Source: a virus
Length of the DNA stretch: 64,000 nucleotides
Virus record (IMG/VR): IMGVR_UViG_3300047678_000431
Span: 1-64,000 of that record
Strand: one strand, 5' to 3'
Shown here: piece after piece, positions 1-64,000 of the stretch
Layout of the letters: the number at the start of each line of letters is the position of its first letter
Position numbering within the stretch: the first letter of the stretch is position 1
The notes under the pieces: model-generated
The model's database searches: none
What the model saw: only the letters and a program-made list of their open reading frames with translations
What the model was told of the DNA's origin: nothing
Program-made: the position numbers and the translations under genes

Positions 1-216
1 CCCCGGGCGGCGGTTCTCGATCCGACATACGATCGCGGCCTGAGCATCGAACGTGCCGTCTTCGCGCATTTCACTTATGCAAAATTTGCGCGAGGTGAAG
101 GGTTGTCGGAAACGTTTCAACTGTTGCGGCGATCGTGGATGCAGGCCGTGGCCGGTCAATCCCTCGCGTTCGACGCGTGTATGGAGACGGCGGCCGTTCT
201 CCTACAGTATTCCTAG
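1..216 (+). CDS. C-terminal end of an unidentified protein (partial)
   Basis: The first reading frame is open from base 1 to a TAG at 214-216 (71 residues) with codon use like the rest of the window. No start is visible because the gene begins before the window. The tail of the protein contains an AVFAHFTYAKFARGEG stretch and a hydrophobic end (ETAAVLLQYS). Its stop overlaps the stop of the leftward gene at 213-677 by two bases (sequence CTAG), a tight convergent arrangement that supports both genes. The family was not recognised. Confidence 0.55.
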   Translation, partial: PRAAVLDPTYDRGLSIERAVFAHFTYAKFARGEGLSETFQLLRRSWMQAVAGQSLAFDACMETAAVLLQYS

Positions 217-677
217 TGCGCGTGATGTTTCGCGAAATACGCCGGGGCGTTTGCGCAAAAGGTTTTCGGGGGGGTCGATCCTAGGCATCCGAAGACGACG
301 GCGATCGGGACCACGCGATTCGCGGGCGTGTAATAGTATCGCGTGATGAGTTCGTATCCACTGTCGGCAAAACGTTGCGGCGCAAGAGTCTTGCCGGTCG
401 CCGTCTTCCACGCCTGCCGGTAGTTCGCGGCGAGATAATCGAGTTCGTGCAACGCGGAATCTGAATCCGCATTGCGCCAGTCGTCGCCGGTTGTGATTGC
501 GTGCGTGCGTTCTTGCGTGCGTGCGTGCGTGCTTCCATACGAATGTTGATAGGCGGCCGATCCGACGGTTGTATAATCGAGAAGACCGGCCTGAGCGGAT
601 TGGTCCGCGATCGCGCTCGTCGCGCAGGTGAGAGAGAGAAGGGCCGTTGCAATCGTTGCCGTGATGATGTGTCGCAT
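213..677 (-). CDS. Small secreted protein with a GCGT-repeat-encoded segment
   Basis: 154 residues. The N-terminus reads as a Sec signal peptide: MRHIITATIATALLSLTCA followed by TSAIADQ, with cleavage likely after AIA. The start is supported by AAGGAG eight bases upstream. The middle carries a low-complexity His-Ala-Arg-Thr run (around residues 50-62) encoded by the GCGT-type DNA repeat at 499-533. The rest is mixed, with one Cys pair near the C-terminus. It lies 12 bases downstream of another exported protein (690-1082) and is probably co-transcribed with it. The function is unknown; an envelope or extracellular role is inferred only from the signal peptide. Confidence 0.7.
   Translation of the reverse strand: MRHIITATIATALLSLTCATSAIADQSAQAGLLDYTTVGSAAYQHSYGSTHARTQERTHAITTGDDWRNADSDSALHELDYLAANYRQAWKTATGKTLAPQRFADSGYELITRYYYTPANRVVPIAVVFGCLGSTPPKTFCANAPAYFAKHHAH
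499..533. repeat. GCGT-type dispersed repeat, copy a
   Basis: Tandem GCGT units interrupted by a TTCTT step, lying inside the coding region of the small secreted protein at 213-677. It is read on the minus strand as His-Ala-Arg-Thr repeats. It is one of six related copies in the window. Confidence 0.8.
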
Positions 678-689
678 ATGTCGATCTCC

Positions 690-1082
690 TTATCGTGCGC
701 GCCGGGCATAGTAGCGCCATTCGGCACTGTGATGGCCCTCGCCGTAGTATCCGCCGCGATGGTCCTCGCCGTACCGAGATGGTTCGTCTTGCCCGACGGC
801 GCCCCCTAAAACGGCCGTGATGACCGTTGCGACGATGCCGCCGACGGATACCCGCGCGGCCGGTGCCGGTGCGTATCCATCGCGATCGCGCCCGCGTTCT
901 TGGTTGTCTTGGTGATCGCGCCGGAAGTGTGCGAGTTCCGCGTCGCTCGGCATGTCGACCGGGCCGTTGTCTTGATATGCCGGTCGGTCCTCGTGTTCAT
1001 AGGCGAGGGCCGGATTGACGGCGGCAAGCATGCTGCCTGCGATGATGGCCGATCCGAGAATCATTCGAAGTGATGTGCGCAT
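690..1082 (-). CDS. Small exported Gly/Tyr/Asp-rich protein
   Basis: 130 residues from an ATG preceded by a strong AAGGAGG. A signal peptide is clear (MRTSLRMILGSAIIAGSMLA, then AVNPALAYEH, with cleavage likely after ALA). The mature part is charged (many Asp, Arg, His), with one short hydrophobic Gly-rich stretch (VGGIVATVITAVLGGAVG) that could sit in a membrane, and ends in a Gly/Tyr/His-rich tail. It is the first gene of a leftward unit with 213-677, transcribed from the promoter region at 1139-1176. The function is unknown. Confidence 0.72.
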   Translation of the reverse strand: MRTSLRMILGSAIIAGSMLAAVNPALAYEHEDRPAYQDNGPVDMPSDAELAHFRRDHQDNQERGRDRDGYAPAPAARVSVGGIVATVITAVLGGAVGQDEPSRYGEDHRGGYYGEGHHSAEWRYYARRAR

Positions 1083-1138
1083 GGTTTGCCTCCTTGGCAT
1101 TGCGCCAGGGCGTTTTCTGCGCCCGGCGATCTCCTGAA

Positions 1139-1176
1139 GATATTGTCTCACTTCTCACCGAGGCAAGCAAGCAACC
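1139..1176 (-). promoter_or_regulatory. Leftward promoter with TCACCGAGGC box (P1)
   Basis: On the minus strand the region has TTGCCT or TTGCTT as -35 candidates and CAATAT as a -10 (spacing 15 or 19). A TCACCGAGGCAA box lies over the -35 and a second TCTCAC lies next to the -10. It resembles the promoters at 2727-2756, 3905-3950, 5132-5174 and 5649-5692, but lacks the full palindrome. It would drive the two exported proteins at 213-1082. Confidence 0.5.
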
Positions 1177-1209
1177 GAACGAAAACGAAACAAAGGAAAG
1201 GAATCGTTT

Positions 1210-1250
1210 TTGTCGATACCCCCCCTATTCACTATTATGAATAAAGGGGT
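1210..1250 (+). promoter_or_regulatory. Rightward sigma70-like promoter with operator-like dyad
   Basis: TTGTCG at 1210-1215 and TATTAT at 1233-1238 are 17 bases apart. An imperfect dyad, CCCCTATTC ... GAATAAAGGGG (about 1222-1248), spans the -10 and the likely transcription start. It lies just before the regulator-like gene at 1261-2001, so autoregulation is plausible. Together with P1 it forms a divergent control region. Confidence 0.5.
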
Positions 1251-1260
1251 ACGGTTTTGC

Positions 1261-2001
1261 ATGCTCGTTACTGAAAAAATGTTCGAGGATCTTTCGAAGG
1301 ACGCTTTCGATATACTGAACGCCTTGGCAAAGAATCTCGCGCAATCTGATACGAAGTTTATTCCGATTCCGAAACAAGTTGATCTCGGCGCGCCACATCG
1401 AAAATACAAAGGCATTAACGAATTGATCGACCGTCGCTTAATTAGTAAACGCGGCGACGGACGCGGCGCCTCATATACGATCGTCGTCGATATTGACGCA
1501 GTGCAAAAGAAGATGCAAGAAGCGGTGGCGAAACGATTGATTGATTCGAAACCGAAACGCGAAATAATCCAGCTAGGGCCGCGCATTCACGATGACACGA
1601 AAAACCTTATGCAACCTCTAACAACGGTCGCCGAGGTGCAACAATTAACCAATCCGACGCACGTGCAACCTGTTTCGCGCGGCGGACATCTCCCGACGTT
1701 TTGGATCTTGAAAGATTTCGTCGAGATCGTTGAAAAGACGTCGAAACGAATGATGATGGACCGCACCGATACAATCAACAAAGAAATTCACAAACTAAAA
1801 ATCGACTTAATGAAAAACAATCAGTTGGACATGGAACATCTGACGATTCAAGAACTCGGACGGCTCAACTCGGAACGACGTCTCATGCGGCGCGACATCG
1901 CGGTTCAGGCCGTCAAAGAATGCGCGGCGATGCCGCAATTTAGTCGATACGATTGGACAAACATCGTCTCGGTTCACCCCGACGATTATTTGAACGATTA
2001 G
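1261..2001 (+). CDS. Winged-helix-like protein, putative regulator
   Basis: 246 residues from ATG 1261, with an AAAGGGG upstream; ATGs at 1210 and 1237 are possible but lack a ribosome binding site. The first ~85 residues look like a winged helix-turn-helix: a helical stretch (DAFDILNALAKNLA), a second (YKGINELIDRRLISKR) and a beta hairpin (GRGASYTIVVDID). The remainder is helical and charged. This resembles phage and plasmid Rep or regulator N-termini, but no family is assigned. It converges on the next gene with a four-base overlap. Its promoter carries a dyad, so it may control itself. Confidence 0.6.
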   Translation: MLVTEKMFEDLSKDAFDILNALAKNLAQSDTKFIPIPKQVDLGAPHRKYKGINELIDRRLISKRGDGRGASYTIVVDIDAVQKKMQEAVAKRLIDSKPKREIIQLGPRIHDDTKNLMQPLTTVAEVQQLTNPTHVQPVSRGGHLPTFWILKDFVEIVEKTSKRMMMDRTDTINKEIHKLKIDLMKNNQLDMEHLTIQELGRLNSERRLMRRDIAVQAVKECAAMPQFSRYDWTNIVSVHPDDYLND

Positions 2002-2240
2002 CCGAAAAGGTGCGTTTGTTCTTCGGGTTCGCCTAGCCGCGTCGCGCGGACGAATTCGAGATCGGATAACCAAGACGCCGAACGTTCAATCGTTTGTTGA
2101 ACCGCGACGTCGAATCCCTGGCCGTGGTTCTCTCCCTTGCAAATGCACGTGCATTCGGGATGCTTCGCGTCATAACATTGCGCATCGCAGCGGCCGAGGC
2201 ATTGCCCGCCGCTGCCGTATGCCGCAATGAGTGTCGCCAT
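1998..2240 (-). CDS. Cysteine-rich small phage protein
   Basis: 80 residues. A dense Cys/His cluster (CLGRCDAQCYDAKHPECTC, then ICKGENHGQG) suggests metal binding. Proteins with this C-x-x-x-C, CxCxC, NHG pattern are common among phages of actinobacteria and others, without a known role. The start overlaps the stop of the upstream gene (TAATG), so the two are translationally coupled. It is the last gene of the unit starting at 2686. Confidence 0.75.
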   Translation of the reverse strand: MATLIAAYGSGGQCLGRCDAQCYDAKHPECTCICKGENHGQGFDVAVQQTIERSASWLSDLEFVRATRLGEPEEQTHLFG

Positions 2241-2686
2241 TAGAACGCGACCTTGTGCATCGCGTTGCGAGCGATCTCGACGGGTGTATCGCCGTAGCAA
2301 TTCGACACGTCGGGATTCTCGCAAACGAACCGGGTGATAAAGTCGGCGGCCGTCTCGTCGTCGATCTCGCGGGTTGCGTTGATATACGCGCCGCAACGAT
2401 ACACGACCGGGCCGTCGGCGGTCATCACCATGTTACTGTCGCCGTACTCGGTCGACTCGTTTTGTCCGTCATAATGGGTCGAACCGACAAGACCGGCGGC
2501 AAGTGCCTCGACGGTATCGGTCGTCGGGCCGTTCGTGTAGCGAATGCTGATCGACGATCCCATTGAATACCGCGAGATCGAGACGGAGAATTTCGTCGCC
2601 GGGAACTCGGCCTTGAGGGCCTTGCGGATCATTTTCGCCGCGACTGCCGTGTCGAGTGAGGTCTTTGCGATCGTGAGTCCGTTCAT
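2240..2686 (-). CDS. Small early protein with an LPD29-like N-terminus
   Basis: 148 residues from an ATG behind AAGGAGCG. Residues ~1-60 (ending near SMGSSISIRYTNGP) fit the helix-plus-sheet pattern 'K.iR.aLKaeFP.tkFSV...' seen in small polyvalent-protein-associated domains (LPD29-like) of phages and plasmids. The C-terminal half is acidic and aromatic, with two to three Cys. The same K-x-x-R-x-ALK-x-x-P motif recurs in the 60-residue protein at 4928-5110. It is the first gene after the palindromic promoter at 2727-2756. Confidence 0.65.
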   Translation of the reverse strand: MNGLTIAKTSLDTAVAAKMIRKALKAEFPATKFSVSISRYSMGSSISIRYTNGPTTDTVEALAAGLVGSTHYDGQNESTEYGDSNMVMTADGPVVYRCGAYINATREIDDETAADFITRFVCENPDVSNCYGDTPVEIARNAMHKVAF

Positions 2687-2726
2687 GTCATTCGCTCCTT
2701 CATAGTGAGTGCCGTTCCGTGACCTT

Positions 2727-2756
2727 ATTATCTCACAGAGGCAATCACCGAGGCAA
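2727..2756 (-). promoter_or_regulatory. Leftward promoter with GAGGC boxes (P2)
   Basis: Minus strand: TTGCCT (2756-2751), 18 bases, GATAAT (2732-2727). A TCACAGAGGC box overlaps the spacer and a second TCACCGAGGC box overlaps the -35. It drives the genes at 1998-2686. Confidence 0.7.
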
Positions 2757-2773
2757 GGGACCAAGCGGAACCT

Positions 2774-3022
2774 TTACGATCGCTTTTCCGCCTTTATTGA
2801 TTCTTCGACATGTCGAATCGCTTCGTGTAAACACCCGGAAAGATGTGATGCCATCACGCCGAGTTGAGGCAATCCGCCCGACTTCTCGATCGCTTGATTG
2901 ATTAGCGTTTCCGCCTCTTTGAGGTCTTTCACGTGTTTCTTTCGAAGGCGGGTATTGAGGCCGAGGAGGACGCGCACATCGCCCCCAAGTCGCTCGGCCG
3001 GTGTCCATTCCCAGTCGGTCAC
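2774..3022 (-). CDS. Small helical early protein
   Basis: 82 residues with a GTG start that overlaps the upstream stop (GTGA). It is largely helical and amphipathic (RKKHVKDLKEAETLINQAIE). It has no recognised family. It is the last gene of the three-gene run 3539-2774. Confidence 0.6.
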   Translation of the reverse strand: MTDWEWTPAERLGGDVRVLLGLNTRLRKKHVKDLKEAETLINQAIEKSGGLPQLGVMASHLSGCLHEAIRHVEESIKAEKRS

Positions 3023-3279
3023 TTCGACGCCTGTGATTCACGCATCTCGGCGAGCATGTGATCCTTTTCGTCTTGAATCTTTGCGAGGTCGATCTCAAAG
3101 AATTCGGCGAGCAGTTGCTCGGTTGTTTGCGTCGTGCGAGTCCACCGGCCGTATGTTTGCTCGACCTCGCAAATTGCGAATCCCTTTTCGTTCTTCATCC
3201 AGTCGAGGAACTCGCCGATCGTTTGACTATGGTCCTTGACGTTGCGCATCTTGTCATGTTCGGGATAATGGTTTTGCAT
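3019..3279 (-). CDS. Small early phage protein
   Basis: 86 residues. The N-terminal part (SQTIGEFLDWMKNEKGFAIC, then EVEQ) followed by an acidic helix (TEQLLAEFFEIDLAKIQDEK) is typical of small phage proteins of unknown role; the 'F..YF.IDL.KI..EK..ML' pattern is recurrent in phage genomes. It is coupled to both neighbours by one- and four-base overlaps. Confidence 0.68.
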   Translation of the reverse strand: MQNHYPEHDKMRNVKDHSQTIGEFLDWMKNEKGFAICEVEQTYGRWTRTTQTTEQLLAEFFEIDLAKIQDEKDHMLAEMRESQASK

Positions 3280-3539
3280 TATGATTCATCTCCGGCATCC
3301 GAACAGAGTTTGCCCTTCGTCAATCGGCGAACGGTTGCCGGGCCTTTGGGATCTTCCTCGACATATGCGTCGAGTGATTCCCATTCTTTCGACGCATTGT
3401 AGAGGGCAAGGATCGTGCCGAGAGTGAGATCGTTCCAGTAGCTTTCTGAATGCCAGTCGCACCAATTCATGAGGTGCGCGGTTGTCTCGCGGGTAAGGTC
3501 TTCCGCCCGGCGCGGCATAAGGACGTCGACTGCGCTCAT
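3279..3539 (-). CDS. Small early protein, unknown
   Basis: 86 residues, first gene of a coupled three-gene run. Trp-rich middle (MNWCDWHSESYWNDLTLG) and acidic ends. No family was recognised. The gap to the upstream gene at 3553 is only 13 bases, so it probably reads from the palindromic promoter at 3905-3950. Confidence 0.6.
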   Translation of the reverse strand: MSAVDVLMPRRAEDLTRETTAHLMNWCDWHSESYWNDLTLGTILALYNASKEWESLDAYVEEDPKGPATVRRLTKGKLCSDAGDES

Positions 3540-3552
3540 GATGTTTCTCCTA

Positions 3553-3885
3553 TCAGCGGCGGCGGTTAAAAGTGACGAAAAGGCCGGTCATCTCTTCAAA
3601 GAGATCTTGCAGCATGTCGGCATAGACGCCCGCATGCGATTGAAGGGTCGTATATTCGCCCTTACGGACGCGCACGCTCTCGATGGTGTAAAGGTCGTCG
3701 TCGGTCAGCGTGACGCGGACGAAGGTCACGCGTTTGGGGTTTTGCCCGATGTGGATGCCGACGCCGTTGCCGGAGATGAAGACCTTCTTCGTGCCGGTCA
3801 GCAAGATGAACTGATTGCCGCCGAGTTGGCCCATGATCGTTTGTGCGATTTCTTTTTGTTCTGCTGCGCGTTCCGTTGCTTCCAT
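3553..3885 (-). CDS. Small early protein, unknown
   Basis: 110 residues from an ATG behind AAGGAG. A short N-terminal helix (ERAAEQKEIAQTIMGQLGGN) is followed by a beta-rich segment (FILLTGTKKVFISGNGVGIH) and a second beta/alpha part. The family resembles small 'QLGGNKF..MTGAK' proteins common in phages. It is the first gene after the perfect 14-base palindrome promoter. Confidence 0.65.
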   Translation of the reverse strand: MEATERAAEQKEIAQTIMGQLGGNQFILLTGTKKVFISGNGVGIHIGQNPKRVTFVRVTLTDDDLYTIESVRVRKGEYTTLQSHAGVYADMLQDLFEEMTGLFVTFNRRR

Positions 3886-3904
3886 GATGTCGCTCCTTCG
3901 TGTA

Positions 3905-3950
3905 GTGCCTCTGTGAGAATAGTATCTCACAGAGGCACCTAAGCAAGCAA
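3905..3950 (-). promoter_or_regulatory. Leftward promoter on a perfect palindrome (P3)
   Basis: Two 14-base arms, GTGCCTCTGTGAGA (3905-3918) and its exact complement (3925-3938), are separated by ATAGTA. On the minus strand GATACT (3926-3921) is the -10 and TTGCTT (3950-3945) the -35, spaced 18. A protein bound to the palindrome would cover the -10 and the start site. Confidence 0.75.
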
Positions 3951-3954
3951 GCGA

Positions 3955-4188
3955 CTACATCAAGGATTTACGATTCAGGCTTGCGGCCTGCGCTTTCCGA
4001 TGGCGTTTCGCGCAGGGTTTGCATTTCGTTTTTCCGGGGACGGCGGGCTCATCCGCGCAGGTCACGCATACGCCTTGCCGTTTAAGGCGCTGGTATCGCG
4101 TAAGGAGGTAGGACGCCGCGACGCTCATGCCGAGGCGATCCGCCCGTTTGCGCGCTTTCGCGACGACCTTGCTTCGAGCCGTTCCCAT
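3955..4188 (-). CDS. Small zinc-ribbon-like basic protein
   Basis: 77 residues, rich in Arg/Lys. Two CxxC pairs (CVTC and CKPC, about 14 residues apart) form a likely zinc ribbon near the middle. The protein at 27753-27950 has the same layout (CRDCC ... CAEC with a basic tail), so the two may be paralogues. It is downstream of the BrnT/BrnA-like genes on the same strand. Confidence 0.65.
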   Translation of the reverse strand: MGTARSKVVAKARKRADRLGMSVAASYLLTRYQRLKRQGVCVTCADEPAVPGKTKCKPCAKRHRKAQAASLNRKSLM

Positions 4189-4193
4189 GCCTG

Positions 4194-4364
4194 CTATGCG
4201 TGCGCGTGTTTTTTCGCAAACGCGGCGCGTGCTTCGGCCTCGACCTCGTGCATCGGGCGGCCATTGCGTGCGATCGCCTTACTGAAATCGTATTCAGCGG
4301 CCATGCCGTGAGCGTTAAGGCTGAAGTCGTCCGATGAATCGTTTGTCGTATTCATCACTTTCAT
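4194..4364 (-). CDS. BrnA-like short antitoxin candidate
   Basis: 56 residues if it starts at ATG 4364, overlapping the toxin-like gene by 50 bases; later ATGs at 4352 or 4304 would shorten it. It has the BrnA-like AAEYDFSKAIARNGRP motif but ends soon after (EVEAEARAAFAKKHAHA) and lacks the C-terminal ribbon-helix-helix typical of BrnA. It may therefore neutralise the toxin without acting as a repressor. The assignment rests on the motif and on position next to BrnT. Confidence 0.5.
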   Translation of the reverse strand: MKVMNTTNDSSDDFSLNAHGMAAEYDFSKAIARNGRPMHEVEAEARAAFAKKHAHA

Positions 4365-4668
4365 ATGATTCCGATTTCCGCGCCGAGATAAAACGCGGGA
4401 TAACTTTTCCAAAATGCTTGCGATTGACATATGTCACCGTGAGGTAAAGCGCGCGAGTGATTGATTTTCCGACGAATGTGTACCGCGTTTCGGTGCGATA
4501 TGTGCCGTCGGCATTTAGGATATATTCACCGTCGAGGATAATGTCGACATCCTCGGCGTCGATGATCAAGAGTCGTTTGTCCTGATAGGCTTCAAAGGCT
4601 TCTTTGAACGAAACGCCGTGATCACGAAGGTTCATTCGGGCCTTGATCGGGTCTTGAGCGTAATCCAT
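4315..4668 (-). CDS. brnT: BrnT-like toxin
   Basis: 117 residues. It matches the BrnT pattern from end to end: YAQDPIKARMNLRDHGVSF with EAFEAYQD (the N..HGVSF..A...D signature), R(Y)TFVGKS, LTVTYVNR, then IPRFISARKSESYESDEYDK (the R.ISAR...E...Y ending). BrnT is a ribonuclease-type toxin of type II systems, normally followed by BrnA, and here it is followed by a short BrnA-like gene. In a phage it could serve superinfection exclusion or persistence. Its promoter region (4672-4710) carries the same palindrome as the other early units. Confidence 0.75.
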   Translation of the reverse strand: MDYAQDPIKARMNLRDHGVSFKEAFEAYQDKRLLIIDAEDVDIILDGEYILNADGTYRTETRYTFVGKSITRALYLTVTYVNRKHFGKVIPRFISARKSESYESDEYDKRFIGRLQP

Positions 4669-4671
4669 GCC

Positions 4672-4710
4672 GTGCCTCCGTGCTATGTATATATTATATC
4701 ACAGAGGCAC
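4672..4710 (-). promoter_or_regulatory. Leftward promoter with imperfect palindrome (P4)
   Basis: TATAAT reads on the minus strand at 4698-4693. GTGCCTCCGTG (4672-4682) and CACAGAGGCAC (4700-4710) form the same palindrome as in the other early promoters, with one mismatch and a wider gap. No good -35 lies at the usual distance. The element precedes the BrnT-like gene. Confidence 0.6.
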
Positions 4711-4739
4711 CCCCGAGGGCGAGTAGGCAAGCCGATCCT

Positions 4740-4928
4740 TTACGATTGGTCGAATGGGGAGCACTCGACCGCCGGAACGCGCATGATCACGCCCTCGCCG
4801 AGGTCGATCTCGACCGTCTCGCCGTCAATGGCGACGAGCTTTCCCATGATGGCGCCTTCGTTCGTCGTAATGATGTCGCCAAGGTACAGGGGAGCGCCGA
4901 ACTCCCCGAAGATCATCTCATCGGGCAT
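4740..4928 (-). CDS. Small beta-rich early protein
   Basis: 62 residues, start coupled to the upstream stop by TAATG. The sequence (GAPLYLGDIITTNEGAIMGK, VAIDGETVEIDLGEGVIMRV) suggests a small beta-barrel of SH3 or similar type. The function is unknown. Confidence 0.6.
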   Translation of the reverse strand: MPDEMIFGEFGAPLYLGDIITTNEGAIMGKLVAIDGETVEIDLGEGVIMRVPAVECSPFDQS

Positions 4929-5110
4929 TACCGGGCCTCTTGCCACACGAAGACTTCGGTGCCGCCTTTGACCGGCCGCGTGTAGGCCGAGAATTCGCTT
5001 CCGGGGTATTTTGCCTTGAGCGCGTTGCGGACTTCTCCGGCCGTGATCTTCGTCGCGTAGATCTCATGAAGTGAGGGTTCGCGTGAGTCGATTTCTTTAA
5101 TGTCTCGCAT
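4928..5110 (-). CDS. Small early protein with LPD29-like motif
   Basis: 60 residues. Residues ~22-45 (ITAGEVRNALKAKYPGSEFS) match the N-terminal motif of the 148-residue protein at 2240-2686, followed by a short beta hairpin (TEVFVWQEAR). It is probably a single-domain relative of that protein. It is the first gene after the palindromic promoter at 5132-5174. Confidence 0.62.
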   Translation of the reverse strand: MRDIKEIDSREPSLHEIYATKITAGEVRNALKAKYPGSEFSAYTRPVKGGTEVFVWQEAR

Positions 5111-5131
5111 GATCGCGCTCCTTTGTGTGCC

Positions 5132-5174
5132 GCCTCTGTGATTCCATTATCTCACAGAGGCACATCGGGCGCAA
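5132..5174 (-). promoter_or_regulatory. Leftward promoter on a palindrome (P5)
   Basis: Minus strand: TTGCGC (5174-5169), 17 bases, GATAAT (5151-5146). GCCTCTGTGA (5132-5141) and TCACAGAGGC (5152-5161) are exact inverted repeats around the -10. Confidence 0.78.
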
Positions 5175-5191
5175 TCGACTATGGCAAGGCT

Positions 5192-5626
5192 TTACATTGC
5201 CGCCTTTGCGTGCGCGAGTCCGTCGCCTTCGCATTCGAAACATGTGCCGCCGTTGATATGTTTGAACGCGGCGATGATTCCGGCGCCCCCGCACCGTGCG
5301 CATTTGCCGTTCTCGACATATTCGTCCCGGATTGCCTTGCGGTTTTTGCGATATTCTGCGGCGGCACGCATTGACTTCGCGTGATTCGACTTGCGGCTTC
5401 CGAGCGTATCATACGATGATTGCCGTTCCGCGATCCCGATCGTCCGATAATGGTCGCCGTCGGCTTCGTCGATTAAGATGCAAACGAATTTCCAGGTTTT
5501 TGATTGATCGAGCGCGCGGGCGATCGCGTTTGCGAGATCCGTCTCGGTTTTGATTGTAAACCGATCCGTCTCCGCTGATCCGCCTTGTAGGTCCTGGGTC
5601 ACGAGAATCTTTACCGTACATTCCAT
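5192..5626 (-). CDS. Early protein with DnaJ-type zinc motif
   Basis: 144 residues. The N-terminal half is a mixed alpha/beta region; the C-terminal ~35 residues hold CARCGGAG and CFECEGDG, two CxxCxGxG-like knuckles as in DnaJ zinc domains. The middle is a basic helix (KSMRAAAEYRKNRKAIRDEY). It probably binds nucleic acid or protein through the zinc module. It is the only gene of the unit starting at promoter P6. Confidence 0.65.
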   Translation of the reverse strand: MECTVKILVTQDLQGGSAETDRFTIKTETDLANAIARALDQSKTWKFVCILIDEADGDHYRTIGIAERQSSYDTLGSRKSNHAKSMRAAAEYRKNRKAIRDEYVENGKCARCGGAGIIAAFKHINGGTCFECEGDGLAHAKAAM

Positions 5627-5648
5627 GTCATTCGCTCCTTCGCTGACC

Positions 5649-5692
5649 GCCTCTGTGATCTCATTATCTCACAGAGGCCATCACCGAGGCAA
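5649..5692 (-). promoter_or_regulatory. Leftward promoter on a palindrome (P6)
   Basis: Minus strand: TTGCCT (5692-5687), 18 bases, GATAAT (5668-5663). GCCTCTGTGA (5649-5658) and TCACAGAGGC (5669-5678) flank the -10, and TCACCGAGGC overlaps the -35 as in P2. Confidence 0.78.
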
Positions 5693-5774
5693 TCGCGGCG
5701 CGTATCGGGGGCGTAAAGTTTCCCGTCGATTATCCGATTCATTGATCGACTCGCATTTTTCTAGGAGAACCCTT

Positions 5775-6224
5775 ATGCCCGTGAATCCGACCTGGGCGAA
5801 TCATCCCGAGATTGCATCGTACTCATGGAGTGCTTCGCGTAACGGGATCACGTTCGCCGTTCAATACCCGCCCGACGCCGAGGAAACGCCCTTGCGCAAG
5901 GTCTTCACACCCGAACCGCGCGAAGATCATACCGTCTGGGTCGTGCCCGCCGGTGAATCCTTGCGCGTCGACGCAATTCCCGAACGCGACGGGTTGCCGC
6001 CTGCCGGATATGAATACGACTCGGGCGACAAGATGATATGGCAACATCGCGTTTTGAATACGTCGCTCACGGTATTCGAGGGCGCGCCGGAACAAAAGAT
6101 TCATTTCGAGACGCTGATCTTCGGCAAAGAAACCGCGAACGGCGACGTGCATATCACGCAGCTGTATCCCGACGGATCACGCATCGAACACAAATCGCTT
6201 GCGGAAGCGATGTCGGTTAACTAA
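5775..6224 (+). CDS. Unknown protein before the repeat-fibre block
   Basis: 149 residues from an ATG with AGGAG upstream. Beta-rich, acidic, Pro-rich middle (PAGESLRVDAIPERDGLPPA). No family was recognised. It stands alone between the leftward early block and a terminator at 6249-6293, on the opposite strand to the early genes. Confidence 0.6.
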   Translation: MPVNPTWANHPEIASYSWSASRNGITFAVQYPPDAEETPLRKVFTPEPREDHTVWVVPAGESLRVDAIPERDGLPPAGYEYDSGDKMIWQHRVLNTSLTVFEGAPEQKIHFETLIFGKETANGDVHITQLYPDGSRIEHKSLAEAMSVN

Positions 6225-6248
6225 ATCCCGCGCCTTCTCACCTGATCA

Positions 6249-6293
6249 AAAAGACGTTACGCCTGGCATATTGCCCGCGTGACGTCTTTTTTT
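6249..6293. terminator. Intrinsic terminator (usable both ways)
   Basis: AAAAGACGT-ACGC and GCGT-ACGTCTTTT arms (6249-6262 and 6277-6290), each interrupted by one base, with a T run on the plus strand and an A run at the other end. It separates 5775-6224 from the repeat-fibre block. Confidence 0.75.
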
Positions 6294-6315
6294 GTTGCCC
6301 TTTTGGAGATGCGAC

Positions 6316-7158
6316 ATGTCGAACTCTGGCCTCGGATACCAAGACCAAGCCCTTCAGGGTTTACTGAATGCAAAGGTCGTCGAAGCGCGCGAATTCACGC
6401 TCGTCAATACGACATCGAGTACGGCGATCACCGCCGTAGGAACGGCGACGATAACGGTGGGATCGGCGACGAATATCGCCGTCGACCAGAACCTCACGGT
6501 CGACACCGGCACGAATCAAGAAACGGTTCTCGTGACGGCCGTATCCGGCACGAGTGTCACGGCCTATTTTACGAAATCGCATTCCGCCGGATTCTCCGTC
6601 GTCGCAAAGGTTTTGCGTCAGCCGTGTATCATCGCCGACCCGACGACGCAAGCCGCGATGGTAGGCGTGACTGCGAAAGGCGTGCAGCAGCCGTACGGCC
6701 TGCAAACGGTCGAGATGAACAACGCGGGGCGCAACCTGATGACCCTTGTTTGCGATGCGCAAACGATCGGATCGACAAGCGAAACGCTTCTTTCATTCGT
6801 GCAGAATCTTGGAACTGTCGCAACGACCGGAAACAATTACACCGTATCGACCGGAAAAACGCTACGCATTCAATCGGTCAATGTCATGGCGAGTAATACA
6901 TCCGGCACGCTCACGCCGACGGCCGTGAGTTCATCAATTCGCATGCGCGTGAATCCGAGCGGCGCTGTGACAACGTCGTCCGCTTTGCGTGCAAGTGTTC
7001 AAACGGGGCTCATTTCAGCGCAATCAAACGGCAATCCGCCGTTCGGGATCGCCGGGGAAATGGAAATCCCCTCGGGTTGGACGATCGGATTCTCGCGTCA
7101 AGATACGACCGCAAGTCTTCTCATCGTTACCGTCAGCATCATCGGCTACGAATTCTAA
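6316..7158 (+). CDS. Ser/Thr-rich beta-structured protein, likely surface or fibre accessory
   Basis: 280 residues from an ATG behind GGAG. Very rich in Thr, Ser, Val and Ala, with short alternating beta segments (AITAVGTATITVGSATNIAV) and an N-terminal helix. It has the look of a virion surface or fibre-attached protein. It is the first gene of the block that contains the two giant repeat proteins and is separated from the first by 28 bases. No family was recognised. Confidence 0.6.
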   Translation: MSNSGLGYQDQALQGLLNAKVVEAREFTLVNTTSSTAITAVGTATITVGSATNIAVDQNLTVDTGTNQETVLVTAVSGTSVTAYFTKSHSAGFSVVAKVLRQPCIIADPTTQAAMVGVTAKGVQQPYGLQTVEMNNAGRNLMTLVCDAQTIGSTSETLLSFVQNLGTVATTGNNYTVSTGKTLRIQSVNVMASNTSGTLTPTAVSSSIRMRVNPSGAVTTSSALRASVQTGLISAQSNGNPPFGIAGEMEIPSGWTIGFSRQDTTASLLIVTVSIIGYEF

Positions 7159-7186
7159 TTCCGCGCGCTTGCCTTGAGGTAACACG

Positions 7187-10100
7187 ATGCCGATCATCAT
7201 GCTTCCCGGATTAGATTACACCGGGTTTATTTCCGCGAACGCAAGTTCTATCATTGCAAGCACGCAAACGAAAACGCTCAATGCGGCGGCAATTCTTGCC
7301 AAGACGATGACGCAAAATATCGGCGCCGGTATGGACATCGTGCGCACGACGAACACGCTCATCGGCGCTGCAATGGTCGTTCGCGCGACAACCTCGCAAA
7401 CGATCACGGCCGCTGCACATATCGCGATTACGGCCACGCAATCAATGGGCGCCGGAATGCGCATCGTCCGAACGACGACGACGACGATTCCCGCCGCGAT
7501 GACCATTGCGGCAACGGCAACGCGCACGATCGGTGCGGGGATGTCGGTTTCGCAAAAGTTGACGACGACCATCGCGGCCGCATCGGTCATTTCGATCACG
7601 ACGAGCGCGTCGATCGGTGCGGCGGCGCATATCGCCGCGACGGCACATGCGAACATTGCCGCCGCGATGGTGATCCTCGGCCAGGGTAACGCTACGATCA
7701 CCGCCGGAATGAAAGTCTCACCGGCGATCACCGCGACGATTGTCATCAACGCCGCAAGCCGGATCGCTGCGAAGGGGTCGACCGCGATCAATGCGGCCGC
7801 GAGAATTTCCGTCACGCAACCGATGTCCATCGGTGCTGCAATGCTGATCAAGGGAACCGGAACGGCGACCATAGGCGCGGGCCTCGCAGTCGCGGCAAAG
7901 GCCACAACCTCGATCAACGCGGCCGCGAATATCATGGGCGCAATCACGACCACGAAGTCGATCAGCGCCGCGATGATTATCGCCGCGAGCGCAAGCGCGA
8001 ATCATATGGGTGCGGCCGCTCTTATCTCGGCGAAGGTCACACAGGCGGCCGGTGCCGGTGCGATGATCGCATCCACCGCAAAAACCTCGATCGGTGCGGC
8101 CGCCGTCGTCGTCGCAAATTTCCACCAAGGAATCGGCGCGGCGATGATCGTTAAACCGGTCACCCTTGCAACGGCATCAATGAACGCCGGAATGCTCGTG
8201 ATCGCCACGGCGACCCGGTCGATCGGTGCGGGGGCGCGCATCAAGGCAAAGGTTACCTCGACCATCGGTGCCGCCTCGACCCTTTCGGCTACCGGATCAA
8301 CGTCGGCCGGTGCGTCCGCGATCGTTCTTGCGACGACCTCGCGGACCCTGAGTGCAAATCTCATCATCATCACGAGCACGCTTGCAACGGTGAACGCGGC
8401 GGCGACGGTGGCGGCGAAATTCTCGCAAACCGCGTCGGCGGCGGCAATCATCTCGGCCACCGGCACAATGCAATCGTCGGCGGCGGCGGTGATCGTGCAA
8501 TCGACTACCCTTTCGGCCGGTGCGGCGATGGCCGTGTCGGCGCAATCCTCGCAAAGTATCGGCGCGGGGATGATCATAGCGGCGACGTCGACCGCCTCGA
8601 TCGGTGCGGGGGCGCTCGTCTCCATTACGACGACGGCCTCGGCGGGTGCGGCCGCGATCGTTCAATCAACCGCGTCAACGACCATCGAAGCGGCGTCGCA
8701 AATTTCAAACACCGTTACGGTGAGCATGTGGGCCGGTAGCCGCATTCAAAAGACGGAAACGCTCGCGATGACGGCCGCAATGATCATTCAATCGACCGTG
8801 ACGCCTTCGATCGGTGCGGCGGCGGTGATTGCGACGACCGTCAATGCGACCACCGGTGCCGCGATGGCCGTGCAAGCGCAATCAATGCGAACCCTCAATG
8901 CCGGGGGGATTATCTCGCAACAAATCACCTCATCCCTTGGCGCAAACCTGATCGTTCTCGGAATCGGGAAACAGTCGGCGGGTGCCGGTGCGATTGTCCT
9001 CGGGAACGGCGTTGCGACGGCGCGAGCGGGTGCAGTGATCGCGGCGATCGGTTCGACCTCGATCGGTGCGGGCATGTTGATCGTCGGCAAGGGCCTCGCA
9101 ACGATCGGGGCCGCGTCGCGGATCGTGACATCGGGGCACATGGCCCTTCACGCCGCCGCCGTAATCGCCGTAACGGGGGTAAAATCGGCCTCTGCGGCCG
9201 CTGCGATCTCAAACCGGCTTATGATGTCGATCGGCGCCGGAATGACCGTCAGAGGCAAATTGAAGACCTCGATCGGTGCGGCGATGACGGTGCAAGAGCC
9301 CGCACGCATGTCCCTCTCGGCGCAAATGGCCGTGCGCGGTATCGGTCGGACCTCGATCGGTGCGGGAATGGTCATTCGTCCCTTTGGGACGACGGTCGCG
9401 ATGATCGGTGCGGCGATGGCCGTCGCATCCGAGACGACGACCTCGATCGGCGCGCATGCCTACATCATGCAAATCGCATCGAAAACGATCGGTGCCGGTA
9501 TGCATATCGTGAAGGGTGGAAACATCGTCACGATTCTGGCCGAGATGTATATCTCGATCAAAGTGCAGCAAAGTATCGCCGCCGGTATGCGCATCGTTGC
9601 AACCGGCACGACCTCGATCGGTGCCGCATCTCGCATCGTTGCAACCGGCACGACCTCGATCGGTGCCGGTGCGAACATTGCCATGATGGCGACCCGGTCA
9701 ATCGGTGCGGCCTCCTATATCGTCACGCATCACACGCAAGGCATCGGCGCGGCCGCAAGGATTACCGCGCGAGGTTCGACCTCGATCGGTGCGGGCATGC
9801 GCATCGTGCGCAATGTCTCGATGTATCTCTATGCGGCTTCGGCGATCTCGGTCACCGCGACAAAGAGTCTCGGGGCGGCGATGAAGATCGTCGATCGCGA
9901 GCGTCTCACACTTGGGGCCGCGTCCTACATCACGCAATCCACGAGCGCGTCGATCGGTGCAGCCGCGATGATCGAGCAAATCGTGCAAGAGACGATCTCG
10001 GCCGGAATGTGGATCGTGCAACCGGGTTCCGCCTCGATCAACGCGGCGATGATGATCCTCGGCGTCACACATGCATTCATGCAAGCTCGCGCGATCATTA

Positions 10101-10357
10101 TCGCACGCGCGACCATGAACCTCAGTGCGAATGCGCAGATTTCGCAAACCGAAGAGATCTCCATCGGTGCGTCATCCGCGATCTCGATTACGACCGAGGC
10201 GACCATCGGTGCGGCGGCACTCATTGCGATCGTTGATCGTGTGAGTATCGGTGCGGCGATGCGTATCGGTCGCGGCAATCCGCAACACAAGGCAACGCGC
10301 CGCATTCTTTCTGTCACCATTCAACGCGACATCGAAGGCCGCACCTACTGGGTCTGA
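7187..10357 (+). CDS. Giant 14-residue-repeat protein 1, putative fibre
   Basis: 1056 residues. After about 24 residues, nearly the whole protein up to residue ~1020 consists of units of 14 residues with consensus [ST]-[IL]-G-A-[AG]-M-x-I-x-x-x-x-[TS]-x, by my reading about 70 units, many in strict register (for example SIGAGMRIVATGTT then SIGAASRIVATGTT). The C-terminal ~35 residues are different and basic (RRILSVTIQRDIEGRTYWV). There is no Cys and no signal peptide. Regular Ala/Gly/Ile spacing suggests a beta-solenoid or similar rod; this is inference. A long tail fibre or head fibre is the best guess, but it lies about 25 kb from the virion block. Confidence 0.75.
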   Translation: MPIIMLPGLDYTGFISANASSIIASTQTKTLNAAAILAKTMTQNIGAGMDIVRTTNTLIGAAMVVRATTSQTITAAAHIAITATQSMGAGMRIVRTTTTTIPAAMTIAATATRTIGAGMSVSQKLTTTIAAASVISITTSASIGAAAHIAATAHANIAAAMVILGQGNATITAGMKVSPAITATIVINAASRIAAKGSTAINAAARISVTQPMSIGAAMLIKGTGTATIGAGLAVAAKATTSINAAANIMGAITTTKSISAAMIIAASASANHMGAAALISAKVTQAAGAGAMIASTAKTSIGAAAVVVANFHQGIGAAMIVKPVTLATASMNAGMLVIATATRSIGAGARIKAKVTSTIGAASTLSATGSTSAGASAIVLATTSRTLSANLIIITSTLATVNAAATVAAKFSQTASAAAIISATGTMQSSAAAVIVQSTTLSAGAAMAVSAQSSQSIGAGMIIAATSTASIGAGALVSITTTASAGAAAIVQSTASTTIEAASQISNTVTVSMWAGSRIQKTETLAMTAAMIIQSTVTPSIGAAAVIATTVNATTGAAMAVQAQSMRTLNAGGIISQQITSSLGANLIVLGIGKQSAGAGAIVLGNGVATARAGAVIAAIGSTSIGAGMLIVGKGLATIGAASRIVTSGHMALHAAAVIAVTGVKSASAAAAISNRLMMSIGAGMTVRGKLKTSIGAAMTVQEPARMSLSAQMAVRGIGRTSIGAGMVIRPFGTTVAMIGAAMAVASETTTSIGAHAYIMQIASKTIGAGMHIVKGGNIVTILAEMYISIKVQQSIAAGMRIVATGTTSIGAASRIVATGTTSIGAGANIAMMATRSIGAASYIVTHHTQGIGAAARITARGSTSIGAGMRIVRNVSMYLYAASAISVTATKSLGAAMKIVDRERLTLGAASYITQSTSASIGAAAMIEQIVQETISAGMWIVQPGSASINAAMMILGVTHAFMQARAIIIARATMNLSANAQISQTEEISIGASSAISITTEATIGAAALIAIVDRVSIGAAMRIGRGNPQHKATRRILSVTIQRDIEGRTYWV
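7260..10260 (+). repeat. 42-bp coding tandem repeat array
   Basis: DNA period 42 bp, matching the 14-residue unit. Many units share the same bases, such as TCGATCGGTGCGG. Two neighbouring units are identical over their core (starting at 9590 and 9632, exactly 42 bases apart), pointing to recent duplication or gene conversion. Boundaries are approximate. Confidence 0.8.
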
Positions 10358-10381
10358 TTTCCTCGGAAAAGGGGTTTCGAA

Positions 10382-13243
10382 ATGCCTACCACTGCAACCG
10401 CAACAATCGCAGCCGCCGCGCAAATCGGATTCAATAACAACGGCCAATATCGCGCGGCCCTTCTCGCTGATCATCCGGTCCGCTTGTACGAACTTAATGA
10501 CGTCGGCGGACCGGCGCGCGATACATCCGGCAACAACGGTCCCTCGGGAACGTATGGTTCATCGGTCACGCAAGCGCCGAGCATTTGCCCGAGTGATTAC
10601 GGCGGTTTCAGCGCACGTATGCCGCTTGCCGCGAATACCTCATATGATGCGAATGCGATCGTTGAGTTTCCCGACGATCCGGCGATCAATTTCAACGGGA
10701 CATCGTTTTCCGTCGAGTTTATTTATTCATGGCCTTATACCGGAGCGGGTTCGCCCAATTTTGGCGGGCAAAATTGCTATTTTGTGAACTTGCAGGACGA
10801 AACCGGACTCATGGTCGGTCATCCTCCTGGTAATTCAAAAAATATCGTCAATGTGAACGGCGTGCAAGTCGCTTCGGGTATTCAAGATCTCTTTGCATAT
10901 GATCAACCGGTTCATCACGTGTTTACATATGATGCCGTCGCGCAAATGCTTTATATCTATGTCGACGGATACTTGATCGAATCCGTACCCGCTGCGCCGG
11001 GGACATTCAACTCCGGGACCGGTTTACGCATCGGTCAACGCGGCACGGGTTCGCAACCGACGCAAAACTCCGACTTTCAATACGTCTCGATCTTTAATTA
11101 CGTGTTAACACAATCGCAGGTGACAAATCACGCAAACGCCGCCGGGATCAATAATTATAGTTATACCGGCGGCGGAAGTGTTCTTCGTTCTGCCGGTGCA
11201 TCCGCAAAGATCGGCACGAACCAAGATGAAAACTATCAGCGCGCCGTCATTGCCGATCACCCTCTTCGGTATTATCGCTTAAACGATACGAATTCGACCG
11301 CACTTGACACATCGGGCAACAATGGCCCCTCGGGAACGTGGGGAACTTCAGTTCTGCATGGCGGGAGTATTGTCGCCTCGGATTATGTCGACGGTTCGGC
11401 GCAATTCCCGTCCTCCGGCAATACCTCGCCCGATCCGAATTCGATCATCACGTTCCCGGAAGATCCGCCTATTCAATTCAACGGGACATCGTTTTCCATT
11501 GAATATTTTTACACGTGGAACGCCGATAATTCGAATTTCAGCGGACAAGAATGTTCCTATATTAACCTCGAAGACAATACTGGCGTTCGCGTCGCATTTC
11601 CGCCGAGTCAATCGCTACAAACGAAGGTATATTTCAACGGTGCGGTCGCATTGACGACCGGGCGCGGCGCATATATCGGCGTGCCGAATCATTGCGTCAT
11701 CACGTATAATGCGTCGACCTCTTTACTGAGTTATTATCAAAACGGATTACTGCAATCGACGGCAACCGTCAACGGCGCGACGTTTAACTCCGGGATCGGA
11801 TTGCGATTAGGTCAACGCGGTACCGGGACGCTGCCCGCGCTCAATGGCGACCTTTCCGACGTCGCGATCTATGGATCGGCCCTCTCTGCGACGCAAGTGC
11901 AGAACCATGCAAACGCCGCTGGCGTCAATAGTTACCCCGGCGGCACGGTCACGCGATATGTCGGCGCCGCGATGGCGATTGCGACGCATTCTTTAGGAAC
12001 AACCTCGATCAATGCCGCGATGATGATCAATGTGTCGGGAAATGCGACTATCAACGCCGCCGCGCACATCGTCAGTAAAGGCATGACATCAATCGGCGCC
12101 GCTTCTCGCATTTCGGTTCCCGCTGCGACGAAAACCATCGGTGCGGCAATGGCCGTCGCGATCAAATCGAGCGCGTCGATTCTTGGTGAGATGATTGTCT
12201 CGGCGAAGATCACGCAATCAATGGGCGCGGCAATGCGCGTCACGAAAACGGTGCAGCCGACAATCGGTGCGGCGATGGCCGTGCAACAATCGACGTCGCA
12301 GTCGATGCGCGCGAATATGGTCGTGCGCATGCCCTCGAGTATGACAATCGGTGCGGCAATGCATGTTGCGGCCTTGCCGATGACCACCCATATCGGTGCG
12401 GCGATGGCGATTGTCGATGTCGGGTACGCGCAAATCGGTGCGGGTATGCGGGTACTCGGGGTCGTGAAGAAAACGATCGGCGCGGCGATGCGAATCTCCG
12501 TGGGGAATACCCTCTCGATGAATGCCGGTGCCTACGTCGTGACGGCGGTCCAGCAAAGTATCGGCGCTGGTATGTGCGTGAAGGCGAACTTCCATGTCTT
12601 CATCGGGGCCGCAAGTCGCATCGTGAACTCGAACACGAAGTCGATCGGTGCGGCGATGTTGATCGGGGTGCCGGGCACGCTCGGTATCATCGCAGAAATG
12701 CACGTCTCGAAGGTTGCGAAGGTGTCGATCGGCGCGGCGATGTTCATATATGGGACCGTTCGTCAAACGATCGGTGCCGGAATGTCGATCATCGCAACGA
12801 CGCAAAAGTCGATCGGTGCGCGTGCAAGCGTCGTGAACGTCGCAACACAAACGATCGGTGCGGCGATGAACGTCATTCCGACGAACTACGTGCAAGGCGG
12901 CGCCGGGATGATCGTTGCACAAACGGTGCAGCAGTCAATCGGCGCGGGCATGATGACCTTTCAAATCGAGAACACGTTCCGCGTTCTCCCGGCAAACATG
13001 CGCATCATCGCAAACGGCACGATCTCGATCGGTGCCGGTATGATGATCGCCTTCGAAACCGGGGTCATGTCCATCGGTGCCGGGATGATGATCTTTGCAC
13101 CGTTCGTTCCGAACCTCGCGGCGAATATGTACGTCGTGAATATCGGTTCGATGTCGATCGCGGCGGGCATGCGGATCGGCCGTGTGACAACGAGTTTCGT
13201 GAATCGCGAACTCTACGCCGAGCCCTATTACGGTCAAGACTAA
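10382..13243 (+). CDS. Giant protein 2: two LamG-like domains plus 14-residue repeats
   Basis: 953 residues. Residues ~20-260 and ~285-515 are two copies of a concanavalin-A-like (LamG/laminin G type) lectin domain, seen as YRAALLADHPVRLYELND ... DTSGNNGPSG ... INFNGTSFSVEF ... GLRIGQRGTG ... NHANAAG, each repeated. From ~525 to ~935 the 14-residue repeat of the preceding gene returns (SIGAAMFIYGTVRQ, TIGAGMSIIATTQK), about 28-30 units. The last ~20 residues differ (NRELYAEPYYGQD). LamG-like domains bind glycans, so this is probably the receptor- or glycan-binding partner of protein 1. It starts 24 bases downstream of that gene. Confidence 0.75.
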   Translation: MPTTATATIAAAAQIGFNNNGQYRAALLADHPVRLYELNDVGGPARDTSGNNGPSGTYGSSVTQAPSICPSDYGGFSARMPLAANTSYDANAIVEFPDDPAINFNGTSFSVEFIYSWPYTGAGSPNFGGQNCYFVNLQDETGLMVGHPPGNSKNIVNVNGVQVASGIQDLFAYDQPVHHVFTYDAVAQMLYIYVDGYLIESVPAAPGTFNSGTGLRIGQRGTGSQPTQNSDFQYVSIFNYVLTQSQVTNHANAAGINNYSYTGGGSVLRSAGASAKIGTNQDENYQRAVIADHPLRYYRLNDTNSTALDTSGNNGPSGTWGTSVLHGGSIVASDYVDGSAQFPSSGNTSPDPNSIITFPEDPPIQFNGTSFSIEYFYTWNADNSNFSGQECSYINLEDNTGVRVAFPPSQSLQTKVYFNGAVALTTGRGAYIGVPNHCVITYNASTSLLSYYQNGLLQSTATVNGATFNSGIGLRLGQRGTGTLPALNGDLSDVAIYGSALSATQVQNHANAAGVNSYPGGTVTRYVGAAMAIATHSLGTTSINAAMMINVSGNATINAAAHIVSKGMTSIGAASRISVPAATKTIGAAMAVAIKSSASILGEMIVSAKITQSMGAAMRVTKTVQPTIGAAMAVQQSTSQSMRANMVVRMPSSMTIGAAMHVAALPMTTHIGAAMAIVDVGYAQIGAGMRVLGVVKKTIGAAMRISVGNTLSMNAGAYVVTAVQQSIGAGMCVKANFHVFIGAASRIVNSNTKSIGAAMLIGVPGTLGIIAEMHVSKVAKVSIGAAMFIYGTVRQTIGAGMSIIATTQKSIGARASVVNVATQTIGAAMNVIPTNYVQGGAGMIVAQTVQQSIGAGMMTFQIENTFRVLPANMRIIANGTISIGAGMMIAFETGVMSIGAGMMIFAPFVPNLAANMYVVNIGSMSIAAGMRIGRVTTSFVNRELYAEPYYGQD
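11960..13190 (+). repeat. 42-bp coding tandem repeat array in protein 2
   Basis: The same 42-bp/14-residue unit as in the preceding gene, about 28-30 copies by eye, with the same favoured codons (ATC GGT GCG GCG ATG). Boundaries are approximate. Confidence 0.75.
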
Positions 13244-13263
13244 CCGAACAATCAAGTAAACAA

Positions 13264-13290
13264 GGGGGCCGGGCAACCGGCTCCCTTTCT
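13264..13290 (+). terminator. Hairpin with GCAA loop, terminator or leader
   Basis: A nine-base stem (GGGGGCCGG/CCGGCTCCC, one G-U pair) closed by a GCAA tetraloop and followed by TTTCTC. It is almost identical to the hairpin at 45873-45902. In both places the T stretch runs straight into the ribosome binding site of the next gene. Confidence 0.65.
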
Positions 13291-13304
13291 CTTGGAGTGA
13301 TCCC

Positions 13305-13733
13305 ATGCCGAAGAAGAAGACCGGGGCACATATTGTGATTCCGAAAGACTCATTCGAAAACGCCGATCCGCTCGGTGAGGCATACGGCGGCGACGGCACG
13401 GGAAAAGGCGCATATCGCATGCCGACCGGCAATTCATGGTCGACGTATGACATGTTCGTCGGAGGTTGCTCGGTCCTTGAGCTTGCGGCGCAAGATCCCG
13501 ACGGCGAGGCCGTCATCCTTGCCGAAATTGAGCTTATGCGTGAGGAGATGCGCCGCAGGCATCCCGGCCTTACGGATTATGAATGCGATGAAATGCGCCT
13601 TTGCGATCTCGTGAAGAAGGCCGGGCTCATCGACGGGTCGGCGCCCGGCCTCAAACTCGTCTCAGATATTTCGTTGCGATGCCGATCGTTACATCTGACG
13701 GGCGCGCAACGCGTCGCATTTCAGAAGAGGTAA
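13305..13733 (+). CDS. Unknown protein after the repeat fibres
   Basis: 142 residues with GGAG ahead of the ATG. Basic N-terminus, Gly-rich middle (GEAYGGDGTGKGAYRMPTGN), then an acidic helix with the motif LAEIELMREEMRRRHPGLTD and Cys residues. No family was recognised. It is the first gene after the hairpin at 13264-13290 and is followed at once by 13737. Confidence 0.58.
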   Translation: MPKKKTGAHIVIPKDSFENADPLGEAYGGDGTGKGAYRMPTGNSWSTYDMFVGGCSVLELAAQDPDGEAVILAEIELMREEMRRRHPGLTDYECDEMRLCDLVKKAGLIDGSAPGLKLVSDISLRCRSLHLTGAQRVAFQKR

Positions 13734-13736
13734 CCG

Positions 13737-14213
13737 ATGAAGAATCGCGCTCACGCGAGTTCACTATCGCAAATCGAAACAGCTATTGTTCCTGAAAATG
13801 CCCTCGCCGGTTCACGTGTTGCGTTGCTCGTCAATGAACGCCCTGTCTCGCTCCTTTCATCGGATGTCACGTCCGAATATAACGCCGACGGCCTTGAGAT
13901 TCTCACGATCGTCATGAAGACCACGCGCGAAGCCATTGACACGCCGGACGTGAACGCTGCGGTTTCTCTCGCGTGGAAAGGGTTTGCCCAAGGCGAGAGC
14001 GTCGCAATCCGATTCCCCGGCGGTTCGCGTTGCGGACTTGCTCGTATTGAATGGCTCTTTCTTGGCGATCTTTCGATTCCCGGACACGCGCAGTTTGAGG
14101 TGACCGCGCTTGTCGATATTCGTGATTCCCGAAAACCGGGTCTTCCGGTGATATACGAAAAAGGCGAGAAGTTTTTTATCGACACCGTATGGTGCGAGAA
14201 AGTTTTGCAGTAA
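13737..14213 (+). CDS. Unknown protein
   Basis: 158 residues, start three bases after the previous stop. Mixed alpha/beta with a beta-rich centre (SVAIRFPGGSRCGLARIEWL). No family was recognised. It is part of the run 13305-14834. Confidence 0.55.
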   Translation: MKNRAHASSLSQIETAIVPENALAGSRVALLVNERPVSLLSSDVTSEYNADGLEILTIVMKTTREAIDTPDVNAAVSLAWKGFAQGESVAIRFPGGSRCGLARIEWLFLGDLSIPGHAQFEVTALVDIRDSRKPGLPVIYEKGEKFFIDTVWCEKVLQ

Positions 14214-14217
14214 CACT

Positions 14218-14628
14218 ATGAGCGCACCCGTAGAAGAACTCGACGACACATCGACCGATTCCGAAACCGTCAAGGACGCCGCGTTTCCTCACGAACATAG
14301 CGGCATAAACCTTGACCCGACGCACGAGTACGCGATGCTCGCTAATCAGCACGGTCAGCAGGTGCAAATTCACTTCGACCGCGACGATATGATCACCGCA
14401 ATCCGTCAGCGTATCGAAGAAGGCCCGGGCTCACTCCTTGCCTTGCGCAATGTCGACACCGGCGATCAGTTTCATTTCTTTTCCGACATTACGCTCGCGC
14501 AAACGTACTCAAAAGCACGTCATGATGAGATGCTCGCCGAGGCGAAGGCCGCGCAGGATAAGGCGCGAGAAGAAGCAGCGGCCGCAAACCGTCGCGTCAT
14601 CGTACCGAATCAACGTCACCGCAACTGA
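14218..14628 (+). CDS. Unknown acidic protein with helical tail
   Basis: 136 residues. Acidic N-terminus, a globular middle, and a charged Ala-rich helical tail (HDEMLAEAKAAQDKAREEAA) likely to form a coiled coil. Its stop overlaps the start of the next, membrane, gene. Confidence 0.55.
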   Translation: MSAPVEELDDTSTDSETVKDAAFPHEHSGINLDPTHEYAMLANQHGQQVQIHFDRDDMITAIRQRIEEGPGSLLALRNVDTGDQFHFFSDITLAQTYSKARHDEMLAEAKAAQDKAREEAAAANRRVIVPNQRHRN

Positions 14629-14834
14629 TGAACTACATGCTCGAGCATGGGATGCGCGCCGTCTTTTGCGGCATTGCCATGACTTGTTTTGTTGCGTCGG
14701 GCCTGCTCTCGTTTCGCCTTTTGTGCATTGAGTCTCGCCGTGGGTATCTCGACGGCGATAATCGGCTCGTCTATGCATATTATGCGCTGATTGCCGGATT
14801 CGGAACGTTCTTCGCTTTCCTCGCTTTCCCCTAA
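14628..14834 (+). CDS. Small two-span membrane protein
   Basis: 68 residues with two hydrophobic spans (about AVFCGIAMTCFVASGLLSF and YAYYALIAGFGTFFAFLAF) joined by a short charged loop (ESRRGYLDGDNR). The size and topology would suit a class II holin, but it is not next to an endolysin. It sits before the stalked lipoprotein and may instead work with it. Start overlaps the previous stop. Confidence 0.6.
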   Translation: MNYMLEHGMRAVFCGIAMTCFVASGLLSFRLLCIESRRGYLDGDNRLVYAYYALIAGFGTFFAFLAFP

Positions 14835-14844
14835 GAGGTAGCTC

Positions 14845-16743
14845 GTGAAAAGATTGCTTTCATGCGTTCTTGCGTGCGTGTATGCGTGCGTTCTTGCGTC
14901 TTGTGATAACACGCCGACTCCGCAACCGATCGTCGTAAGCCCGACGCCCGTCGTCTCGGCCGCCCCGATCCCGACGCAAGTACCGACGGCCACGCCGACG
15001 CAACCGCCGACGCAACCGCCGACGCCCGTTCCGACAATCGCGCCGACTCCGATTCCGACGGTTGCGCCGACCATTGCGCCGACGCCCATTCCGACGATTG
15101 CGCCAACCATTGCGCCGACCATCGCCCCGACGCCGGTGCCGACAATCGCGCCGACGCAGAGTACTACCCTCGCGCCGACCCCGGTTCCCACCGTGGCGCC
15201 TACCGTGCGCCCGACGCCGATCCCGACGGTTGCCCCGACGCCGGTGCCGACTGTTCGACCGACGCCGATTCCGACGGTTGCCCCGACGGTTGCGCCGACA
15301 CCGATCACGATCATCATCTCGCAGGGAACACCGACGCCGTCCCCTATGTCTGCCCCTACTGGAACGCCGACCTCTGTTCCGACTACCTCGCCGATCGTAG
15401 GGGCGGCACCGGCACACTGGGCGAGTTTGTACGGGGAATTCGATTGCACGACGGCCGCGAATTACACGCCCGCGCAGTGGGCCGTTCTCGGGCAATATAT
15501 CAATATCAGCGACCGCGTTTGCGCGCCTGAGATTGCGAGTGCCGAAGCCGTCGGCGTGACATCGGGCACCTACACCGATCCGACGCTGCCGTGTACCGCG
15601 ACGTCGACGACGTCATGTTATAGCTTCAATGAGGCGTCGAACTATTCGTCCGCATCATGGGCGCGGACGTGTGGCGGCGCGCAAATCTACCTCGGCGACC
15701 CAAGTGACGGGCACAATACCCGCACGAACCCCGGCGCGCGGTCGCTCGTGACGGATTTTCAAAACTACGCCGTTTTGCCATTTAAGCAAGCGGGCGGCCA
15801 GTTTATCCTCGCCGATAATTTATACAAACCGACGGCCGACGGGGAATACACCGGCAGGCCCGGGGGAACGCCGGTGAGCGGTTCGGCGGCTTGGTGTAAT
15901 TACACCGATGCAACGTGGATCGCGAATTATACGACGTTCTTTTCAGCCCTTTCGCTGCCGGTCATGTATAACGGCGACACCGAGCCCGATCTCGCGGCGA
16001 TCACGGCGTCGCCGCAAGTCAAATGGGGGATGTGCGAAGACTGTCTCTCATTCGGATTCAACGAATCGGCGGACCCCGGTCGCCTCAAAGAGCGCCCGCC
16101 GTTCTGGCAAAACGAACTCGGCGCGGGTTTGGTGACGATGGGAAACGGAAAATCCTGGTTCGTTTTCACGCACGGATACAACGAACCAAAAAACAACGAC
16201 GTTCAGAACTATGTCCTTGCGTCATTATTATTGATTTATGAGGACGGAAAAACCGGGTGGATGATGGACGGTGACACGAAGAGCGGCATCAATACGCCGG
16301 TCGGGGTGTACTTCGTTCCGACGCAACCTCTTGTCGCATCAAATGCGATCACCTCGATCGAATCGCTTAACGTCGGGGGCGCGTATGTGCGCGAGTATGC
16401 CGCGTGTTATCTTTACGGCAAAAGCGTGGGCGCATGCGCGGCCGTCGTCAACCCGAACCCCTCGGGATCGGTGCCGATGCCGAAGCTCTCTCGCGCGTAT
16501 GCCGGGTCGGTTTCGATTGATAATTGGTGCGGCACGGCCTCGGCGCCGTCAAACCTTGGGGGTTCGTATTGCTATAAGGGCGCGACGACGCAATGGGGCG
16601 ACACGGGGAGCGTCTCGATCGTTCCGGCCGTCGTTCCGGCCGTTATTCCACCGGCCGAAGCGTACATCTTCACACAGAACGCAAAATCCGGCGGGTCGCG
16701 CCGTCACCATACACGGCGGCGACTGATTCAAGGGCATTCCTAA
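14845..16743 (+). CDS. Lipoprotein with Pro/Thr stalk and globular C-terminal domain
   Basis: 632 residues, GTG start behind GAGG. The N-terminus is a lipoprotein signal with a lipobox LASC (Cys20). Residues ~22-185 are a Pro/Thr/Ala stalk of PTPIPTVAPT-type repeats. The C-terminal ~440 residues form an enzyme-like domain (WASLYGEFDCTTAANY, GGQFILADNLYK, LPVMYNGDTEPD, TGWMMDGDTKSG) that looks like a TIM-barrel glycosidase-like fold, perhaps of the poorly described GHL15 type; this is tentative. It ends in a short basic tail. The GCGT repeat encodes part of the signal peptide (Cys-Val-Leu-Ala-Cys-Val). It would anchor a cell-surface enzyme or binding protein on the infected host. Confidence 0.65.
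   Translation: MKRLLSCVLACVYACVLASCDNTPTPQPIVVSPTPVVSAAPIPTQVPTATPTQPPTQPPTPVPTIAPTPIPTVAPTIAPTPIPTIAPTIAPTIAPTPVPTIAPTQSTTLAPTPVPTVAPTVRPTPIPTVAPTPVPTVRPTPIPTVAPTVAPTPITIIISQGTPTPSPMSAPTGTPTSVPTTSPIVGAAPAHWASLYGEFDCTTAANYTPAQWAVLGQYINISDRVCAPEIASAEAVGVTSGTYTDPTLPCTATSTTSCYSFNEASNYSSASWARTCGGAQIYLGDPSDGHNTRTNPGARSLVTDFQNYAVLPFKQAGGQFILADNLYKPTADGEYTGRPGGTPVSGSAAWCNYTDATWIANYTTFFSALSLPVMYNGDTEPDLAAITASPQVKWGMCEDCLSFGFNESADPGRLKERPPFWQNELGAGLVTMGNGKSWFVFTHGYNEPKNNDVQNYVLASLLLIYEDGKTGWMMDGDTKSGINTPVGVYFVPTQPLVASNAITSIESLNVGGAYVREYAACYLYGKSVGACAAVVNPNPSGSVPMPKLSRAYAGSVSIDNWCGTASAPSNLGGSYCYKGATTQWGDTGSVSIVPAVVPAVIPPAEAYIFTQNAKSGGSRRHHTRRRLIQGHS
14862..14903. repeat. GCGT-type dispersed repeat, copy b
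   Basis: GCGT units with two TTCTT steps, lying in the signal-peptide codons of the lipoprotein gene and read there as Cys/Val/Ala/Leu. Confidence 0.75.
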
Positions 16744-16791
16744 AACAATCGAACAATAAAGATCAAAGGTCAGAGGAAATCTCTCGACCTG

Positions 16792-16838
16792 CCTGTGAAC
16801 ACGCCGACCGGGTGCATCTGTCGCGGCGTGTTCACAGG
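16792..16838. other. Perfect 15-base inverted repeat between convergent genes
   Basis: CCTGTGAACACGCCG and its exact complement enclose a 17-base loop. It lies between the lipoprotein gene and the leftward gene ending at 16839. Neither side has a T run, so it is not a standard intrinsic terminator; it could still stop or protect both transcripts, or be a protein site. Confidence 0.7.
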
Positions 16839-17276
16839 TTACTTCGTAGTCTTTACCCCGAATTTCAATCGCGGTTCGCGGGGTTTTGCTGTGATGTTTG
16901 CAAGGATCTCCGGCAGGCGGCCGCCGTATTCTTTGGCGATTTTCGCCATCGAGGGGTATTTTGTCGCATATGTGATCGTCTGCGAGGGGTGAATCTGTCG
17001 AATCGCCGTTTGTCGGAGATCGCTCGGAACGCTCAAGTGTAGGCATTCGCGATAGAACGCTTCATACACGTCGTTTGGCGCTTCGTAATCGGTCTTTATG
17101 TCGAGTTCGATTTTATAGGCATCATTCGCGCGCTTCTTCGCATTACTTTCGACCATGCGGCGAATAAGTTCACGCTCGATTGTCGCGATGTCATCATTCA
17201 TTTCGTCGCGTGTCGAGCGCAGATAGTTTAACCGATCGCCGAGCGCGGTATCGGTGAGCGTCTTCAGATCTTCCAT
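16839..17276 (-). CDS. Unknown helical protein
   Basis: 145 residues. The N-terminal half is a likely coiled coil (LGDRLNYLRSTRDEMNDDIA, ERELIRRMVE); the C-terminal half holds aromatic and basic residues (YATKYPSMAKIAKEYGGRLP). No family was recognised. It is the last gene of the leftward run from the XRE repressor. Confidence 0.58.
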   Translation of the reverse strand: MEDLKTLTDTALGDRLNYLRSTRDEMNDDIATIERELIRRMVESNAKKRANDAYKIELDIKTDYEAPNDVYEAFYRECLHLSVPSDLRQTAIRQIHPSQTITYATKYPSMAKIAKEYGGRLPEILANITAKPREPRLKFGVKTTK

Positions 17277-17300
17277 ACCTCAAAGATCGGACGCGTCGCC

Positions 17301-17693
17301 TTATTTCTTAGTAAGGATCGGCGGCGGTGAGATCGAGAGTCGCTCAAGAATTGCCCGATGATGACGCGCGTGCCGGTGCCCAAACATCGACCCGAGCCAT
17401 GTCTCATTGCAATTCGGCGAGGCATTCATCGCTTCGGCAAACGATCGCGGAGCCGCGTCGTGATACCCGCACGCCTTGCACTCAATATCGAGGCGGGGAT
17501 CGGTTGCATCTTGCACGGCATGAGCAAGGGCGAAGACGACCTCGGCAATATCGCAGAAGTTTCCCTCAAGTTGATCCGGCGGCGATAGGTCCGCGAGATT
17601 CACGCGTGCTGCGCGCCGGTCCATCTCTTCCATAAGTTGCGTGTACTCGTGCGGTTCAAATTCGTCGACGTGATAAAGAGATGAAATCGGCAT
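17301..17693 (-). CDS. Unknown protein with possible zinc site
   Basis: 130 residues from ATG 17693; a GTG at 17705 is also possible. The middle contains CDIAEVVFALAHAVQDATD, then CKACGYHDAA (CxxC) and a His-rich stretch (GHRHARHHR). A small metal site is plausible. The gene is packed against its upstream neighbour. Confidence 0.55.
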   Translation of the reverse strand: MPISSLYHVDEFEPHEYTQLMEEMDRRAARVNLADLSPPDQLEGNFCDIAEVVFALAHAVQDATDPRLDIECKACGYHDAAPRSFAEAMNASPNCNETWLGSMFGHRHARHHRAILERLSISPPPILTKK

Positions 17694-17694
17694 C

Positions 17695-18009
17695 CTATAT
17701 TTCACCGTCGTTCAATTCGGGAAACTCTTTTTCGAAAGCCGCATGAAGGTCTTGAATATCCATGCGGGCATTGTCGCAAATAGATGGGCCGCGTTTTCCG
17801 GCTTCCGACTCGGGATATTTCTCGCGGAATCGAATTGCGTACGCACGCATCTCGCGCATGAGGGAGAGTGCGTCCCATATCATGCGCCCGAATTCACGCT
17901 CGTTCACCTGTGGTTCGCTAAAAGCCGGTGCATTGATCGGGCGCGGAATCTTGGTTGCATCGACAACGATATTCTTGTCCTGGCGCGCTCGTTTGCGATT
18001 GAAATTCAT
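17695..18009 (-). CDS. Unknown small protein
   Basis: 104 residues from ATG 18009 with AAAGGGG upstream (a GTG at 18048 would add 13). Basic N-terminus (MNFNRKRARQDK), then helices (MIWDALSLMREMRAYAIRFR). No family was recognised. Confidence 0.52.
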   Translation of the reverse strand: MNFNRKRARQDKNIVVDATKIPRPINAPAFSEPQVNEREFGRMIWDALSLMREMRAYAIRFREKYPESEAGKRGPSICDNARMDIQDLHAAFEKEFPELNDGEI

Positions 18010-18038
18010 GGCAAAATGACCCCTTTGTTCCTTGCATA

Positions 18039-18497
18039 TTACATCCACCGTTCGAGTACTCCGGGTTCGTCTTGCGCGCGAATGGTCGTCCGTTGAAGGT
18101 GAATCTCCGAAAACGCCGCGCGCATCATATCGAGCGTGTTCGATGCAAGCTGCGCCCTTGTCTTAAACGAACCCTCGGTCGTGGCAAAGGAAAGCGCCGC
18201 GATATAATGCCGAACCGAATCCTTCATCCATGACGGATCGAGAATCGTCCATACCGGCAACGTCGGCGGAAGACCGAGAACCTCGCGTTCCTGGTCAATT
18301 ACTTGGCGCATCCAGCATGCCGCATGATTCCAGGTGAAAAGCGATCCGTATGCATCGCCGACTTGAAATACCGAAACCGGAACGCATCGTTCTCCGATCT
18401 CCTCGTCGCAGTGCCGACATATCGTCTTCGCTCGTTTGCCGATATTGTCGTCGCTAATCATGCCGGTCGACTGAATCGAGGTGTTCGGTTTAGGCAT
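18039..18497 (-). CDS. Protein with N-terminal zinc-binding motif
   Basis: 152 residues; its ATG lies inside the end of the upstream gene (eight-base overlap). CRHCDEEIGERCVPV followed by WNHAACW gives a CxxC...C...HxxC metal site in the first half. The rest is helical. The function is unknown. Confidence 0.58.
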   Translation of the reverse strand: MPKPNTSIQSTGMISDDNIGKRAKTICRHCDEEIGERCVPVSVFQVGDAYGSLFTWNHAACWMRQVIDQEREVLGLPPTLPVWTILDPSWMKDSVRHYIAALSFATTEGSFKTRAQLASNTLDMMRAAFSEIHLQRTTIRAQDEPGVLERWM

Positions 18498-18786
18498 ACG
18501 CGAAAGGATTTTGCAAAGCTCGAATAAGGCGACGTGTGCCGTATTGCCTTTGCCATTCCCGCAGAGCCTCGCGAGGCGATACATTATAAAACCGCGCGAC
18601 GTACTCGCGCGCCTCTTCGAGAAGTCCGATACTACCGTGCGCGTAAAGGCAATCGTACACATACGGCGCGTGCGAAAAGAGATTCACCGTTTCGACCGGG
18701 TGGGGGTTCGGCACGATGATTCGCAGTCGTCCGAATCGCGTTTCGATGTCAATGACAGAGGCCGGAAAGCCCTCTGCGATGCTCAA
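18490..18786 (-). CDS. Unknown protein with unclear start
   Basis: About 98 residues if it starts at TTG 18786. The reading frame is open further upstream into the repressor gene, and an ATG at 18957 with GGGA ahead would overlap that gene by 140 bases. The core (IDIETRFGRLRIIVPNPHPV, YVYDCLYAHGSIGLLEEARE, YVARFYNVSPREALREWQ) has real protein character. No ATG or GTG lies between the repressor stop and the core, which leaves the start unsettled; coupling to the repressor or a frameshift fusion is possible. Confidence 0.5.
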   Translation of the reverse strand: MSIAEGFPASVIDIETRFGRLRIIVPNPHPVETVNLFSHAPYVYDCLYAHGSIGLLEEAREYVARFYNVSPREALREWQRQYGTRRLIRALQNPFAYA

Positions 18787-18817
18787 TGCGATTTTCTCAT
18801 TCGCCTCGATTAGGCGA

Positions 18818-19087
18818 TCACCGAGGCGCGTCCTCGCGGATGGCCGAGCCCTTGCTTGCTTTTGCTTGATTGTAGAGATCGGTAATGAAGGCCGGATCGA
18901 CCTTGAAGAGTTCTGCGATGCGTTTGAGGTTGCGGACGTGAGGGATTGCGTGCGCATGTTCCCACATGGAAACGCTAACCCGCGAGACACCAAGGCGTTC
19001 GGCAAGGGCCGTCGACGTTAGCGGTAAGCTTCGACGCGCATTGCGCAAAAATTCCGAGAAAGCCGTCGGCGGCGAATAGCGCAACAT
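18818..19087 (-). CDS. XRE-family HTH repressor
   Basis: 89 residues. A helix-turn-helix of the Cro/cI (XRE) type spans residues ~8-68: FSEFLRNARRSLPLTSTALA, ERLGVSRVSVSMWEHAHAIP, LKRIAELFKV. It has no visible oligomerisation or LexA-type cleavage domain. It is the first gene of the leftward run 19087-16839 and diverges from the rightward run starting at 19194. Its own promoter overlaps a perfect dyad, so autoregulation and control of the divergent side are likely. Confidence 0.8.
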   Translation of the reverse strand: MLRYSPPTAFSEFLRNARRSLPLTSTALAERLGVSRVSVSMWEHAHAIPHVRNLKRIAELFKVDPAFITDLYNQAKASKGSAIREDAPR

Positions 19088-19107
19088 GCAAAGAATCCCA
19101 CGGGTGC

Positions 19108-19133
19108 AGTATATGCCTGTAGTATCGGCATAT
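19108..19133 (-). promoter_or_regulatory. Repressor promoter and operator dyad
   Basis: ATATGCC (19111-19117) and GGCATAT (19127-19133) are perfect inverted repeats separated by nine bases. TATACT on the minus strand (19113-19108) overlaps the right arm and is the likely -10 of the repressor gene. No good -35 was seen. Confidence 0.6.
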
Positions 19134-19193
19134 CCCGAGGATTCGTTACGTGGAAGGCCGAGCAAGCGCGCCGATTGAATCTCTGTTCGGTAT

Positions 19194-19517
19194 ATGCAAG
19201 AAGATATTTCATCCGAGCCGATTCCTCCGAGTGTGGCCGACCGGGTATTCTTCACGAAGGCGCAACTTATCGAAGTGCTTCGAGCGTTGCCCGACGATAT
19301 GCCCATATTTCTTGCGATCGGAAACGATCAATGGAAAACGAAATTTCCAATGACATCCTATTCTTTTAGTACGACATTCCGTGATGGCGTGATTTTGTCG
19401 TTTGATCCGATTGGTCTTTCTCGCCTACTTGCACGGGTTAAATATGAACTGTTGCCGGAGACTGAGGAACTCGATCAAGGGTACGGTGAAGATTTCATCC
19501 CTGATGCCGATTTATAG
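19194..19517 (+). CDS. Unknown small protein, first rightward gene after the switch
   Basis: 107 residues. N-terminal part FFTKAQLIEVLRALPDDMPI resembles the small 'tv.eLi..L..lP.d.pV..' proteins often found in phages. The start lacks a good ribosome binding site. It diverges from the XRE repressor and begins the run to 24659. Confidence 0.6.
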   Translation: MQEDISSEPIPPSVADRVFFTKAQLIEVLRALPDDMPIFLAIGNDQWKTKFPMTSYSFSTTFRDGVILSFDPIGLSRLLARVKYELLPETEELDQGYGEDFIPDADL

Positions 19518-19520
19518 ATC

Positions 19521-19805
19521 ATGAACCTTTTCGTCAGTCTTTTGGTCGGCGCATGGACCTTGTCTCCGATCGTCGCAGGTTTCATGATGGATCGCGCTAT
19601 GCGTAAGGCCGAAGCGATCGCCGATGTTCACGAAAAAGAACACGAGGGAGCGATTGCGGCTCTCCGGTTGCATCTTAAATATATGACTGAGGGATTGACG
19701 ATCTCTCGCGACAACGAGCGCAAATACATCAACGCGATCGAAGTATTGCGTCGCGAGAATGCAGACTTGCGCGTTGCGAATGCGGAGATGAAAAACGCGA
19801 CATGA
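19521..19805 (+). CDS. Membrane-anchored coiled-coil protein
   Basis: 94 residues: an N-terminal hydrophobic segment (LFVSLLVGAWTLSPIVAGFM) and a long charged helix (AEAIADVHEKEHEGAIAALR ... RRENADLRVANAEMK). The layout is that of small phage membrane proteins such as i-spanins, but no endolysin is nearby. Its stop overlaps the next start, and the next protein has the same layout. Confidence 0.6.
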   Translation: MNLFVSLLVGAWTLSPIVAGFMMDRAMRKAEAIADVHEKEHEGAIAALRLHLKYMTEGLTISRDNERKYINAIEVLRRENADLRVANAEMKNAT

Positions 19806-20233
19806 GTGCAACGCAGTTTTTCGGTGCGATGATCGCCGCATGTGTCGCAGGTATGCACATCAATCGTTTATATCATAGGTGGACCGAGCCCGCATGGCGC
19901 AAGGCTTCGCGATTGTATGCCGATCAGTTGAATGAGTATGAAGACAAAGTTGCGGGACTCACCGCGCGCAATAATGTGCATGCGCAAGAATTACGGCATG
20001 AACGGGAACAATTTCGCATCCTTGGAATTGAATTAAAGAAGATGCGAACGACGTGCAGTGATTTACGAAATGAACTCGGGATTGCGAAGTATGAACGCGA
20101 TGGGTATCTCGAACGATTGCTCTTGTCACCTGAACAACGGCACCCGTTTATTGTCGAAATGAATCGCAAGCGTGATCAACAGACATATGGAAAAATCGTA
20201 AAGAAACCGACGGATGTGCCCCCTAAAGTGTAA
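19802..20233 (+). CDS. Second membrane-anchored coiled-coil protein
   Basis: 143 residues with a short N-terminal hydrophobic segment (FFGAMIAACVAGMHI) and a long coiled coil (ADQLNEYEDKVAGLTARNNV ... FRILGIELKKMRTTCSDLRN). The tandem pair with 19521-19805 suggests a two-protein membrane complex. No family was recognised. Confidence 0.58.
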   Translation: MSATQFFGAMIAACVAGMHINRLYHRWTEPAWRKASRLYADQLNEYEDKVAGLTARNNVHAQELRHEREQFRILGIELKKMRTTCSDLRNELGIAKYERDGYLERLLLSPEQRHPFIVEMNRKRDQQTYGKIVKKPTDVPPKV

Positions 20234-20257
20234 AGAGTTGCGGCCGATCATTTCGAT

Positions 20258-20536
20258 ATGAATAAACTCGGACCGAAGGCGTCAATCTCGCTCACCAAAC
20301 GCGAACGCGAAGTCCTGGTCCTGGTCGGTTCGGGTGCCTCAAATATGGAGATCGCCGCCGATCTCAATATCGGGTATGAAACCGTGATCACGCACGTTCA
20401 AAAGGCGATCGGTCGATTGCGTGCCCGGAATCGGATCGAGGCGTATAGTATTGCCTTGAGATCCGAGATGATCAAGATCTCTGAGATTCCGATCGGGAAG
20501 ATTCCGCGCGTGAACCGCGAAGTCGTGCCTCGGTGA
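20258..20536 (+). CDS. Stand-alone LuxR-type (GerE) HTH regulator
   Basis: 92 residues. Residues ~9-68 form a GerE/LuxR HTH: SLTKREREVLVLVGSGASNM, EIAADLNIGYETVITHVQKA, IGRLRARNRIEA. There is no receiver or ligand-binding domain. Phages often carry such solo domains as transcription regulators of the early or middle genes. It lies in the middle of the rightward run 19194-24659. Confidence 0.8.
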   Translation: MNKLGPKASISLTKREREVLVLVGSGASNMEIAADLNIGYETVITHVQKAIGRLRARNRIEAYSIALRSEMIKISEIPIGKIPRVNREVVPR

Positions 20537-20754
20537 GTCTTTCCTGGTATGTGCATTGCTCCGTTCTCGGATGTGCTGATGATAAGTCGATCTCTCTACC
20601 AAATCATGCAATATCTGTCGATGAGTTTGCGCGAATTCTCATGACGGTTCATGCATGGGGAATACAAGTGATCTCGGCCGGTCCTCCATTAGATGCGCGG
20701 TACTTTTGCCCCGATCATACCAAGGATTCCGCCGCGAATAATCTCAAGGGTTGA
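20533..20754 (+). CDS. Small unknown protein
   Basis: 73 residues, GTG start coupled to the regulator by a GTGA overlap. Contains two N-terminal Cys (HCSVLGC) and a later C-P-D-H. Possibly a metal site. No family was recognised. Confidence 0.55.
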   Translation: MSLSWYVHCSVLGCADDKSISLPNHAISVDEFARILMTVHAWGIQVISAGPPLDARYFCPDHTKDSAANNLKG

Positions 20755-20757
20755 CGA

Positions 20758-21072
20758 ATGCCACATGTACGCCTTGCATCCAAGAGATGCGCGACCTGCA
20801 TCTTCAATCCGCAATCGGGTTTTGACCTCGATGAATTGCGTAAACGCTGGCGGAATCATGGGCATCAAACTTGCCATCAATTCTATATTCAAGGACAGCG
20901 TAAGCGTACCGCTAAGGGCGAAAGTCGTGACGTATGGTGTCGAGGGTTTTGGGATAACGAAATGCCTGCGGATCAAAAAGAATTGCTCACGCAATGCTGC
21001 CTCGTCGAGATCGTTCCGCAAAAAAGTCCGCCGGTCCGCAAATGTGCGACCAAAGTCTCACCTTCTCTCTAG
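20758..21072 (+). CDS. Cys/His-rich phage protein
   Basis: 104 residues. CATCIF near the N-terminus, then a HQTCHQFYIQG segment and DVWCRGFWDN: a pattern shared by a family of small phage proteins of unknown role, probably binding zinc. It is in an operon with the LuxR-type gene. Confidence 0.7.
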   Translation: MPHVRLASKRCATCIFNPQSGFDLDELRKRWRNHGHQTCHQFYIQGQRKRTAKGESRDVWCRGFWDNEMPADQKELLTQCCLVEIVPQKSPPVRKCATKVSPSL

Positions 21073-21172
21073 GATTTCGAAAGTATCAGCAAATCGTGGT
21101 TTGGTGATATTAGGAGAGACTAAGGACGAAGGACGATCCTCGCGCTCCTGCTTATTGAGGTTTTCCTAACGT

Positions 21173-21568
21173 ATGCAAGCACCTATTCCGCAACTAAAAG
21201 AAGGCGCATTCCCTCGGTTTGTCGACGGAATGACCGGCGAAGAGTACATTGCCGCGCTCGCTGATGGAAATCCCGGCGCCGTGGACGCAATAGTCAATAT
21301 GGTGTCAATTACGCAAAAGGCGTTTCCGAATGCGCCCGGCGGGGCACTCTGCGGCGTTCTCTTGCTCGATGATTTTGGAATTTATGGTCCCGACATATGG
21401 CGGTTGTTCAAAGATTGGTCGGATCGAAACCCTGTGTATATGCTCGGGATATTGACGCTCGCAAAGGTCGGTTTGTTGAAGATTGATCTTGACGCGAAAG
21501 GCCCGAACCTCGACAATTTACTCGAAGCAGTTCGTGAAGTGATCCCGGAATTTGCGGGTTTGCACTAA
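21173..21568 (+). CDS. Unknown protein
   Basis: 131 residues, mainly helical (GEEYIAALADGNPGAVDAIV, LFKDWSDRNPVYMLGILTLA). It is reminiscent of small phage proteins that begin 'G..yi.....GNPGA..v...l', a recurrent unknown family in phages. It is preceded by a 100-base gap that holds no clear feature. Confidence 0.6.
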   Translation: MQAPIPQLKEGAFPRFVDGMTGEEYIAALADGNPGAVDAIVNMVSITQKAFPNAPGGALCGVLLLDDFGIYGPDIWRLFKDWSDRNPVYMLGILTLAKVGLLKIDLDAKGPNLDNLLEAVREVIPEFAGLH

Positions 21569-21570
21569 TT

Positions 21571-21897
21571 ATGACGGAACCGAATTCAATAGATGATCAA
21601 TTCGAGCGCGAACTCGCAAAAATGATTCCTATTGTCGATGCTCTTCAAAAGATCGAACAATATGCCGAACAAGAAAACAATCATTTCCTCGCGGCGGTTT
21701 TTTATCTCATTCGCTGCGGTGATTGCGAAGCAGCGCAAAAGGCGATTGCACTAATGGAGTTAGCGGACGATTTTTCCGGGGAGCCGCCGCATTCCGAAAC
21801 ATACCGAAAAAATCTTATTGATCAACGCGATGAACTCACGCGTGATCGCATCCCGATTTTCGGGATACTCATGTTCGAGGGCGAAGGTCGTGTATAA
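21571..21897 (+). CDS. Unknown protein
   Basis: 108 residues, acidic and helical (AKMIPIVDALQKIEQYAEQE, AAVFYLIRCGDCEAAQKAIA). No family was recognised. It ends directly before the next start. Confidence 0.55.
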   Translation: MTEPNSIDDQFERELAKMIPIVDALQKIEQYAEQENNHFLAAVFYLIRCGDCEAAQKAIALMELADDFSGEPPHSETYRKNLIDQRDELTRDRIPIFGILMFEGEGRV

Positions 21898-22197
21898 GTG
21901 AAGTCACCGTTTACGCGCGAAGAAGTTGACACTCGAAGCATCCACATCGAAACGCTTTATTCTCTCGAAAAGGGCAAAGGTTTTGTCGGTATTCTTTGGG
22001 GCGATAATGTCGCGCAATTAACACCGAACGAAGCGCGCGAACACGCATTGAAAATCATTGAAGCCGCAAGCGTTGCCGAACAAGACGACATCACAATGAA
22101 ATGGTTGCAGCAACGTGTCGGCGTTGACGATATGGACGCCGCGCGAATGTTGCAAGACCTTCGCGCCATTCGCACCGGCATACGCGAGAAGGAATGA
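21898..22197 (+). CDS. Unknown protein
   Basis: 99 residues, GTG start adjacent to the previous stop. An N-terminal beta part (GFVGILWGDNVAQLTPNEAR) and helices. Proteins with 'W......Ltp.eAr..A..ll.aA..Ae.D' occur in many phages without a known function. Its stop overlaps the start of the next small gene. Confidence 0.6.
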   Translation: MKSPFTREEVDTRSIHIETLYSLEKGKGFVGILWGDNVAQLTPNEAREHALKIIEAASVAEQDDITMKWLQQRVGVDDMDAARMLQDLRAIRTGIREKE

Positions 22198-22322
22198 ATC
22201 GCGTACAAAAAATTTGCGTTTGCATCATGATATGGTGCGCGATCATGTTTTGTTGGTCGGCGATGATGTGCATGCGATCTCTCGTGTTATTGCAACACGA
22301 GTCGCTCCTTCACGAAAAATAG
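22194..22322 (+). CDS. Very small Cys-rich membrane protein
   Basis: 42 residues, translationally coupled to the previous gene by ATGA. Almost the whole first half is hydrophobic with four Cys and several Met (ICVCIMIWCAIMFCWSAMMC). One membrane span is likely. The function is unknown. Confidence 0.5.
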   Translation: MNRVQKICVCIMIWCAIMFCWSAMMCMRSLVLLQHESLLHEK

Positions 22323-22418
22323 AAAACGCCCTTAATCTTTTTTCCTAATTGCCGATAGCTTTTAGAAGAGAACCGCAATAAGTTCTTCACTGCTTAGGAT
22401 ATGGGAGATTCGTACATC

Positions 22419-22643
22419 ATGGCCTCGACAATGACACCCGATCGCACGACGATGAAATTCTCGATAAACGTCGGGACGGACGTCGGTTCGATCGTTCGCA
22501 ACGCGGCATTCCACATGCGTCTTTCCGAGAGTTCGATTTTTGAAGTCGCGCTCAAACAGATTTTTCACGGTAAGACCGAGGCGCAACTCGAGAAGTTTTT
22601 GCGCGACAATGGTGCATCGTTGCGCCGAAATGCGCAGGGTTAA
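22419..22643 (+). CDS. RHH-like small protein
   Basis: 74 residues from ATG 22419 with GGAG upstream (22401 is an alternative). The middle (MKFSINVGTDVGSIVRNAAF, then RLSESSIFEVALKQIF) has a beta strand and two helices as in ribbon-helix-helix proteins. It is a possible DNA-binding regulator; tentative. Confidence 0.52.
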   Translation: MASTMTPDRTTMKFSINVGTDVGSIVRNAAFHMRLSESSIFEVALKQIFHGKTEAQLEKFLRDNGASLRRNAQG

Positions 22644-22646
22644 ACG

Positions 22647-23105
22647 ATGAGCCGGTTCGATGATGGTGATTATGACACCGACGACTATGGTGAATTGCGC
22701 ATGTATGGATGGGAAAACGCAACGAACCGCGCGTTTAACGGAAAGCGCGGCCTCGTCGTGTTGCAAGAGATGGAACGCGCGCTCCTTGCGTTGCCCCAAC
22801 CTCGTTTGATTGCGAATTATGTCGCCCATGAGGGTGAAGTCTGCGCGGTTGGCGCTTTTGCAAAATACAAAGGCGTCGACCTCGCGGAATTTGAGGCACT
22901 AGATGAAGACGAAGCCGATTCAAACGATACAGCAAATCTCGGCATTCGTGCCGGTATGCAACGCACAATCGCATGGACGCTCGCACATATGAACGATGAA
23001 GTTTGTTCGAGAAAAACGCCGGAAGAACGATTCGAATATGTTCTTGGATATGTGCGCAGCATGATTCTACAGAATCCGCATCATCTTTCGCCGGTAGACG
23101 CGTGA
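22647..23105 (+). CDS. Unknown acidic protein
   Basis: 152 residues. An acidic N-terminus (DDGDYDTDDYGELRMYGWEN) precedes a helical body containing RGLVVLQEMERALLALPQPR and HEGEVCAVGAFAKYKG. This 'aL..mp..rLi......g..CAlG' pattern is seen in a family of phage proteins. Its stop overlaps the start of the secreted glycosidase-like gene. Confidence 0.62.
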   Translation: MSRFDDGDYDTDDYGELRMYGWENATNRAFNGKRGLVVLQEMERALLALPQPRLIANYVAHEGEVCAVGAFAKYKGVDLAEFEALDEDEADSNDTANLGIRAGMQRTIAWTLAHMNDEVCSRKTPEERFEYVLGYVRSMILQNPHHLSPVDA

Positions 23106-24385
23106 TGTTCGCATTTGCACCGATCCTCGCAACCCTTATCGCCGGTCAATCGGCGTTTGGATATTCGCAGTCGATCGGTGAGAATATTCACATCGACGAC
23201 CCGGTTGGTCAGTGGCAAAATTATGATTTCATCGAGCGCCTTCTGATCGGCATGGGCGTGCGATCGGTGCGTTCAAGTCTCACGATCCTTCCGGGTCCAT
23301 CGAACGCATATGCTTCGTTCATGACAAAACTCGCCGCCGATGGCATCACATCCGATAATATTGTCGGGCCGAATATCACGACGACGGCGCAGATTCAAAC
23401 GCTTTTGAGTTATGCGCCGGGCGTGATCTCGCTTGAAGGGCCGAACGAGCAGGACATCTGCTGCAACGATTCCGCGTGGATTGCGCACGATCAGGCGACG
23501 ACCGCCGCGATGGCGCCGATACACGGAGAGAATCCGGCGATGACCATCATCGCACCGTCGGTCGCAAGCAACGATCCGGCCCTTCTCGGCAATCTCGCCG
23601 GTGAAGTGCAATCGGGCAACATGCATCCGTATCGCGGATCGTTTATTCCTGAATCGCTCGGGTGGGGCGGTGTTTTTTACGGACAAGTGTACGGGAGTCT
23701 CGCATATAATATTGCGGCCGCGCAACGCAGCGCCGTCGGCCTGCCGGTCATATCAACGGAAGAAAGTTACACGACCGGGACGGTGTCCGAATCGACGCAA
23801 GCATCGTACGACGAACGGTTCACCCTTTGGGCGTACATGCACGGCATTTTGAAGCAATATCTGTATGATCTCCTCGATGATAGCGAGAGCTTCGGGGTCG
23901 CGCGTCTTGACGGTAGCTTGAAGCCGTCGGCGTACGGATTGCAGGGACTTTTCAGGATTCTTGCCGACTCGCAACCCGCCTCCGGTATGTGTTCTCTCGA
24001 CGTGAGTATCACGACGACGGTGCCCTATGATGCTCTTCTTCTCTGCAAGAGTAATGGCGAGCAAGATCTCGTTCTCTGGCAACCCGCACAACTGCAAGAT
24101 CCGCAAACCCTCGCGTCAACTCCGGCCACGCCCGCGCCGGTCACGGTTACCGCAAACACAACGGGACCGGCGATCGTCTATCTTCAATCGGCATCCTATC
24201 AATGGTCAAATGCAGTGCCGACGTCAAGTGGTAACGTGTCCGGCCGACTCACCGAGCGTCCCTTGATCATTGCGTTTCATGCGGCTTCTCCCGTCGTGAT
24301 TCCGCCGTTGCCGATCATGGGCACGGGGTTGATCCACGGGCACCCGATACCACCCGGCCGCATCCACGTATCGCCGGGGGCTTGA
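23105..24385 (+). CDS. Secreted glycoside hydrolase, clan GH-A-like
   Basis: 426 residues from ATG 23105 (coupled to the previous stop). Signal peptide: MFAFAPILATLIAGQSAFG. The body has hallmarks of a clan GH-A TIM barrel: SLEGPNEQD with acid/base candidate Glu115, HPY after the fifth/sixth strand, and VISTEESYTTG with nucleophile candidate Glu219 or Glu220. The closest resemblance is to GH5/GH39-type enzymes; the substrate is unknown. The last ~100 residues are a beta-sandwich-like tail. An exported glycosidase among early genes is unusual for a phage and may alter the host capsule or surface. Confidence 0.72.
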   Translation: MFAFAPILATLIAGQSAFGYSQSIGENIHIDDPVGQWQNYDFIERLLIGMGVRSVRSSLTILPGPSNAYASFMTKLAADGITSDNIVGPNITTTAQIQTLLSYAPGVISLEGPNEQDICCNDSAWIAHDQATTAAMAPIHGENPAMTIIAPSVASNDPALLGNLAGEVQSGNMHPYRGSFIPESLGWGGVFYGQVYGSLAYNIAAAQRSAVGLPVISTEESYTTGTVSESTQASYDERFTLWAYMHGILKQYLYDLLDDSESFGVARLDGSLKPSAYGLQGLFRILADSQPASGMCSLDVSITTTVPYDALLLCKSNGEQDLVLWQPAQLQDPQTLASTPATPAPVTVTANTTGPAIVYLQSASYQWSNAVPTSSGNVSGRLTERPLIIAFHAASPVVIPPLPIMGTGLIHGHPIPPGRIHVSPGA

Positions 24386-24419
24386 AAGATCGCGCCCGTG
24401 CGCGGCTAAGAATGAAAAC

Positions 24420-24659
24420 ATGAAGAATCCGTTTGATTTCCACAAGCCGACGAGTGAAAGCAAAAAGAAAATGCAATCTATACGCGTGAGGTGTGTCGGA
24501 TTGCATAAAGCTCTTTTAGAGCATGTTCCCGAGTCGCGAGAACGTAGTCTTGCGATTACGAATCTTGAGCAGGCGGCGATGTGGGCAAATAAGGCGATCG
24601 CGTTTAATCAACCCGAAGAGGTGGTCGAGGTTTCCCCGGATTCCCCGGTGTCAACCTAA
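24420..24659 (+). CDS. Acb2-like cyclic-nucleotide sponge (anti-CBASS)
   Basis: 79 residues. Residues ~28-62, GLHKALLEHVPESRERSLAI followed by TNLEQAAMWANKAIAFN, match the helical-hairpin signature of Acb2/Tad1-hairpin proteins (pattern 'P.SRE.SLA.T.LE.A.MWAN..IA'). Acb2 proteins sequester cyclic di- and trinucleotides and so block CBASS immunity. The N-terminal ~20 residues and the acidic tail are variable. It stands at the end of the rightward run and converges with the leftward genes. Confidence 0.75.
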   Translation: MKNPFDFHKPTSESKKKMQSIRVRCVGLHKALLEHVPESRERSLAITNLEQAAMWANKAIAFNQPEEVVEVSPDSPVST

Positions 24660-24848
24660 CCCGTTTCGCTGCATCGCTTCGACCTGTTCGCGGACGGTCG
24701 TATATTGCTCGCCGGGGCCGTATCGCCACACGTAGCCGGTGACGATCGACTTCTTGCACCGATAGATGTCGAACTGACCGTCACGCTTCACGAATTTGCA
24801 ACACTGATCGCTTGGGTATCGCGGCCCGGCGTCTTTCTCCGTCAGCAT
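24651..24848 (-). CDS. Small Cys-containing protein
   Basis: 65 residues; DQCCKFVKRDGQFDIYRCKK suggests a small metal or redox site. The start directly follows the stop of the upstream frame (TAAATG), and its 3' end overlaps the Acb2-like gene by nine bases. No family was recognised. Confidence 0.55.
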   Translation of the reverse strand: MLTEKDAGPRYPSDQCCKFVKRDGQFDIYRCKKSIVTGYVWRYGPGEQYTTVREQVEAMQRNGLG

Positions 24849-25091
24849 TTAGGGCGGATACCGCCGGGCGGTCTTTCCTTCGCAATTTCCGCGCAAGGCC
24901 GCACGCTTGCAATGCGTGCGAATGGCGGTTCGCGGCCGGATATGCCGCGCGCTTCGGTGAGATCGCGGCGCGCTGCACATGCGCGAATCGGGTATCTTCG
25001 GTGACGAGATTGCAAGGATAGGGGTCGAGCGTTGTGACATACGCAGGATTCTCCGATCGCTGGCGGCCCGTACGGCGATGATGTCGATCAT
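24849..25091 (-). CDS. Basic small protein (frame chosen by gene overlaps)
   Basis: 80 residues, Arg-rich. Two minus-strand frames are open here. This one was chosen because its ATG overlaps the upstream stop (ATGA) and its TAA abuts the next ATG. The other frame (about 24781-25149) contains a plausible segment too (YVTTLDPYPCNLVTEDTRFA), so the choice is uncertain. The function is unknown. Confidence 0.4.
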   Translation of the reverse strand: MIDIIAVRAASDRRILRMSQRSTPILAISSPKIPDSRMCSAPRSHRSARHIRPRTAIRTHCKRAALRGNCEGKTARRYPP

Positions 25092-25417
25092 GTCGACGCG
25101 GAAGGTTTTTCCTTTCTCTTGCGTTCACTCCTTTCCGCAAATTCTTCAAGTACGCGATTCGGTATCGTATCAGCTGGCCGAAGGAAACACATCATGCACG
25201 TGTCGATGTCGCACAGGCTTCCGCGTTTGTCGACTTCTAGATAATGGGAGTAGGTTTTCGGGCTCACAAAATGTATGGGCGGTCGAGTCTCTTGGGGCGT
25301 CGTTAGGTATTCGATGGATTTTTCAAGGTCTTCGCGGGTAAGGGGTAAGGTTCTGAAATTGTTTTGAAATGTGTACGGATGCAACATCCCCTCGAACTGG
25401 TTCTCCGCATCGCTCAT
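25088..25417 (-). CDS. Unknown protein
   Basis: 109 residues, coupled at both ends by ATGA overlaps. It carries a central region (RPPIHFVSPKTYSHYLEVDK) and a Cys cluster (LCDIDTCMMC), then a basic tail. No family was recognised. Confidence 0.58.
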   Translation of the reverse strand: MSDAENQFEGMLHPYTFQNNFRTLPLTREDLEKSIEYLTTPQETRPPIHFVSPKTYSHYLEVDKRGSLCDIDTCMMCFLRPADTIPNRVLEEFAERSERKRKEKPSAST

Positions 25418-25791
25418 TCGTTTAACTCCATGCCTTTATCGTCGCATCGCGCAAGGAATCCGCCCTCACCGAAATCAGCGGGATTACCATTATAATCGCA
25501 ATTTAGATCGTGCTGCGCGGCCTCTTCGTCTTTGCATTGCATGCAGTCGATCGGGTTGCATCCGAAGCGCAATTTGTGGAACGCAATCATGATGCGCGTC
25601 TCGATCATGTTGAATTTCTTCGCTTCGTTTGCGGTAATAATCCCCGCTCGTTTTTCCGAGAGGTTGTTCAGCGCCTCATTATGCAGTGATGGCATATAGT
25701 AGAGCGCGGTGAGCGTTGTCCCGAGCGCAAATCGGCGATAATCGCCATGCGTGATTGTTTCGGGTTCGGCATTGGCAATATCAAAGGCCAC
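25414..25791 (-). CDS. Unknown protein, first gene of a leftward unit
   Basis: 125 residues, GTG start behind AAAGGGG. It is helical and ends with a Cys-rich acidic part (GCNPIDCMQCKDEEAAQHDL, NCDYNG). No family was recognised. It diverges from the transglycosylase-like gene at 25874, so the promoters for both lie in 25792-25873. Confidence 0.55.
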   Translation of the reverse strand: MAFDIANAEPETITHGDYRRFALGTTLTALYYMPSLHNEALNNLSEKRAGIITANEAKKFNMIETRIMIAFHKLRFGCNPIDCMQCKDEEAAQHDLNCDYNGNPADFGEGGFLARCDDKGMELNE

Positions 25792-25873
25792 GGGTACCCC
25801 TTTCAGGTGCGTTTTTTCTTTTTATCGTCCGATAGCTCAAAAAGAACACACCGTCTCGGAAGGACGCTCTCGC

Positions 25874-26791
25874 ATGAATCTCCGCCCGATCCTCGCTGAT
25901 CTCCTCACGTTTATCGCCGAGGAAATCGGCAAAGTCGGCAGTGTGCTTCACACGCCGAAGAACGCCGTCACCCCTTCGCCTGTGAAGCACGTCATGAATG
26001 TGACGCCACCCGATCCCCTCGTCGTCGGGCCGTTTAAGAATACGCCCGCATTCCCGCTCGTGCATGGGACGATTCCGCTGATCATTCCCGACCCCTCACG
26101 TATCGTGCAATCCGATCAACAAACGACGCTCGCGTACGCGATTCTCGCGCATAACTCGGCATTGCCATTCGGGCCGGACGGATTGGTTCCGAACCCGCTA
26201 CGCGGCACGCCGCTCGATAACGGATCGGTCATTCATAAGATCGACTTCGCGACCGCAACAAAGATCGCGCAAGCGATCATCGCGACGACAAAGAATGAGA
26301 TCGACCTCGTTTTCGCGATTGGTCAAATCGCCATCGAATCGGTTTTTGATCCCCTTGCGGAAAACGGCAACTTCCAAGGGTCGAACAAAGAGAAAACGCT
26401 CGATGGATACGATCTTGGTCTTTGCCAACTCAAAGACCGTTACGTCATCGGCGCGCACGTCACGAACCCGAACGGCGTTCAGTGGATCGTGACAACGGCT
26501 GAAGAGGCCCGCACCGTTTCTCTCGACCCGGTCACGGCGCTTCCGATCTTCGTGCAGAAGCTCGCGGGCTTATTAGCTTGGGCGGATAAGACGATCCCGC
26601 AACTTTCATCGAACATCAACCCGAAATTCAGAAACCGCTATTATCTCGCGGCCGGTGCATACAATTTCGGCGAGAACGGCGTTCTCTCGGAGATCGCAAG
26701 CGGTGGGGATCTTGCCCATTGCGCGCACGTCGCTTCCCTGTCGGGAAGTTTTGCCCGTATCCTTGCACTGCCGAACCCGTTCGCGCCGTAA
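25874..26791 (+). CDS. Lytic transglycosylase / endolysin-like protein
   Basis: 305 residues from an ATG behind GGAAGGA. A C-terminal SLT-like domain (from ~125) shows AIGQIAIESVFDPLAENGN with catalytic Glu155 and YDLGLCQLKDRY in place of the usual GLMQ motif, then AAGAYNFGENGV. The N-terminal ~115 residues are Pro-rich and may bind or tether. It would cleave peptidoglycan glycan strands. No clear signal peptide is present. It is one of three wall-active proteins in the window (with the tape measure domain and the amidase at 59420). Confidence 0.7.
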   Translation: MNLRPILADLLTFIAEEIGKVGSVLHTPKNAVTPSPVKHVMNVTPPDPLVVGPFKNTPAFPLVHGTIPLIIPDPSRIVQSDQQTTLAYAILAHNSALPFGPDGLVPNPLRGTPLDNGSVIHKIDFATATKIAQAIIATTKNEIDLVFAIGQIAIESVFDPLAENGNFQGSNKEKTLDGYDLGLCQLKDRYVIGAHVTNPNGVQWIVTTAEEARTVSLDPVTALPIFVQKLAGLLAWADKTIPQLSSNINPKFRNRYYLAAGAYNFGENGVLSEIASGGDLAHCAHVASLSGSFARILALPNPFAP

Positions 26792-26802
26792 GGCCGGACG
26801 AC

Positions 26803-27756
26803 ATGGCGGACCTCTATGAAACGACCTTGCGGCTCGCGTGGACGAAGGATGAAGATACCCTTCTTCTCCTGGCCGCAAAGTCGTTACCGCGCAAAGATCT
26901 TGCGACGCTTTTTGAAAATCGGACGTTTGGGGCGTGCATTTCCCGATTGCAAAAGCTCAAGCACGGCGATCCGAAGCCGACTTCACGATGGTCGGCGGAT
27001 GAGCAATCTATTCTGATCGAATCATATACGCACGGGGGCATTCAGGCCGCAAAATCGGCCCTTCCCGGCCGGTCGGCGTGGTCGATACAGTGCCGCCTGA
27101 CTGCGCTACATTTGTACGAGAAAGTCCCGCCCGTGCCGAAAGAAGACCTCTGGACGATCGAGGAAGACATCGCGATCTCGATCGGATATAATACCGGCGG
27201 TTCGCGTGGGGCGCGGGAAGCGGTACCACACCGGACGCCCGGTGCGGTATCCGCGCGCATATCACTGCTCAAATCGCGCGGCGTGACGATCAAATACGCC
27301 ATGCACGCCCCGATTGAACACGTCGACGTATCGGTCGCCGTATCAGATCCTAAACCTGACGCGCCTACGATTGAAGATCCGCCGACCGAGCCAGGTTCGG
27401 TTCTGTATGATCTTCGCCGGAATCAACCCGCGACGAAATATCACGTATGGCGATCAGCTGCGCAGCCCGCTCGAGTGCCTCATGAGAATGATGCCGATCC
27501 GCAAGATCTTCCCGTCGAACGTGAGCCGCTTGCGGAATCGGGTCAGTCGAGCGTTATTGATCGCCTATCCGATCCGCGATGCGCGGAACACATGGAATAT
27601 ATTCGACGTCGATTGCAGTATCTGATCAGTTCGCTCGCCGTCCAACTCGATTGGCGGCCGGTCGTGATCGCGCGCGCGGTTCAGGTGATTGCGGCGCGGA
27701 ATTTCCGCCAAGAGATCCCGATCCTTGACCGAAAAGCGTCGATCGAGAACCGTTAA
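26803..27756 (+). CDS. DNA-binding protein with three Myb/SANT-like repeats
   Basis: 317 residues. Three repeats of about 45 residues, at ~11-53, 61-103 and 115-157, share W-[TS]-x-[DE]-E ... L-x-x-R ... A-x-x-x-R-x-x-x-L: WTKDEDTLLLLAAKSLPR, RWSADEQSILIESYTHGG, LWTIEEDIAISIGYNTGG. This is a Myb/SANT (or GcrA-like) helix-turn-helix array. The C-terminal half is Pro/acidic, then helical. It is co-oriented with the transglycosylase, 11 bases downstream. Possible roles: transcription regulator, or small terminase-like DNA binder; neither is shown. Confidence 0.65.
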   Translation: MADLYETTLRLAWTKDEDTLLLLAAKSLPRKDLATLFENRTFGACISRLQKLKHGDPKPTSRWSADEQSILIESYTHGGIQAAKSALPGRSAWSIQCRLTALHLYEKVPPVPKEDLWTIEEDIAISIGYNTGGSRGAREAVPHRTPGAVSARISLLKSRGVTIKYAMHAPIEHVDVSVAVSDPKPDAPTIEDPPTEPGSVLYDLRRNQPATKYHVWRSAAQPARVPHENDADPQDLPVEREPLAESGQSSVIDRLSDPRCAEHMEYIRRRLQYLISSLAVQLDWRPVVIARAVQVIAARNFRQEIPILDRKASIENR

Positions 27757-27950
27757 GGATTCCTTGACAGTTGCCGCTCGGCGCGCTTCTTCTCGCGTGA
27801 TCGTTTTCTGCGCGCGGCGCCCTTCTTGGAACACTCGGCGCAATACCCGCTCGGCGTGGTCGCCGGAACCTGGCAACAGTCACGGCAATGGCCTTTTTCC
27901 TCGGCTTTTGCGCGGTACACCCTCTGATGGATTGCTTGTTTTCCTGGCAT
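27753..27950 (-). CDS. Small zinc-ribbon-like basic protein
   Basis: 65 residues from ATG 27950 behind a GGGGGAG. It carries CRDCC and CAEC, about 14 residues apart, followed by a very basic tail (GAARRKRSREKKRAERQ). It resembles the protein at 3955-4188. It converges on the Myb-like gene with a four-base overlap. Confidence 0.62.
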   Translation of the reverse strand: MPGKQAIHQRVYRAKAEEKGHCRDCCQVPATTPSGYCAECSKKGAARRKRSREKKRAERQLSRNP

Positions 27951-28011
27951 AACTCCCCCGATCCGTCGATTGCCTGCTCCTATTGTACGCCTCGGAGAGA
28001 ATGGATGCAAT

Positions 28012-28281
28012 TCATCGACCGTCAATCTTCAGACAAAAGGACGGCCGACGACGCGAACTCACGCAACTCGAATCGGACGCCGGGGCTTGCCCCAAAGACG
28101 GCCGCAACTGTTCAAAGATCTTTTCGCCGAGTGATCGACTCGTGACGATGACCGGGGACGGGCCGCCGAGGCCAAGATCAAAAGCGGGGATACCTTCTCC
28201 GAGTTTGGGATCGACCGCGATGATCGCATAGAGTTTTTTGGCACTCTGGCCGGGTTGAATGCCGTCGAGGGGCGAGGTCAT
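28012..28281 (-). CDS. Unknown small protein
   Basis: 89 residues, coupled to the upstream gene by ATGA. An N-terminal alpha/beta part (KKLYAIIAVDPKLGEGIPAF) and a basic tail. No family was recognised. Confidence 0.55.
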   Translation of the reverse strand: MTSPLDGIQPGQSAKKLYAIIAVDPKLGEGIPAFDLGLGGPSPVIVTSRSLGEKIFEQLRPSLGQAPASDSSCVSSRRRPSFCLKIDGR

Positions 28282-28634
28282 GGGTGAAGATATTCCTTTC
28301 GCGCGTCGCCGTTTGGTCGGCGTCGATGCGTCGTCGGGTTTCGATGCCATCCGTCGGGCTCGCGTTGTTCAGGGTAATTCCACGTATTCAGGGCGACGAG
28401 GGCCTTAAAGACGTTCGCATAGTCGAACATATCATCGTAAACGCCCCATGTGGTCCCGGGGCGTACCACGCAAAGGCGCGCAACGTCGTAGGACATTGAT
28501 TCGATATAGAGTACCGTACCGTCGGCGAACTCGCGCGAGGCGACCGATTGCGGCACGATTCCAGGCGTTTGCAGGATGGACCCGTCGTCGAGCGTCTCGC
28601 GCTCACCGGGTTCTTTCTCTCCCCACGCTACCAC
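28278..28634 (-). CDS. Unknown protein
   Basis: 118 residues, GTG start overlapping the upstream stop region. Acidic and aromatic (VYDDMFDYANVFKALVALNT, WNYPEQREPDGWHRNPTT). The latter Trp/His segment recurs in small phage proteins. The function is unknown. Confidence 0.58.
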   Translation of the reverse strand: MVAWGEKEPGERETLDDGSILQTPGIVPQSVASREFADGTVLYIESMSYDVARLCVVRPGTTWGVYDDMFDYANVFKALVALNTWNYPEQREPDGWHRNPTTHRRRPNGDARKEYLHP

Positions 28635-29122
28635 GAGACGGTGAAGATCTTCTTGCCGAGATGCGCATCGAGAAACGCCGCAACGTTTGTCACCTGGGCG
28701 ACGCTATACATGCTCGATCCGTGTGGTTGATTAAAGGCGGCGAGAATTTGATTTCGCAATTCCGGCGTGAGTTCGGGATGAGGATAGTCGGGAATGAGGT
28801 CGTGAATTCGCTGTACGGGCGCCGGGATGAAGGCGCTTTCTTGGTCCTCTTCGTTTTCGAAAAGGGCTGATTTTAACCAAGAGACTTCCCCGACCCATAC
28901 GCTCGGCGTTTCCGCAAACTTCTTGAATGTATCAAGATCGTCTCGGGCACCTGTCGAGAGAATATGCAACCGGTTGGTTCGATTTAACATCTCTTGAGGT
29001 GAATCATTCGGCGTGCCGAGCCCGCAGAAGTAATGCGATCCGAGTGAATTCCCGAGAAAGAGAAGAAAGTCGTCTTCGGTTAGATCTTCGGTTACGACGT
29101 GAATGTGGAGATCGGCGGACAT
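28628..29122 (-). CDS. Conserved phage protein of unknown function
   Basis: 164 residues from ATG 29122 behind AAAGG. It begins SADLHIHVVTEDLTEDDF and contains TPSVWVGEVSWLKSALFENE and IPAPVQRIHDLI. This is a family found in many phages, with the fixed start 'M.ADLHIHv..', no enzyme activity being known. It overlaps the next gene by seven bases. Confidence 0.68.
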   Translation of the reverse strand: MSADLHIHVVTEDLTEDDFLLFLGNSLGSHYFCGLGTPNDSPQEMLNRTNRLHILSTGARDDLDTFKKFAETPSVWVGEVSWLKSALFENEEDQESAFIPAPVQRIHDLIPDYPHPELTPELRNQILAAFNQPHGSSMYSVAQVTNVAAFLDAHLGKKIFTVSW

Positions 29123-29178
29123 ATGCAACCGGCCTTTCGTCGATGGGATCAAGATCCTTGCGCCCGTCGGTCCTGTTT

Positions 29179-29763
29179 CTAGAAGTCTCCGGGGGCGACT
29201 TGGCAACAGAGAAACCCTTGCGATCTCCAAAGATCGACAACGGAATCCCGATCGTCAAAAAAACAGAGGATGCGATCGCGATCCTCGGTGAGCATATTGT
29301 TCAACCATTCGCGTTTGATCTCTACGTCCGGGCGAAAATCTTTGTGATCGCGCATCATAAACAGATCGAAATGAATGTCGTGCATTGCTAACCAGGCAAG
29401 CGTTTGCGACTTGACCTCATCACTTCGCCCCGACCATATCCAAACCTCGACGCCTTGACGTTTGAGGATATGGAAGATTTCAATGAGTTTGATATTCGGG
29501 GTATCGCGCGTGTATGCGAGGTAGAAATTGCTCCATCGCGTGTCGTCATCGACGCCTTCTTCATCAAGGAGATGTCTACGATGCGTGACATCCGCGAGCG
29601 TGCCGTCGAGATCAAAGATGACGATCGGTCGACGTAATCCTTGGCAATCATAATGATTCGGGATTGATTGTTTCGCAGCGATCTTGAGAAGATCTCGCTC
29701 ATGACGCAAGAGATTTAACTCGTTTCGGAGTCGGGCGTTCTCATCTTTAAGGGGTTCAATCAT
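29179..29763 (-). CDS. HAD-family phosphatase (PNK-phosphatase-like)
   Basis: 194 residues from ATG 29763. After an N-terminal coiled-coil helix (~1-32) comes the HAD motif I FDLDGTLADVTHRRHLL (Asp51, Asp53), motif II VWIWSGR, and a later FFDDRDSVVDLWRSQG for motif IV. The arrangement matches the 3'-phosphatase domain of phage polynucleotide kinases and related phage HAD proteins acting on nucleotides or nucleic-acid ends. No kinase domain is attached. It is part of the leftward run from 30898. Confidence 0.78.
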   Translation of the reverse strand: MIEPLKDENARLRNELNLLRHERDLLKIAAKQSIPNHYDCQGLRRPIVIFDLDGTLADVTHRRHLLDEEGVDDDTRWSNFYLAYTRDTPNIKLIEIFHILKRQGVEVWIWSGRSDEVKSQTLAWLAMHDIHFDLFMMRDHKDFRPDVEIKREWLNNMLTEDRDRILCFFDDRDSVVDLWRSQGFLCCQVAPGDF

Positions 29764-30031
29764 TCGAAAGATTCCTTTCGCATTGTTCAAGAATCTCGTC
29801 GATAGTTAAACACGTTTCGTTTGGCCCTGCGCGATTGAATTTCACGTATGACGCATCATCGCAATCGACTGCACTTGTGCCTTTCTCAATTACCCTCGCG
29901 ATTCGAGGATCAGTTGAATACGGCGGGGGCGTCCATCTCTTGCATGAAACGGGAGCGTCGCAGATTGACGACCATTCTAATAGATATGACCGGCCGTCGG
30001 AGTGCGTCAGATGAACGAGGGTTCTACCCAT
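29756..30031 (-). CDS. Unknown small protein
   Basis: 91 residues; the ATG lies in the last codons of the upstream gene. It has a beta-rich N-terminus (MGRTLVHLTHSDGRSYLLEW) and an acidic C-terminal helix (TIDEILEQCERNLSND). No family was recognised. Confidence 0.52.
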   Translation of the reverse strand: MGRTLVHLTHSDGRSYLLEWSSICDAPVSCKRWTPPPYSTDPRIARVIEKGTSAVDCDDASYVKFNRAGPNETCLTIDEILEQCERNLSND

Positions 30032-30464
30032 TCGATTCGCGCATTCTCTTTGAAATTTCTCGCTCGATATACCATCGAGCCTTTTGCAAGTCTTCGATGT
30101 CCTTGCCTTTTTCGTCAGCGCGCCAGATATATTTGATCGCATTTCCGATATTGAATCCCATATGTTCTGTAATGTCGATGCATTCAACGCCGCTCGGATG
30201 CGTATTGTAATGCTTCGGATGATGGATTTTCTCACCCTCGGGATTGCATCGGTGCGCTTCATGTGAATCGTACCCGGCGCCGCACTCATCGCATCGTTTG
30301 GTAGTTAACGGAGAAACTCTATTTGACTTTTGCGCATCTTTGATCGGCGGCTTCCGAATCGAATCAAAGTACTCTTCGCAATTATGATCATTTTCCAAAA
30401 CAGAGACGTAAGGTCCGCCGCACCTCATGCATCGCACGGCGCCTTTGACGAATGCTTCAGTCAT
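30024..30464 (-). CDS. DUF3310 (SaV-like) phage protein with zinc motifs
   Basis: 146 residues. The C-terminal ~70 residues match DUF3310: HHPKHYNTHPSGVECIDITE, GFNIGNAIKYIWRADEKG, DIEDLQKARWYIEREI. The N-terminal half has CMRCGG and CDECGAG knuckles, an added zinc-binding part. DUF3310 proteins are widespread in phages and sometimes called nucleotide kinase-like; their role is not settled. It is coupled to its neighbours by overlaps. Confidence 0.82.
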   Translation of the reverse strand: MTEAFVKGAVRCMRCGGPYVSVLENDHNCEEYFDSIRKPPIKDAQKSNRVSPLTTKRCDECGAGYDSHEAHRCNPEGEKIHHPKHYNTHPSGVECIDITEHMGFNIGNAIKYIWRADEKGKDIEDLQKARWYIEREISKRMRESNG

Positions 30465-30898
30465 AGCGGCAAATCACCCCGTTTCTGTTTCTCATTGATC
30501 GCCTCAACGTATTCATCTATCTGCCTTTGCAAGATCGAGGCGCTGGCTAACTCGAGCGCATACATGACCAAGGTCGCCATGAAGAAAAATGCAAGGGCTA
30601 ATCCGCCTTGAGATTTCACAATGTCGCTTGCGTGTGCAAAAGCCGTTCCGAGGCCCGCGATCGCAATCGTGATCAGGTACATCACCCCCGTCATCGCGCC
30701 ATTACGAAGCCGGTTGCGCCATTCTTCGAAGAGATGGCCGGACGAGAGGGCGCTCGTCCGTTCGAGGAGCTTGACCTGTGGGAAAAGTGAGCAAAACGCC
30801 TGCGAGACATCGGCCGGAAAGAAATATGCTCTTTGCCCGAGTTCGCGCAGGCGAGCGGCCTCCTCGTCGCCGTCGACGGTCGGATCGAGGTTGCGCAT
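30461..30898 (-). CDS. Two-span membrane protein
   Basis: 145 residues from ATG 30898 with GGAG five bases upstream. An acidic N-terminus (MRNLDPTVDGDEEAARLREL) precedes two membrane spans (GVMYLITIAIAGLGTAFAHA and LALAFFFMATLVMYALELAS) and a C-terminal helix. The function is unknown. Confidence 0.6.
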   Translation of the reverse strand: MRNLDPTVDGDEEAARLRELGQRAYFFPADVSQAFCSLFPQVKLLERTSALSSGHLFEEWRNRLRNGAMTGVMYLITIAIAGLGTAFAHASDIVKSQGGLALAFFFMATLVMYALELASASILQRQIDEYVEAINEKQKRGDLPL

Positions 30899-31063
30899 GC
30901 TCCAACATTTCCGAAATCGGTCTTGAAATAAGAGAACCGGCTTCGCGAAATTCCTACCGTGCATAAAAAATGCGCGAAAGGGAAGCTATTGAAACGCGAG
31001 GCGCGCCCGTGTACGATTGTATCCGTGAGAATTCCCGAACGGGTATTCCCCGCATGGCGGCCG

Positions 31064-31504
31064 TCAAAACGGGATCTCCCCGTCAATCTCATCGTCGCTC
31101 GGTTGGTATTGCGACGCATACTCGCTCGCGGTTGCATGCTCACGATGTCCCTGATCGTAACTCGATCCTCCCGCTGACCCGCTTTCTTTGCGGTCGAGCA
31201 TTTGCATCGTGTCGATGACGATCTCGGTTGCCTTGCGTTTGTTTCCGTCTTTATCTTCGTAGTTACGGATGACCAGGCGCCCCTCGACGAGAACGCTCGA
31301 TCCTTTTTTCAGATACGTGTTGCACGTCTCGGCGAGTTTTTCCCAAGCCGTAATGTCAATGTATGTCGTTTCGTCGCCGTTTTTCGTGCGGCGATTGACG
31401 GCAAGGGTAAACTTTACGACCCCGGCGCCTGACTGCACGTACCGAATTTCGGGATCACGCGTGAGGTTACCGACCAAGATGACGCGGTTGAAACTTCCGG
31501 CCAT
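31064..31504 (-). CDS. ssb: Single-stranded DNA-binding protein
   Basis: 146 residues with a full OB fold typical of bacterial-type SSB: FNRVILVGNLTRDPEIRYVQ, GAGVVKFTLAVNRRTKNG, YIDITAWEKLAETCNTYLKK, GSSVLVEGRLVIRNYEDKDG. The low-complexity linker (GSAGGSSYDQGH) ends in the acidic tip DDEIDGEIPF that recruits partner proteins. It is coupled to the upstream gene by TAATG. It protects ssDNA in phage replication and recombination and would work with the RecT-like protein at 62153. Confidence 0.92.
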   Translation of the reverse strand: MAGSFNRVILVGNLTRDPEIRYVQSGAGVVKFTLAVNRRTKNGDETTYIDITAWEKLAETCNTYLKKGSSVLVEGRLVIRNYEDKDGNKRKATEIVIDTMQMLDRKESGSAGGSSYDQGHREHATASEYASQYQPSDDEIDGEIPF

Positions 31505-31806
31505 TATCCGTTTTTCTCCAATTTCTCCGGCATGCCGCGAAATACGCGGACCCCTTGCTCGTCTTCTAGGCGAATAAGTACGGCGTCCCGTTGCATGCCG
31601 CGCGCCTTGATTGTAATACCGACAACGCCGTCCGCGTTTGGGATCTCCACGAGGTCGATCTCGATACGATGGCGGTCGCCGCCCTGGTCGCGAAAGCTAA
31701 ACTCGGCGCTTGATTTCTCGTGCGAGTGAATGACGGAGGTCGACAAGTCGATCTCGGTCGGACCCGCGACGGTGATATATTTCGGCTCGCTCGTATCGGT
31801 ACCCAT
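31504..31806 (-). CDS. Unknown protein upstream of ssb
   Basis: 100 residues from ATG 31806 behind AAAGGAG. Beta-rich (EPKYITVAGPTEIDLSTSVI, FSFRDQGGDRHRIEIDLVEI). No family was recognised. Translational coupling with ssb suggests a role in replication, but nothing else supports that. Confidence 0.55.
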   Translation of the reverse strand: MGTDTSEPKYITVAGPTEIDLSTSVIHSHEKSSAEFSFRDQGGDRHRIEIDLVEIPNADGVVGITIKARGMQRDAVLIRLEDEQGVRVFRGMPEKLEKNG

Positions 31807-31857
31807 GCCGCTCCTTTAGGTCTTCGGGGATGTTAAGTTTTACATCGGCGAAATTCT

Positions 31858-32139
31858 TTAGACCATGAGCGATGCGCGCGTTTTTTTTCCGATTACACGA
31901 GGCGCATCGCTCTCGTGCATCGCCTGAAGTTCGACGTCCTCGATACAGTATTGCAGACTCTCCGGGCGACCGGATTTTGCATATTCGGCCTGAAGCTCCC
32001 TTGCTTGCCGGACAACCTGCGGCGGGTAGCGCCGCTCGGCAATTTGATCCGGCTTAGGCGAAGACCGCGCGATCTCATAGCTCGCGAATCCAAGACCCCC
32101 GATTCCGACTGAACCTGCGAACAAGGCGAATACACGCAC
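31858..32139 (-). CDS. Small single-span membrane or exported protein
   Basis: 93 residues from GTG 32139 with GAGGG upstream. The N-terminus (MRVFALFAGSVGIGGLGFAS) is a hydrophobic anchor or signal, followed by a charged helical part (PPQVVRQARELQAEYAKSG) and a Cys. It diverges from the papain-like gene at 32224. Confidence 0.5.
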   Translation of the reverse strand: MRVFALFAGSVGIGGLGFASYEIARSSPKPDQIAERRYPPQVVRQARELQAEYAKSGRPESLQYCIEDVELQAMHESDAPRVIGKKTRASLMV

Positions 32140-32223
32140 GAAACGAGCCCTCGTTTGATAAGTAGGCGCCGCAGCACATTGCGCGTTTTTTATGCACTTT
32201 ACCTCTAGGCATCCGAGGTTTTC

Positions 32224-32967
32224 ATGAGATCGTACGGCGTCAAGTCTCGGGACTTTCATACCGAGCGTTTTGGCCTTTTCGTCCCGGATCGTCCGGCCGT
32301 CGGATTACTCCCGACGACGGTTGAATATCAATATCTCTTTTCGCCCGTTGACGATCAAGGCGATTTTTCCAGTTGTATTTTCCACGCGAGCAAAGGCATT
32401 CTCGACGCGATCATTCGGAAGCGATCGAAGGTCGATCCGGGTGTATCTTGGCGCGCGTTATATTCCGCAACGAAGCATCTGTTCGAATCGAATGATCTTG
32501 CCGATGACGGTGCGGTTATCGAACACGGCCTCAATTTGCTCATGCAATACGGATACGTCGAAGAATCCGCGTGGACCGATGTCGACGTCACCCCCGACAA
32601 TGTGTTGACTCCGGTGCCCGATGATCTCTTCGTGAAAACCGATACGGTCACAAGTATTCTTCGCGTCGGTATCAACGAAGAAAGCTTTTGTCACGCGTTA
32701 TATGGTCACGGCCCGATTATCATCGGCGTGAATTGGCCGAGTGCGTGGGAATTTCCAACCGATGCGAGCGGCATTCTTGATCCGAATGTCTCCGACATTG
32801 CGGGCGGTCATTGTGTCGTCATCACCGGGTATCGCCGACAGTCGAACGTCACGTATTATCACATTCGCAATTCGTGGGGCACTGCATGGGGTGATCGCGG
32901 TTATGGGTGGATGCCCGCAAGCGGACTCGGGTTCGTCACAAACGCCTACACCGTTCAAATTCCCTAG
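32224..32967 (+). CDS. Papain-like cysteine protease (family C1)
   Basis: 247 residues with an intact C1 active site: DQGDFSSC gives oxyanion Gln45 and nucleophile Cys51; GGHCVVITGY gives His196; IRNSWGTAWGDRGYGW gives Asn216. There is no signal peptide and the usual inhibitory prodomain is absent; only ~35 residues precede the domain. Start supported by position and frame. It ends 17 bases before the portal gene, at the head of the virion operon, where a maturation protease could act. But an HK97-type prohead protease is also present (37695-39041), so this one may cleave tail, host or virion entry proteins instead. Confidence 0.85.
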   Translation: MRSYGVKSRDFHTERFGLFVPDRPAVGLLPTTVEYQYLFSPVDDQGDFSSCIFHASKGILDAIIRKRSKVDPGVSWRALYSATKHLFESNDLADDGAVIEHGLNLLMQYGYVEESAWTDVDVTPDNVLTPVPDDLFVKTDTVTSILRVGINEESFCHALYGHGPIIIGVNWPSAWEFPTDASGILDPNVSDIAGGHCVVITGYRRQSNVTYYHIRNSWGTAWGDRGYGWMPASGLGFVTNAYTVQIP

Positions 32968-32984
32968 CACGAAGGAGCGCCGCG

Positions 32985-34721
32985 ATGCCGTCATTGATTT
33001 CCTCAATACAAAAAAGCGTCGCGCGCATCCTCGCCGGTCCCGACATTAACATTCCGCGTAAAGGTGCGATCTCTCCGGTTTCAATCAAACAAGATCGTCA
33101 GTTTATGGACGGCGGTCGGATCGAGCCGCGCAACATCATTGCGCGCAATAACCTGCAATCGCTTGCCGAGCGTGATGATGTGATCGTCGCCCTTCGCCGC
33201 GTGTTGCGCAACGGTATCGGAAATCTCAAATGGCACATAGTCCCCGATATTGACGCAATCGAAGCCGACATCAAGCGATGGAAATCGACCGTTGCGCTGA
33301 ACCTTGCCATGCCGGGCATGCACATGACGTTTCATCCGCAGGCGATGACGCATGAGTTTTATGCTGGTGCAACCGGTGAGTTGCGCGATCTTCTCGTTTC
33401 TGAAGCTGAAACAGGTGCCGAGTTCGAAACCTCGACGCGATTGCATCAATTTTTCGAAAACATTCTCGCCGCGCATAGCGTGATCGCGGAAAGTCACGTC
33501 GCCGAGGTGAAGTCCCTCTTCGATAAACCGAACGCAAATGACACCTGGAGAAGTTTCATTTCGCGGGTTGTTGATCAGTTGTCGCTCTTCGATGCCGCTG
33601 CAATCGTGAAGAATCCGATGATGAACGAAGATCGCATCGGTGAGATCTATCTTCTGCCCGGCGAAGACGTGCGCGTCTATCGTCGGCGCGATCTTCTCCA
33701 ACCGATTCCGCCCTTTACGGCGTTTGATTGGTCGGTCAATGATCGGATCTTCGCGTATTTCAATGCGTTTGAAATGTGCTATATTACCGCGAACCCGCAG
33801 CAGAACGGATACGGGAAACCGCCGCTTGAGGCGCTCGTACAACAAATGCTCGGATCAATTTCCGGTGATCAGTATCTTCTCGAATTCTTCGCAAATAATA
33901 ACATGCCCGCCGGTATCTTTGACCTCGGCCCGAACGTTGATCAAGGTGAACGAGACGCAGTCGAAACGCACGTGAACAATCAAGCGCGCAAAGGTTTGCG
34001 GCGCATTATGTTCGTGTCGAACATGGATGGCGTCAAGGGATTTATGCCCATGCCGCAGCAGCCGATGAAAGATAATGACATCGTCAACATGTTCGACATG
34101 TGGACGAAGCGAAAAGCTGCCGTCTTTGGGCTTTCTCCGAATGACATCGGACATACGCAAGATATGCATCTTGCAAATGCGGATAATCAAGCCGAACTGA
34201 CGCAATCTCGCGGCATTGATTCGATCGCCAAAGCAATCGAGAACGAACTCAATGTCCATATCGTCAAAGGTACGATGTGGCGCCGTAATAATCCCGAAGA
34301 CGTCAATGATCCGACCGGTATTCCGATGCCGGTCTTTCCCTTTCAAGACGTACGATTCGAATTTATTACCGGCGAGAAGGATGAGAACGCCGATCTCTCT
34401 GATCGTGATCTCAAACTTTGGGGCATGGGCGCCCTGTCGACAAACGAGATTCGCAAGTCGCATGGATTGCCGCCGGTCCCCGGCGGTGATACGCATGTCG
34501 TCAATCAGCAGGTGACGATGAAAGTCGATGACCTGCCGAATCTTCCCGCGCCGACGCAAATGGACACTGAGGTCCGCTTGCCCGATGGCCGCGAGCGTGA
34601 TGAACGTCCAGGCGCAAACGCGCAGCAAAACGAGCAAAGACCGCCGACGCCGTCACCGGAACAGGCGGAAAAAAACCTTACCGCGTTAGCTCATAAGCTC
34701 GCGCAGATCGTCAAAGGGTGA
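32985..34721 (+). CDS. Portal protein
   Basis: 578 residues from ATG 32985 behind AAGGAG. It has the length and layout of HK97/SPP1-type portals: RNIIARNNLQSLAERDDVIV, LPGEDVRVYRR, NPQQNGYGKPPLEALVQQ, FANNNMPAGIFDLGPNVDQG, RKAAVFGLSPNDIGHTQDMH, followed by a Pro/Gln-rich tail. It forms the dodecameric DNA channel at one capsid vertex. The family assignment rests on the GYGKPPLEAL and FGLSP motifs and on the downstream neighbours (MuF-like, protease, capsid). Confidence 0.85.
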   Translation: MPSLISSIQKSVARILAGPDINIPRKGAISPVSIKQDRQFMDGGRIEPRNIIARNNLQSLAERDDVIVALRRVLRNGIGNLKWHIVPDIDAIEADIKRWKSTVALNLAMPGMHMTFHPQAMTHEFYAGATGELRDLLVSEAETGAEFETSTRLHQFFENILAAHSVIAESHVAEVKSLFDKPNANDTWRSFISRVVDQLSLFDAAAIVKNPMMNEDRIGEIYLLPGEDVRVYRRRDLLQPIPPFTAFDWSVNDRIFAYFNAFEMCYITANPQQNGYGKPPLEALVQQMLGSISGDQYLLEFFANNNMPAGIFDLGPNVDQGERDAVETHVNNQARKGLRRIMFVSNMDGVKGFMPMPQQPMKDNDIVNMFDMWTKRKAAVFGLSPNDIGHTQDMHLANADNQAELTQSRGIDSIAKAIENELNVHIVKGTMWRRNNPEDVNDPTGIPMPVFPFQDVRFEFITGEKDENADLSDRDLKLWGMGALSTNEIRKSHGLPPVPGGDTHVVNQQVTMKVDDLPNLPAPTQMDTEVRLPDGRERDERPGANAQQNEQRPPTPSPEQAEKNLTALAHKLAQIVKG

Positions 34722-34725
34722 AAAC

Positions 34726-35052
34726 ATGGCTAATACTTGGAACGTTGCGGCAAACGGGGCCGTCACACTCAACGGAACCGCAATTCCGAACACGTATTTC
34801 GTCAAGGTCGCCCTTGAATGGAATACCGAGTTGAGCAAGATCGAAACGTATATTGAAGTCGAGGCCCCGAACGTTTCGGAAGACAATGCGATCGACCAAG
34901 TCCTTGCGGTCTTGCCCGGATCGCCGACGTACGCTTCACTCGGCGGATACACGCCGCGCACTCTGTATCGTTCGGCGCTTGGCGATACGATCTCGCTTGC
35001 CGCGATTAGTGTCGTGCAGCAGAATACGCGCCCGGATAAGCTCGGCGTATAA
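34726..35052 (+). CDS. Small structural protein, unknown
   Basis: 108 residues directly after the portal gene. Beta-rich and Thr/Val/Ala-rich (WNVAANGAVTLNGTAIPNTY). It may be a capsid decoration or head protein; the evidence is only position and composition. Confidence 0.5.
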   Translation: MANTWNVAANGAVTLNGTAIPNTYFVKVALEWNTELSKIETYIEVEAPNVSEDNAIDQVLAVLPGSPTYASLGGYTPRTLYRSALGDTISLAAISVVQQNTRPDKLGV

Positions 35053-35137
35053 ACAACGTGCTGCCCCTCGAGTTTCGGCGAGGCGCGGCGGCTCGGAGAA
35101 CGCGCAGCGGCGGTGCCTCCTGCGTCCCCTGACGCGT

Positions 35138-35188
35138 GGTCGCGATCGCCGTCGCTTCTCCGGTGATCGCGACCTTTCTCTCTCTTTC
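35138..35188 (+). terminator. Terminator after the portal-adjacent gene
   Basis: GGTCGCGATC (35138-35147) and its complement (35165-35174), followed by a T/C-rich run (35175-35188). It lies just before the MuF-like gene. Confidence 0.6.
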
Positions 35189-35196
35189 GAGGCGCT

Positions 35197-36090
35197 ATGC
35201 ATACACTCGAATTCGACCTCGGCATGATTGCGATTAAGAGTCGCAAGCCGGTTCGCGAAGTCATCAAAGCGTTGCAAGATCACTGGAATCTTCCGCGATA
35301 CGCCCCAAACCTGCGCAAGGCGGCGGGGGATGACGACGGTTCGAGTACGGCTGGAAATCATGACATCCCGGAGATCGGACGACAAGAGGCCGCTTTTTAT
35401 AACGCTCTCACCGCCGGTCAAAAAGAGGCGTATGCCGCCATCCGGGAACTTGTCAATCGTTTGCATGAAAGCAAGGGCGGATGGGCCGGGATTAACCCCT
35501 GGGACATCGACGAACCGATTGATCAGTGGAAAGACAACGCATTTTATGAACTCGCAACGCATCCGATGCGTGCGTATATGGTCGGTCAGATGCTTGCGAC
35601 CGATGCAATCGACAATGGCCTCGCGCGGCCAGTTTTGCCGACCGACACGCAAGCGATCGAATTCTTAAATTCATATGCGTTCAACGAGATTCAATCGGCA
35701 TTCGATAACATGAAGTCGGATCTTCGCAACGCGCTCATTCAGGGGATGCAACGCGGGGACAACCCGCGCGAGGTTACGCGTGCGCTTCATGACACGATCA
35801 GCGGATACGAAATCGACTGGGATCTCATCGCAATCACCGAAACCGCGCGCGCCGAGAGTCAAGGCCGACTTAACGAACTTACCGATCAAGGTTATGAGTA
35901 CGCAATCGGATCAAGTGCGCACGACTCGCGCACCTGCGAAGATTGTTTGCGCCTGGTCAACGATGTGGTCGTCGATGTGAAAGATACTGTCGGCGTTTCA
36001 AATTATGGGCGCAAAAAAGCTGACTGGGTGACATGCATACCGCTACATCCGCGATGCCGTTGCGTATGGCTCCCCTACTCGCAACCGTGA
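35197..36090 (+). CDS. MuF-like head morphogenesis protein (SPP1 gp7-like)
   Basis: 297 residues. Near the C-terminus the MuF core is clear: AITETARAESQGRLNELTDQ, HDSRTCEDCLRLVND and HPRCRCVWLP, with the Cys residues of the domain. The N-terminal part is helical. Such minor head proteins bind the portal and are packaged inside the capsid, sometimes ejected. Its position after the portal is typical. Confidence 0.82.
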   Translation: MHTLEFDLGMIAIKSRKPVREVIKALQDHWNLPRYAPNLRKAAGDDDGSSTAGNHDIPEIGRQEAAFYNALTAGQKEAYAAIRELVNRLHESKGGWAGINPWDIDEPIDQWKDNAFYELATHPMRAYMVGQMLATDAIDNGLARPVLPTDTQAIEFLNSYAFNEIQSAFDNMKSDLRNALIQGMQRGDNPREVTRALHDTISGYEIDWDLIAITETARAESQGRLNELTDQGYEYAIGSSAHDSRTCEDCLRLVNDVVVDVKDTVGVSNYGRKKADWVTCIPLHPRCRCVWLPYSQP

Positions 36091-36098
36091 GGAATACA

Positions 36099-36614
36099 AT
36101 GCCAACACTTTTAGAAGTTTTACAGCCGAACCCGACGGCGGCGGACATTATGATCAAGGCACGCACGGTCGGCGAACTCGTTTTGAAATCAGAAGACGAA
36201 GTTTCGATTGATAGCGGAACCGGCGGTCATGACATGCCGAACGGGTCGTATGAACGAGCGATCTCCCTCGCCGGTGGCCCGACGATCAAGGCAACGCCTT
36301 GCCCGAGCAGTCAATCCGGCCCGTATTACGACGATTATTCGCCGAATGGCGCATACCATTCGCCGCACGTCGTCGGCACGTTCCCTGATCATACGATCGT
36401 CGGATGCGACGCGTGCGATCGGTACTGGAAAGTGCCCTATGAAATCAAAGATGACGAGGGTCGTGCGACCGTGATGACGGGTGAGCCCGAGGCGCGCGTC
36501 CGCGCATTTATGGACCCCGCCGCTGCGAAGGACGCCCTTTCCGATCCGCCATTTAACCCGGCATCTGCCGTCGACGATCCGACCCCGTCCGCCGAGGGCG
36601 GCGAAACCGTATAA
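36099..36614 (+). CDS. Unknown virion-operon protein
   Basis: 171 residues from ATG 36099 with GAGG upstream. It contains DHTIVGCDACDRYWKVPYEI (a CxxC) and a Pro/Ala/Asp-rich C-terminus. No family was recognised. It lies between the MuF-like and putative head genes. Confidence 0.52.
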   Translation: MPTLLEVLQPNPTAADIMIKARTVGELVLKSEDEVSIDSGTGGHDMPNGSYERAISLAGGPTIKATPCPSSQSGPYYDDYSPNGAYHSPHVVGTFPDHTIVGCDACDRYWKVPYEIKDDEGRATVMTGEPEARVRAFMDPAAAKDALSDPPFNPASAVDDPTPSAEGGETV

Positions 36615-36639
36615 CCGCTCTCACGAAGGGGACTTTGCA

Positions 36640-37359
36640 ATGTATCAATCAGCTTTTACCTCGCAAGAACTCACGGATCACTATCCGGTCAGCACGACCC
36701 CGCTTCTGCTCAAGACGATCGCGCAGGTCGACGACCTTATTCAGCAGGGCGTGATCAGTGACAACGAACTTCGCCAACTCTTGCCGATTATCGGGGCCGC
36801 AATGGACCCGAACGTCGAGAAGGTCACCGTCGGCGGCGCAACCTATACCGGAACGGCTGGCGGCGTCACGCGCACGTATTTCGCGATTCCGCTCTATCCT
36901 CTGCCGACCGGCAGTGCGGCAAATCCCCGTGGCGTCTATTTGAATCAATATCCGCAGAATCCGCCGGGCGGCCGTCTGACGCAAACGAATTACATTAGTG
37001 AAAACGACATGGTCAAGAATTACGTCGGGGGATCGGCCGCAAACCCGCCGACCGGCCACGTGGTCACCGATACGCAAACCGAACTCGATCAATCGAATTA
37101 CGTGACCTTAGTCGCGCCGGTTGCGAGTGCAAGCGTGATCCCGAATGTCTTGTTTGAAATCTATTGCGAAGCGACCACGACCGCCCCGTCGACGCTCATG
37201 CGATACCTAGTCGCAACGCGCGTCGCTCCGGGCGCAACCGTCATCGACGGGAACCAAGTCGCTCGCGCCTACACGTTGCCCGCGCATACCGGGTTTGCGG
37301 TCGACAAGTCCGGTTCGACGCCGGTTGCAATCCCCGGACCTCGTTCGTTCATCATCTAA
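36640..37359 (+). CDS. Unknown virion protein
   Basis: 239 residues from ATG 36640 behind a GAAGGGGAC site. The N-terminal helix (TTPLLLKTIAQVDDLIQQGV) is followed by a beta-rich Thr/Val/Pro body (GGATYTGTAGGVTRTYFAIP). Composition suggests a head or decoration protein. No family was recognised. Confidence 0.55.
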   Translation: MYQSAFTSQELTDHYPVSTTPLLLKTIAQVDDLIQQGVISDNELRQLLPIIGAAMDPNVEKVTVGGATYTGTAGGVTRTYFAIPLYPLPTGSAANPRGVYLNQYPQNPPGGRLTQTNYISENDMVKNYVGGSAANPPTGHVVTDTQTELDQSNYVTLVAPVASASVIPNVLFEIYCEATTTAPSTLMRYLVATRVAPGATVIDGNQVARAYTLPAHTGFAVDKSGSTPVAIPGPRSFII

Positions 37360-37365
37360 ATTCAT

Positions 37366-37662
37366 ATGGAATTTGAGATCGGGCGACAAGATCGGGCGAC
37401 GCTGCCAATGGCACGCGATAAGATGGGATCTAAAGATTCGGTTGTCGTGCATGTAAAAGTCTTAAGCGATGATTTACGTGAAATTCAGGAGACGACGCGT
37501 GCGGTCACACGCGCCGTCGCTGATGCTCGCGTTCATGGCAAACAGATTAGCGTCGTCGTGACGGACGAAAAAGTTCAAATGAGCATCGGCGACATGAAGC
37601 AACTTGCTTCGTATGTCACGGCTGAAGTTATGAAAGCCCTGCACATCCCCTCGCCGACTTAA
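37366..37662 (+). CDS. Unknown small protein
   Basis: 98 residues; mainly helical with a beta hairpin (HGKQISVVVTDEKVQMSIGD). The start is uncertain since no ribosome binding site was seen and ATGs at 37411 and 37426 are in frame. The function is unknown. Confidence 0.48.
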   Translation: MEFEIGRQDRATLPMARDKMGSKDSVVVHVKVLSDDLREIQETTRAVTRAVADARVHGKQISVVVTDEKVQMSIGDMKQLASYVTAEVMKALHIPSPT

Positions 37663-37694
37663 AACATCCTTTACCGAGTGAAAGGGTTCCCGCG

Positions 37695-39041
37695 ATGCAA
37701 TTACAGCATCGCCGATTTTTCATTCCCTTTGCTAAGGAAAAGATCGACAAAGAACGTCGTATCGTCTGGGGCATTGCGCAAGAAGAATCGGTTGATACAC
37801 AAGACGACCGCCTCATGTACGATGCGTCAGTCGCCGCGTTTTCTGCGTGGGCCGGAAACATTCGCGAGCAACACGATGATAGTAAAGCCGTAGGTCGAGC
37901 GATTGAGATTATCGCCGATCCAAAAGCGAAGACCATCACCGTCGGCGCGCGTATTTCGCTCGGTGCCGAGGATACGTGGCAAAAGGTTCTCGATGGTACG
38001 CTTACCGGTTATTCAATCGGCGGCGTTCTTCAGGAATTTGCGCTCGACTATGATCCTGAATATCAGAGAAATATTCGCAACGTGACAAAGTACGAACTGT
38101 ACGAGCTTTCGCTCGTCGACGTTCCGGCGAATTCAGGTTGCGTGATTACCGCCGTGCAGAAGCGCGGTACACATCTCGTCGCGACCGACGTGCTTGCGCA
38201 CAGTCTCGGCGCGCTAACTGCGAGCGACGTGCTCAACATGAAGAAAGCGAGTCAACCCATGCCAAACGCAAAGCGCGCCAAGGTACAAACGATCGTCAGC
38301 TTCGCCAAATCACTCGGCGCGAACGATGAGGTTATTCTTCTTCGCACAAGCGACCTAAGCAAAGCAAAAGACGGAAGCATCGTCTTGAAGTCGACGGCTC
38401 CCGTCTCGGGCATTATTCGCAAAGATGATCTCGACGCCGACGGTTATACCGATGAATCCGATGACACAAGCAGCGAGAACGAACCCGAACAAATCGACTT
38501 TGAGCAACATGCCGAGAACGCCGCAAAGATGCATAAAGCATTTTGCAAGATGGGCGGCATTGACGACAACGAAGGCCATTATCTCGAATCGACCAAGGAA
38601 GACGGCGATGACGATATGGCTATGGGTGACGAGCCAAAGGATGACCCGTCGGGCATGAAGTCGCGTCGTTTACGCCGCGAAAAAGCGCGTCGCATCGAGG
38701 CCGCAAAATCGGCAACGCAAAGCAAACTTGAAGCGCAAGTCGCGGCGTTGAGCGATCAAGTTGTTGCCTTGACGAAGACCCTTTCCTCCGGCGGATCAAC
38801 GACAGCCGTGACCCCGCGCGTCGGCGCCGGTCAAGCTGGTACCGTGGTCGAGAAGGGCGGCGTCGCCGTCGCGAATTCGCAAGAAGCGCGCCTCGCCGAA
38901 CTCAAATCCAAGGCCGCCGAGATGGTCAAGTCCGGTTCTAAAGGTCTTACCCAAAAAGATCGCGCCGAACGCGACGCAACGCTTAACGAGATTCTATCTC
39001 TTGAGACGGCGATCCGCGCAGGTTTCGACCCGAAAGCCTAA
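37695..39041 (+). CDS. HK97-type prohead protease fused to a scaffold
   Basis: 448 residues. The N-terminal ~165 residues are an HK97-family prohead protease: NIREQHDDSKAVGRAIEI (His60), TGYSIGG (Ser107), YELYELSLVDVPANSG. The long C-terminal part is acidic, then basic, with coiled-coil stretches (SKLEAQVAALSDQVVALTKT) as in scaffold proteins. The fused scaffold is cleaved by its own protease during capsid maturation. It lies immediately upstream of the major capsid gene, as expected. Confidence 0.82.
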   Translation: MQLQHRRFFIPFAKEKIDKERRIVWGIAQEESVDTQDDRLMYDASVAAFSAWAGNIREQHDDSKAVGRAIEIIADPKAKTITVGARISLGAEDTWQKVLDGTLTGYSIGGVLQEFALDYDPEYQRNIRNVTKYELYELSLVDVPANSGCVITAVQKRGTHLVATDVLAHSLGALTASDVLNMKKASQPMPNAKRAKVQTIVSFAKSLGANDEVILLRTSDLSKAKDGSIVLKSTAPVSGIIRKDDLDADGYTDESDDTSSENEPEQIDFEQHAENAAKMHKAFCKMGGIDDNEGHYLESTKEDGDDDMAMGDEPKDDPSGMKSRRLRREKARRIEAAKSATQSKLEAQVAALSDQVVALTKTLSSGGSTTAVTPRVGAGQAGTVVEKGGVAVANSQEARLAELKSKAAEMVKSGSKGLTQKDRAERDATLNEILSLETAIRAGFDPKA

Positions 39042-39049
39042 GTCCGCTG

Positions 39050-39133
39050 ACGCGCGCGCCGTGTAAGAACGCGCGCGCGTTTCCCGTCCCTTTGTAGTCG
39101 CAAGCGATCGTTTAGATCCTGCGGCTTTTTTTG
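39050..39133 (+). terminator. Two hairpins before the major capsid gene
   Basis: ACGCGCGCGC (39050-39059) pairs perfectly with 39071-39080. A second hairpin, AGTCGCA (39096-39102) with TGCGGCT (39120-39126), is followed by six or more T. The second looks like an intrinsic terminator, so the capsid gene probably has its own promoter or relies on read-through or RNA processing. Confidence 0.65.
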
Positions 39134-39157
39134 TTGCCCGCCCGTGGGAGATAAACC

Positions 39158-40219
39158 GTGTCAACATCGCAATTAACTGCGGATTATGTGCTTCAGAGCC
39201 TGCAAGGCGTCGATGCTCTTATCCGTAAAAGTGCAACCCCCGTTCTCGGCCTCGAAGTCGTTCGCCAGGATTTAGAGAACGAACTCAAACTCGCTGCAAA
39301 CCTTGATACGCCGCTTCGTAATCGAATGAAGCGTATCAAAGGCGAAGGCAAAGCGCACGCATTCTATCAGCTGCAATCGAATCTCGATTCGACCGGCCAA
39401 GTTCGATTCTTAGGAACCGACGCAACGAACGGCGTGTTCGCAAAGGGCGGCCTTCCGAACTCTGTCGATGCGCAATACAATTACATCGCCCGGCCGTACG
39501 CAAACGTCGGCGACGTAATGACAATCCCGTTCCAAGACATTGCGCAAGATGCTTCGTATATCGAAATCAAGGCGCAGCAGAAACGCGTGAAGATGCTCAA
39601 CACCGGGTTGATTGAAGAATACTTAATCATCAACGGAAATAGCGACACGACAAGCGGTCTTGAGTTCGACGGTCTGCTCACTCAGATCTTAAACGGCGGA
39701 TATAATATCCTCGACGTGAGTGCCGCCGGTGGTTCGCCCCTGCGATACTCTTTGATCACGCAAGAGCTTTTCCGCATCAAGAAGGCGGGCGGACGTACGC
39801 GCGCGCTGATCATGTCTTACTCGATGAAAGCAGCGTTGACTGAGCTTCTCGGTTTGTACTACGCAATTCGCCAAGTAGGCACCGGCGGCGGTACGAACTA
39901 CGCGGGCGGCTTCTCGACCGAATCGTGGGACTTCGGAACCGGATCGGTCGACCTCATTGACGATCAGTATATGATCCCCGATCCTGTGACCGGTCTTGAG
40001 CGCATCATCTTCATCGACGATGAAACGCCCGATGACAAGAACGGCGGAAACGTCATTCAAATGGTCGACGTCGATCCGATTCATTATCAGGATCTTGCGA
40101 CCATCGCGACCGCAGAACGCGGCATCGTGTATGAAACGACTCAGCTGATGATCGGCATCCTGCAATTTCAGGGCCTTATCACCGGATTCAATCTGTCGTT
40201 AACTCCGACGATCGCCTAA
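39158..40219 (+). CDS. Major capsid protein
   Basis: 353 residues, GTG start behind GGGAG. The fold is HK97-like by context and pattern: an N-terminal arm and helix (ELKLAANLDTPLRNRMKRIK), a beta domain (EEYLIINGNSDTTSGLEFDG), and a C-terminal part (TAERGIVYETTQLMIGILQF). It sits between the protease-scaffold and the connector and is flanked by hairpin terminators on both sides, consistent with high expression. Confidence 0.8.
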   Translation: MSTSQLTADYVLQSLQGVDALIRKSATPVLGLEVVRQDLENELKLAANLDTPLRNRMKRIKGEGKAHAFYQLQSNLDSTGQVRFLGTDATNGVFAKGGLPNSVDAQYNYIARPYANVGDVMTIPFQDIAQDASYIEIKAQQKRVKMLNTGLIEEYLIINGNSDTTSGLEFDGLLTQILNGGYNILDVSAAGGSPLRYSLITQELFRIKKAGGRTRALIMSYSMKAALTELLGLYYAIRQVGTGGGTNYAGGFSTESWDFGTGSVDLIDDQYMIPDPVTGLERIIFIDDETPDDKNGGNVIQMVDVDPIHYQDLATIATAERGIVYETTQLMIGILQFQGLITGFNLSLTPTIA

Positions 40220-40228
40220 TTGCAACAC

Positions 40229-40266
40229 GCGCGCGGCGAATCACTTCGCCGCGCGCCCTTTCTGTA
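40229..40266 (+). terminator. Terminator after the major capsid gene
   Basis: A perfect 12-base stem GCGCGCGGCGAA/TTCGCCGCGCGC (40229-40240 and 40245-40256) with a TCAC loop, followed by CCTTTCTGT. Short T run, so moderate confidence. Confidence 0.65.
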
Positions 40267-40277
40267 TTGGGGCCGCA

Positions 40278-41261
40278 ATGAGTCTTCCGTCCGTTTCTCC
40301 GGCGACTCCGATTATCCCGACGCTCGGGTCGTTTAATAAACCATTACCGCATACGAATTTGAAGACGGTCAAACGATTGCTTCTCGGCTTGCCGCTGGAC
40401 GTATTCAAAGACGAAGACGGCCGCCTCACAACGTTTTATGAAATGATCGAGGAGACGCTTATCCCTGAAGCGTCAAATCGCATCGCGCGGTTCTGTCGGA
40501 CAAATTTCGATTACACCCGCGAGACATGGTTTTTCAACGGCACATATTCGCATGAGTTGGTTCTTCCTCGGCGGTTTATCGTCGCGGTGAATCTCGTCAT
40601 GTTGCGGTATTTGCCCTCGGCGATATGGTATCGGTTTGTGCGTCCGCGTTTCCTTGACGGAAGTGAATTCACCGCGATCGGCGGCATCGAGCCCGCCCTT
40701 CCGGGACCTGAAGAGCTTCCACCGGCGCCGACCGGTGTGACGTACGAACAAACGGTTCAAGATATTATTTATACTGGTATCGAGGACGCGGATCTCTTTG
40801 TCGATCGACGTCGGCGAACGATTACGATCCCGCCGCGTGTCCTTTACGCGTCCGTACAAACCCCCGAATGGAATTACACGTTTTTCAACGCGACGATGAA
40901 TGTTGAAACCCATTTCACTTATGGGTTCCCCCCGATTGCATACACCGACGGCCGACCGTTGATTTTTGATCCGGTGACCGGTGTCATGTCACTGACGTCG
41001 CCCCCGACGGAAAGTTGTCCCGGTGGCGCGCCGGTTGATTGGTCATCGGGCATGCCGAAGGCGATTCAACAGGCCTGCGCGCGCATTGTTCTCGCCGATA
41101 TTCTTCGGCGTCTATGGCGCGGCATTTCCGGCGGCCTTTCGTCGATTTCGGTCGACGGCGCGTCGGAGTCTTATGGAAATTCGCCCTTTGGTGGCGAGGC
41201 GGAGCGCGAAGAAGCGCGCGCTTTCGAACAACTCAAACCCTTCGCGATTCTCATGCTCTAG
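40278..41261 (+). CDS. Head-tail connector protein
   Basis: 327 residues. Position directly after the capsid gene and length fit an adaptor (gp6/gp15-like). The N-terminal helical segment is LKTVKRLLLGLPLDVFKDED and ETLIPEASNRIARFCRTNFD; a second helical part near the C-terminus (GMPKAIQQACARIVLADILR) is the kind found in such adaptors. The assignment is by context. Confidence 0.6.
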   Translation: MSLPSVSPATPIIPTLGSFNKPLPHTNLKTVKRLLLGLPLDVFKDEDGRLTTFYEMIEETLIPEASNRIARFCRTNFDYTRETWFFNGTYSHELVLPRRFIVAVNLVMLRYLPSAIWYRFVRPRFLDGSEFTAIGGIEPALPGPEELPPAPTGVTYEQTVQDIIYTGIEDADLFVDRRRRTITIPPRVLYASVQTPEWNYTFFNATMNVETHFTYGFPPIAYTDGRPLIFDPVTGVMSLTSPPTESCPGGAPVDWSSGMPKAIQQACARIVLADILRRLWRGISGGLSSISVDGASESYGNSPFGGEAEREEARAFEQLKPFAILML

Positions 41262-41271
41262 GAGGCACCAA

Positions 41272-41769
41272 ATGCAAGCCAAAGTAAAAGTTTTCTCCGC
41301 TCACCGCGAAGTTCGCGCGTGCGTCGGTCGCACATGGGACAAAGACGGCAAGCTCACGATGTTCTATCGTGATTTCGTTCCGAAGAATGCAAAAGCGACC
41401 ACCGGTGAAGCATATCTGACACCGGAGGAAGCAACGTTTTTAGTCGATTCGAAAGAGAATCAAAAACGCGCCGCGAGCGGTTCGCCTCATTATTGGTACC
41501 CGGCCGGTGTTCCGCTCGGAATTCCCCTTGATAAGGACGGTTATTTTACGCCCGCACTCAACGATACCACGACGAATATCAACGATTCTCGTCAATCCGA
41601 GGCGGCCGAAATCGTCAAACGCGAGATGGAACAAAAGATCGCCGAAGCGCAAGCGCGCCACGATCAAAACCTGATCACGGCGACTGCCGATGCCGAAGAG
41701 AAACGCGCGAAAACAAAAACGACAAAAGAGAAAGTTTCGCAAGAAACACCTTCGCACGAAACGGAGTAG
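41272..41769 (+). CDS. Virion-operon protein with basic coiled-coil tail
   Basis: 165 residues from ATG 41272 behind GGAGG. A globular N-terminal half (RTWDKDGKLTMFYRDFVPKN) and a C-terminal coiled-coil (KREMEQKIAEAQARHDQNLI) ending in a Lys/Thr-rich tail. It may be a connector or neck accessory protein. No family was recognised. Confidence 0.52.
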   Translation: MQAKVKVFSAHREVRACVGRTWDKDGKLTMFYRDFVPKNAKATTGEAYLTPEEATFLVDSKENQKRAASGSPHYWYPAGVPLGIPLDKDGYFTPALNDTTTNINDSRQSEAAEIVKREMEQKIAEAQARHDQNLITATADAEEKRAKTKTTKEKVSQETPSHETE

Positions 41770-41773
41770 ATTC

Positions 41774-42277
41774 ATGAATGCACAGAGGGCCTCGAGGTTA
41801 TACGCGGACCTCGGGTCTGTGCTTTTATGGGAACATGCTATTCCCGCCGATCCTGAAACGGTCGACCGGGCAACCGGCACGCCGCGCCTTACGGCTGGCG
41901 GTCGTCGGCACGGCAAGGATGAAGGCCATTTCGGCGAGACGTTTCATCCGCCGTATTCGGTGTATGGATATTTGCAGAATAAGATCACGACAACGTTCTC
42001 CGAAGTGTACGGCGTTGTCGACGATCACACGATGCAACTGACGGTTCCCGCAATCATCGTTCCGAGTGTTGCGGATGGTATTCGCGCGCTCCCGGTCGAC
42101 CTCAATATCGCGTACGAGAACGGCCAGTTCGTCACGCATAAGAAGGGTGAGACGTGGGCGCGCGATCGCTTCCGTCACTTAAAGATCACGTACATCGTTA
42201 AGAGTACCGCCGTCCCGATTATCTGTCGCAATGCAACGGTCGCATGGCGCATGCTCGTCGCGGCGGACACGCTGTAA
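41774..42277 (+). CDS. Neck or connector protein, unknown family
   Basis: 167 residues from ATG 41774. Mixed alpha/beta (HTMQLTVPAIIVPSVADGIR, FRHLKITYIVKSTAVPIICR). The gene order (connector, this, gp10-like) suggests a head-completion or neck protein; it is tentative. Confidence 0.5.
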   Translation: MNAQRASRLYADLGSVLLWEHAIPADPETVDRATGTPRLTAGGRRHGKDEGHFGETFHPPYSVYGYLQNKITTTFSEVYGVVDDHTMQLTVPAIIVPSVADGIRALPVDLNIAYENGQFVTHKKGETWARDRFRHLKITYIVKSTAVPIICRNATVAWRMLVAADTL

Positions 42278-42287
42278 GGGTGAAAAT

Positions 42288-42920
42288 ATGGGCCTCGATG
42301 ACTTTTCGGGAATCGCAGGCTATGAAGTAACGGCGGATGTGAAAGGCCTCGACGGCGTCGTGACGACGGTTGAAAAAGGCCTCGACGCGATCCTCGACCT
42401 TCGTCGCGTTGTTCGACAATATCTTGCCGAAGCGCAATCGCAGGCCGTACGCAACGTATCCGGGATTGAAGTGCAATATAGCGGCGGCACGTTTACGATC
42501 AACCGGCAAACCGGCAAACTCGTGCGATCTATTCAGATTTATGATAGCGGCCCGCTTTCCGGTTACGTTGTGGCCGGTGCGAATTACGCATCCGCACTCG
42601 AAAACGGATCACCCGCGCGAGATATGAAGCCGTCTCTTCTTGGGAAAATCATTCCCTTTCCAGTTACCGGGACGACAAAAGAAAAGAAACAGGCGGTCGC
42701 CGACGGCAACGCGACTGCGATTCAGAAATACGGTAGCACCGGCCGAAAAACGCGTGTCGAGTATATCGCGTTCCGCAAAGTCGGACCAAATTCAAAAGGG
42801 TTTATTATTCCCGCGCAGCCCCCGCGTCCGTTCATGCAGGCCACGGCCGAAGTGATCGGGCCGAAGTTTTCGCGCGCCGTTGCCGACGCATTCGCGAAAT
42901 TCATTACCGATAACCCATAG
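42288..42920 (+). CDS. HK97 gp10-like head-tail joining protein
   Basis: 210 residues from ATG 42288 with AAGGGTG upstream. Features of the gp10/neck family: an N-terminal helix, YVVAGANYASALENGSPARD in the middle, and PPRPFMQATAEVIGPKFSRA near the C-terminus (the 'RPF...a' motif of the family). It completes the neck before tail attachment. Confidence 0.68.
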   Translation: MGLDDFSGIAGYEVTADVKGLDGVVTTVEKGLDAILDLRRVVRQYLAEAQSQAVRNVSGIEVQYSGGTFTINRQTGKLVRSIQIYDSGPLSGYVVAGANYASALENGSPARDMKPSLLGKIIPFPVTGTTKEKKQAVADGNATAIQKYGSTGRKTRVEYIAFRKVGPNSKGFIIPAQPPRPFMQATAEVIGPKFSRAVADAFAKFITDNP

Positions 42921-42929
42921 GGGCAAGCT

Positions 42930-43637
42930 ATGCCGGTTCAAGTTTCGATCGACTCGCCGACGACCGATTATCGTCAACGCGATCTTCGTGATCCGAATAA
43001 TAAAGAAACCATATGGCCGGTTCCCCACGATGCGAAAATCGACATTGGTGCGGTCATTGATTCCGGCCTAAAGATTCTCGGTATCGACGACGTGCCGGTC
43101 ATTCAAGACGGTGCGTTTGACGATTCACTTCTCACGAATAAACACGGACAATCGGTGCCCGTCGTGTCGATCATGCGCACGGCCGACATCACCGCGCGCG
43201 AGGCGCTGGGTGGTCGCATTGGCACGTTTATCGGCGGCGAAAGTCCGCTTCTTGATCCGTGCGGGATCGTGCCTGATGGCGAACCGGTTGATCTCTTCGC
43301 AGAATTCTCCGTCGTAACGCTCGACGTGACGATCACCGATTTCATCGGGTACCGCGCAAATCAAATGTATCTCATCATTAAGTACGTCATGATGACCGCG
43401 CAATCGGTTTTGCATAAGCTCGGATACGTTGATCTCAAACGCCTTAACGGTGTTGATCAAGTGCAATCAATCGACGCCCCCGCTGGCGGATTATTACATA
43501 CGCGAACGCTCACGTACCAAATGAAACACCCCGATTTCGTTGCCTCGCTTCCGACCCTTGTCGAGCTAGTTAAGCAACGCGTCGAGACGCTGCCTGTCGG
43601 CGTGTCTACTGGACCGACTCTCGGCACCGACATCTAG
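42930..43637 (+). CDS. Tail completion/terminator candidate
   Basis: 235 residues just upstream of the sheath gene. Globular alpha/beta with a helical centre (NQMYLIIKYVMMTAQSVLHK). The position is where contractile phages encode the tail terminator or tail completion protein; sequence alone does not confirm it. Confidence 0.52.
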   Translation: MPVQVSIDSPTTDYRQRDLRDPNNKETIWPVPHDAKIDIGAVIDSGLKILGIDDVPVIQDGAFDDSLLTNKHGQSVPVVSIMRTADITAREALGGRIGTFIGGESPLLDPCGIVPDGEPVDLFAEFSVVTLDVTITDFIGYRANQMYLIIKYVMMTAQSVLHKLGYVDLKRLNGVDQVQSIDAPAGGLLHTRTLTYQMKHPDFVASLPTLVELVKQRVETLPVGVSTGPTLGTDI

Positions 43638-43680
43638 TCGCTGCCTCGTTTTTGCATCCCTCTACAAAGGAGCACGCTCG

Positions 43681-45273
43681 ATGGGGATCTTTTCTTTCAA
43701 CGGCCAGAACGTTTATGCGCCGCAAGTTCTTGTACGCACGGAGATCGGCGCGAATCGCGCGTTGACGTTGCTTCCGAACGGTGTCATCTGTTTCGTCGGC
43801 GCCTCCGACGGCGGTCGGCAAAACGGGATATATCAATTCAATGACCTACCATCCGCGCAGCGTCTACTACGATCGGGCGACTTGCTCGATGCAATCGTCG
43901 CCGCCGTAGGCGAAGGTGCGAGCGCCGGTTTCGTTGCCGTGGTCGCGAACACGAAGACGAGCGCATCGAGTACGATCGACGGGTCGACCGGTGAAGTCGC
44001 GACCTTATCTTCGGGCGATCAAGGATTCTACACGAACTCGATTTCATATAAGATCGCCGCCGGAACAAATAGCGGTTTTGTCTTCACGCTCACCTATCTC
44101 GATCAGAACAATAACACGATCACCGTCGGCGGCCCGGGTACCGCATACGATAATCTCGTCGACATGGTCGCATTGCAGACGCTGCTCGTGAATAATTCCG
44201 TTGTCACGCCTCCGGCATCGACGAACTTGCCTCCGGTTGTGACGTTGACCATTACGACAAACGGTGTTCCGAGTAGCACGGTCGGATTCGTGACCCTGGC
44301 GGGCGGCACCGGCACCGGTACCGATGCGCTGACGCAACCGGAGGTCGAAGCAGCCGTTGACGAGCTTGCAGACGTCCCCTTCGACATCGGCCATCTTGTG
44401 AAGTGCTATAGCTTCGCGATGCATAATTACGCCGACACGTTCGGCGGTCAGAAGATTGCGCCGTTTGGAAAGTTGCGCCGGTGGATTCATCAAGCGCCGC
44501 TTACCGGCGCCTCGGCAACGAATTCAAAGGCGGTCAATTCAGAGGCCGTCGCAAACTCCGTCATCGCGGCCGCGAACGCGATCAATTCGATTCGTTCGAG
44601 TTCGATGGTGCAGCAGGCACTCGTTTACAATAGCGGCACCGGAAAGCAGGCGTGGATGGATTTCGCGCCGCTCGTGTGCGGACGTGCATCCTTCGTCGGC
44701 GCAAATGACAACTGGGGACCGGCCTCACCGCTCACCAAGGTCGCGTTTCAAACCGTCCTCGATGTCGATTATGTTGCGCTTGCCACAACCGGCGACGTCG
44801 ATCGCGCACTTGAGGCGGGCGGATGGATATTCGAACGGAATAGCCGGGTCGCGACGCTTGGTTCCGTGCAGACGATTCAGTCGGTTACGACCGCACCGGT
44901 CGACCCGAACACGGGCCGTCCTTGGTTGTATTCCGAGTTCTCGATCGTGCGCGTTGCCGACGCGGTTCTTGCAAACGTCAAGGCCACGATTGAAACGCAA
45001 ACGCCGCGCGCAATCGGCGGCGGTAATACGCCGAAGACGATGGCCGCGATCCTCTCTGATGTCGTCGACGTGCTCGAAGCGGCGAAAGATAATCAATGGA
45101 TTATCTCTTATGATCGGTCCTCGATCACGATCAGTACGATCGGCAACCTTGGCGATGCCGACATCGTCAATTATTCAATGGTACCGACGCCGCCGCTCAA
45201 TCATATCGGCGTCACGCAAACGCTTCTCGCCTTCTCCGCGCAATTAACTGCCGGGAATACGGTCAGCAGCTAA
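43681..45273 (+). CDS. Tail sheath protein
   Basis: 530 residues behind AAAGGAG. It has the usual sheath traits: an N-terminal region (FNGQNVYAPQVLVRTEIGAN), a 'TNSISYKIAAGTNSG' beta region in the middle, and the conserved end of the core (GGWIFERNSRVATLGSVQTI, FSIVRVADAVLANVKATIET). A sheath means the tail is contractile. It is followed by a terminator and the tube gene. Confidence 0.82.
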   Translation: MGIFSFNGQNVYAPQVLVRTEIGANRALTLLPNGVICFVGASDGGRQNGIYQFNDLPSAQRLLRSGDLLDAIVAAVGEGASAGFVAVVANTKTSASSTIDGSTGEVATLSSGDQGFYTNSISYKIAAGTNSGFVFTLTYLDQNNNTITVGGPGTAYDNLVDMVALQTLLVNNSVVTPPASTNLPPVVTLTITTNGVPSSTVGFVTLAGGTGTGTDALTQPEVEAAVDELADVPFDIGHLVKCYSFAMHNYADTFGGQKIAPFGKLRRWIHQAPLTGASATNSKAVNSEAVANSVIAAANAINSIRSSSMVQQALVYNSGTGKQAWMDFAPLVCGRASFVGANDNWGPASPLTKVAFQTVLDVDYVALATTGDVDRALEAGGWIFERNSRVATLGSVQTIQSVTTAPVDPNTGRPWLYSEFSIVRVADAVLANVKATIETQTPRAIGGGNTPKTMAAILSDVVDVLEAAKDNQWIISYDRSSITISTIGNLGDADIVNYSMVPTPPLNHIGVTQTLLAFSAQLTAGNTVSS

Positions 45274-45286
45274 ACCGATACCACAT

Positions 45287-45325
45287 ACGCCCGCAGGTGA
45301 TACTACTGCGGGCGTCTTCTTTTGT
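45287..45325 (+). terminator. Terminator between sheath and tube genes
   Basis: A perfect 10-base stem ACGCCCGCAG/CTGCGGGCGT (45287-45296 and 45306-45315) followed by TCTTCTTTTG. The tube gene follows with its own AGGAG. Confidence 0.75.
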
Positions 45326-45339
45326 TTAGGAGATTTCCT

Positions 45340-45861
45340 ATGGCTGGACTCGGTTCGCTCTCGAGCCAAATTTCCCAACAGCTCGGCAGTTTTTCGCTAC
45401 CCGGCGCGCTCGGTTCGAGCATGCAAGCAGACGGTTCAAAAACAACGACCGCCGTCAATATTGCAATCGTCATCAATGGCGTCGTGCAAGGCCTCATACG
45501 ATCGTTACGATTCGAAGAAAGCTTCGATCAACATCCGGTCAAGGTTGTGGGAGGCGCGGTCGCGGCCGCAATTATCCCCGGCGTCTATACCGGTTCGGCA
45601 AGCGTGTCGAAAGTGTTTCTCTTTGGCGTCGATCTCAACACGGCATTCGGCGGAAACGTCCGACCGATTAGCGGCAAGTCGCAAACGACACAAGACTTCA
45701 CGAAGTTGTATTTCAATATCGTCGTGTTAGATAATCAAGGCAATCCCTTGCAAATCTTCCACGATTGCGCACTTAACTCAGTTTCAACGTCCGTCGAAAT
45801 TGACGGTGTGATCATCATGGAAGAAGCGTCCGTTGTGATCCGTTGGAGCGAAAAGGACTAA
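45340..45861 (+). CDS. Tail tube protein
   Basis: 173 residues from ATG 45340 behind TAGGAGA. The position between sheath and tail assembly chaperone and the beta-rich sequence with a central Gly-rich loop (GGAVAAAIIPGVYTGSASVS) and ending SVVIRWSEKD are typical of myovirus tube proteins. Confidence 0.7.
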   Translation: MAGLGSLSSQISQQLGSFSLPGALGSSMQADGSKTTTAVNIAIVINGVVQGLIRSLRFEESFDQHPVKVVGGAVAAAIIPGVYTGSASVSKVFLFGVDLNTAFGGNVRPISGKSQTTQDFTKLYFNIVVLDNQGNPLQIFHDCALNSVSTSVEIDGVIIMEEASVVIRWSEKD

Positions 45862-45872
45862 CAGGACACGAA

Positions 45873-45902
45873 GGGGGCCGGGCAACCGGCTCCCTTTTCT
45901 TT
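45873..45902 (+). terminator. Hairpin with GCAA loop, copy 2
   Basis: Stem GGGGGCCGG/CCGGCTCCC with a GCAA loop and TTTTCTTT behind, identical in the stem and loop to 13264-13285. It separates the tube gene from the chaperone gene; the T run leads into GGGAGG of the next start. Confidence 0.7.
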
Positions 45903-45912
45903 GGGAGGCATC

Positions 45913-46659
45913 ATGTCTAAGTCGGCACTTATGGAAAAGAATTACGCCGCAGATATTTCACGGCTCGCAGCAGCGGCGGAAAACATCGGCAATCAGTTAC
46001 AGAGTGGCAACGTTGCAATTCGCGAGATCGAAATCAAGACCGCTGACATTTCCGTCGGCGATGAAGTTCCGGTTGAAATGCAAGGGGCACCCGAAGCGGC
46101 TCCTGTTCAAAAGATTTCAAACGCGGATGAGTCTCTTCCGAAAACAGATATAAAGACGACCATACCGCGCAAACGCGCGACCAAGAAAACGCCCGAGCCT
46201 GCACCGGCGCGCACGCTTACCGATGCCGAAATCATCGAACGCGTGCGGCCTTTTGTCGATTCGAGTTACCTCCGACCGATCTTCATTTCAAAACCGGTTA
46301 TGGGACGCGTATTTATTGCGATGTATCCCTCGTATGGCGAACTTGTCGGGGCGGAAAAGTTGCTCGGAACTCCATCGGGTGACGAGAATTCCGTGCAAGA
46401 GTATATGGTTCTCGCCGAGTTTTCCGCCGCATTTAAGGGATGGCTCCCCGAACATGATCAAGGCGTCATGACGATTCTTTCCTATCCGGGCGATCTTGAA
46501 AAATGGCCGAAGCTCAACAAGGTCGAGTTCCTCAATAACATATGGCCCGCAATGCGATCGGTTATCATTCCCGAACTCGTGCAGCAGTATTACACATGGA
46601 AACATGACGTCACGCCGACGGATGATGAAATGTCAAAATTCTTCGGTCTGGTGAAGTAG
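45913..46659 (+). CDS. Tail assembly chaperone (G-like product)
   Basis: 248 residues, ATG 45913 behind GGGAGG. A low-complexity N-terminal half (Ala/Pro/Lys) precedes the globular part (VMGRVFIAMYPSYGELVGAE, AFKGWLPEHDQGVMTILSYP). Its place between the tube and tape measure genes is that of chaperone G, which coats the tape measure during tail assembly. It ends in the region from which the -1 frame product continues. Confidence 0.65.
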   Translation: MSKSALMEKNYAADISRLAAAAENIGNQLQSGNVAIREIEIKTADISVGDEVPVEMQGAPEAAPVQKISNADESLPKTDIKTTIPRKRATKKTPEPAPARTLTDAEIIERVRPFVDSSYLRPIFISKPVMGRVFIAMYPSYGELVGAEKLLGTPSGDENSVQEYMVLAEFSAAFKGWLPEHDQGVMTILSYPGDLEKWPKLNKVEFLNNIWPAMRSVIIPELVQQYYTWKHDVTPTDDEMSKFFGLVK

Positions 46660-46874
46660 CGTCTTTTTTCCTTGGACTCTATCAGACTTGGAATCGCATG
46701 CACGACTTTCCGTGGAGCGCCAAGGAAATGACGGCCGTGCATTTTCTGTATATGCAAAAGTGTGAAGAGGCAATCGGGCATCGTTCCGGTGCTGGCGGAA
46801 CGCGATCGCGACATATTCAGGGAAATGCGGCGTTGTATGACACGCTCGAACGGAAGATACAGGCAAAGGGATAA
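46629..46874 (+). CDS. Tail assembly chaperone -1 frame extension (T-like)
   Basis: The -1 frame relative to the upstream gene is open from 46629 to TAA at 46874 and overlaps its stop by 31 bases. It reads through VASFFLGLYQTWNRMHDFPW and SAKEMTAVHFLYMQKCEEAI, giving ~80 residues with no need for an own start. A 58-residue piece begins at ATG 46698. The best slip candidate is the A AAA TTC stretch at about 46635-46641, not a classical heptamer. A -1 frameshifted G-T fusion is the norm for this gene pair in long-tailed phages. Confidence 0.6.
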   Translation, partial: NVKILRSGEVASFFLGLYQTWNRMHDFPWSAKEMTAVHFLYMQKCEEAIGHRSGAGGTRSRHIQGNAALYDTLERKIQAKG

Positions 46875-46883
46875 GGGTTTTTC

Positions 46884-49220
46884 ATGGCTGAAGCGATTGT
46901 CAAACTCGCGATCGCGGACGCTGCGACGGCTCGCATTCGCACGATTGCCGGTGAACTCAAAGACCTTGCAAAAGCGGCAAAAAGTGCCGGTATGCCGGAC
47001 GCGGCCGTCCTCGGACGAGGCGCCTCGCAGTTGCGCAATGTTGCGGACAACTTCGGTTCGGCAAAACGTGAGGCCGACGCCGCCGCTGGCGGATTCTCGA
47101 AGGCGAAAGAAGCTCTCGGCGCGTTTACGAATTCTGCCGGTCTTGGTTTTGCGAAGAGTTTCATCGGTCTTGGTGGCGCGGTTGCGTTTGCGGCCGCTGC
47201 CGGTAAGGTCATCGCTGATTCAATACGCCTCGCATCGGAATTTGAACGCGTATCGCAGCGCGCAACATATTCCCTTGCATTAGGTCGCGGAAATCTTGCG
47301 GCGCAAGTGCAGCAGTTGCAACGCGCGTCGATGGGTTACTCGGCGTATGGCATGAACGGCATTCAGGCCGCCGAGATGATCGGGACCTACGGACAGGCAT
47401 CCGGTGCGACACAAGGTCAGTCGATTGCCGCCGGACGGGGCATCGCGACGTTCTCGCGCATCATGGGCATGGACCCGAGTGTCTACGCCGGGCAAATGGG
47501 CCTTCTCTCGCAATATGCGGGAAAAGACGTCGACGCGAATTCCCGCGCCATTTTCGGCGCGGCGCAATCGGCTGGTGATGCCGGTCGGCGTCCGACGGAG
47601 TTGCTCGGAAACGTTGTCAATCTTTTGACGCAAATTCAGGCATCGAACCCATACGGGAAAGATGGATTGAAATCGGCTCTTTCCGAAGTTGTCGGGATTT
47701 CGAATCTCGGTGGTTTCTATCAATCAACGCAAGGTCAACAAAACGCGATGGCAGGTGCGAACGCACTCGGTTCATCAATCGGCGGAAGTCCATACCTTAC
47801 GCGCCTTGCGTTGCGTGCCGGTTTGAGTCTTGAAGACATCCAAATGGGCACCGGCAACATCGCCGACATCTCAAAGATCACGCAAGCGATGTATAAGGAC
47901 ACCGGCGGAAATCGTGCGATCATGGGCGCGCAGTTTTCGAAGATGGGTATCACCGGAAATAACGGCCGAGCGTTGCTCGATTGGGCGATGGCGCATCAAG
48001 GCAATCTCATGGGCGCATCGAGTCCGATGGCGCCCGCCGCCGTGCAAAAGGCCTTAAAGCAGTACCAGGATTCTATTCCCGGTCAGCAAGACCGCATCAA
48101 AGCGAAGTTCGAAAACGGCGAGATCACCGCCGGTGACGCAATCCTCAAGGCAATCATTCCAAAACTCGCGGCGTTGACGGATGCTTTCTCGAATTTCGTG
48201 CATACCTACCCGGTCGCTATGGGCGCGGTCGCTGCCGGTCTTGCGGCCGTTGCGCTCGCTCTTGCATTGCGAGGCAAAGGCGGCCCGGGGCTACCGAGTC
48301 TTCCCTTTGGGGGGAAACCTCCTATAATCCCGGGGGCTGGCGGCGCGGGAGCAGCTGCCGCCGACGGTGCGGCGGGCGGCGGTGTGATTTCAACCGTTGC
48401 CGGTTTTGTATTAAAGCGACTCGTGCCCGTTGTCGGCCTGGTCTTGGCGTTGCGTGGTAATACGGAAACGCAAGCGGAAGATGATTCAGCAATCGCGCAA
48501 GATTCTGCGCGTCGCGATAAATCATTTCGCATGCACCTGAATTCTCCAAGTAGCTCGAAGATAGATCTCAAACGATGGCTGTATGCAATTCGCTCGCGGG
48601 AGTCGGCGAACAAAGCGCATCCGTATGGCGATTATGGCGTCGTCAATAGTATCGGGGCGATGGGTGCCTATCAGTTTATGCCCGACACGCTCATGGGCGG
48701 ATACGATTCAAAACACGTCTGGCATAATGGATATGCGCAGAGCATGGACCCGAAGCTCCTGCAAAAGCTCGGGCGCGCAGGGTTCGCAAAACATTTCCTT
48801 GCCGATCACGACATGCAAGACCGTTATGCCGCGAACATGATACAAAACGGGTTCGCGCAAGGCGTCCGCAATCTTCACGATTACGGTGCGTATCATCTCG
48901 GGGGATATGGCGGCCTCCTAAATCTGCGGCGTGGTCGCGGTGACGATCCGAGATATGGTGACGGTCAGTCGACCTTGAACCAAGAGGGCGACGCGATGGA
49001 CTACGGTTACGCGCACGCTCCTTCGCAATTCATCTCTTATCAGGCGCCGAGTGCTGCGAAATCAAACGCGCATCATCCGGCACATCAAAACGGTCAACAT
49101 CATTCGGCCGCAACCGTTGCGCCCGGTCACGCACATGTCACGGTTCCGGGTGGTCATAAGATCAAGCTCACCGCAACGCTTGAGCCGTCACGTACCAAGG
49201 CAACAACCTATCGCAATTAA
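46884..49220 (+). CDS. Tape measure protein with C-terminal lysozyme-like domain
   Basis: 778 residues. Helical N-terminal half (KDLAKAAKSAGMPDAAVLGR), hydrophobic segments at ~425-450 (PVAMGAVAAGLAAVALALAL), and an SLT-like domain from ~565 to ~690: WLYAIRSRESANK (Glu573) and GAMGAYQFMPDTLMGG, followed by a GGYGGLLNLRRGR stretch. It ends in a His-rich tail. It sets tail length and carries a wall-cleaving activity for DNA entry. It is short for a tape measure. Confidence 0.8.
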   Translation: MAEAIVKLAIADAATARIRTIAGELKDLAKAAKSAGMPDAAVLGRGASQLRNVADNFGSAKREADAAAGGFSKAKEALGAFTNSAGLGFAKSFIGLGGAVAFAAAAGKVIADSIRLASEFERVSQRATYSLALGRGNLAAQVQQLQRASMGYSAYGMNGIQAAEMIGTYGQASGATQGQSIAAGRGIATFSRIMGMDPSVYAGQMGLLSQYAGKDVDANSRAIFGAAQSAGDAGRRPTELLGNVVNLLTQIQASNPYGKDGLKSALSEVVGISNLGGFYQSTQGQQNAMAGANALGSSIGGSPYLTRLALRAGLSLEDIQMGTGNIADISKITQAMYKDTGGNRAIMGAQFSKMGITGNNGRALLDWAMAHQGNLMGASSPMAPAAVQKALKQYQDSIPGQQDRIKAKFENGEITAGDAILKAIIPKLAALTDAFSNFVHTYPVAMGAVAAGLAAVALALALRGKGGPGLPSLPFGGKPPIIPGAGGAGAAAADGAAGGGVISTVAGFVLKRLVPVVGLVLALRGNTETQAEDDSAIAQDSARRDKSFRMHLNSPSSSKIDLKRWLYAIRSRESANKAHPYGDYGVVNSIGAMGAYQFMPDTLMGGYDSKHVWHNGYAQSMDPKLLQKLGRAGFAKHFLADHDMQDRYAANMIQNGFAQGVRNLHDYGAYHLGGYGGLLNLRRGRGDDPRYGDGQSTLNQEGDAMDYGYAHAPSQFISYQAPSAAKSNAHHPAHQNGQHHSAATVAPGHAHVTVPGGHKIKLTATLEPSRTKATTYRN

Positions 49221-49231
49221 AGGGGGAATTT

Positions 49232-50041
49232 ATGCCGGTCGTTCCTGGCCTTACGGGCGCCATTCCCTCACCTTTGCAGGCAATCGACGACGTCGTCTCG
49301 GTCTATACGACCCGGGCGACGGAGTCGAAGGCGATTATGAATGCGCAGAGCGAGGCGCTCAACAATCGCATCGGACAGGTTGCGTCGATTCTCAATGCGA
49401 CGCCCGTCAATCCACGAATCACACTCACGCTCGAAGGTACGGCGGCAAATAAGAACACGAACGTCGTACCGTTTGCGCCACGCGCACCCGGATCACCCGG
49501 ACGTATCCCGCTTGTGTCGGCAAAGAATCAAGCGGCGCCGAGTATCAATGCGACCCTCGTCTTTGACGTCGTGATGGGTTTCAATGGGTTTGCTCAGAAT
49601 ATTTCGTACACGTTTTCGCCGAGACAAACAACGCACCAAACCGCAGGCGGTTTCTATGTCGACGAGTTTGGTCTTGCGCCGGGGTCACTCGCAATCGACG
49701 TACTCGTCGCGACGACAAACGATCTTCAATCCCAACTTTCGCAATTCACCGCAATCCTAGAGACTGCAAAGAAGGCAAATCCGCTTTCGCCTTCCTTTGC
49801 GCAGGTGTTGCGGTATGTGAATGCATTCGACGGGCGCGCGTTTTTGCTCACGCAAACGCGTCTCGATGTGCGCATGCAAAACGACCGCCCGAATCAATTA
49901 CTTATTTCGCTTTCCGCCGACATCCTCACCGATTACTCGGCATCGCAACAACCCGGCGGCGCCTCACAGGTGGCGACGACAATCAACGGCAGTCAACAAA
50001 CGCAGATTTATCAGTCGATCGCGGATTACGTTTCGGTGTAG
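49232..50041 (+). CDS. Tail/baseplate protein, unknown family
   Basis: 269 residues right after the tape measure. Mixed composition with a beta-rich middle (NGFAQNISYTFSPRQTTHQT) and a helix ending in SADILTDYSASQQPGG. The position fits a protein linking tape measure and hub, such as gp53-like or LysM-containing baseplate proteins, but no LysM was seen. Confidence 0.52.
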   Translation: MPVVPGLTGAIPSPLQAIDDVVSVYTTRATESKAIMNAQSEALNNRIGQVASILNATPVNPRITLTLEGTAANKNTNVVPFAPRAPGSPGRIPLVSAKNQAAPSINATLVFDVVMGFNGFAQNISYTFSPRQTTHQTAGGFYVDEFGLAPGSLAIDVLVATTNDLQSQLSQFTAILETAKKANPLSPSFAQVLRYVNAFDGRAFLLTQTRLDVRMQNDRPNQLLISLSADILTDYSASQQPGGASQVATTINGSQQTQIYQSIADYVSV

Positions 50042-50064
50042 AAGAAAAGAGAAGGAGTCGCATT

Positions 50065-51474
50065 ATGACGATGGATTCGTCGATTGACCGTACGCAGGCG
50101 CGCGTAATCGCTATTTGTTTTGACGGAACGGTTCTGCAATTAAACGAGATTGAACAAATCAACGTTACGAAGTCTGATACCGGCGACGCGGGTGAGTTTA
50201 CGATCTCCCTTGCGCTCGGCCTAAATCTTCCCGCTGCCGTGAAATTGCAGCCGATGGATTATATCGCAATCTTTGTCGGCCGCAACTCGACATCGACCGG
50301 TGGTTCAAAGGCGGCGGGCACGAATTCTGATCCGTTTCCGGCCCTTGGTCCGAGTAACGTGCAAGGCCTTACCTATGGGGCCGAAGGCGCGCAGATTACC
50401 AAGACCCTCGGCGCATTCTCCTCGTGTCTCATGATCGGGATGCTTGACGTCGTCCATGAGACGCAAACGTTCCAAGGGCAACCGACGGCGACGCTCGAGC
50501 TTCGGGGACGTGACCTCACGAAGATCTTCCTCGACAACGATACCTTCGTACAATATTCGATTCCCGCGAGTGATCCGAATAATGATAACGGCGTCGCGAG
50601 CCTTTTGCAGATTCCGCTACGGACCGCAACGAGCGGAACGCGTCTTCTCCTCGACATCTTAAACGTCTTTTGTAAAAAGAACCCTCCCTCGATCATCCCG
50701 TATTCGGGCGCAGGCGGCGCGCAAGCCGTTAACACGGCCGGGTATCTCACTGGTGATGCACTTGCGCAAGTGCAGGCGTACGGGTATAACTGGGACCGGT
50801 TTATTTCGACCGCACATCTCGACATCAATTTCGTGAGTCTCTCGTCGGACTTCTTCCCGACGTATTCCGTACAAAGCGGAAGCGTGTGGGCGAATTGCCT
50901 TGAACTTCGGAACTTTCCCGTCTGCCGACTCTATGTCGACGAACTCGGTAATCTCATCTATGACGATCAATACACCGTATGGACGAATCCTGCGATCGCC
51001 GGAACGATTGAAGCGGCCGATGTGCGCAGTTCTGAGTTTTGGCAAACCGACGAAGATCTTCTCACCGCGATCACGGTAATTCCCGCGCTTGCGAACTGCG
51101 CCGTCAGTGAGATCGCGGCATTGTTATCGACGGCGCGATCACGCGTCCCGGTTGACAAGGATACTATCCAGCGATTCGGTTACCGATGGACTTCGTTTGT
51201 TTCGCAATATGATTCCGTCAAGGCATTTCAGACGCTCGATAAACGTTTCAAGGCCCTTTGGCTATTGCATAACACGTTGACGCGCGGGCGCGTTATCGTC
51301 AAAGGTGATGCGAAGTTCCGAGTCGGTCAACGGTATCAGCTGAATTTCGGAGGGGCAAACGCTGCAACGCAATTCCGTTCGTGGTATGTGACAAACACTG
51401 ATCACAATTATCAGTTTGGTTCCGATTACACGACGACCCTTGAATTGCGTTACCCGTTGCCGGTCGCAAAATGA
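50065..51474 (+). CDS. Baseplate hub protein
   Basis: 469 residues; preceded by AGAAGGAG. It has hub-like features: an N-terminal DGTVLQLNEIEQINVTKSDT part, a domain with QPTATLELRGRDLTKIFLDN, and a C-terminal domain (RVIVKGDAKFRVGQRYQLNF, DHNYQFGSDYTTTLELRYPL). This resembles gpD/XkdQ-type hubs. It overlaps the spike gene by four bases. Confidence 0.72.
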   Translation: MTMDSSIDRTQARVIAICFDGTVLQLNEIEQINVTKSDTGDAGEFTISLALGLNLPAAVKLQPMDYIAIFVGRNSTSTGGSKAAGTNSDPFPALGPSNVQGLTYGAEGAQITKTLGAFSSCLMIGMLDVVHETQTFQGQPTATLELRGRDLTKIFLDNDTFVQYSIPASDPNNDNGVASLLQIPLRTATSGTRLLLDILNVFCKKNPPSIIPYSGAGGAQAVNTAGYLTGDALAQVQAYGYNWDRFISTAHLDINFVSLSSDFFPTYSVQSGSVWANCLELRNFPVCRLYVDELGNLIYDDQYTVWTNPAIAGTIEAADVRSSEFWQTDEDLLTAITVIPALANCAVSEIAALLSTARSRVPVDKDTIQRFGYRWTSFVSQYDSVKAFQTLDKRFKALWLLHNTLTRGRVIVKGDAKFRVGQRYQLNFGGANAATQFRSWYVTNTDHNYQFGSDYTTTLELRYPLPVAK

Positions 51475-52388
51475 TAGAACAAGGTCGATATAAGAATCAA
51501 AGCTGTTTCAATTATACTGAGACGATTGCCGCGCGCGTGCTGTACTGTTATCAGCTTCCCGATAGTGATACGAAATCACGTGTCTTATATGCGCAATGTG
51601 CCGCCCTCGATGGGCGATCCACGTGGAAGGCACGGGTCGCATCCAGTTTCGGCGTCTCGCGCAATGTTCGCCGTGGCACGATCGTCGCGTTGAGTTTCAT
51701 CTCGGGTCTTTCAAATTACCCCGTCATTATCGGGCACATGCCGAACGAAGAAACGAATCCGGGTTCTGCGAATCCGCTTCCCCCTCCGCATATGACGCCC
51801 TCGGATCAAGTCTACTACCATCCCGAAACCGGCGCGTTTCTCAAGATGAGTTCCGCAAAGGCGACGCCGACGGACCCTGGCCCCGATAACGCTCCCGGGT
51901 TGATCGACATCGAACTTGCGTCGGGCGCTGCTTTCCATTTGAGCGAAAGCGACGATCGGACATACGGGAGCGTGACGCTCAATATGCCGTCGGGTGCGAC
52001 CTTGCAGCTTGCGGACGCGAGTTCGAGTTCGTCGGCGTTCACGTTGACTTTGCCGTCGGGCTTCTCGATGCAAGTCGACGCAAGCGGAAACCTGATGATG
52101 CAATCCCCCGGCACGGCGCACATTGAATCGACCGGCCCGATGACGATTGATTCTTCGGCGAGTGTTGAGGTTTCCGCGCCGTCGGTTGCCTTGAACTCGG
52201 CGAACGTTGCGCTCGGCGGGACCGCCGGATCGGGTCGTCAGCTTGCGTTTCAAGATCAACTGCAAGAAGTGCGAGACTTTCTCGCGGTTCACAATCATAG
52301 CGGCGTGCAGGGCGGCCCGGGAAACACCGGTCCGCCGGTAGGCGCGCCGATCGAGCCGACCGGTACGACGAATACAAAAGCCGTTTAA
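51471..52388 (+). CDS. Baseplate central spike (gpV/gp5-like)
   Basis: 305 residues. An OB-fold-like N-terminal half (SRVLYAQCAALDGRSTWKAR, RRGTIVALSFISGLSNYPVI) leads to a beta-helix of short Ser/Ala/Gly turns (ASVEVSAPSVALNSANVALG). Near the tip, HNHSG (His274 and His276) is the HxH motif that in P2-type spikes binds an iron ion. It is the membrane-piercing tip under the hub. Confidence 0.8.
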   Translation: MIEQGRYKNQSCFNYTETIAARVLYCYQLPDSDTKSRVLYAQCAALDGRSTWKARVASSFGVSRNVRRGTIVALSFISGLSNYPVIIGHMPNEETNPGSANPLPPPHMTPSDQVYYHPETGAFLKMSSAKATPTDPGPDNAPGLIDIELASGAAFHLSESDDRTYGSVTLNMPSGATLQLADASSSSSAFTLTLPSGFSMQVDASGNLMMQSPGTAHIESTGPMTIDSSASVEVSAPSVALNSANVALGGTAGSGRQLAFQDQLQEVRDFLAVHNHSGVQGGPGNTGPPVGAPIEPTGTTNTKAV

Positions 52389-52397
52389 GGGGATGCC

Positions 52398-53960
52398 ATG
52401 AGGTCACTTCGCGCAGCACTCTTTTTGATCTTTCTCCTTGCGGCCGCAATCCCGGCGACGCTCGTCAATGCGCAATCGGCGACGTATGTCTATGCGCCGC
52501 AGTTTGTCGATGCGAACAATCACCCGCTCGCGGGCGTGACCGTCATTCTCTATAATCACGGCGCAGCGCAAAACCCGGGTAATGTCATCGCATCGGGAAC
52601 AACCGATTCGACCGGTCATCTCTCCCCCGGCGTAACGCTTGAGATCGGCAGTGTGTATGATTTCACAACGTCCTCACCGGCTGTGCCGCAAGGACAGTTC
52701 ACGGCGACGGCTCCGCGTCAATTAGTCTTGATCCCCGGTCCTGCCGGTCCGACCGGGCCGCCTGGTCCGGCGGGATCTCCTGGTCCGACGCTTCCCCCGA
52801 TCACCATTACCGGCACCGGCGGCGCGACGGTCACGCAACCGACACCCGGCGCGTATGTCATTAACGCCCCGACGGCCGCGCCTGCGGGTGCGGGCGTGCC
52901 GACCGGCGGTGGATGCGTCTCGCTGAACGGATCAACGAATCCGAACACGCTGACGAATACCGGATATACATGCGGTGCGTATAACACGGGCGCGTTCTAT
53001 ATCCCGGCCGTCGGATCGTCTGTCGGGATCACGACCGAGCCCGGGAACGCCGCGTTTAATGCGGGTACACCTCTTACGATTACCGATGGTACAAATATCA
53101 TCGACGGGCACGTGACGACCTCGACCTCAAGCTATAGCGCGCAATCGTTTACCTTTACCACCGACCGCATTATCCACGGCACGGCCGGGCAGTTCATGGG
53201 CGCATATTCGCAAATCTCGAGCGGATCGTATTCGTCCGGTATGCCCTTTACCGCCGGTGATGCGAATATCGTTTTCGGAGGCACGCCCGCCGCGCCGACG
53301 TTGTCTCTGGCGACAAGCCCGTCGATCACTGGCACATATTTTGCCCTCGCCGGTTCAAGTGGGACGTTGAACTACGGTATCTATATCGGTGGACCGTCAA
53401 CGGCGAATTTCCCGCATGCAATCGGCATCACGAATGACGCGGGAAACAATACAACGATCGGCGTCGATGATACGCACTCGGTTGCCGGAACGTCGGGAAG
53501 ATGTCTTTCGATTGCGCAAGACAATTCCGGTACTTACAAGGGCGAGTTACTTGGCCTTGATTGTTCGGGGAATCTTGGTATCTTGGGTGCGTACACATCG
53601 GCGTCGAGTCGTCATCTCAAAGACAATATTTCACCCTTTAGCACGGATGAATTGCAACGCGTTCTTCATTCGACCAAGATCGTGAAGTATTGCTATAAGT
53701 CAGAACATTGCAAATCGCATGAAACACGTGAAGTCGGAATCATCGCAGAAGATACGAGTTCACTGATTGCCGGTTCGAAACACGATCATCTTGACGTCGG
53801 CACGATGGCGAGCGTCTCGTTCTCGGCGTCGCAATACAACGACCGGCGAATTGTCGATCTTGAATCCGTCATTCACTATCTTCGCATCGCGATTTTTGGT
53901 CTATTGATCATAAATTGCGCGATCGTCTTCCATCTCTTTTATCGCAATCGAGGTCGCTAA
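52398..53960 (+). CDS. S74-type fibre-like protein with signal peptide and C-terminal membrane span
   Basis: 520 residues. Signal peptide MRSLRAALFLIFLLAAAIPA then TLVNAQSA. After a beta domain (DANNHPLAGVTVILYNHGAA) comes a collagen-like stretch (GPAGPTGPPGPAGSPGP, ~115-131). A C-terminal intramolecular chaperone of peptidase S74 type begins at SSRHLKDNISP (Ser404/Lys408 pair) with VGIIAEDTSSL and NDRRIVDLESV. After it comes a membrane segment (IAIFGLLIINCAIVFHLFY, ~497-515) and RNRGR. The export and membrane signals do not suit an ordinary fibre made in the cytoplasm; a host-surface or trimer-anchored role is inferred. It lies among baseplate genes. Confidence 0.72.
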   Translation: MRSLRAALFLIFLLAAAIPATLVNAQSATYVYAPQFVDANNHPLAGVTVILYNHGAAQNPGNVIASGTTDSTGHLSPGVTLEIGSVYDFTTSSPAVPQGQFTATAPRQLVLIPGPAGPTGPPGPAGSPGPTLPPITITGTGGATVTQPTPGAYVINAPTAAPAGAGVPTGGGCVSLNGSTNPNTLTNTGYTCGAYNTGAFYIPAVGSSVGITTEPGNAAFNAGTPLTITDGTNIIDGHVTTSTSSYSAQSFTFTTDRIIHGTAGQFMGAYSQISSGSYSSGMPFTAGDANIVFGGTPAAPTLSLATSPSITGTYFALAGSSGTLNYGIYIGGPSTANFPHAIGITNDAGNNTTIGVDDTHSVAGTSGRCLSIAQDNSGTYKGELLGLDCSGNLGILGAYTSASSRHLKDNISPFSTDELQRVLHSTKIVKYCYKSEHCKSHETREVGIIAEDTSSLIAGSKHDHLDVGTMASVSFSASQYNDRRIVDLESVIHYLRIAIFGLLIINCAIVFHLFYRNRGR

Positions 53961-54337
53961 TGTCCTCACCGCAAATTGACGTCGATCCGAATATTACGAT
54001 CATCACACCCGACTCGGCACTTCCACTGCCGCCGGTGATTTCGCAAATCGGTCAGATCACGACGAACGTCATTTGCGTGATCTATCCGCCGACGGTGACG
54101 ACGGCCGCCGCGATCGGTCAGATTTTGCTTTATCGCGCACCGACGCCGCATGGTCCTTGGACCCTCGTCGATCAACGGACGATTTCCGACATCTCTCGGA
54201 AAAACAACCTTTTCGACACCGATCCCCTTTTCGGTATTACGTCTTACTATGGGGCGACGGTCATTGATACCGTCGGAAACGCTTCGACGTTGTCCGTTCT
54301 TCAGCAGATTTCACCCGCCGCATCTTCGGGGTCTTAA
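53960..54337 (+). CDS. Small baseplate-region protein
   Basis: 125 residues; start overlaps the previous stop (TAATG). It reads like a fibronectin-III-type or similar beta sandwich (YRAPTPHGPWTLVDQRTISD, GITSYYGATVIDTVGNASTL). Probably a connector between baseplate and fibre. The family was not assigned. Confidence 0.5.
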   Translation: MSSPQIDVDPNITIITPDSALPLPPVISQIGQITTNVICVIYPPTVTTAAAIGQILLYRAPTPHGPWTLVDQRTISDISRKNNLFDTDPLFGITSYYGATVIDTVGNASTLSVLQQISPAASSGS

Positions 54338-54342
54338 CGTCT

Positions 54343-55155
54343 ATGTCGTTTTTTTATGCGACCGATCCGACGGTCATTGCGGGGATACCGGCCGCAACGA
54401 CGACGGTCGAAAGTCCGATGCTCTTGTCCGTCGGGCAGGCAAGCGGGATCGGGGTTGCCTCGGCGCTCCTTCCTGATCAAGTGACGAATGCGTCGGTTGC
54501 GTCGATGCAGCTTTTGCGTACGCTTCCCGGCGGGATGCAAATGCCGGTGGATACCCGAGACGTCGATCGCAATTCGCGATGGATGAACCTCTTCGATCAA
54601 AACCCGGCCGATGGTCAGATTGCGACATACGCGGTCGTCGCCATTTCTGAAGACGGCACGCAATCGAGTGAATCAAATTCGATTACATACACGGCGTACG
54701 GAAATCCGCCGCCCCTCGCGTCGGCCGGTGGTATTTCAGCGGGGGCGCTTGGGACCTACCCGCTTCTCGGGAGTGATGTCTATATCAACCCGATTTCCGG
54801 TGAGGCCGTCATCGGTCCGAATGGTGACCTCTTGACGGTCAACGGCCTCGCACTCCTCGGCCAGGATCTCAATACGCGCATTCGCACGAAGATCGGCGAA
54901 CTCGTGTTTCACCCGGATTTCGGCCTGTTTGGTGGCCTGATCGGAAGCGGTCAATCCGATCCCGCGACGATGGCAAACACGCTGCGCACGCGGGTCATTG
55001 ACGCGATCACGGCTGACGCGCGTGTCTATCAGCTTGACGAGGTTATCATTGCGCACCCGTATTTTGACGGGTGGCAAATCTCATACCTTGTGTATGCGAT
55101 CGGCGTCGAGGACCCGCTACGCGGAAACCTTGTGTATCCCTATTTGAACGGCTAG
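54343..55155 (+). CDS. Baseplate wedge protein with gp25-like domain
   Basis: 270 residues. The C-terminal ~110 residues match the T4 gp25/W domain: ALLGQDLNTRIRTKIGELVF, HPDFGLFGGLIGSGQSD, TRVIDAITADARVYQLDEV. The N-terminal part is a Fn3-like beta domain (TYAVVAISEDGTQSSESNSI). It is a wedge component of contractile baseplates. Confidence 0.72.
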   Translation: MSFFYATDPTVIAGIPAATTTVESPMLLSVGQASGIGVASALLPDQVTNASVASMQLLRTLPGGMQMPVDTRDVDRNSRWMNLFDQNPADGQIATYAVVAISEDGTQSSESNSITYTAYGNPPPLASAGGISAGALGTYPLLGSDVYINPISGEAVIGPNGDLLTVNGLALLGQDLNTRIRTKIGELVFHPDFGLFGGLIGSGQSDPATMANTLRTRVIDAITADARVYQLDEVIIAHPYFDGWQISYLVYAIGVEDPLRGNLVYPYLNG

Positions 55156-55174
55156 GCTTCGCGCTTTTTCTCCC

Positions 55175-55220
55175 GTGCTTGCGTGCGTGCGTGTATGCGT
55201 GCGTTCGTGTTTTTGCGTAC
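55175..55220. repeat. GCGT-type dispersed repeat, copy c
   Basis: GCGT units (GTGCTTGCGTGCGTGCGTGT core) in the leader of the gpJ-like gene, 20 bases upstream of its start. Intergenic. Confidence 0.75.
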
Positions 55221-55240
55221 CTTCGAAAGGCGGCGCCCGG

Positions 55241-56548
55241 ATGTCGACATCCACCGTTTCAACGACGTTTTCGACGACGAATCCATCGGCGTCGCTGCCG
55301 TCCTATCCGACGGCTGCCGAGATTCTGATCGGTATTCAACAATCGGTTCAAAAACTCAATGGACTTATCACAAATTTCAATGCGGGCGGCGTGACGGAAA
55401 CCTACCTTGAAGGACTCTCGATCCTTTTAGGTTCGGATTCTTCGACGTTGCCGAATGTGACGATCGAGGGGGCTTATGAACTTCTCGCAACCGTGGCCGA
55501 ATCGGCCTATGCATCCACCGCAAAAGGACCGGCACTTGATCTCAAGGGCCTCGATGTCGGCGTTGAACGCAAGCAGGCGACCACCGCGACGGCACCATTG
55601 CAATTCGCTCTTCCCCAACCGGCGACCGCGCCCGGTTATGTTATAGCGGCGAATACCATTTGCAGCGCAAACCCGGCCGACCCGACGCAAGGCCCGATTC
55701 TCTTTCAAACGACCGAGGCCGTCGTCGTCCCGACGGGGCAAACGCTTGCCCCGAATACCGTGCCGAGTGTGGCGATGGTCGCCGGTTCAAACGGTAACGT
55801 CATCGCCGGTGCGATCAATACCTGTATCACAAACGGTCAGTTGATTGTCACGAACCCCGGCAAGGCAAGCGGCGGGACCGATACCGAGATTGACGACGGC
55901 AATGATGGGGGGTATCGCAAGCGCGTCCTTGCCGCGATCCCAAACTCCTCACAATGCACGATCGCGGCCATCGAAAACGATGCGCTCGCGTTTCCGATTA
56001 CCTCGGCCGTTCTCGTAGAAAATACCGCTGACGACGGCGTCACGCGGGAGCTTGGGCGCGGACAACTCTACATCGACGACGGGTCGGGTGATCTCGGCAG
56101 TAGCTCAAACCCAAATTATGCATCGTTTGTCGCATTGCAAAACGCGTTTGATACGGGACTTTACCGCGCGGCCGGAACGCAAGTGCATGTTCGGGGTTCC
56201 GAATCGGTTGCGGTGGTTATTTCGCTTTCCATTACCGCAAGTACGCAAGCGATTACCCTCGGCGCATCCGAGGCGAGTATTGCATCCGATGTGCAGTCGG
56301 CGATTTACTCCTATGTTCAATCGCTTGTGATGGGGCACCCTGTTGACGTTGCGTCGATCGTTGCAATCGCAAAGAATGTCTTGTATAACGGCGGCGATAC
56401 GAATGAGGTCGCAAACGTCAACGTTTCAAGCGTGCTCATCAATGGATCGAATTCTGATTTCACGCCGCAAGTGTATCAGCTTCCGCGCGTGCTCCCGAAC
56501 ATCTCGTCGATCACGGTCAACGTGACCGGCGTGTCTTCCTACGTGTAA
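55241..56548 (+). CDS. Baseplate J-like protein
   Basis: 435 residues from ATG 55241 behind AAAGGCGG. Features of the gpJ/gp47 family: SAYASTAKGPALDLKGLDVG and VERKQATTATAPLQFALPQP in the N-terminal third, GGTDTEIDDGNDGGYRKRVL in the middle and INGSNSDFTPQVYQLPRVLP near the end. It bridges the gp25-like protein and the tail fibre attachment. Confidence 0.72.
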   Translation: MSTSTVSTTFSTTNPSASLPSYPTAAEILIGIQQSVQKLNGLITNFNAGGVTETYLEGLSILLGSDSSTLPNVTIEGAYELLATVAESAYASTAKGPALDLKGLDVGVERKQATTATAPLQFALPQPATAPGYVIAANTICSANPADPTQGPILFQTTEAVVVPTGQTLAPNTVPSVAMVAGSNGNVIAGAINTCITNGQLIVTNPGKASGGTDTEIDDGNDGGYRKRVLAAIPNSSQCTIAAIENDALAFPITSAVLVENTADDGVTRELGRGQLYIDDGSGDLGSSSNPNYASFVALQNAFDTGLYRAAGTQVHVRGSESVAVVISLSITASTQAITLGASEASIASDVQSAIYSYVQSLVMGHPVDVASIVAIAKNVLYNGGDTNEVANVNVSSVLINGSNSDFTPQVYQLPRVLPNISSITVNVTGVSSYV

Positions 56549-56563
56549 TCAGAGGGGCGCCGT

Positions 56564-57226
56564 ATGAGCTTTCTTTCGAGCCCGGCATCGTTGCTCGCGC
56601 AATTCTATCCGATCGCGCCATTCAATTTCGAAGCGCCGGTCGATCCCGGTGCAAACGTGCCCCCGATGCAGGCGATCTTACGTGTTGCTTCTGAGCGCCT
56701 CGCGCAAATGGAAAGCGACATTCTGCTTCTCCTCTCGCAAATGACGGTACAAGAGGCCGCCGGTCGGTATCTCGATTTACATGGCGTTCTCTATGGCATC
56801 CCGCGCATCATTGCGCCGAATTATGAACTCGATGGTCATTATCGCGCGCGCATTCTTGCCGGAACAAAGAAGCTCACGATTCCCGCAATTCGCGCCGTCG
56901 TGCAATCGTATTATCGGTCGATCTTACCGGCAAATCAGCAACCGACGGTCGACGTGTATGACTTGCAGAGTAACCCAACAAAGTCGGCCGCCGCAAATCT
57001 CGTCATTTTTCAATTTTGCATCGACGTCGATTTTCAGGTTCTTGCATCAACGGCGTTCTTCTTCGATCGTTCTTATCTTGATACGAACGATTTTCTTATG
57101 GACTCGGGTGCTACGAAAAACACGCCGAGCGACCCGATCCTTGCCGCGATTGTGAACGCGACAAAGGCCGCAAACACGGAACCCGTGTGGATTCAACGTT
57201 TTCACTTTGTCGATTCATACTCTTAG
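56564..57226 (+). CDS. Tail protein I / gp48-like baseplate protein
   Basis: 220 residues after the gpJ-like gene. Features of the family: AQMESDILLLLSQMTVQEAA, GRYLDLHGVLYGIPR, and YELDGHYRARILAGTKKLTI. It links baseplate to fibre. Confidence 0.62.
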   Translation: MSFLSSPASLLAQFYPIAPFNFEAPVDPGANVPPMQAILRVASERLAQMESDILLLLSQMTVQEAAGRYLDLHGVLYGIPRIIAPNYELDGHYRARILAGTKKLTIPAIRAVVQSYYRSILPANQQPTVDVYDLQSNPTKSAAANLVIFQFCIDVDFQVLASTAFFFDRSYLDTNDFLMDSGATKNTPSDPILAAIVNATKAANTEPVWIQRFHFVDSYS

Positions 57227-57235
57227 GGGGAGCCG

Positions 57236-58600
57236 ATGCCTGCACTGCGCACGTTTTATCAGTTCGGCATGCAAGGCCGTTCGCAAGACTGGAACAACGA
57301 CGGATATAACGTCGGTACCCTTGTCGGCGAAGTTATGGCGGCGTTCGTCGGCGAGACGGAAGTTCGCCCGTCGGTCAACGCGATCACCGTCGTTCCCGGA
57401 TCGGGCCTTTCGGTTGTGGTTGGCGGTACCGGTCAAACGGTATTCGTCCGCGATTCAAATGGGAATTTGCAGCTTGCCGATTATCTCCCGGCGGATACGA
57501 TCACCCTTGCGGCGGCCGACCCTTCGCAAACACGCATCGACCTTTTGAGTTTCGTCTACCTTGAAGGCGATGGCGGCGATTTCAATGTCGCATATGAATC
57601 GCCATCGGGGACGATAACCCAACCCCCGAATGGTGTCGAGACGCATTACGTCGCGCGGGGCGTTCAAATTACGTTAACCGAGGGAACGCCCGGGCAACCG
57701 GCCCCGGCAACCCCTGCGGGAAGCTACCCGCTCGCACATATTCAAATTCTCGCAAACGCAACATCTCTCACGACGGCGAATATCAATGTCGTCGTGCCGA
57801 CGCTCTCGCAGGCGTTACAGAGTGCCGGGTCCGCATCGAATACGACGTATTCGTCAGTGGATAATTATATCGCGTTTGACAACGTCGGGCCGAATCAAAT
57901 CGGCCTGCGACTTGTAAAACCTTATCCAACGTTTTATCAGTCCGACGATGGGTCGATCAAGTTTTCAATAACTCCGGCAACCGTCACCGAACCCGCGCTC
58001 GGTGACCCGATCACCTTACACGCAACGGTCGACCTCGCCGCCGCCACCGCCGCCACGACAATCGGATCGTCGAGTTCCCTTGCATTTAATGCCGGGGTCG
58101 TCTTTTACCGGCAACGCGGCAACGCTGGCACGAATGAAGCGGGGCTTGAACCGGGAACGCCTCTCGCACCGTATCCAAGCGGCGGCACGCAGTCGCCGAG
58201 CCCCGGCGACGCCTCGATCTCGCCGGTCGGGTGCTTTAATGGTGCCGTCGCGTTTAATTCGTCATATACGGGGCCGCAAACGATTCAAGCCGAGTTTGTC
58301 GTCATGGTCAAACCCGGTGCCGGTGCGCAAACCGTCGGCGGCGCGAATAGTAATAATGCGACGTTAAGCAATGGAACGTGCGCGGTGTATTTTGACAATA
58401 CCGCCGTGTCGACGCTCACCGGGCCGACCAATAATACGTTCACGTGGTCCGCAACAATTCCCGATGATGGTCATCCGCATATCATCGTTTTTCATATCAA
58501 CTATAATGGGCCGATCACCGCGCAGTGGAATGTTTGGTTGCCGCTTAGTGCGGGCGGGGGCGTTGACGCAACCAAGATCGGAATGGTAGGGCCGACATAA
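57236..58600 (+). CDS. Tail fibre/appendage protein
   Basis: 454 residues. N-terminal part contains QDWNNDGYNVGTLVGEVMAA; the rest is beta-rich with Thr/Ser/Pro/Gly stretches (PAPATPAGSYPLAHIQILAN), as in fibre shafts. It is downstream of the wedge genes and before the cupin and lysis genes. Family not assigned. Its stop overlaps the next start (TAATG). Confidence 0.58.
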   Translation: MPALRTFYQFGMQGRSQDWNNDGYNVGTLVGEVMAAFVGETEVRPSVNAITVVPGSGLSVVVGGTGQTVFVRDSNGNLQLADYLPADTITLAAADPSQTRIDLLSFVYLEGDGGDFNVAYESPSGTITQPPNGVETHYVARGVQITLTEGTPGQPAPATPAGSYPLAHIQILANATSLTTANINVVVPTLSQALQSAGSASNTTYSSVDNYIAFDNVGPNQIGLRLVKPYPTFYQSDDGSIKFSITPATVTEPALGDPITLHATVDLAAATAATTIGSSSSLAFNAGVVFYRQRGNAGTNEAGLEPGTPLAPYPSGGTQSPSPGDASISPVGCFNGAVAFNSSYTGPQTIQAEFVVMVKPGAGAQTVGGANSNNATLSNGTCAVYFDNTAVSTLTGPTNNTFTWSATIPDDGHPHIIVFHINYNGPITAQWNVWLPLSAGGGVDATKIGMVGPT

Positions 58601-59103
58601 TGACGTTGCAAGAAGAAATCAGCGATCTTGTCGATGATGGAGAAAAGCGCGGTCGCATGTATAGCGATCTCGCAAAACAATCGCGCGATCTTTATCACGC
58701 GACCAAACTTGCATTGAGCGTCGCCGATAATCTCGATATTCCCGGATGGCATATCGAACGTGTGCCGATCCCTCTCTTCGGGGTCGAAATGCGATTATGC
58801 GAGGCGACTGAAGTCGGCGTGAAATACCATTTAAGCCGTGATGAAGCGTATGACATCACGATCGTCGTGCAACGTGGTCTTTTGCACGTGGAGTATCCCG
58901 ACGCAGGCGAAGCCGGTACGTTCGAAATGGATGCTGGCCGCATGTGGTATTTGCCCGCAAATGTCGCGCGAACGACCTTCTCCGCAGAAGTGCCGACCAC
59001 GCTCTTCGCGATACTGTACGGAAGGCCTCAAGATCGTGGAAGAACCGATGCCCCAAAGTGGCCCTTTGTCGCTGAGCCCTTGGATAGCAGAAAAGATCAT
59101 TAA
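58600..59103 (+). CDS. Cupin-fold protein
   Basis: 167 residues. After an N-terminal helical part, residues ~75-145 form a cupin-like beta barrel (DEAYDITIVVQRGLLHVEYP, EAGTFEMDAGRMWYLPANVA, TFSAEVPTTLFAILYG). The usual His metal ligands are not evident, so it may bind something other than a metal. In this position a fibre-tip or regulatory role is possible. Confidence 0.55.
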   Translation: MTLQEEISDLVDDGEKRGRMYSDLAKQSRDLYHATKLALSVADNLDIPGWHIERVPIPLFGVEMRLCEATEVGVKYHLSRDEAYDITIVVQRGLLHVEYPDAGEAGTFEMDAGRMWYLPANVARTTFSAEVPTTLFAILYGRPQDRGRTDAPKWPFVAEPLDSRKDH

Positions 59104-59410
59104 GCTTTCTGAGGCGACTTCGCAACTTGCGGCGCTGGGGCAAGCGACGAATGAACGGGTGAATTCGAATTCAAGCCAACTGATAAAGCTCGAATCCGAA
59201 ATCGACCAACTCGATAATCTCCCCGATCGCGTTAAGGCGCTCGAAGACTATAATGCGGCGGACGTCGCGCGCGCGAATAAACGCAAAGAAGATCGCGAAG
59301 CGCGTCAGTCCGACATTCTCAAAGAATCCGCAAAGGGCCTCGCTACGGCGGCCGGTGGATACCTTGTCGCGCAATGGCCGACGATTTACAAATGGTTTAT
59401 GCATCACTAA
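59048..59410 (+). CDS. XhlA-like membrane/coiled-coil lysis protein candidate
   Basis: 120 residues from ATG 59048 with GGAAG upstream, overlapping the cupin gene by 56 bases. Coiled coil (INKLSEATSQ-like helix, then NSNSSQLIKLESEIDQLDNL and RVKALEDYNAADVARANKRK) followed by a weak hydrophobic end (GLATAAGGYLVAQWPTIYKW). The layout matches XhlA-type holin partners and lies just before an amidase. Confidence 0.55.
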   Translation: MPQSGPLSLSPWIAEKIIKLSEATSQLAALGQATNERVNSNSSQLIKLESEIDQLDNLPDRVKALEDYNAADVARANKRKEDREARQSDILKESAKGLATAAGGYLVAQWPTIYKWFMHH

Positions 59411-59419
59411 GGGGACGAC

Positions 59420-60166
59420 ATGAGTATCATCACCGCGCATTGGTCTGCGACGTCGCCCGATGATTCGGGCGTGTATCACCGGCTCGGCGATTATCATGCT
59501 GAGTTCGGATTGATCAAACCGTTGTCAAACACGGTCTTGACGCATTGCCGAAATGCAGTCCACCCGGCCGATGTGCCGTGGAGTGATCTTTCACATATCT
59601 TCGCGGTTTGGAAGAATTACAATTTCGATACGGCGACATCATACGGGACGTGGATGTGGAATCACGATTTCCGTGATAATACTCCGAATATTGAAGTCGC
59701 CGCGTTGTGTATGGGTGGGTCGGATGTTTGCACGACCGATTTCGGCGCGCATCCGTTTACAAAGGCGCATGCGTGGATGATGGCCGGTGTCATTGCGCGG
59801 ATCGCAAAACTCAAAGGCATTGATCCGATGCAATCATTCGAGGCGGTCAATGGGTACATGAACGGGCCGCTCTTTGCGGTTTCCACGCATGGCGAGCGTG
59901 CGTACCAAACGGAGAATATGCAAGTCGAGAACGCCGATCGTGGATACTCCGGGTATCGCGGATACGGCGCGTATTCTGCCGACCCCGACATGCGATGGGA
60001 TCTTGACGTCCTCGACGTTGCCGATCTCAAGGCGCTCGGAAGTTTTCAAACCGCATACGCTGCGACGAAATCTTCGGCGGCATGGCTACGCAACGCGGCC
60101 GCGTCGATTATTCACGCAAACTACACGGCCGACATGTGGGGCCTTGACGTGGCCGTCGCGCGTTAA
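59420..60166 (+). CDS. Amidase-like endolysin
   Basis: 248 residues. Start SIITAHWSATSPDDSGVYHR has the His of an Amidase_2/PGRP site; WMWNHDFRDNTPNIEVAALC and FTKAHAWMMAGVIARIAKLK follow, then HGERAYQTE with a second His, the arrangement of zinc-dependent N-acetylmuramoyl-L-alanine amidases. It would cleave the wall peptide bond at lysis. It has no signal peptide, so it would need a holin. It is at the end of the rightward virion/lysis run. Confidence 0.65.
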   Translation: MSIITAHWSATSPDDSGVYHRLGDYHAEFGLIKPLSNTVLTHCRNAVHPADVPWSDLSHIFAVWKNYNFDTATSYGTWMWNHDFRDNTPNIEVAALCMGGSDVCTTDFGAHPFTKAHAWMMAGVIARIAKLKGIDPMQSFEAVNGYMNGPLFAVSTHGERAYQTENMQVENADRGYSGYRGYGAYSADPDMRWDLDVLDVADLKALGSFQTAYAATKSSAAWLRNAAASIIHANYTADMWGLDVAVAR

Positions 60167-60441
60167 ACCTTCGAGCGATGATTCGCGAGCATGTCTGTGA
60201 TGGCGTGCTCGATGAGTGTTTGCTTCTTTACCCCGGTCCGTTTGTAGAGGGCATCAAGCTCGAGCCAAACGGATTCACTCAAACGCACGGACATGGGTAC
60301 GGTGGCTTTTGGCCCCGTGCTTGTTTGCGTGCGTGCGTGCGTGCGTTCTTGTATGTGTGTTTTCGGACTCGTGGCGAGGTCTTCTAACGAGACAGCGCCG
60401 CTTGAGTTCTGGGCATGTTGACGGGACGCACGCGCGCTCAT
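60163..60441 (-). CDS. RHH-domain protein with GCGT-repeat insert
   Basis: 92 residues, ATG 60441 behind GGAG and overlapping the ATPase stop (ATGA). The C-terminal ~43 residues form a ribbon-helix-helix: TVPMSVRLSESVWLELDALY, RTGVKKQTLIEHAITDMLAN. The N-terminal half is a flexible tail interrupted by the Thr-His-Ala-Arg-Thr-encoding DNA repeat (60317-60360). A DNA-binding partner for the ATPase is the simplest reading. Confidence 0.7.
   Translation of the reverse strand: MSARASRQHAQNSSGAVSLEDLATSPKTHIQERTHARTQTSTGPKATVPMSVRLSESVWLELDALYKRTGVKKQTLIEHAITDMLANHRSKV
60317..60360. repeat. GCGT-type dispersed repeat, copy d
   Basis: Tandem GCGT units with a TTCTTG step, within the coding region of the RHH protein (minus strand reading Thr-His-Ala-Arg). 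Confidence 0.75.
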
Positions 60442-61304
60442 GGTGTTTCTCCGTGCCCGAGGGCGTGAGCGGCACGGGTGACGTGCCGGATGTGAATGCG
60501 GGTCGACTCAAGATCGGCCGCGTAGGACATGGCTCGGTTCGCGATCGTACATGCAATACGCGGCACGCCTCGCGAATATTCGTAGAGTAAGGCGATTGCG
60601 CCATCGTCGAAAAGGTTCTTCTTCGCCCCGGCGACTTTAAGCCGGTGCGCAATCATTTCTTCAAGGTCGTGAGCATCGAGGCGACTGAGTTGCGTGTGCA
60701 TCGTCAAACGCGAATGAAACGCGGCATTGCCTTTGAGCACGTCGATCATTTCGGGATTCTGTCCGAACAGAAGAATTTGCACAAGCGGTCGGTCGACGGC
60801 GGTCATGTTACAAATCGACAAAAGCGCGTGAATGCCGGTCGGTCGTAAGAGATGCGCGTCGTCGAGTAAGATCACGACGGTATCGCCTTGCTCATGCTGC
60901 CGCCACGCTTCGGCCTCGAGCTTGCGTAGGGACGTTTCACTTTTTGCCCGCTCGCGCGTTTCAATCCCGAGATCGCGATTGATTTCGAGATGTATTTGCG
61001 CCTCGGTTTGCCGGGCGCCGCCGGGAACCCGGTAGAGTGACGCAACAGAATTGCGCTCCCCTGCTTCGCGGGCGAACAGCGATGCGAGCGTCGTTTTGCC
61101 TGTACCGATTTCGCCTGAAATACAGGCGATACCGAGGCGTCCGTTTATGACGTCGCGGCCGTGCTCGAGCGCCTCGCGCATCGAGCTTGTCACGTATGCG
61201 AATTTCGCATGCGGTGAAATCCGAAACGGATACTCTTTGAGATCGAACCATGTGGCGTAGGGCGAGAGCGTTTCCTCGCAGGGGGTCGTTTTGAATGTAT
61301 CCAT
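60438..61304 (-). CDS. ExeA/TniB-like AAA ATPase
   Basis: 288 residues from ATG 61304 behind GGAG; a TTG at 61361 would add a repeat-encoded tail and is less likely. Walker A is GEIGTGKTT (64-72), Walker B VVILLDDAH (143-151). The N-terminal FDLKEYPFRISPHAKFAYVT and 'LEHGRDVINGRLGIACISGE' segments are typical of the ExeA/GspA and TniB/MuB branch. These ATPases act in DNA transposition target choice, type II secretion assembly or DNA partition. Here it is coupled to an RHH gene and no transposase is near, so a partition, replication or DNA-targeting role is inferred. Confidence 0.8.
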   Translation of the reverse strand: MDTFKTTPCEETLSPYATWFDLKEYPFRISPHAKFAYVTSSMREALEHGRDVINGRLGIACISGEIGTGKTTLASLFAREAGERNSVASLYRVPGGARQTEAQIHLEINRDLGIETRERAKSETSLRKLEAEAWRQHEQGDTVVILLDDAHLLRPTGIHALLSICNMTAVDRPLVQILLFGQNPEMIDVLKGNAAFHSRLTMHTQLSRLDAHDLEEMIAHRLKVAGAKKNLFDDGAIALLYEYSRGVPRIACTIANRAMSYAADLESTRIHIRHVTRAAHALGHGETP

Positions 61305-61311
61305 CTTCTCC

Positions 61312-61350
61312 GCTTGCGTGCGTGCATTCGTGTATGCGTGCGTGCGTCTC
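61312..61350. repeat. GCGT-type dispersed repeat, copy e
   Basis: GCGT units in the leader of the ATPase gene, between it and the divergent rightward gene at 61379. Confidence 0.75.
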
Positions 61351-61378
61351 TTTTTCCTCAAAGTAAGGAGTCCTCGTT

Positions 61379-61750
61379 ATGAACGCGACCACATCGCAGG
61401 CCCTCGGGTTCTCGCTCAATTTCGTCATCGGTATCGTCGTCGGCGCGCTTGCGTCAAAGTTCACGCCGATCGCAAAAACGCAAGGCGCAATCGTCGGCAA
61501 TGAAGTCGGAACGGTCGTCGTCAATTCGGTCAATGCGGATATGGCGCCCGAATTGCGCCCGGCGGTTCTCGCGGAATTGAAGTCGATCGCGACGACCCTT
61601 GAGGCGAAGTCGCAAACCGTCGCGCAAACAGCCTCGCAGATTCTCACGAAGGTCGCCCCCTCGATTCCAACGGCGACTTCGGATCAGATTGCGCAAGTGC
61701 TTGCCGATTTCGTACTCACCTTTGAGGCCGGGTTCATCGCCGAACTCTAA
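61379..61750 (+). CDS. Small membrane protein with coiled-coil tail
   Basis: 123 residues behind AAGGAG. One N-terminal hydrophobic segment (GFSLNFVIGIVVGALASKFT) and a helical tail (AELKSIATTLEAKSQTVAQT). Could be a holin, a phage membrane anchor or a T4 RIII-like protein; no family assigned. It diverges from the ATPase gene. Confidence 0.55.
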   Translation: MNATTSQALGFSLNFVIGIVVGALASKFTPIAKTQGAIVGNEVGTVVVNSVNADMAPELRPAVLAELKSIATTLEAKSQTVAQTASQILTKVAPSIPTATSDQIAQVLADFVLTFEAGFIAEL

Positions 61751-61795
61751 ACGCACGCATGCATGAAAGCAAGAACGCACGCATGCATACACACC
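61751..61795. repeat. GCGT-type dispersed repeat, copy f (inverted)
   Basis: ACGCACGCATGCATG and GCAAGAACGCACGCATGCAT units, the only copy in the opposite orientation to the other five. Intergenic, right after the stop of the membrane protein gene. Confidence 0.72.
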
Positions 61796-61924
61796 CTAAA
61801 GTTCGTTTCTCGGGCGCCGATAGAGAGGTATCGCCGTTTTCCGCACGATGCACGTTCCGTACTGACGCGCTTCGTGCGCAGAAGCGAGCGGCGATCCATG
61901 AGCGGCGCACGGAAGCGTAGCACT
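61796..61924. other. Intergenic stretch without recognised gene
   Basis: Nothing convincing was seen here apart from short GC-rich dyads. Together with the flanking repeat, two terminators and the promoter, it forms the ~400-base gap between 61750 and 62153. Confidence 0.5.
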
Positions 61925-61975
61925 GCCCGCCTGTTTTCTCTCTCCGTGGGAACAGGCGGGCGTTCTTTCTTTTGA
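61925..61975 (+). terminator. Strong intrinsic terminator
   Basis: An 11-base stem GCCCGCCTGTT/AACAGGCGGGC (61925-61935 and 61951-61961), followed by GTTCTTTCTTTT. Confidence 0.8.
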
Positions 61976-62023
61976 GCCGTGAGAAAACGCGTGATGACGT
62001 TGTTTTCTCACGGCTCTTTTTTT
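61974..62023 (+). terminator. Very strong intrinsic terminator
   Basis: A perfect 15-base stem GAGCCGTGAGAAAAC/GTTTTCTCACGGCTC (61974-61988 and 62002-62016), directly followed by seven T. It is nested right behind the preceding terminator. Confidence 0.88.
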
Positions 62024-62067
62024 GTCTCTTCCGCCTTGATTTTCCGGGGTTTTTCGTGCAAATGGGT

Positions 62068-62096
62068 TGATCTTACGTCATATGTTTGTTATACTT
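62068..62096 (+). promoter_or_regulatory. Sigma70-like promoter for the RecT-like gene
   Basis: TTGATC (62068-62073), 17 bases, TATACT (62091-62096). This is the best-matched plain promoter in the window and directly follows two terminators, so it starts a new transcription unit. Confidence 0.8.
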
Positions 62097-62152
62097 TACA
62101 AAGCCGATGGTTATAGGGTTTTCCATTGGTTTTCGGAAGGGAATTTTCACAC

Positions 62153-63499
62153 GTGGCGATCTCAGAACTTAAAGCCGTATCCGCGAAATCAGCGTGGGAT
62201 CAAGCGGTTGCGTGGAAGGCCTCGGCGCCTCCGCAACTGCTTGCGCGATTCATCGAAAAGGCGACCGACGGAAAGGTCAAAGGCGATCAGCTTTTGCAAC
62301 TTTTGGCCGAATATTTTCGGCTCGGTATAGCGCCCGAAACGCATTTCATCGTCGGCAATCTACGCGGGAAAGACGAGAAGGCAAAGCTCGTCATCACGAT
62401 CACGCTCAATGCGATGCTCGTGCTCGCCGAGCGCGATCCGAATTTCGGGTCGATTCAAGATGGCGAAGTCGAATTTGAATCCGACGGCCTTGCGCCGAAA
62501 TGGGCGACCGCCTACGTCCGGCGGAAAGACATCGCCGAGCCGTTTGTCGCTCGGTTGCTTTATCGCGAATATGTCGGCAAAGATTTCAACGGCAAAGTCT
62601 CCGGCGTGTGGCGTGACAAGCCCGTCTCGATGCTGTGCAAATGCGCCAAGGCGGCCGCGTTGCGTCTCGCGTATCCGACGGCGCTCGCCGGAATCTTCAT
62701 CCCCGAAGAACTCGAACGCGAGGCCGTCGACGCGGTGGATATGATCCGCGATACCTTCGCGCGCCACGAACACGCGGGCGCCGTGGTCAACACGGGAACG
62801 GGTGAAGTCATCAAACGGGCCGAGGCCGTGCCGTCCGCGCAATCCGAAAAACCGCCAGTAGAAACGCCGAAGGATTCTGATCCGGTACAAACACCCGCCG
62901 AGGCGGCAAAACCCGCGCCATCGCCAAAGGACGCGCCGGAAACGGCACCTGCGAAGCCTGCCGTGCCCCTGGTTTTCCGAGGCATCGACTCGCAAGATAT
63001 GCGCGGCCCGCTTATCCGTAAGGCATACGAGCTAATGGGCGTGCCGATTGCCAAACAATCGCACGAGCAACATCTAGCGGTCATCCGCCAGGTTTCGCAC
63101 GCGATCGGTCGTCCCGATGGGGCGGTCCCGACAGAATGGGCGGATTTTGAACTCGCCGAGCTTCGCAAGTATGTCGATTACCGGACCAAAGCGCAATCTG
63201 CGATCGCGGCCGATTCGGTCAAGTCTGCGGAAGAACCGCCGAAAACCGAATCACGCTCAAAAACGCAATCTCGCCGCGACCCGCACGCAATGACGGCCGT
63301 GATGGCGCAGATGATCGAGCGCGACACGGAGATTTACGGCCTCGATGAACACACGATCGCCAATATGTGCAAAGATATATCAAATGGCGCCCTCTCCGAT
63401 TGGCGAGAATTCTCTCGCGAGCAGGCGGCGCATCTTTTGGACACGATCCGCGCCTTCGCCGAATCGCGCGGTCTACAGAACAACCGACGGACGGGGTGA
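62153..63499 (+). CDS. RecT/Bet-like single-strand annealing protein with C-terminal extension
   Basis: 448 residues, GTG start behind GGAAGGG. The first ~200 residues are RecT/Bet-like: ITITLNAMLVLAERDPNFGS, AYVRRKDIAEPFVARLLYRE, and the family-typical WRDKPVSMLCKCAKAAALRL followed by AYPTALAGIFIPEELE. A long C-terminal part (Pro/Ala/Lys linker, then helices such as TAVMAQMIERDTEIYGLDEH) is not part of a usual RecT. It anneals ssDNA in phage recombination and works with SSB (31064). No partner exonuclease is visible. Confidence 0.72.
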   Translation: MAISELKAVSAKSAWDQAVAWKASAPPQLLARFIEKATDGKVKGDQLLQLLAEYFRLGIAPETHFIVGNLRGKDEKAKLVITITLNAMLVLAERDPNFGSIQDGEVEFESDGLAPKWATAYVRRKDIAEPFVARLLYREYVGKDFNGKVSGVWRDKPVSMLCKCAKAAALRLAYPTALAGIFIPEELEREAVDAVDMIRDTFARHEHAGAVVNTGTGEVIKRAEAVPSAQSEKPPVETPKDSDPVQTPAEAAKPAPSPKDAPETAPAKPAVPLVFRGIDSQDMRGPLIRKAYELMGVPIAKQSHEQHLAVIRQVSHAIGRPDGAVPTEWADFELAELRKYVDYRTKAQSAIAADSVKSAEEPPKTESRSKTQSRRDPHAMTAVMAQMIERDTEIYGLDEHTIANMCKDISNGALSDWREFSREQAAHLLDTIRAFAESRGLQNNRRTG

Positions 63500-63815
63500 T
63501 CGCCACGATCTAACCCTTCCCGGCCGTCGGTCAGCAAAGGCGTACTCTCTTCAAAGGGTGCGTTTTTTGCCATCTGCGGGAAACTTTCTTCCCCGAAAGT
63601 CTTGCCGAAATCAACCCTTTTGCGTTACGATTGCGCGTACACGTCCCAATCCAGGCAAAACAAAAGACCCCGGTGTACCAAGCCGGAGTCTTTTGCGGAA
63701 AACGTTGCTCCCTCTGGCGATTCGAAGCCGAAATTCTTCGAACCGTTGCCGAGAGCGATGGAGCCCGGAACCGGGACAAACAATCATCCATATAGCTTTT
63801 TTCGAGGAAACCCAT
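63500..63815. other. Intergenic region with a terminator
   Basis: No gene was accepted in this 316-base gap. A hairpin terminator lies near its middle (63662-63694). The open frames here lack ribosome binding sites and look like shadows. Confidence 0.55.
63662..63694. terminator. Terminator after the RecT-like gene
   Basis: AAAAGAC-C-CCGG (63662-63673) pairs with CCGG-A-GTCTTTT (63683-63694), one mismatch, giving T runs on both strands. Confidence 0.7.
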
Positions 63816-63959
63816 ATGATCGTTCGCCGTCGGCGCAGCGTCGCCGCTGCATTACCCGAGCGCCATCTACAAGATACCATTTCGAGGCGCCGGACGCAAG
63901 AACTTTACAAAAATTTGCGCCTCCCCGCCCGGCAAGTAACCGGAGGGTCGCAGGCATGA
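63816..63959 (+). CDS. Small basic protein
   Basis: 47 residues from ATG 63816 with GAGG eight bases upstream. Very basic (MIVRRRRSVAAALPERHLQD, TISRRRTQEL). Its stop overlaps the next start (ATGA). The function is unknown. Confidence 0.5.
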   Translation: MIVRRRRSVAAALPERHLQDTISRRRTQELYKNLRLPARQVTGGSQA

Positions 63960-64000
63960 GCTACGGGACCTATACGGCCGCGATGCTTTCCATCGAACCG
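63956..64000 (+). CDS. Start of a gene running off the window (partial)
   Basis: ATG at 63956 overlaps the previous stop. Only 15 residues are visible (MSYGTYTAAMLSIEP). No family can be assigned. Confidence 0.5.
   Translation, partial: MSYGTYTAAMLSIEP

Follow-up and report, generated by a model that had tools for sequence, protein, structure and literature searches.

The window analysed here comprises the first 64,000 bases of an IMG/VR virus record that is 85,173 bases long and classed as linear. It carries two adjacent genes whose proteins, A and B, share a 14-residue repeat in long tandem arrays. On balance, we think with moderate confidence that A and B each contribute to a single virion appendage, a fibre with a beta-structured shaft and lectin domains, in a phage with a contractile tail. 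The following features, all on the plus strand, describe the two genes, the gene p0 that precedes them and their flanks.

6249-6290, +, hairpin followed by a T run, terminator-like, upstream of p0-A-B (RNA fold -24.5 kcal/mol, z -7.25)
6316-7158, +, p0, 280 aa, Thr/Ser-rich orphan, first gene of the unit (ORF, Shine-Dalgarno-like letters)
7187-10357, +, protein A, 1056 aa (ORF, ATG start)
7232-10285, +, 72 units of 14 residues in A, [ST]-[IL]-G-A-[AG]-[MAS]-x-[IV]-x-x-x-x-[TS]-x (segmenting profile; wider-family profile hits)
10382-13243, +, protein B, 953 aa, 14-residue repeat and two LamG/concanavalin-like domains (PF13385 E=8.1e-20; repeats)
10403-10444, +, isolated unit TIAAAAQIGFNNNG just 5' of LamG domain 1 of B (segmenting profile)
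10445-11158, +, LamG_3-like domain 1 of B (second PF13385 stretch; limits approximate, from likeness to domain 2)
11189-11230, +, isolated unit SAGASAKIGTNQDE between the LamG domains of B (segmenting profile)
11471-11902, +, LamG_3 domain 2 of B, best Pfam stretch, residues 364-507 (Pfam)
11957-13195, +, 29 units of the 14-residue repeat in B (segmenting profile; DNA pattern; family profile hits)
13262-13290, +, GC-rich hairpin with a T-rich tail, terminator-like, after B (RNA fold -22.1 kcal/mol, z -2.73)

Based on the terminator-like hairpins before p0 and after B, the three genes probably form one transcription unit. No credible match of p0 was obtained in Pfam, PHROGs, NCBIfam, PDB or phage records. 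Downstream of the unit, a gene at 14845-16743 on the plus strand encodes a 632-residue protein that combines a lipoprotein-like signal (LASC) with an extended Pro/Thr stalk (PTPVPTIAPTPIP...), the DNA of which contains 12/24-bp tandem repeats; a family match was found in none of Pfam, PHROGs and NCBIfam.

The reading frame of A, reported at 7187-10357 with 1056 residues by an earlier reading of the sequence alone, was confirmed, with an ATG start codon preceded by Shine-Dalgarno-like letters. According to the segmenting profile, the 72 units span residues 16-1033 and the unique ends are as short as that reading had described them, comprising 15 residues at the N terminus and about 23 at the C terminus. 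Autocorrelation of the protein peaked at lags of 14, 28, 42, 56, 70 and 84 (0.23-0.30 versus a mean of 0.12). The earlier estimate of about 70 units in strict 42-bp register was thus close in number and slightly too strong as to the register, as a few inserts of 1-2 residues occur, all of them at the junction of two units, after position 14 of the first and before position 1 of the second. Conservation within the unit is uneven. Ala occupies position 4 in 72 of 72 units, while A lacks an invariant Gly, the best Gly column being position 3 (41 of 72). Position 1 is mostly S (35) or T (21), position 2 I (44) or L (10), position 5 A (40) or G (22), position 6 M (29), A (27) or S (12), position 8 I (51) or V (19) and position 13 T (29) or S (15). 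The alternating positions 2, 4, 6 and 8 are conserved as apolar, with I, L, M or V at position 2 in 61 of 72 units and I or V at position 8 in 70 of 72.

The repeat is one of the protein level. Tandem Repeats Finder detected no 42-bp array within A, nucleotide identity from unit to unit averages 44%, and across the units the codon for Ala 4 is 100% identical at its first and second positions and 42% at its third. The units are therefore old and have been kept by purifying selection on the protein, for which these data are direct evidence. Neighbouring units are hardly closer to each other than distant ones (nucleotide identity 0.468 versus 0.445). A relaxed DNA pattern covering three units matched 24 times in the window, always within A and B, and not once in 100 shuffles.

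Protein B, which adjoins A downstream and the repeats and LamG domains of which had been missed at first, matches A with phmmer E-values of 1e-37 and below. One unit is followed by a LamG-like domain, one unit by the second LamG domain, and then the 29 units follow. B scored 71.9 bits against PF13385 (cut-off 27.6) in two stretches. As read from the sequence, the LamG domains sit before position 1 of a unit, where other units have their inserts of 1-2 residues; since both occupy the same loop, this loop looks permissive. LamG domains are widespread, and their presence is no proof of glycan binding.

Searching IMG/VR with a strict consensus DNA pattern yielded four matches only, which were judged to be chance, and no relatives. 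Relatives were found with a relaxed six-unit DNA pattern, which revealed arrays of the form T-I-x-G-x-[AS]-R-I-x6. These were counted in at least 65 ORFs, distributed over about 53 virus contigs of IMG/VR, and have a median of 24 and up to 62 units. The uniqueness that the sequence-only reading had implied is therefore not upheld, a second copy of the repeat moreover lying next to A itself. Two to three repeat ORFs per contig are common in the family, as in the source virus with A and B. When A and B were left out of the scoring matrix, A reached a score of 189, while 1000 permutations of the unit columns gave 142.5 at most, and among 14 rotations only rotation 0 fitted (+1.75 versus -14 to -27). 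Both results, obtained without A and B in the profile, argue for kinship of A with the relatives, and the likeness of the repeat of A and B to that of a wider viral family is taken as shown. For B the same matrix gave a weaker result, its score being reached by 1 of 1000 permutations, and in A it called 35 of about 72 units.

In its traits A resembles the family in most respects. The 14-residue period runs through 72 units in A and 29 in B, beyond the 10 units used to define the family, and A shares the Gly/Ala at position 4 (76% G and 20% A in the family) and the apolar positions 2 and 8. Arg at position 7 (61% in the family) is found in only 11 of the 72 units of A; it is a majority feature, not a defining one, and is absent from the SxTADAxI subfamily. 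A has the highest unit number seen in this analysis together with a divergent core, Gly-Ala-Ala-Met, towards which subfamilies with Ala at position 4 form a bridge (L194 with TITAKGRI, L202 with SITADAII); phmmer aligned A with L194 at an E-value of 5e-20, calculated on a small set. One relative (L136) also combines LamG with the repeat, and a Gly_rich_2 domain was present in 3 of 31 members scanned. In two others (L213:2406-4586 and L277:1058-5725) different globular concanavalin-like stretches are, by eye, seemingly inserted between units, echoing the LamG insertions of B.

The repeat is not represented in the libraries searched, in agreement with the first impression that it belongs to no named family. 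A had no Pfam family at E<=1, the repeat in A, B and nine relatives gave no credible match in Pfam or PHROGs, and that in A and B was unmatched in NCBIfam. Neither A nor one relative nor the family profile gave a credible match of the repeat in PDB, and when A, B and four relatives served as tblastn queries, no true member was retrieved from 50,697 phage records. No paper on such a 14-residue repeat was found in the literature. For GTDB genomes, those best-ranked matches of the strict DNA pattern that were inspected were all low-complexity look-alikes, and a search of cellular genomes at E<=1e-12, run without a positive control, gave a match in none of 301 genomes of one phylum and in 1 of 248 of another. 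Several candidates were rejected. Weak Pfam matches of relatives (T2SSN, MINT_RAM7, Death_MADD and similar) fell below the cut-offs and were taken as chance, a PDB match to Toxin A repeats had an E-value of 0.34, and the matches of B in phages Muntaha and FLC9 comprised LamG only.

The following genes of the window identify the source virus as a contractile-tailed phage.

32907-34721, portal
35197-36090, MuF-like
37695-39041, head maturation protease
39158-40219, major-head match, weaker
43681-45273, tail sheath
46884-49220, tape measure
54343-57226, baseplate
62126-63499, RecT-like

The distance from A to the portal gene is 23 kb, and the sheath and baseplate genes are 33-47 kb away; the location of A far from the tail genes, as first noted, thus holds. 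The head protein of the source phage, used as a query for kin, found none. Directly 5' of the portal ORF, a papain-family cysteine protease gene (32224-32967, +, PF00112, E 1.4e-15) overlaps the longest possible start of that ORF.

To characterize the surroundings of the relatives, 124 neighbouring proteins on 15 contigs were scanned, the loci being sampled around repeat genes in virus contigs, where structural genes are common anyway. The commonest neighbours were head-tail adaptors, major head proteins, portals, head proteases, tail terminators and tail fibre families. The repeat gene is flanked by portal and capsid genes or surrounded by head-tail adaptor genes, and in the contigs of five relatives it is 4-10 kb downstream of the portal. 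In six relatives a small Ig-like protein of 112-125 residues, with weak Pfam matches only, is encoded directly 3' of the repeat gene; no such gene was seen after B in the source genome. A further small protein, e197, is encoded by the source record outside the window.

L260:10429-10764, Ig-like follower of the repeat gene
L257:9395-9736, Ig-like follower of the repeat gene
L264:15298-15633, Ig-like follower of the repeat gene
L266:3264-3614, Ig-like follower of the repeat gene
L262:11133-11468, Ig-like follower of the repeat gene
L261:12206-12580, Ig-like follower of the repeat gene
L006:7507-8025 (record 82507-83025, outside the window), e197

In about 28 contigs a homologue of e197 is encoded upstream of the repeat gene and on its strand, with a median gap of 2.5 kb, a nearness that is partly built in because the loci were picked around repeat genes, whereas the constant strand and side are not. 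The e197 family has columns that are invariant across viruses, and no relatives of e197 were detected in PDB or phage records. In the source record e197 comes to within 9 kb of A only with the record ends joined, which would fit a circularly permuted genome.

Structure prediction by AlphaFold2, with all models calculated as a single chain, depended on the alignment provided. With seven paralogous rows the units were predicted with a pLDDT of 36; with 54 rows including relatives the pLDDT was 67 and the model was all-beta with a 14-residue rhythm. Each unit forms two short strands in it, located in the first units around positions 1-2 and 7-11. With a threshold of E<=0.001, Foldseek had no match either in PDB or to viral models, and its weak PDB list was rich in beta-solenoids. 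A beta structure of the repeat is thus likely according to the models; of the beta-solenoid-like rod proposed from the sequence, the beta character and the rhythm stand, but a solenoid is not established at this pLDDT and with no confident fold match. An intertwined trimer is a possible alternative to a solenoid. If one unit corresponds to one layer of about 4.1-4.8 angstrom (PMC9543794 and general knowledge), we infer a length of roughly 30-35 nm for A.

Several known systems resemble A in part. The grass antifreeze beta-roll (LbR_Ice_bind) has coils of 14-15 residues, and one family member touches its Pfam model (E 0.0009); this is one weak match among 31 members scanned, and A is unmatched. 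Synechococcus phage DSL-LC03 encodes a giant repeat protein (WJZ47902) beside a tail fibre gene and provided the sole, weak tblastn match of a relative. Nevertheless, this cyanophage was rejected as a member, the protein having another type of repeat with lags of 76/47/29, no 14-residue period and a family matrix score little above shuffles. Phage LamG_3 proteins such as gp18 of Streptomyces phage Muntaha, encoded just upstream of the portal gene, have LamG domains as in B but lack the 14-residue repeat. Trimeric autotransporter adhesin heads of the YadA/BpaC type form a left-handed parallel beta-roll with 14 residues per layer and a conserved Gly at position 8 (PMC9543794). They share with A the 14-residue layer and the long tandem arrays; A, however, has an invariant Ala and no invariant Gly, no match to a Pfam head, none of note to a PDB sequence and no confident fold match, and A and B are phage genes without an autotransporter anchor. 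The adenovirus-type triple beta-spiral is likewise a shaft of short repeats, in a virion fibre whose length is set by repeat number, but its hydrophobic repeat has 15 residues (PMC7248032) and that of A has 14. Fibre shafts made of short repeats (PMC7248032) and adhesin heads with a 14-residue beta-roll (PMC9543794) are already known. A, which belongs to an unnamed repeat family, lacks a defining feature of the YadA-type heads as well as one of the triple beta-spiral.

For the virion appendage that we favour, the following mechanism may be envisaged. p0, A and B would be expressed from one transcription unit, and each repeat would add one short beta layer, with strands near positions 1-2 and 7-11, a tight turn of small residues at positions 3-6 containing the invariant Ala 4, and a permissive loop at about positions 10-14. 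Stacked units would give a long shaft, the length of which would be set by their number. A would be nearly all shaft and B a shaft with two LamG domains spliced into the permissive loop near its N-terminal end; these concanavalin-like domains would act as glycan-binding heads, which the shaft would hold off the particle for host adsorption. The rod or fibre suggested by the sequence-only reading is consistent with the all-beta model, with the place of the relatives among virion genes and with a contractile-tailed phage, the solenoid apart. Counting against a fibre are the position of p0-A-B, which is not beside head or tail genes in the source genome, and a model of middling confidence that matched no solved or predicted fold.

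A serious variant, to which we give a tentative but substantial share of belief and whose probability overlaps with that of a virion fibre in general, places the repeat protein on the head or neck, as a fibre or decoration of the capsid or collar making loose first contact with the host or its surroundings. The gene order of the relatives points to this, with the repeat gene either between portal and capsid or in a group of head-tail adaptors, as does the Ig-like protein directly following that gene in six of them. The capsid fibres of phage 7-7-1 make contact with the flagellum, and their proposed anchor consists of Ig-type domains of a link protein (PMC12796354). However, gene position does not fix the position on the particle, and here the unit is 23 kb from the portal and B has no Ig-like follower. 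A more far-reaching proposal, which we regard as rather doubtful, is that the unit has an undescribed beta fold, either a roll or an intertwined trimer, and serves uncultivated phages as the length-adjustable shaft of head or neck fibres, carrying lectin domains in its loops and forming a conserved virion module with the e197-like protein. A role outside the particle, as a released or cell-surface matrix altering the infected cell or excluding other phages, would agree with the distance of A and B from structural genes and with the lipoprotein-like Pro/Thr-stalk gene 1.6 kb downstream. It is nevertheless quite improbable, as a terminator-like hairpin separates A and B from that gene, no signal peptide is evident by eye at either protein and the relatives occur in virion cassettes.

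The resemblance of A and B to the T-I-x-G-x-A-R-I arrays might also reflect convergence on a generic 14-residue beta rhythm, which would leave A and B as orphans. Short repeats converge easily, A has Gly-Ala-Ala/Gly-Met where the relatives have x-Gly-x-Ala-Arg, about half of its units escape the relatives' matrix and B scores weakly. We nevertheless consider convergence unlikely in view of the register-specific fit, the permutation test of A, the phmmer match to L194, the intermediate Ala-4 subfamilies and the e197 gene family common to the source virus and its relatives. Least probable of all, and by our estimate very much so, is that the array lacks a regular fold and acts as a flexible or disordered spacer. 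The low pLDDT of the first AlphaFold2 run would suit it, yet the apolar positions alternate, Ala 4 is invariant, and beta structure was predicted once relatives were added; moreover, single-chain prediction does poorly on intertwined trimers.

The repeat family described here is absent from the protein-family libraries and solved structures searched, yet it is present in dozens of uncultivated viruses; the linked e197-like protein provides an additional marker of the module. With a name for the family, many giant phage genes that now carry no label could be annotated in one step. A named family would also give access to the way in which uncultured phages adsorb, and its 14-residue unit would be a simple element from which to build protein rods.

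What the first reader, a model, noticed from the sequence alone, without database searches (positions are those of the whole stretch)
32224..32967. Complete papain-like protease directly upstream of the portal
All four active-site residues (Gln45, Cys51, His196, Asn216) are present and spaced as in family C1. C1 proteases are rare in tailed phages, and this one opens the virion operon although a separate HK97-type prohead protease is encoded. It could be a second maturation protease, a packaged internal protein, or an anti-host factor.
Basis: partly seen in the sequence, partly recalled or inferred. Interest (0 to 1): 0.78.

Follow-up and report, generated by a model that had tools for sequence, protein, structure and literature searches.

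The report
Phage xylellain-type protease beside portal gene
A bacterial virus carries an intact papain-like protein-cutting enzyme as the first gene of its particle-building operon; the enzyme family is already known in such viruses, but its job here, most likely an accessory attack on the host rather than shell maturation, is untested.

Summary
ORF 32224-32967 (+, 247 aa) is a true family C1 peptidase: PF00112 E=1.4e-15, confident AlphaFold model (pLDDT 91), best solved relative xylellain 3OIS (TM 0.84). Gln45, Cys51, His196 and Asn216 align with columns invariant in 120 relatives. It is the only C1 gene in the 85 kb myovirus record, begins the rightward head/tail operon, ends 17 bp before the portal gene, and coexists with an XkdF/S78 prohead protease (37695-39041).

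Xylellain-type C1A acquisition by tailed phages is published (PMC10380794). Placement is patchy: tail-fibre clusters, beside small membrane or lysis genes, and several head modules. One relative fuses MuF head protein, C1 and an ADP-ribosyltransferase (L082). The exact order C1-portal was found nowhere else; this C1 is very divergent (at most 31% identity).

Best reading: a long-resident accessory protease co-made with the head and host-directed, possibly capsid-delivered. A second maturation protease is possible but less likely. New member of a known kind.

The parts
32224..32967 (+). Papain-family (C1A, xylellain-type) cysteine peptidase, 247 aa; Gln45, Cys51, His196, Asn216; no signal peptide apparent
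32985..34721 (+). Portal protein, 578 aa, starts 17 bp after the C1 stop with AAGGAG upstream
   Evidence: PF04860 3e-23; PHROG 12 6e-30; sequence
35197..36090 (+). MuF-like minor head protein, 297 aa, no effector domain detected
   Evidence: PF04233 3.1e-11; PHROG 115 1.1e-21
37695..39041 (+). S78/XkdF-type prohead protease with long scaffold-like C-terminus, 448 aa
   Evidence: PF04586 1.2e-6; PHROG 9427 9.5e-38; TIGR01543 below cut-off
39158..40219 (+). Probable major capsid protein (SU10-like, weak match)
   Evidence: PF17236 6.4e-5, just under the cut-off; PHROG 752 5.5e-5
43681..45273 (+). Tail sheath; contractile-tail phage
   Evidence: PHROG 279 2.7e-25
31858..32259 (-). Divergent gene facing the C1 gene; longest ORF 133 aa (a start at 32259 would overlap the C1 start by 36 bp), the shorter start at 32139 is likely; one hydrophobic segment
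   Evidence: no Pfam family

Best explanation
The gene encodes an active-looking xylellain-type C1A cysteine endopeptidase, of the kind published as acquired by phages from bacteria, that has been resident long enough to share its neighbours' base composition. It is the first gene of the late rightward operon and is made in the cytoplasm together with the portal. Cys51 would attack a peptide bond, with His196 as base, Asn216 orienting it and Gln45 forming the oxyanion hole. Most likely it is an accessory, host-directed protease, not the capsid maturation enzyme: it cuts one or a few host proteins, either late in the infected cell or after delivery with the DNA from the head/portal region. Shown here: fold, catalytic residues, gene order, the separate prohead protease, the patchy placement in other phages, and one MuF-C1-ADP-ribosyltransferase fusion. 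Inferred: enzymatic activity, late co-expression, host target, delivery.
For: Intact catalytic tetrad and fold. GC 0.531 and GC3 0.589 match the portal gene (0.528, 0.598) and the window mean (0.552, 0.617), so it is not a recent insertion. A separate prohead protease is present. Phage C1 genes sit in unrelated places: with tail-fibre and glycosyltransferase genes (L014, L015, L018, L024, L044, L073), beside lysis genes (Gordonia Aleemily, Thermoanaerobacterium THSA-485A), and in head modules (L013, L028, L070, L086). Viral and cellular C1 are intermixed in the tree (at least 6 forced label changes). Patchy peptidases are argued to be host-directed while maturation peptidases track virion type (PMC7824862). 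L082 has MuF, C1 and ADP-ribosyltransferase in one 1032 aa ORF, also found in two more contigs; papain-like peptidases were already listed with MuF capsid-borne toxin systems (PMC3482391).
Against: No substrate, expression or proteomic data. The nearest gene is the portal, so a virion substrate is plausible. The one phage with C1 whose virion proteome I could read about (XacN1) encodes a C1 peptidase that is not among the lytic enzymes reported in its virions (PMC5852040), which speaks against packaging as a general rule. The unusual residues around Cys51 (S49, I52, F53) could lower activity. L082 is not a close relative of this C1 (under 30% identity).
Confidence: 0.45

Rival explanations
1. 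A second virion-processing protease: it trims the portal, MuF or another head protein during assembly, next to the S78 enzyme that removes scaffold.
For: Immediate linkage to the portal gene; cytoplasmic, no signal peptide apparent; in L086 the C1 gene overlaps the portal stop by 4 bp and is followed by an exonuclease-like gene, a scaffold-like gene and the major capsid gene; jumbo phages are proposed to carry additional processing peptidases (PMC7824862).
Against: The phage already encodes a prohead protease. C1 is not tied to one portal or capsid type. In five records with a Pfam portal the C1 lies more than 20 kb away (L054, L061, L067, L074, L079). The exact C1-portal order was seen nowhere else.
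Confidence: 0.22
2. Envelope-directed accessory enzyme: it helps lysis, or entry, by cutting envelope proteins or peptide cross-links.
For: C1 lies in lysis cassettes in Gordonia phages and beside a lysozyme in THSA-485A; the Alicyclobacillus MMB025 protein with a C1 domain is annotated endolysin; small membrane or secreted genes are enriched within two genes of viral C1 (33/119 against 55/417, odds ratio 2.5, uncorrected p=4e-4); BFVD matches include proteins annotated peptidoglycan-binding and N-acetylmuramidase.
Against: In this phage an amidase-like gene and a small membrane gene are near 59-62 kb (read by eye; no family match), 27 kb from C1; the query has no signal peptide, membrane segment or wall-binding domain; the enrichment test does not correct for relatedness.
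Confidence: 0.17
3. Catalytically weak or non-proteolytic homologue kept as a binding or structural protein.
For: Ser49, Ile52 and Phe53 replace nearly invariant small residues beside Cys51; one of the longest branches in the tree (2.71).
Against: All four catalytic residues and the NSWGxxWG motif are kept, which a purely structural protein need not keep.
Confidence: 0.08

Closest known systems
Xylellain (PDB 3OIS), short bacterial C1A peptidases
   Same: Same fold (TMq 0.84), same catalytic tetrad, best sequence match in PDB, short single-domain form
   Different: About 21% structural-alignment identity; phage late-operon gene; altered residues next to the catalytic Cys
Xylellain-type C1A peptidases of Caudoviricetes (PMC10380794; PHROG 16701)
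   Same: Phage-encoded short C1A; PHROG match 4.8e-16
   Different: At most 31% identity to any relative found, alone on a long branch; directly upstream of a portal
MuF capsid-borne polymorphic toxins with papain-like peptidases (PMC3482391, PMC5576092)
   Same: C1 of the same Pfam family in the head/portal module; L082 fuses MuF, C1 and ADP-ribosyltransferase
   Different: Here C1 is a free-standing gene and the MuF protein has no effector domain
HK97/XkdF-type prohead proteases (S78)
   Same: Protease gene in a phage head module
   Different: Different fold and clan; this phage has one separately at 37695-39041

Membership tests
Peptidase family C1 (papain), subfamily C1A | Profile match over the curated cut-off | tested here: met
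   58.4 bits against 20.7, residues 39-230
Peptidase family C1 (papain), subfamily C1A | Ordered Gln, Cys, His, Asn catalytic residues | tested here: met
   Q45, C51, H196, N216 in invariant columns
Peptidase family C1 (papain), subfamily C1A | Papain fold | tested here: met
   pLDDT 91 model; PDB matches at E down to 1e-16
Peptidase family C1 (papain), subfamily C1A | Thiol-protease activity blocked by E-64 | not testable with these tools
   needs biochemistry
Xylellain-type short prokaryotic C1A | N-terminal YGWxxDxPDxRDxxY and LGSCTAxA motifs | tested here: inconclusive
   Consensus; the query keeps YG but loses most of the DxPDxRD motif, and reads FSSCIFHA at the Cys
Phage prohead maturation protease | Match to a known prohead-protease family (S78, S49, S77 or U9 type) | tested here: not met
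   Only C1 and PHROG 16701 match
Phage prohead maturation protease | Cleaves head proteins | not testable with these tools
   needs virion mass spectrometry
MuF polymorphic toxin | Fusion to a MuF domain | tested here: not met
   Separate genes at 32224 and 35197; fusion seen only in L082
Endolysin | Peptidoglycan hydrolase or wall-binding domain, or lysis-cassette position | tested here: not met
   No such domain; head-operon position

The most novel reading that the evidence does not exclude
The protease is loaded at the portal/MuF end of the capsid and injected with the DNA, where it cleaves a host protein early in infection or releases a co-packaged effector: a free-standing counterpart of the MuF-C1-ADP-ribosyltransferase fusion in L082.
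Probability: 0.2. Interest if true: 0.65.

Novelty: new member of a known kind. Interest (0 to 1): 0.38.

Why it matters
Papain-family proteases recur in uncultivated tailed phages, and I found no report giving any of them a tested function. Their repeated presence in head, tail-fibre and lysis modules suggests a versatile accessory enzyme. A case beside the portal, read together with the MuF-C1-ADP-ribosyltransferase fusion, makes capsid delivery of a papain-like protease a concrete hypothesis to test.

Tried and rejected
Close relatives: IMG/VR scans with portal, capsid, terminase and a baseplate-region protein gave none; a DNA pattern for the query's own DQGxFSSC motif gave none; the genome search does not draw relatives for virus records. 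Recent horizontal insertion was rejected on composition. Defence-system membership: no PADLOC match. NCBIfam: no match for C1. A single conserved genomic partner for phage C1 was rejected: PHROG counts of neighbours are scattered, at most 4 members per family. A promoter scan of 31700-33100 found no sigma-70-like site, which says little for an unknown host. Placing the query in a tree clade was not possible: long branch, no starred set holds it. A local search for head genes near C1 in the cellular loci found none, with low-sensitivity seeds.

Full report
1. What is there. The ORF at 32224-32967 (+) encodes 247 aa. It matches Pfam Peptidase_C1 with 58.4 bits (E=1.4e-15, cut-off 20.7), PHROG 16701 'peptidase' (4.8e-16) and, among solved structures, xylellain 3ois (5.8e-12). 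No other C1 gene is in the 85,173-base record. AlphaFold on an alignment of 120 sequences gives pLDDT 91 and pTM 0.90; Foldseek finds papain-family enzymes with E down to 1e-16 and xylellain with TMq 0.84, and phage, mimivirus-like and other viral C1 proteins in BFVD. Gln45, Cys51, His196 and Asn216 sit in columns invariant across the alignment. This is far beyond chance.

2. Its own oddities. Next to Cys51 the protein reads FSSC-IFHA, whereas viral and cellular relatives almost always read LGSC-T[AG]xA: position 49 is Gly in 76 of 80 viral rows, position 53 is Gly or Ala in 77 of 80. It is at most 31% identical to any relative and forms a singleton with an end branch of 2.71. It may be less active or have altered specificity; this is inference.

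3. Surroundings. Genes to the left (31064-31504 and neighbours) run leftward; C1 is the first rightward gene, and head and tail genes follow to about 60 kb: portal 32985, MuF 35197, S78/XkdF-type protease-scaffold 37695, SU10-like capsid protein 39158, sheath 43681, a tape-measure-like protein 46884. The gap to the portal is 17 bp, with AAGGAG before the portal start. Terminase-like genes lie elsewhere, at 78508-80767 of the record. GC and third-position GC of C1 match its neighbours, so it is not a fresh insertion.

4. Is it rare? In GenBank phages, yes: three tblastn queries together hit about 28 of 50,697 records, 15 of them one Prevotella Lak group. That short xylellain-type C1A genes were acquired independently by Myoviridae and Siphoviridae is already published (PMC10380794). 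Viral and cellular rows mix in the tree, with at least six label changes forced by starred branches; the tree was a quick one with long branches and is used only for this.

5. Where phage C1 genes sit. (a) Tail-fibre, lectin, collagen and glycosyltransferase clusters: L014, L015, L018, L024, L044, L073, L076, L078; L018 fuses Laminin_G to C1 and L014 fuses C1 to collagen repeats. (b) Lysis regions: Gordonia Aleemily, just after lysin A genes and before the holin, THSA-485A beside a GH25 lysozyme; across the viral loci, small membrane or secreted genes are more frequent within two genes of C1 (33/119) than five or more away (55/417; odds ratio 2.5, p=4e-4, uncorrected, relatedness not controlled). 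(c) Head modules: L086, portal overlapping C1 by 4 bp, then exonuclease-like, scaffold-like and capsid genes; L070, terminase, portal, one gene, C1; L028, portal, two genes, C1; L013, C1, terminase genes, portal, MuF. Pfam portals were found in 10 of 79 records; C1 is within 7 kb in four (L013, L028, L069, L086), more than 20 kb away in five, and one (L056) is ambiguous. No other record shows C1 immediately upstream of a portal.

6. The most telling relative. L082 carries one ORF of 1032 aa with MuF (201-313), Peptidase_C1 (462-665) and an ADP-ribosyltransferase exoenzyme domain (881-1024), downstream of a portal-like gene and flanked by two further genes that look like ADP-ribosyltransferases (read by eye). 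The same ORF recurs in two more contigs at 100%, so it is not a one-off assembly join, though these may be the same virus. Papain-like peptidases were already listed with MuF systems predicted to be packaged in the phage head (PMC3482391), and MuF proteins bind the portal and are proposed to be delivered with DNA (PMC5576092). So a C1 of this family can be part of a head protein. It does not show that the window's free-standing C1 is.

7. Which function? Maturation of the head is already provided by the S78/XkdF-type enzyme, and a protease that hops between modules and phages is what is expected of a host-directed enzyme (argument of PMC7824862). The jumbo phage XacN1 encodes a C1 peptidase, but the lytic enzymes reported in its virions were chitinase, lipase and an M23 peptidase (PMC5852040), so packaging is not general. 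I therefore favour an accessory, host-directed protease co-made with the head (0.45), with capsid delivery as its most novel form (0.2). A second virion-processing protease stays open at 0.22, an envelope or lysis aid at 0.17, a weakened homologue at 0.08.

8. Limits. No close relative could be found, so conservation of the gene order and selection on the gene could not be tested. Locus neighbourhoods rest on simple gene calls and on contigs picked by the search. The host is unknown. All functional statements are inference.

Noticed in passing
L082:7729-10827 (+), also L174 and L175: Single 1032 aa ORF joining MuF, Peptidase_C1 and an ADP-ribosyltransferase domain; a motif like [FM]NPxHDExGxFAT occurs before the ADP-ribosyltransferase parts of this ORF and of the next gene, perhaps a targeting or processing signal.
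   Followed up: partly
L045:6259-6780, L070:5169-5645, L074:9459-9914, L084:9493-9966: Secreted proteins with a similar start (signal peptide, then [IVA]F[GK]x) directly next to C1 in four phage contigs; possibly a recurring partner gene (PHROG 3545 is the commonest upstream neighbour family, 4 members; not checked that these are the four).
   Followed up: no
window 7187-13243: Two very long ORFs (1056 and 953 aa) made largely of a short repeated motif (...SIGAAMxI...); repeat-built possible fibre or surface proteins.
   Followed up: no
window 14845-16743: 632 aa protein with a lipoprotein-like start and a long Pro-Thr-rich repeat (PTPVPTIAPT), outside the structural operon; resembles host-like secreted proteins.
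   Followed up: no
window 46884-49220: Tape-measure-like protein whose C-terminal part reads like a lysozyme or transglycosylase domain (by eye, not tested).
   Followed up: no
window 1-60 and last 60 bases of the 85,173-base record: The record's first and last 60 bases each recur elsewhere in it, consistent with terminal redundancy or a complete circular map.
   Followed up: partly
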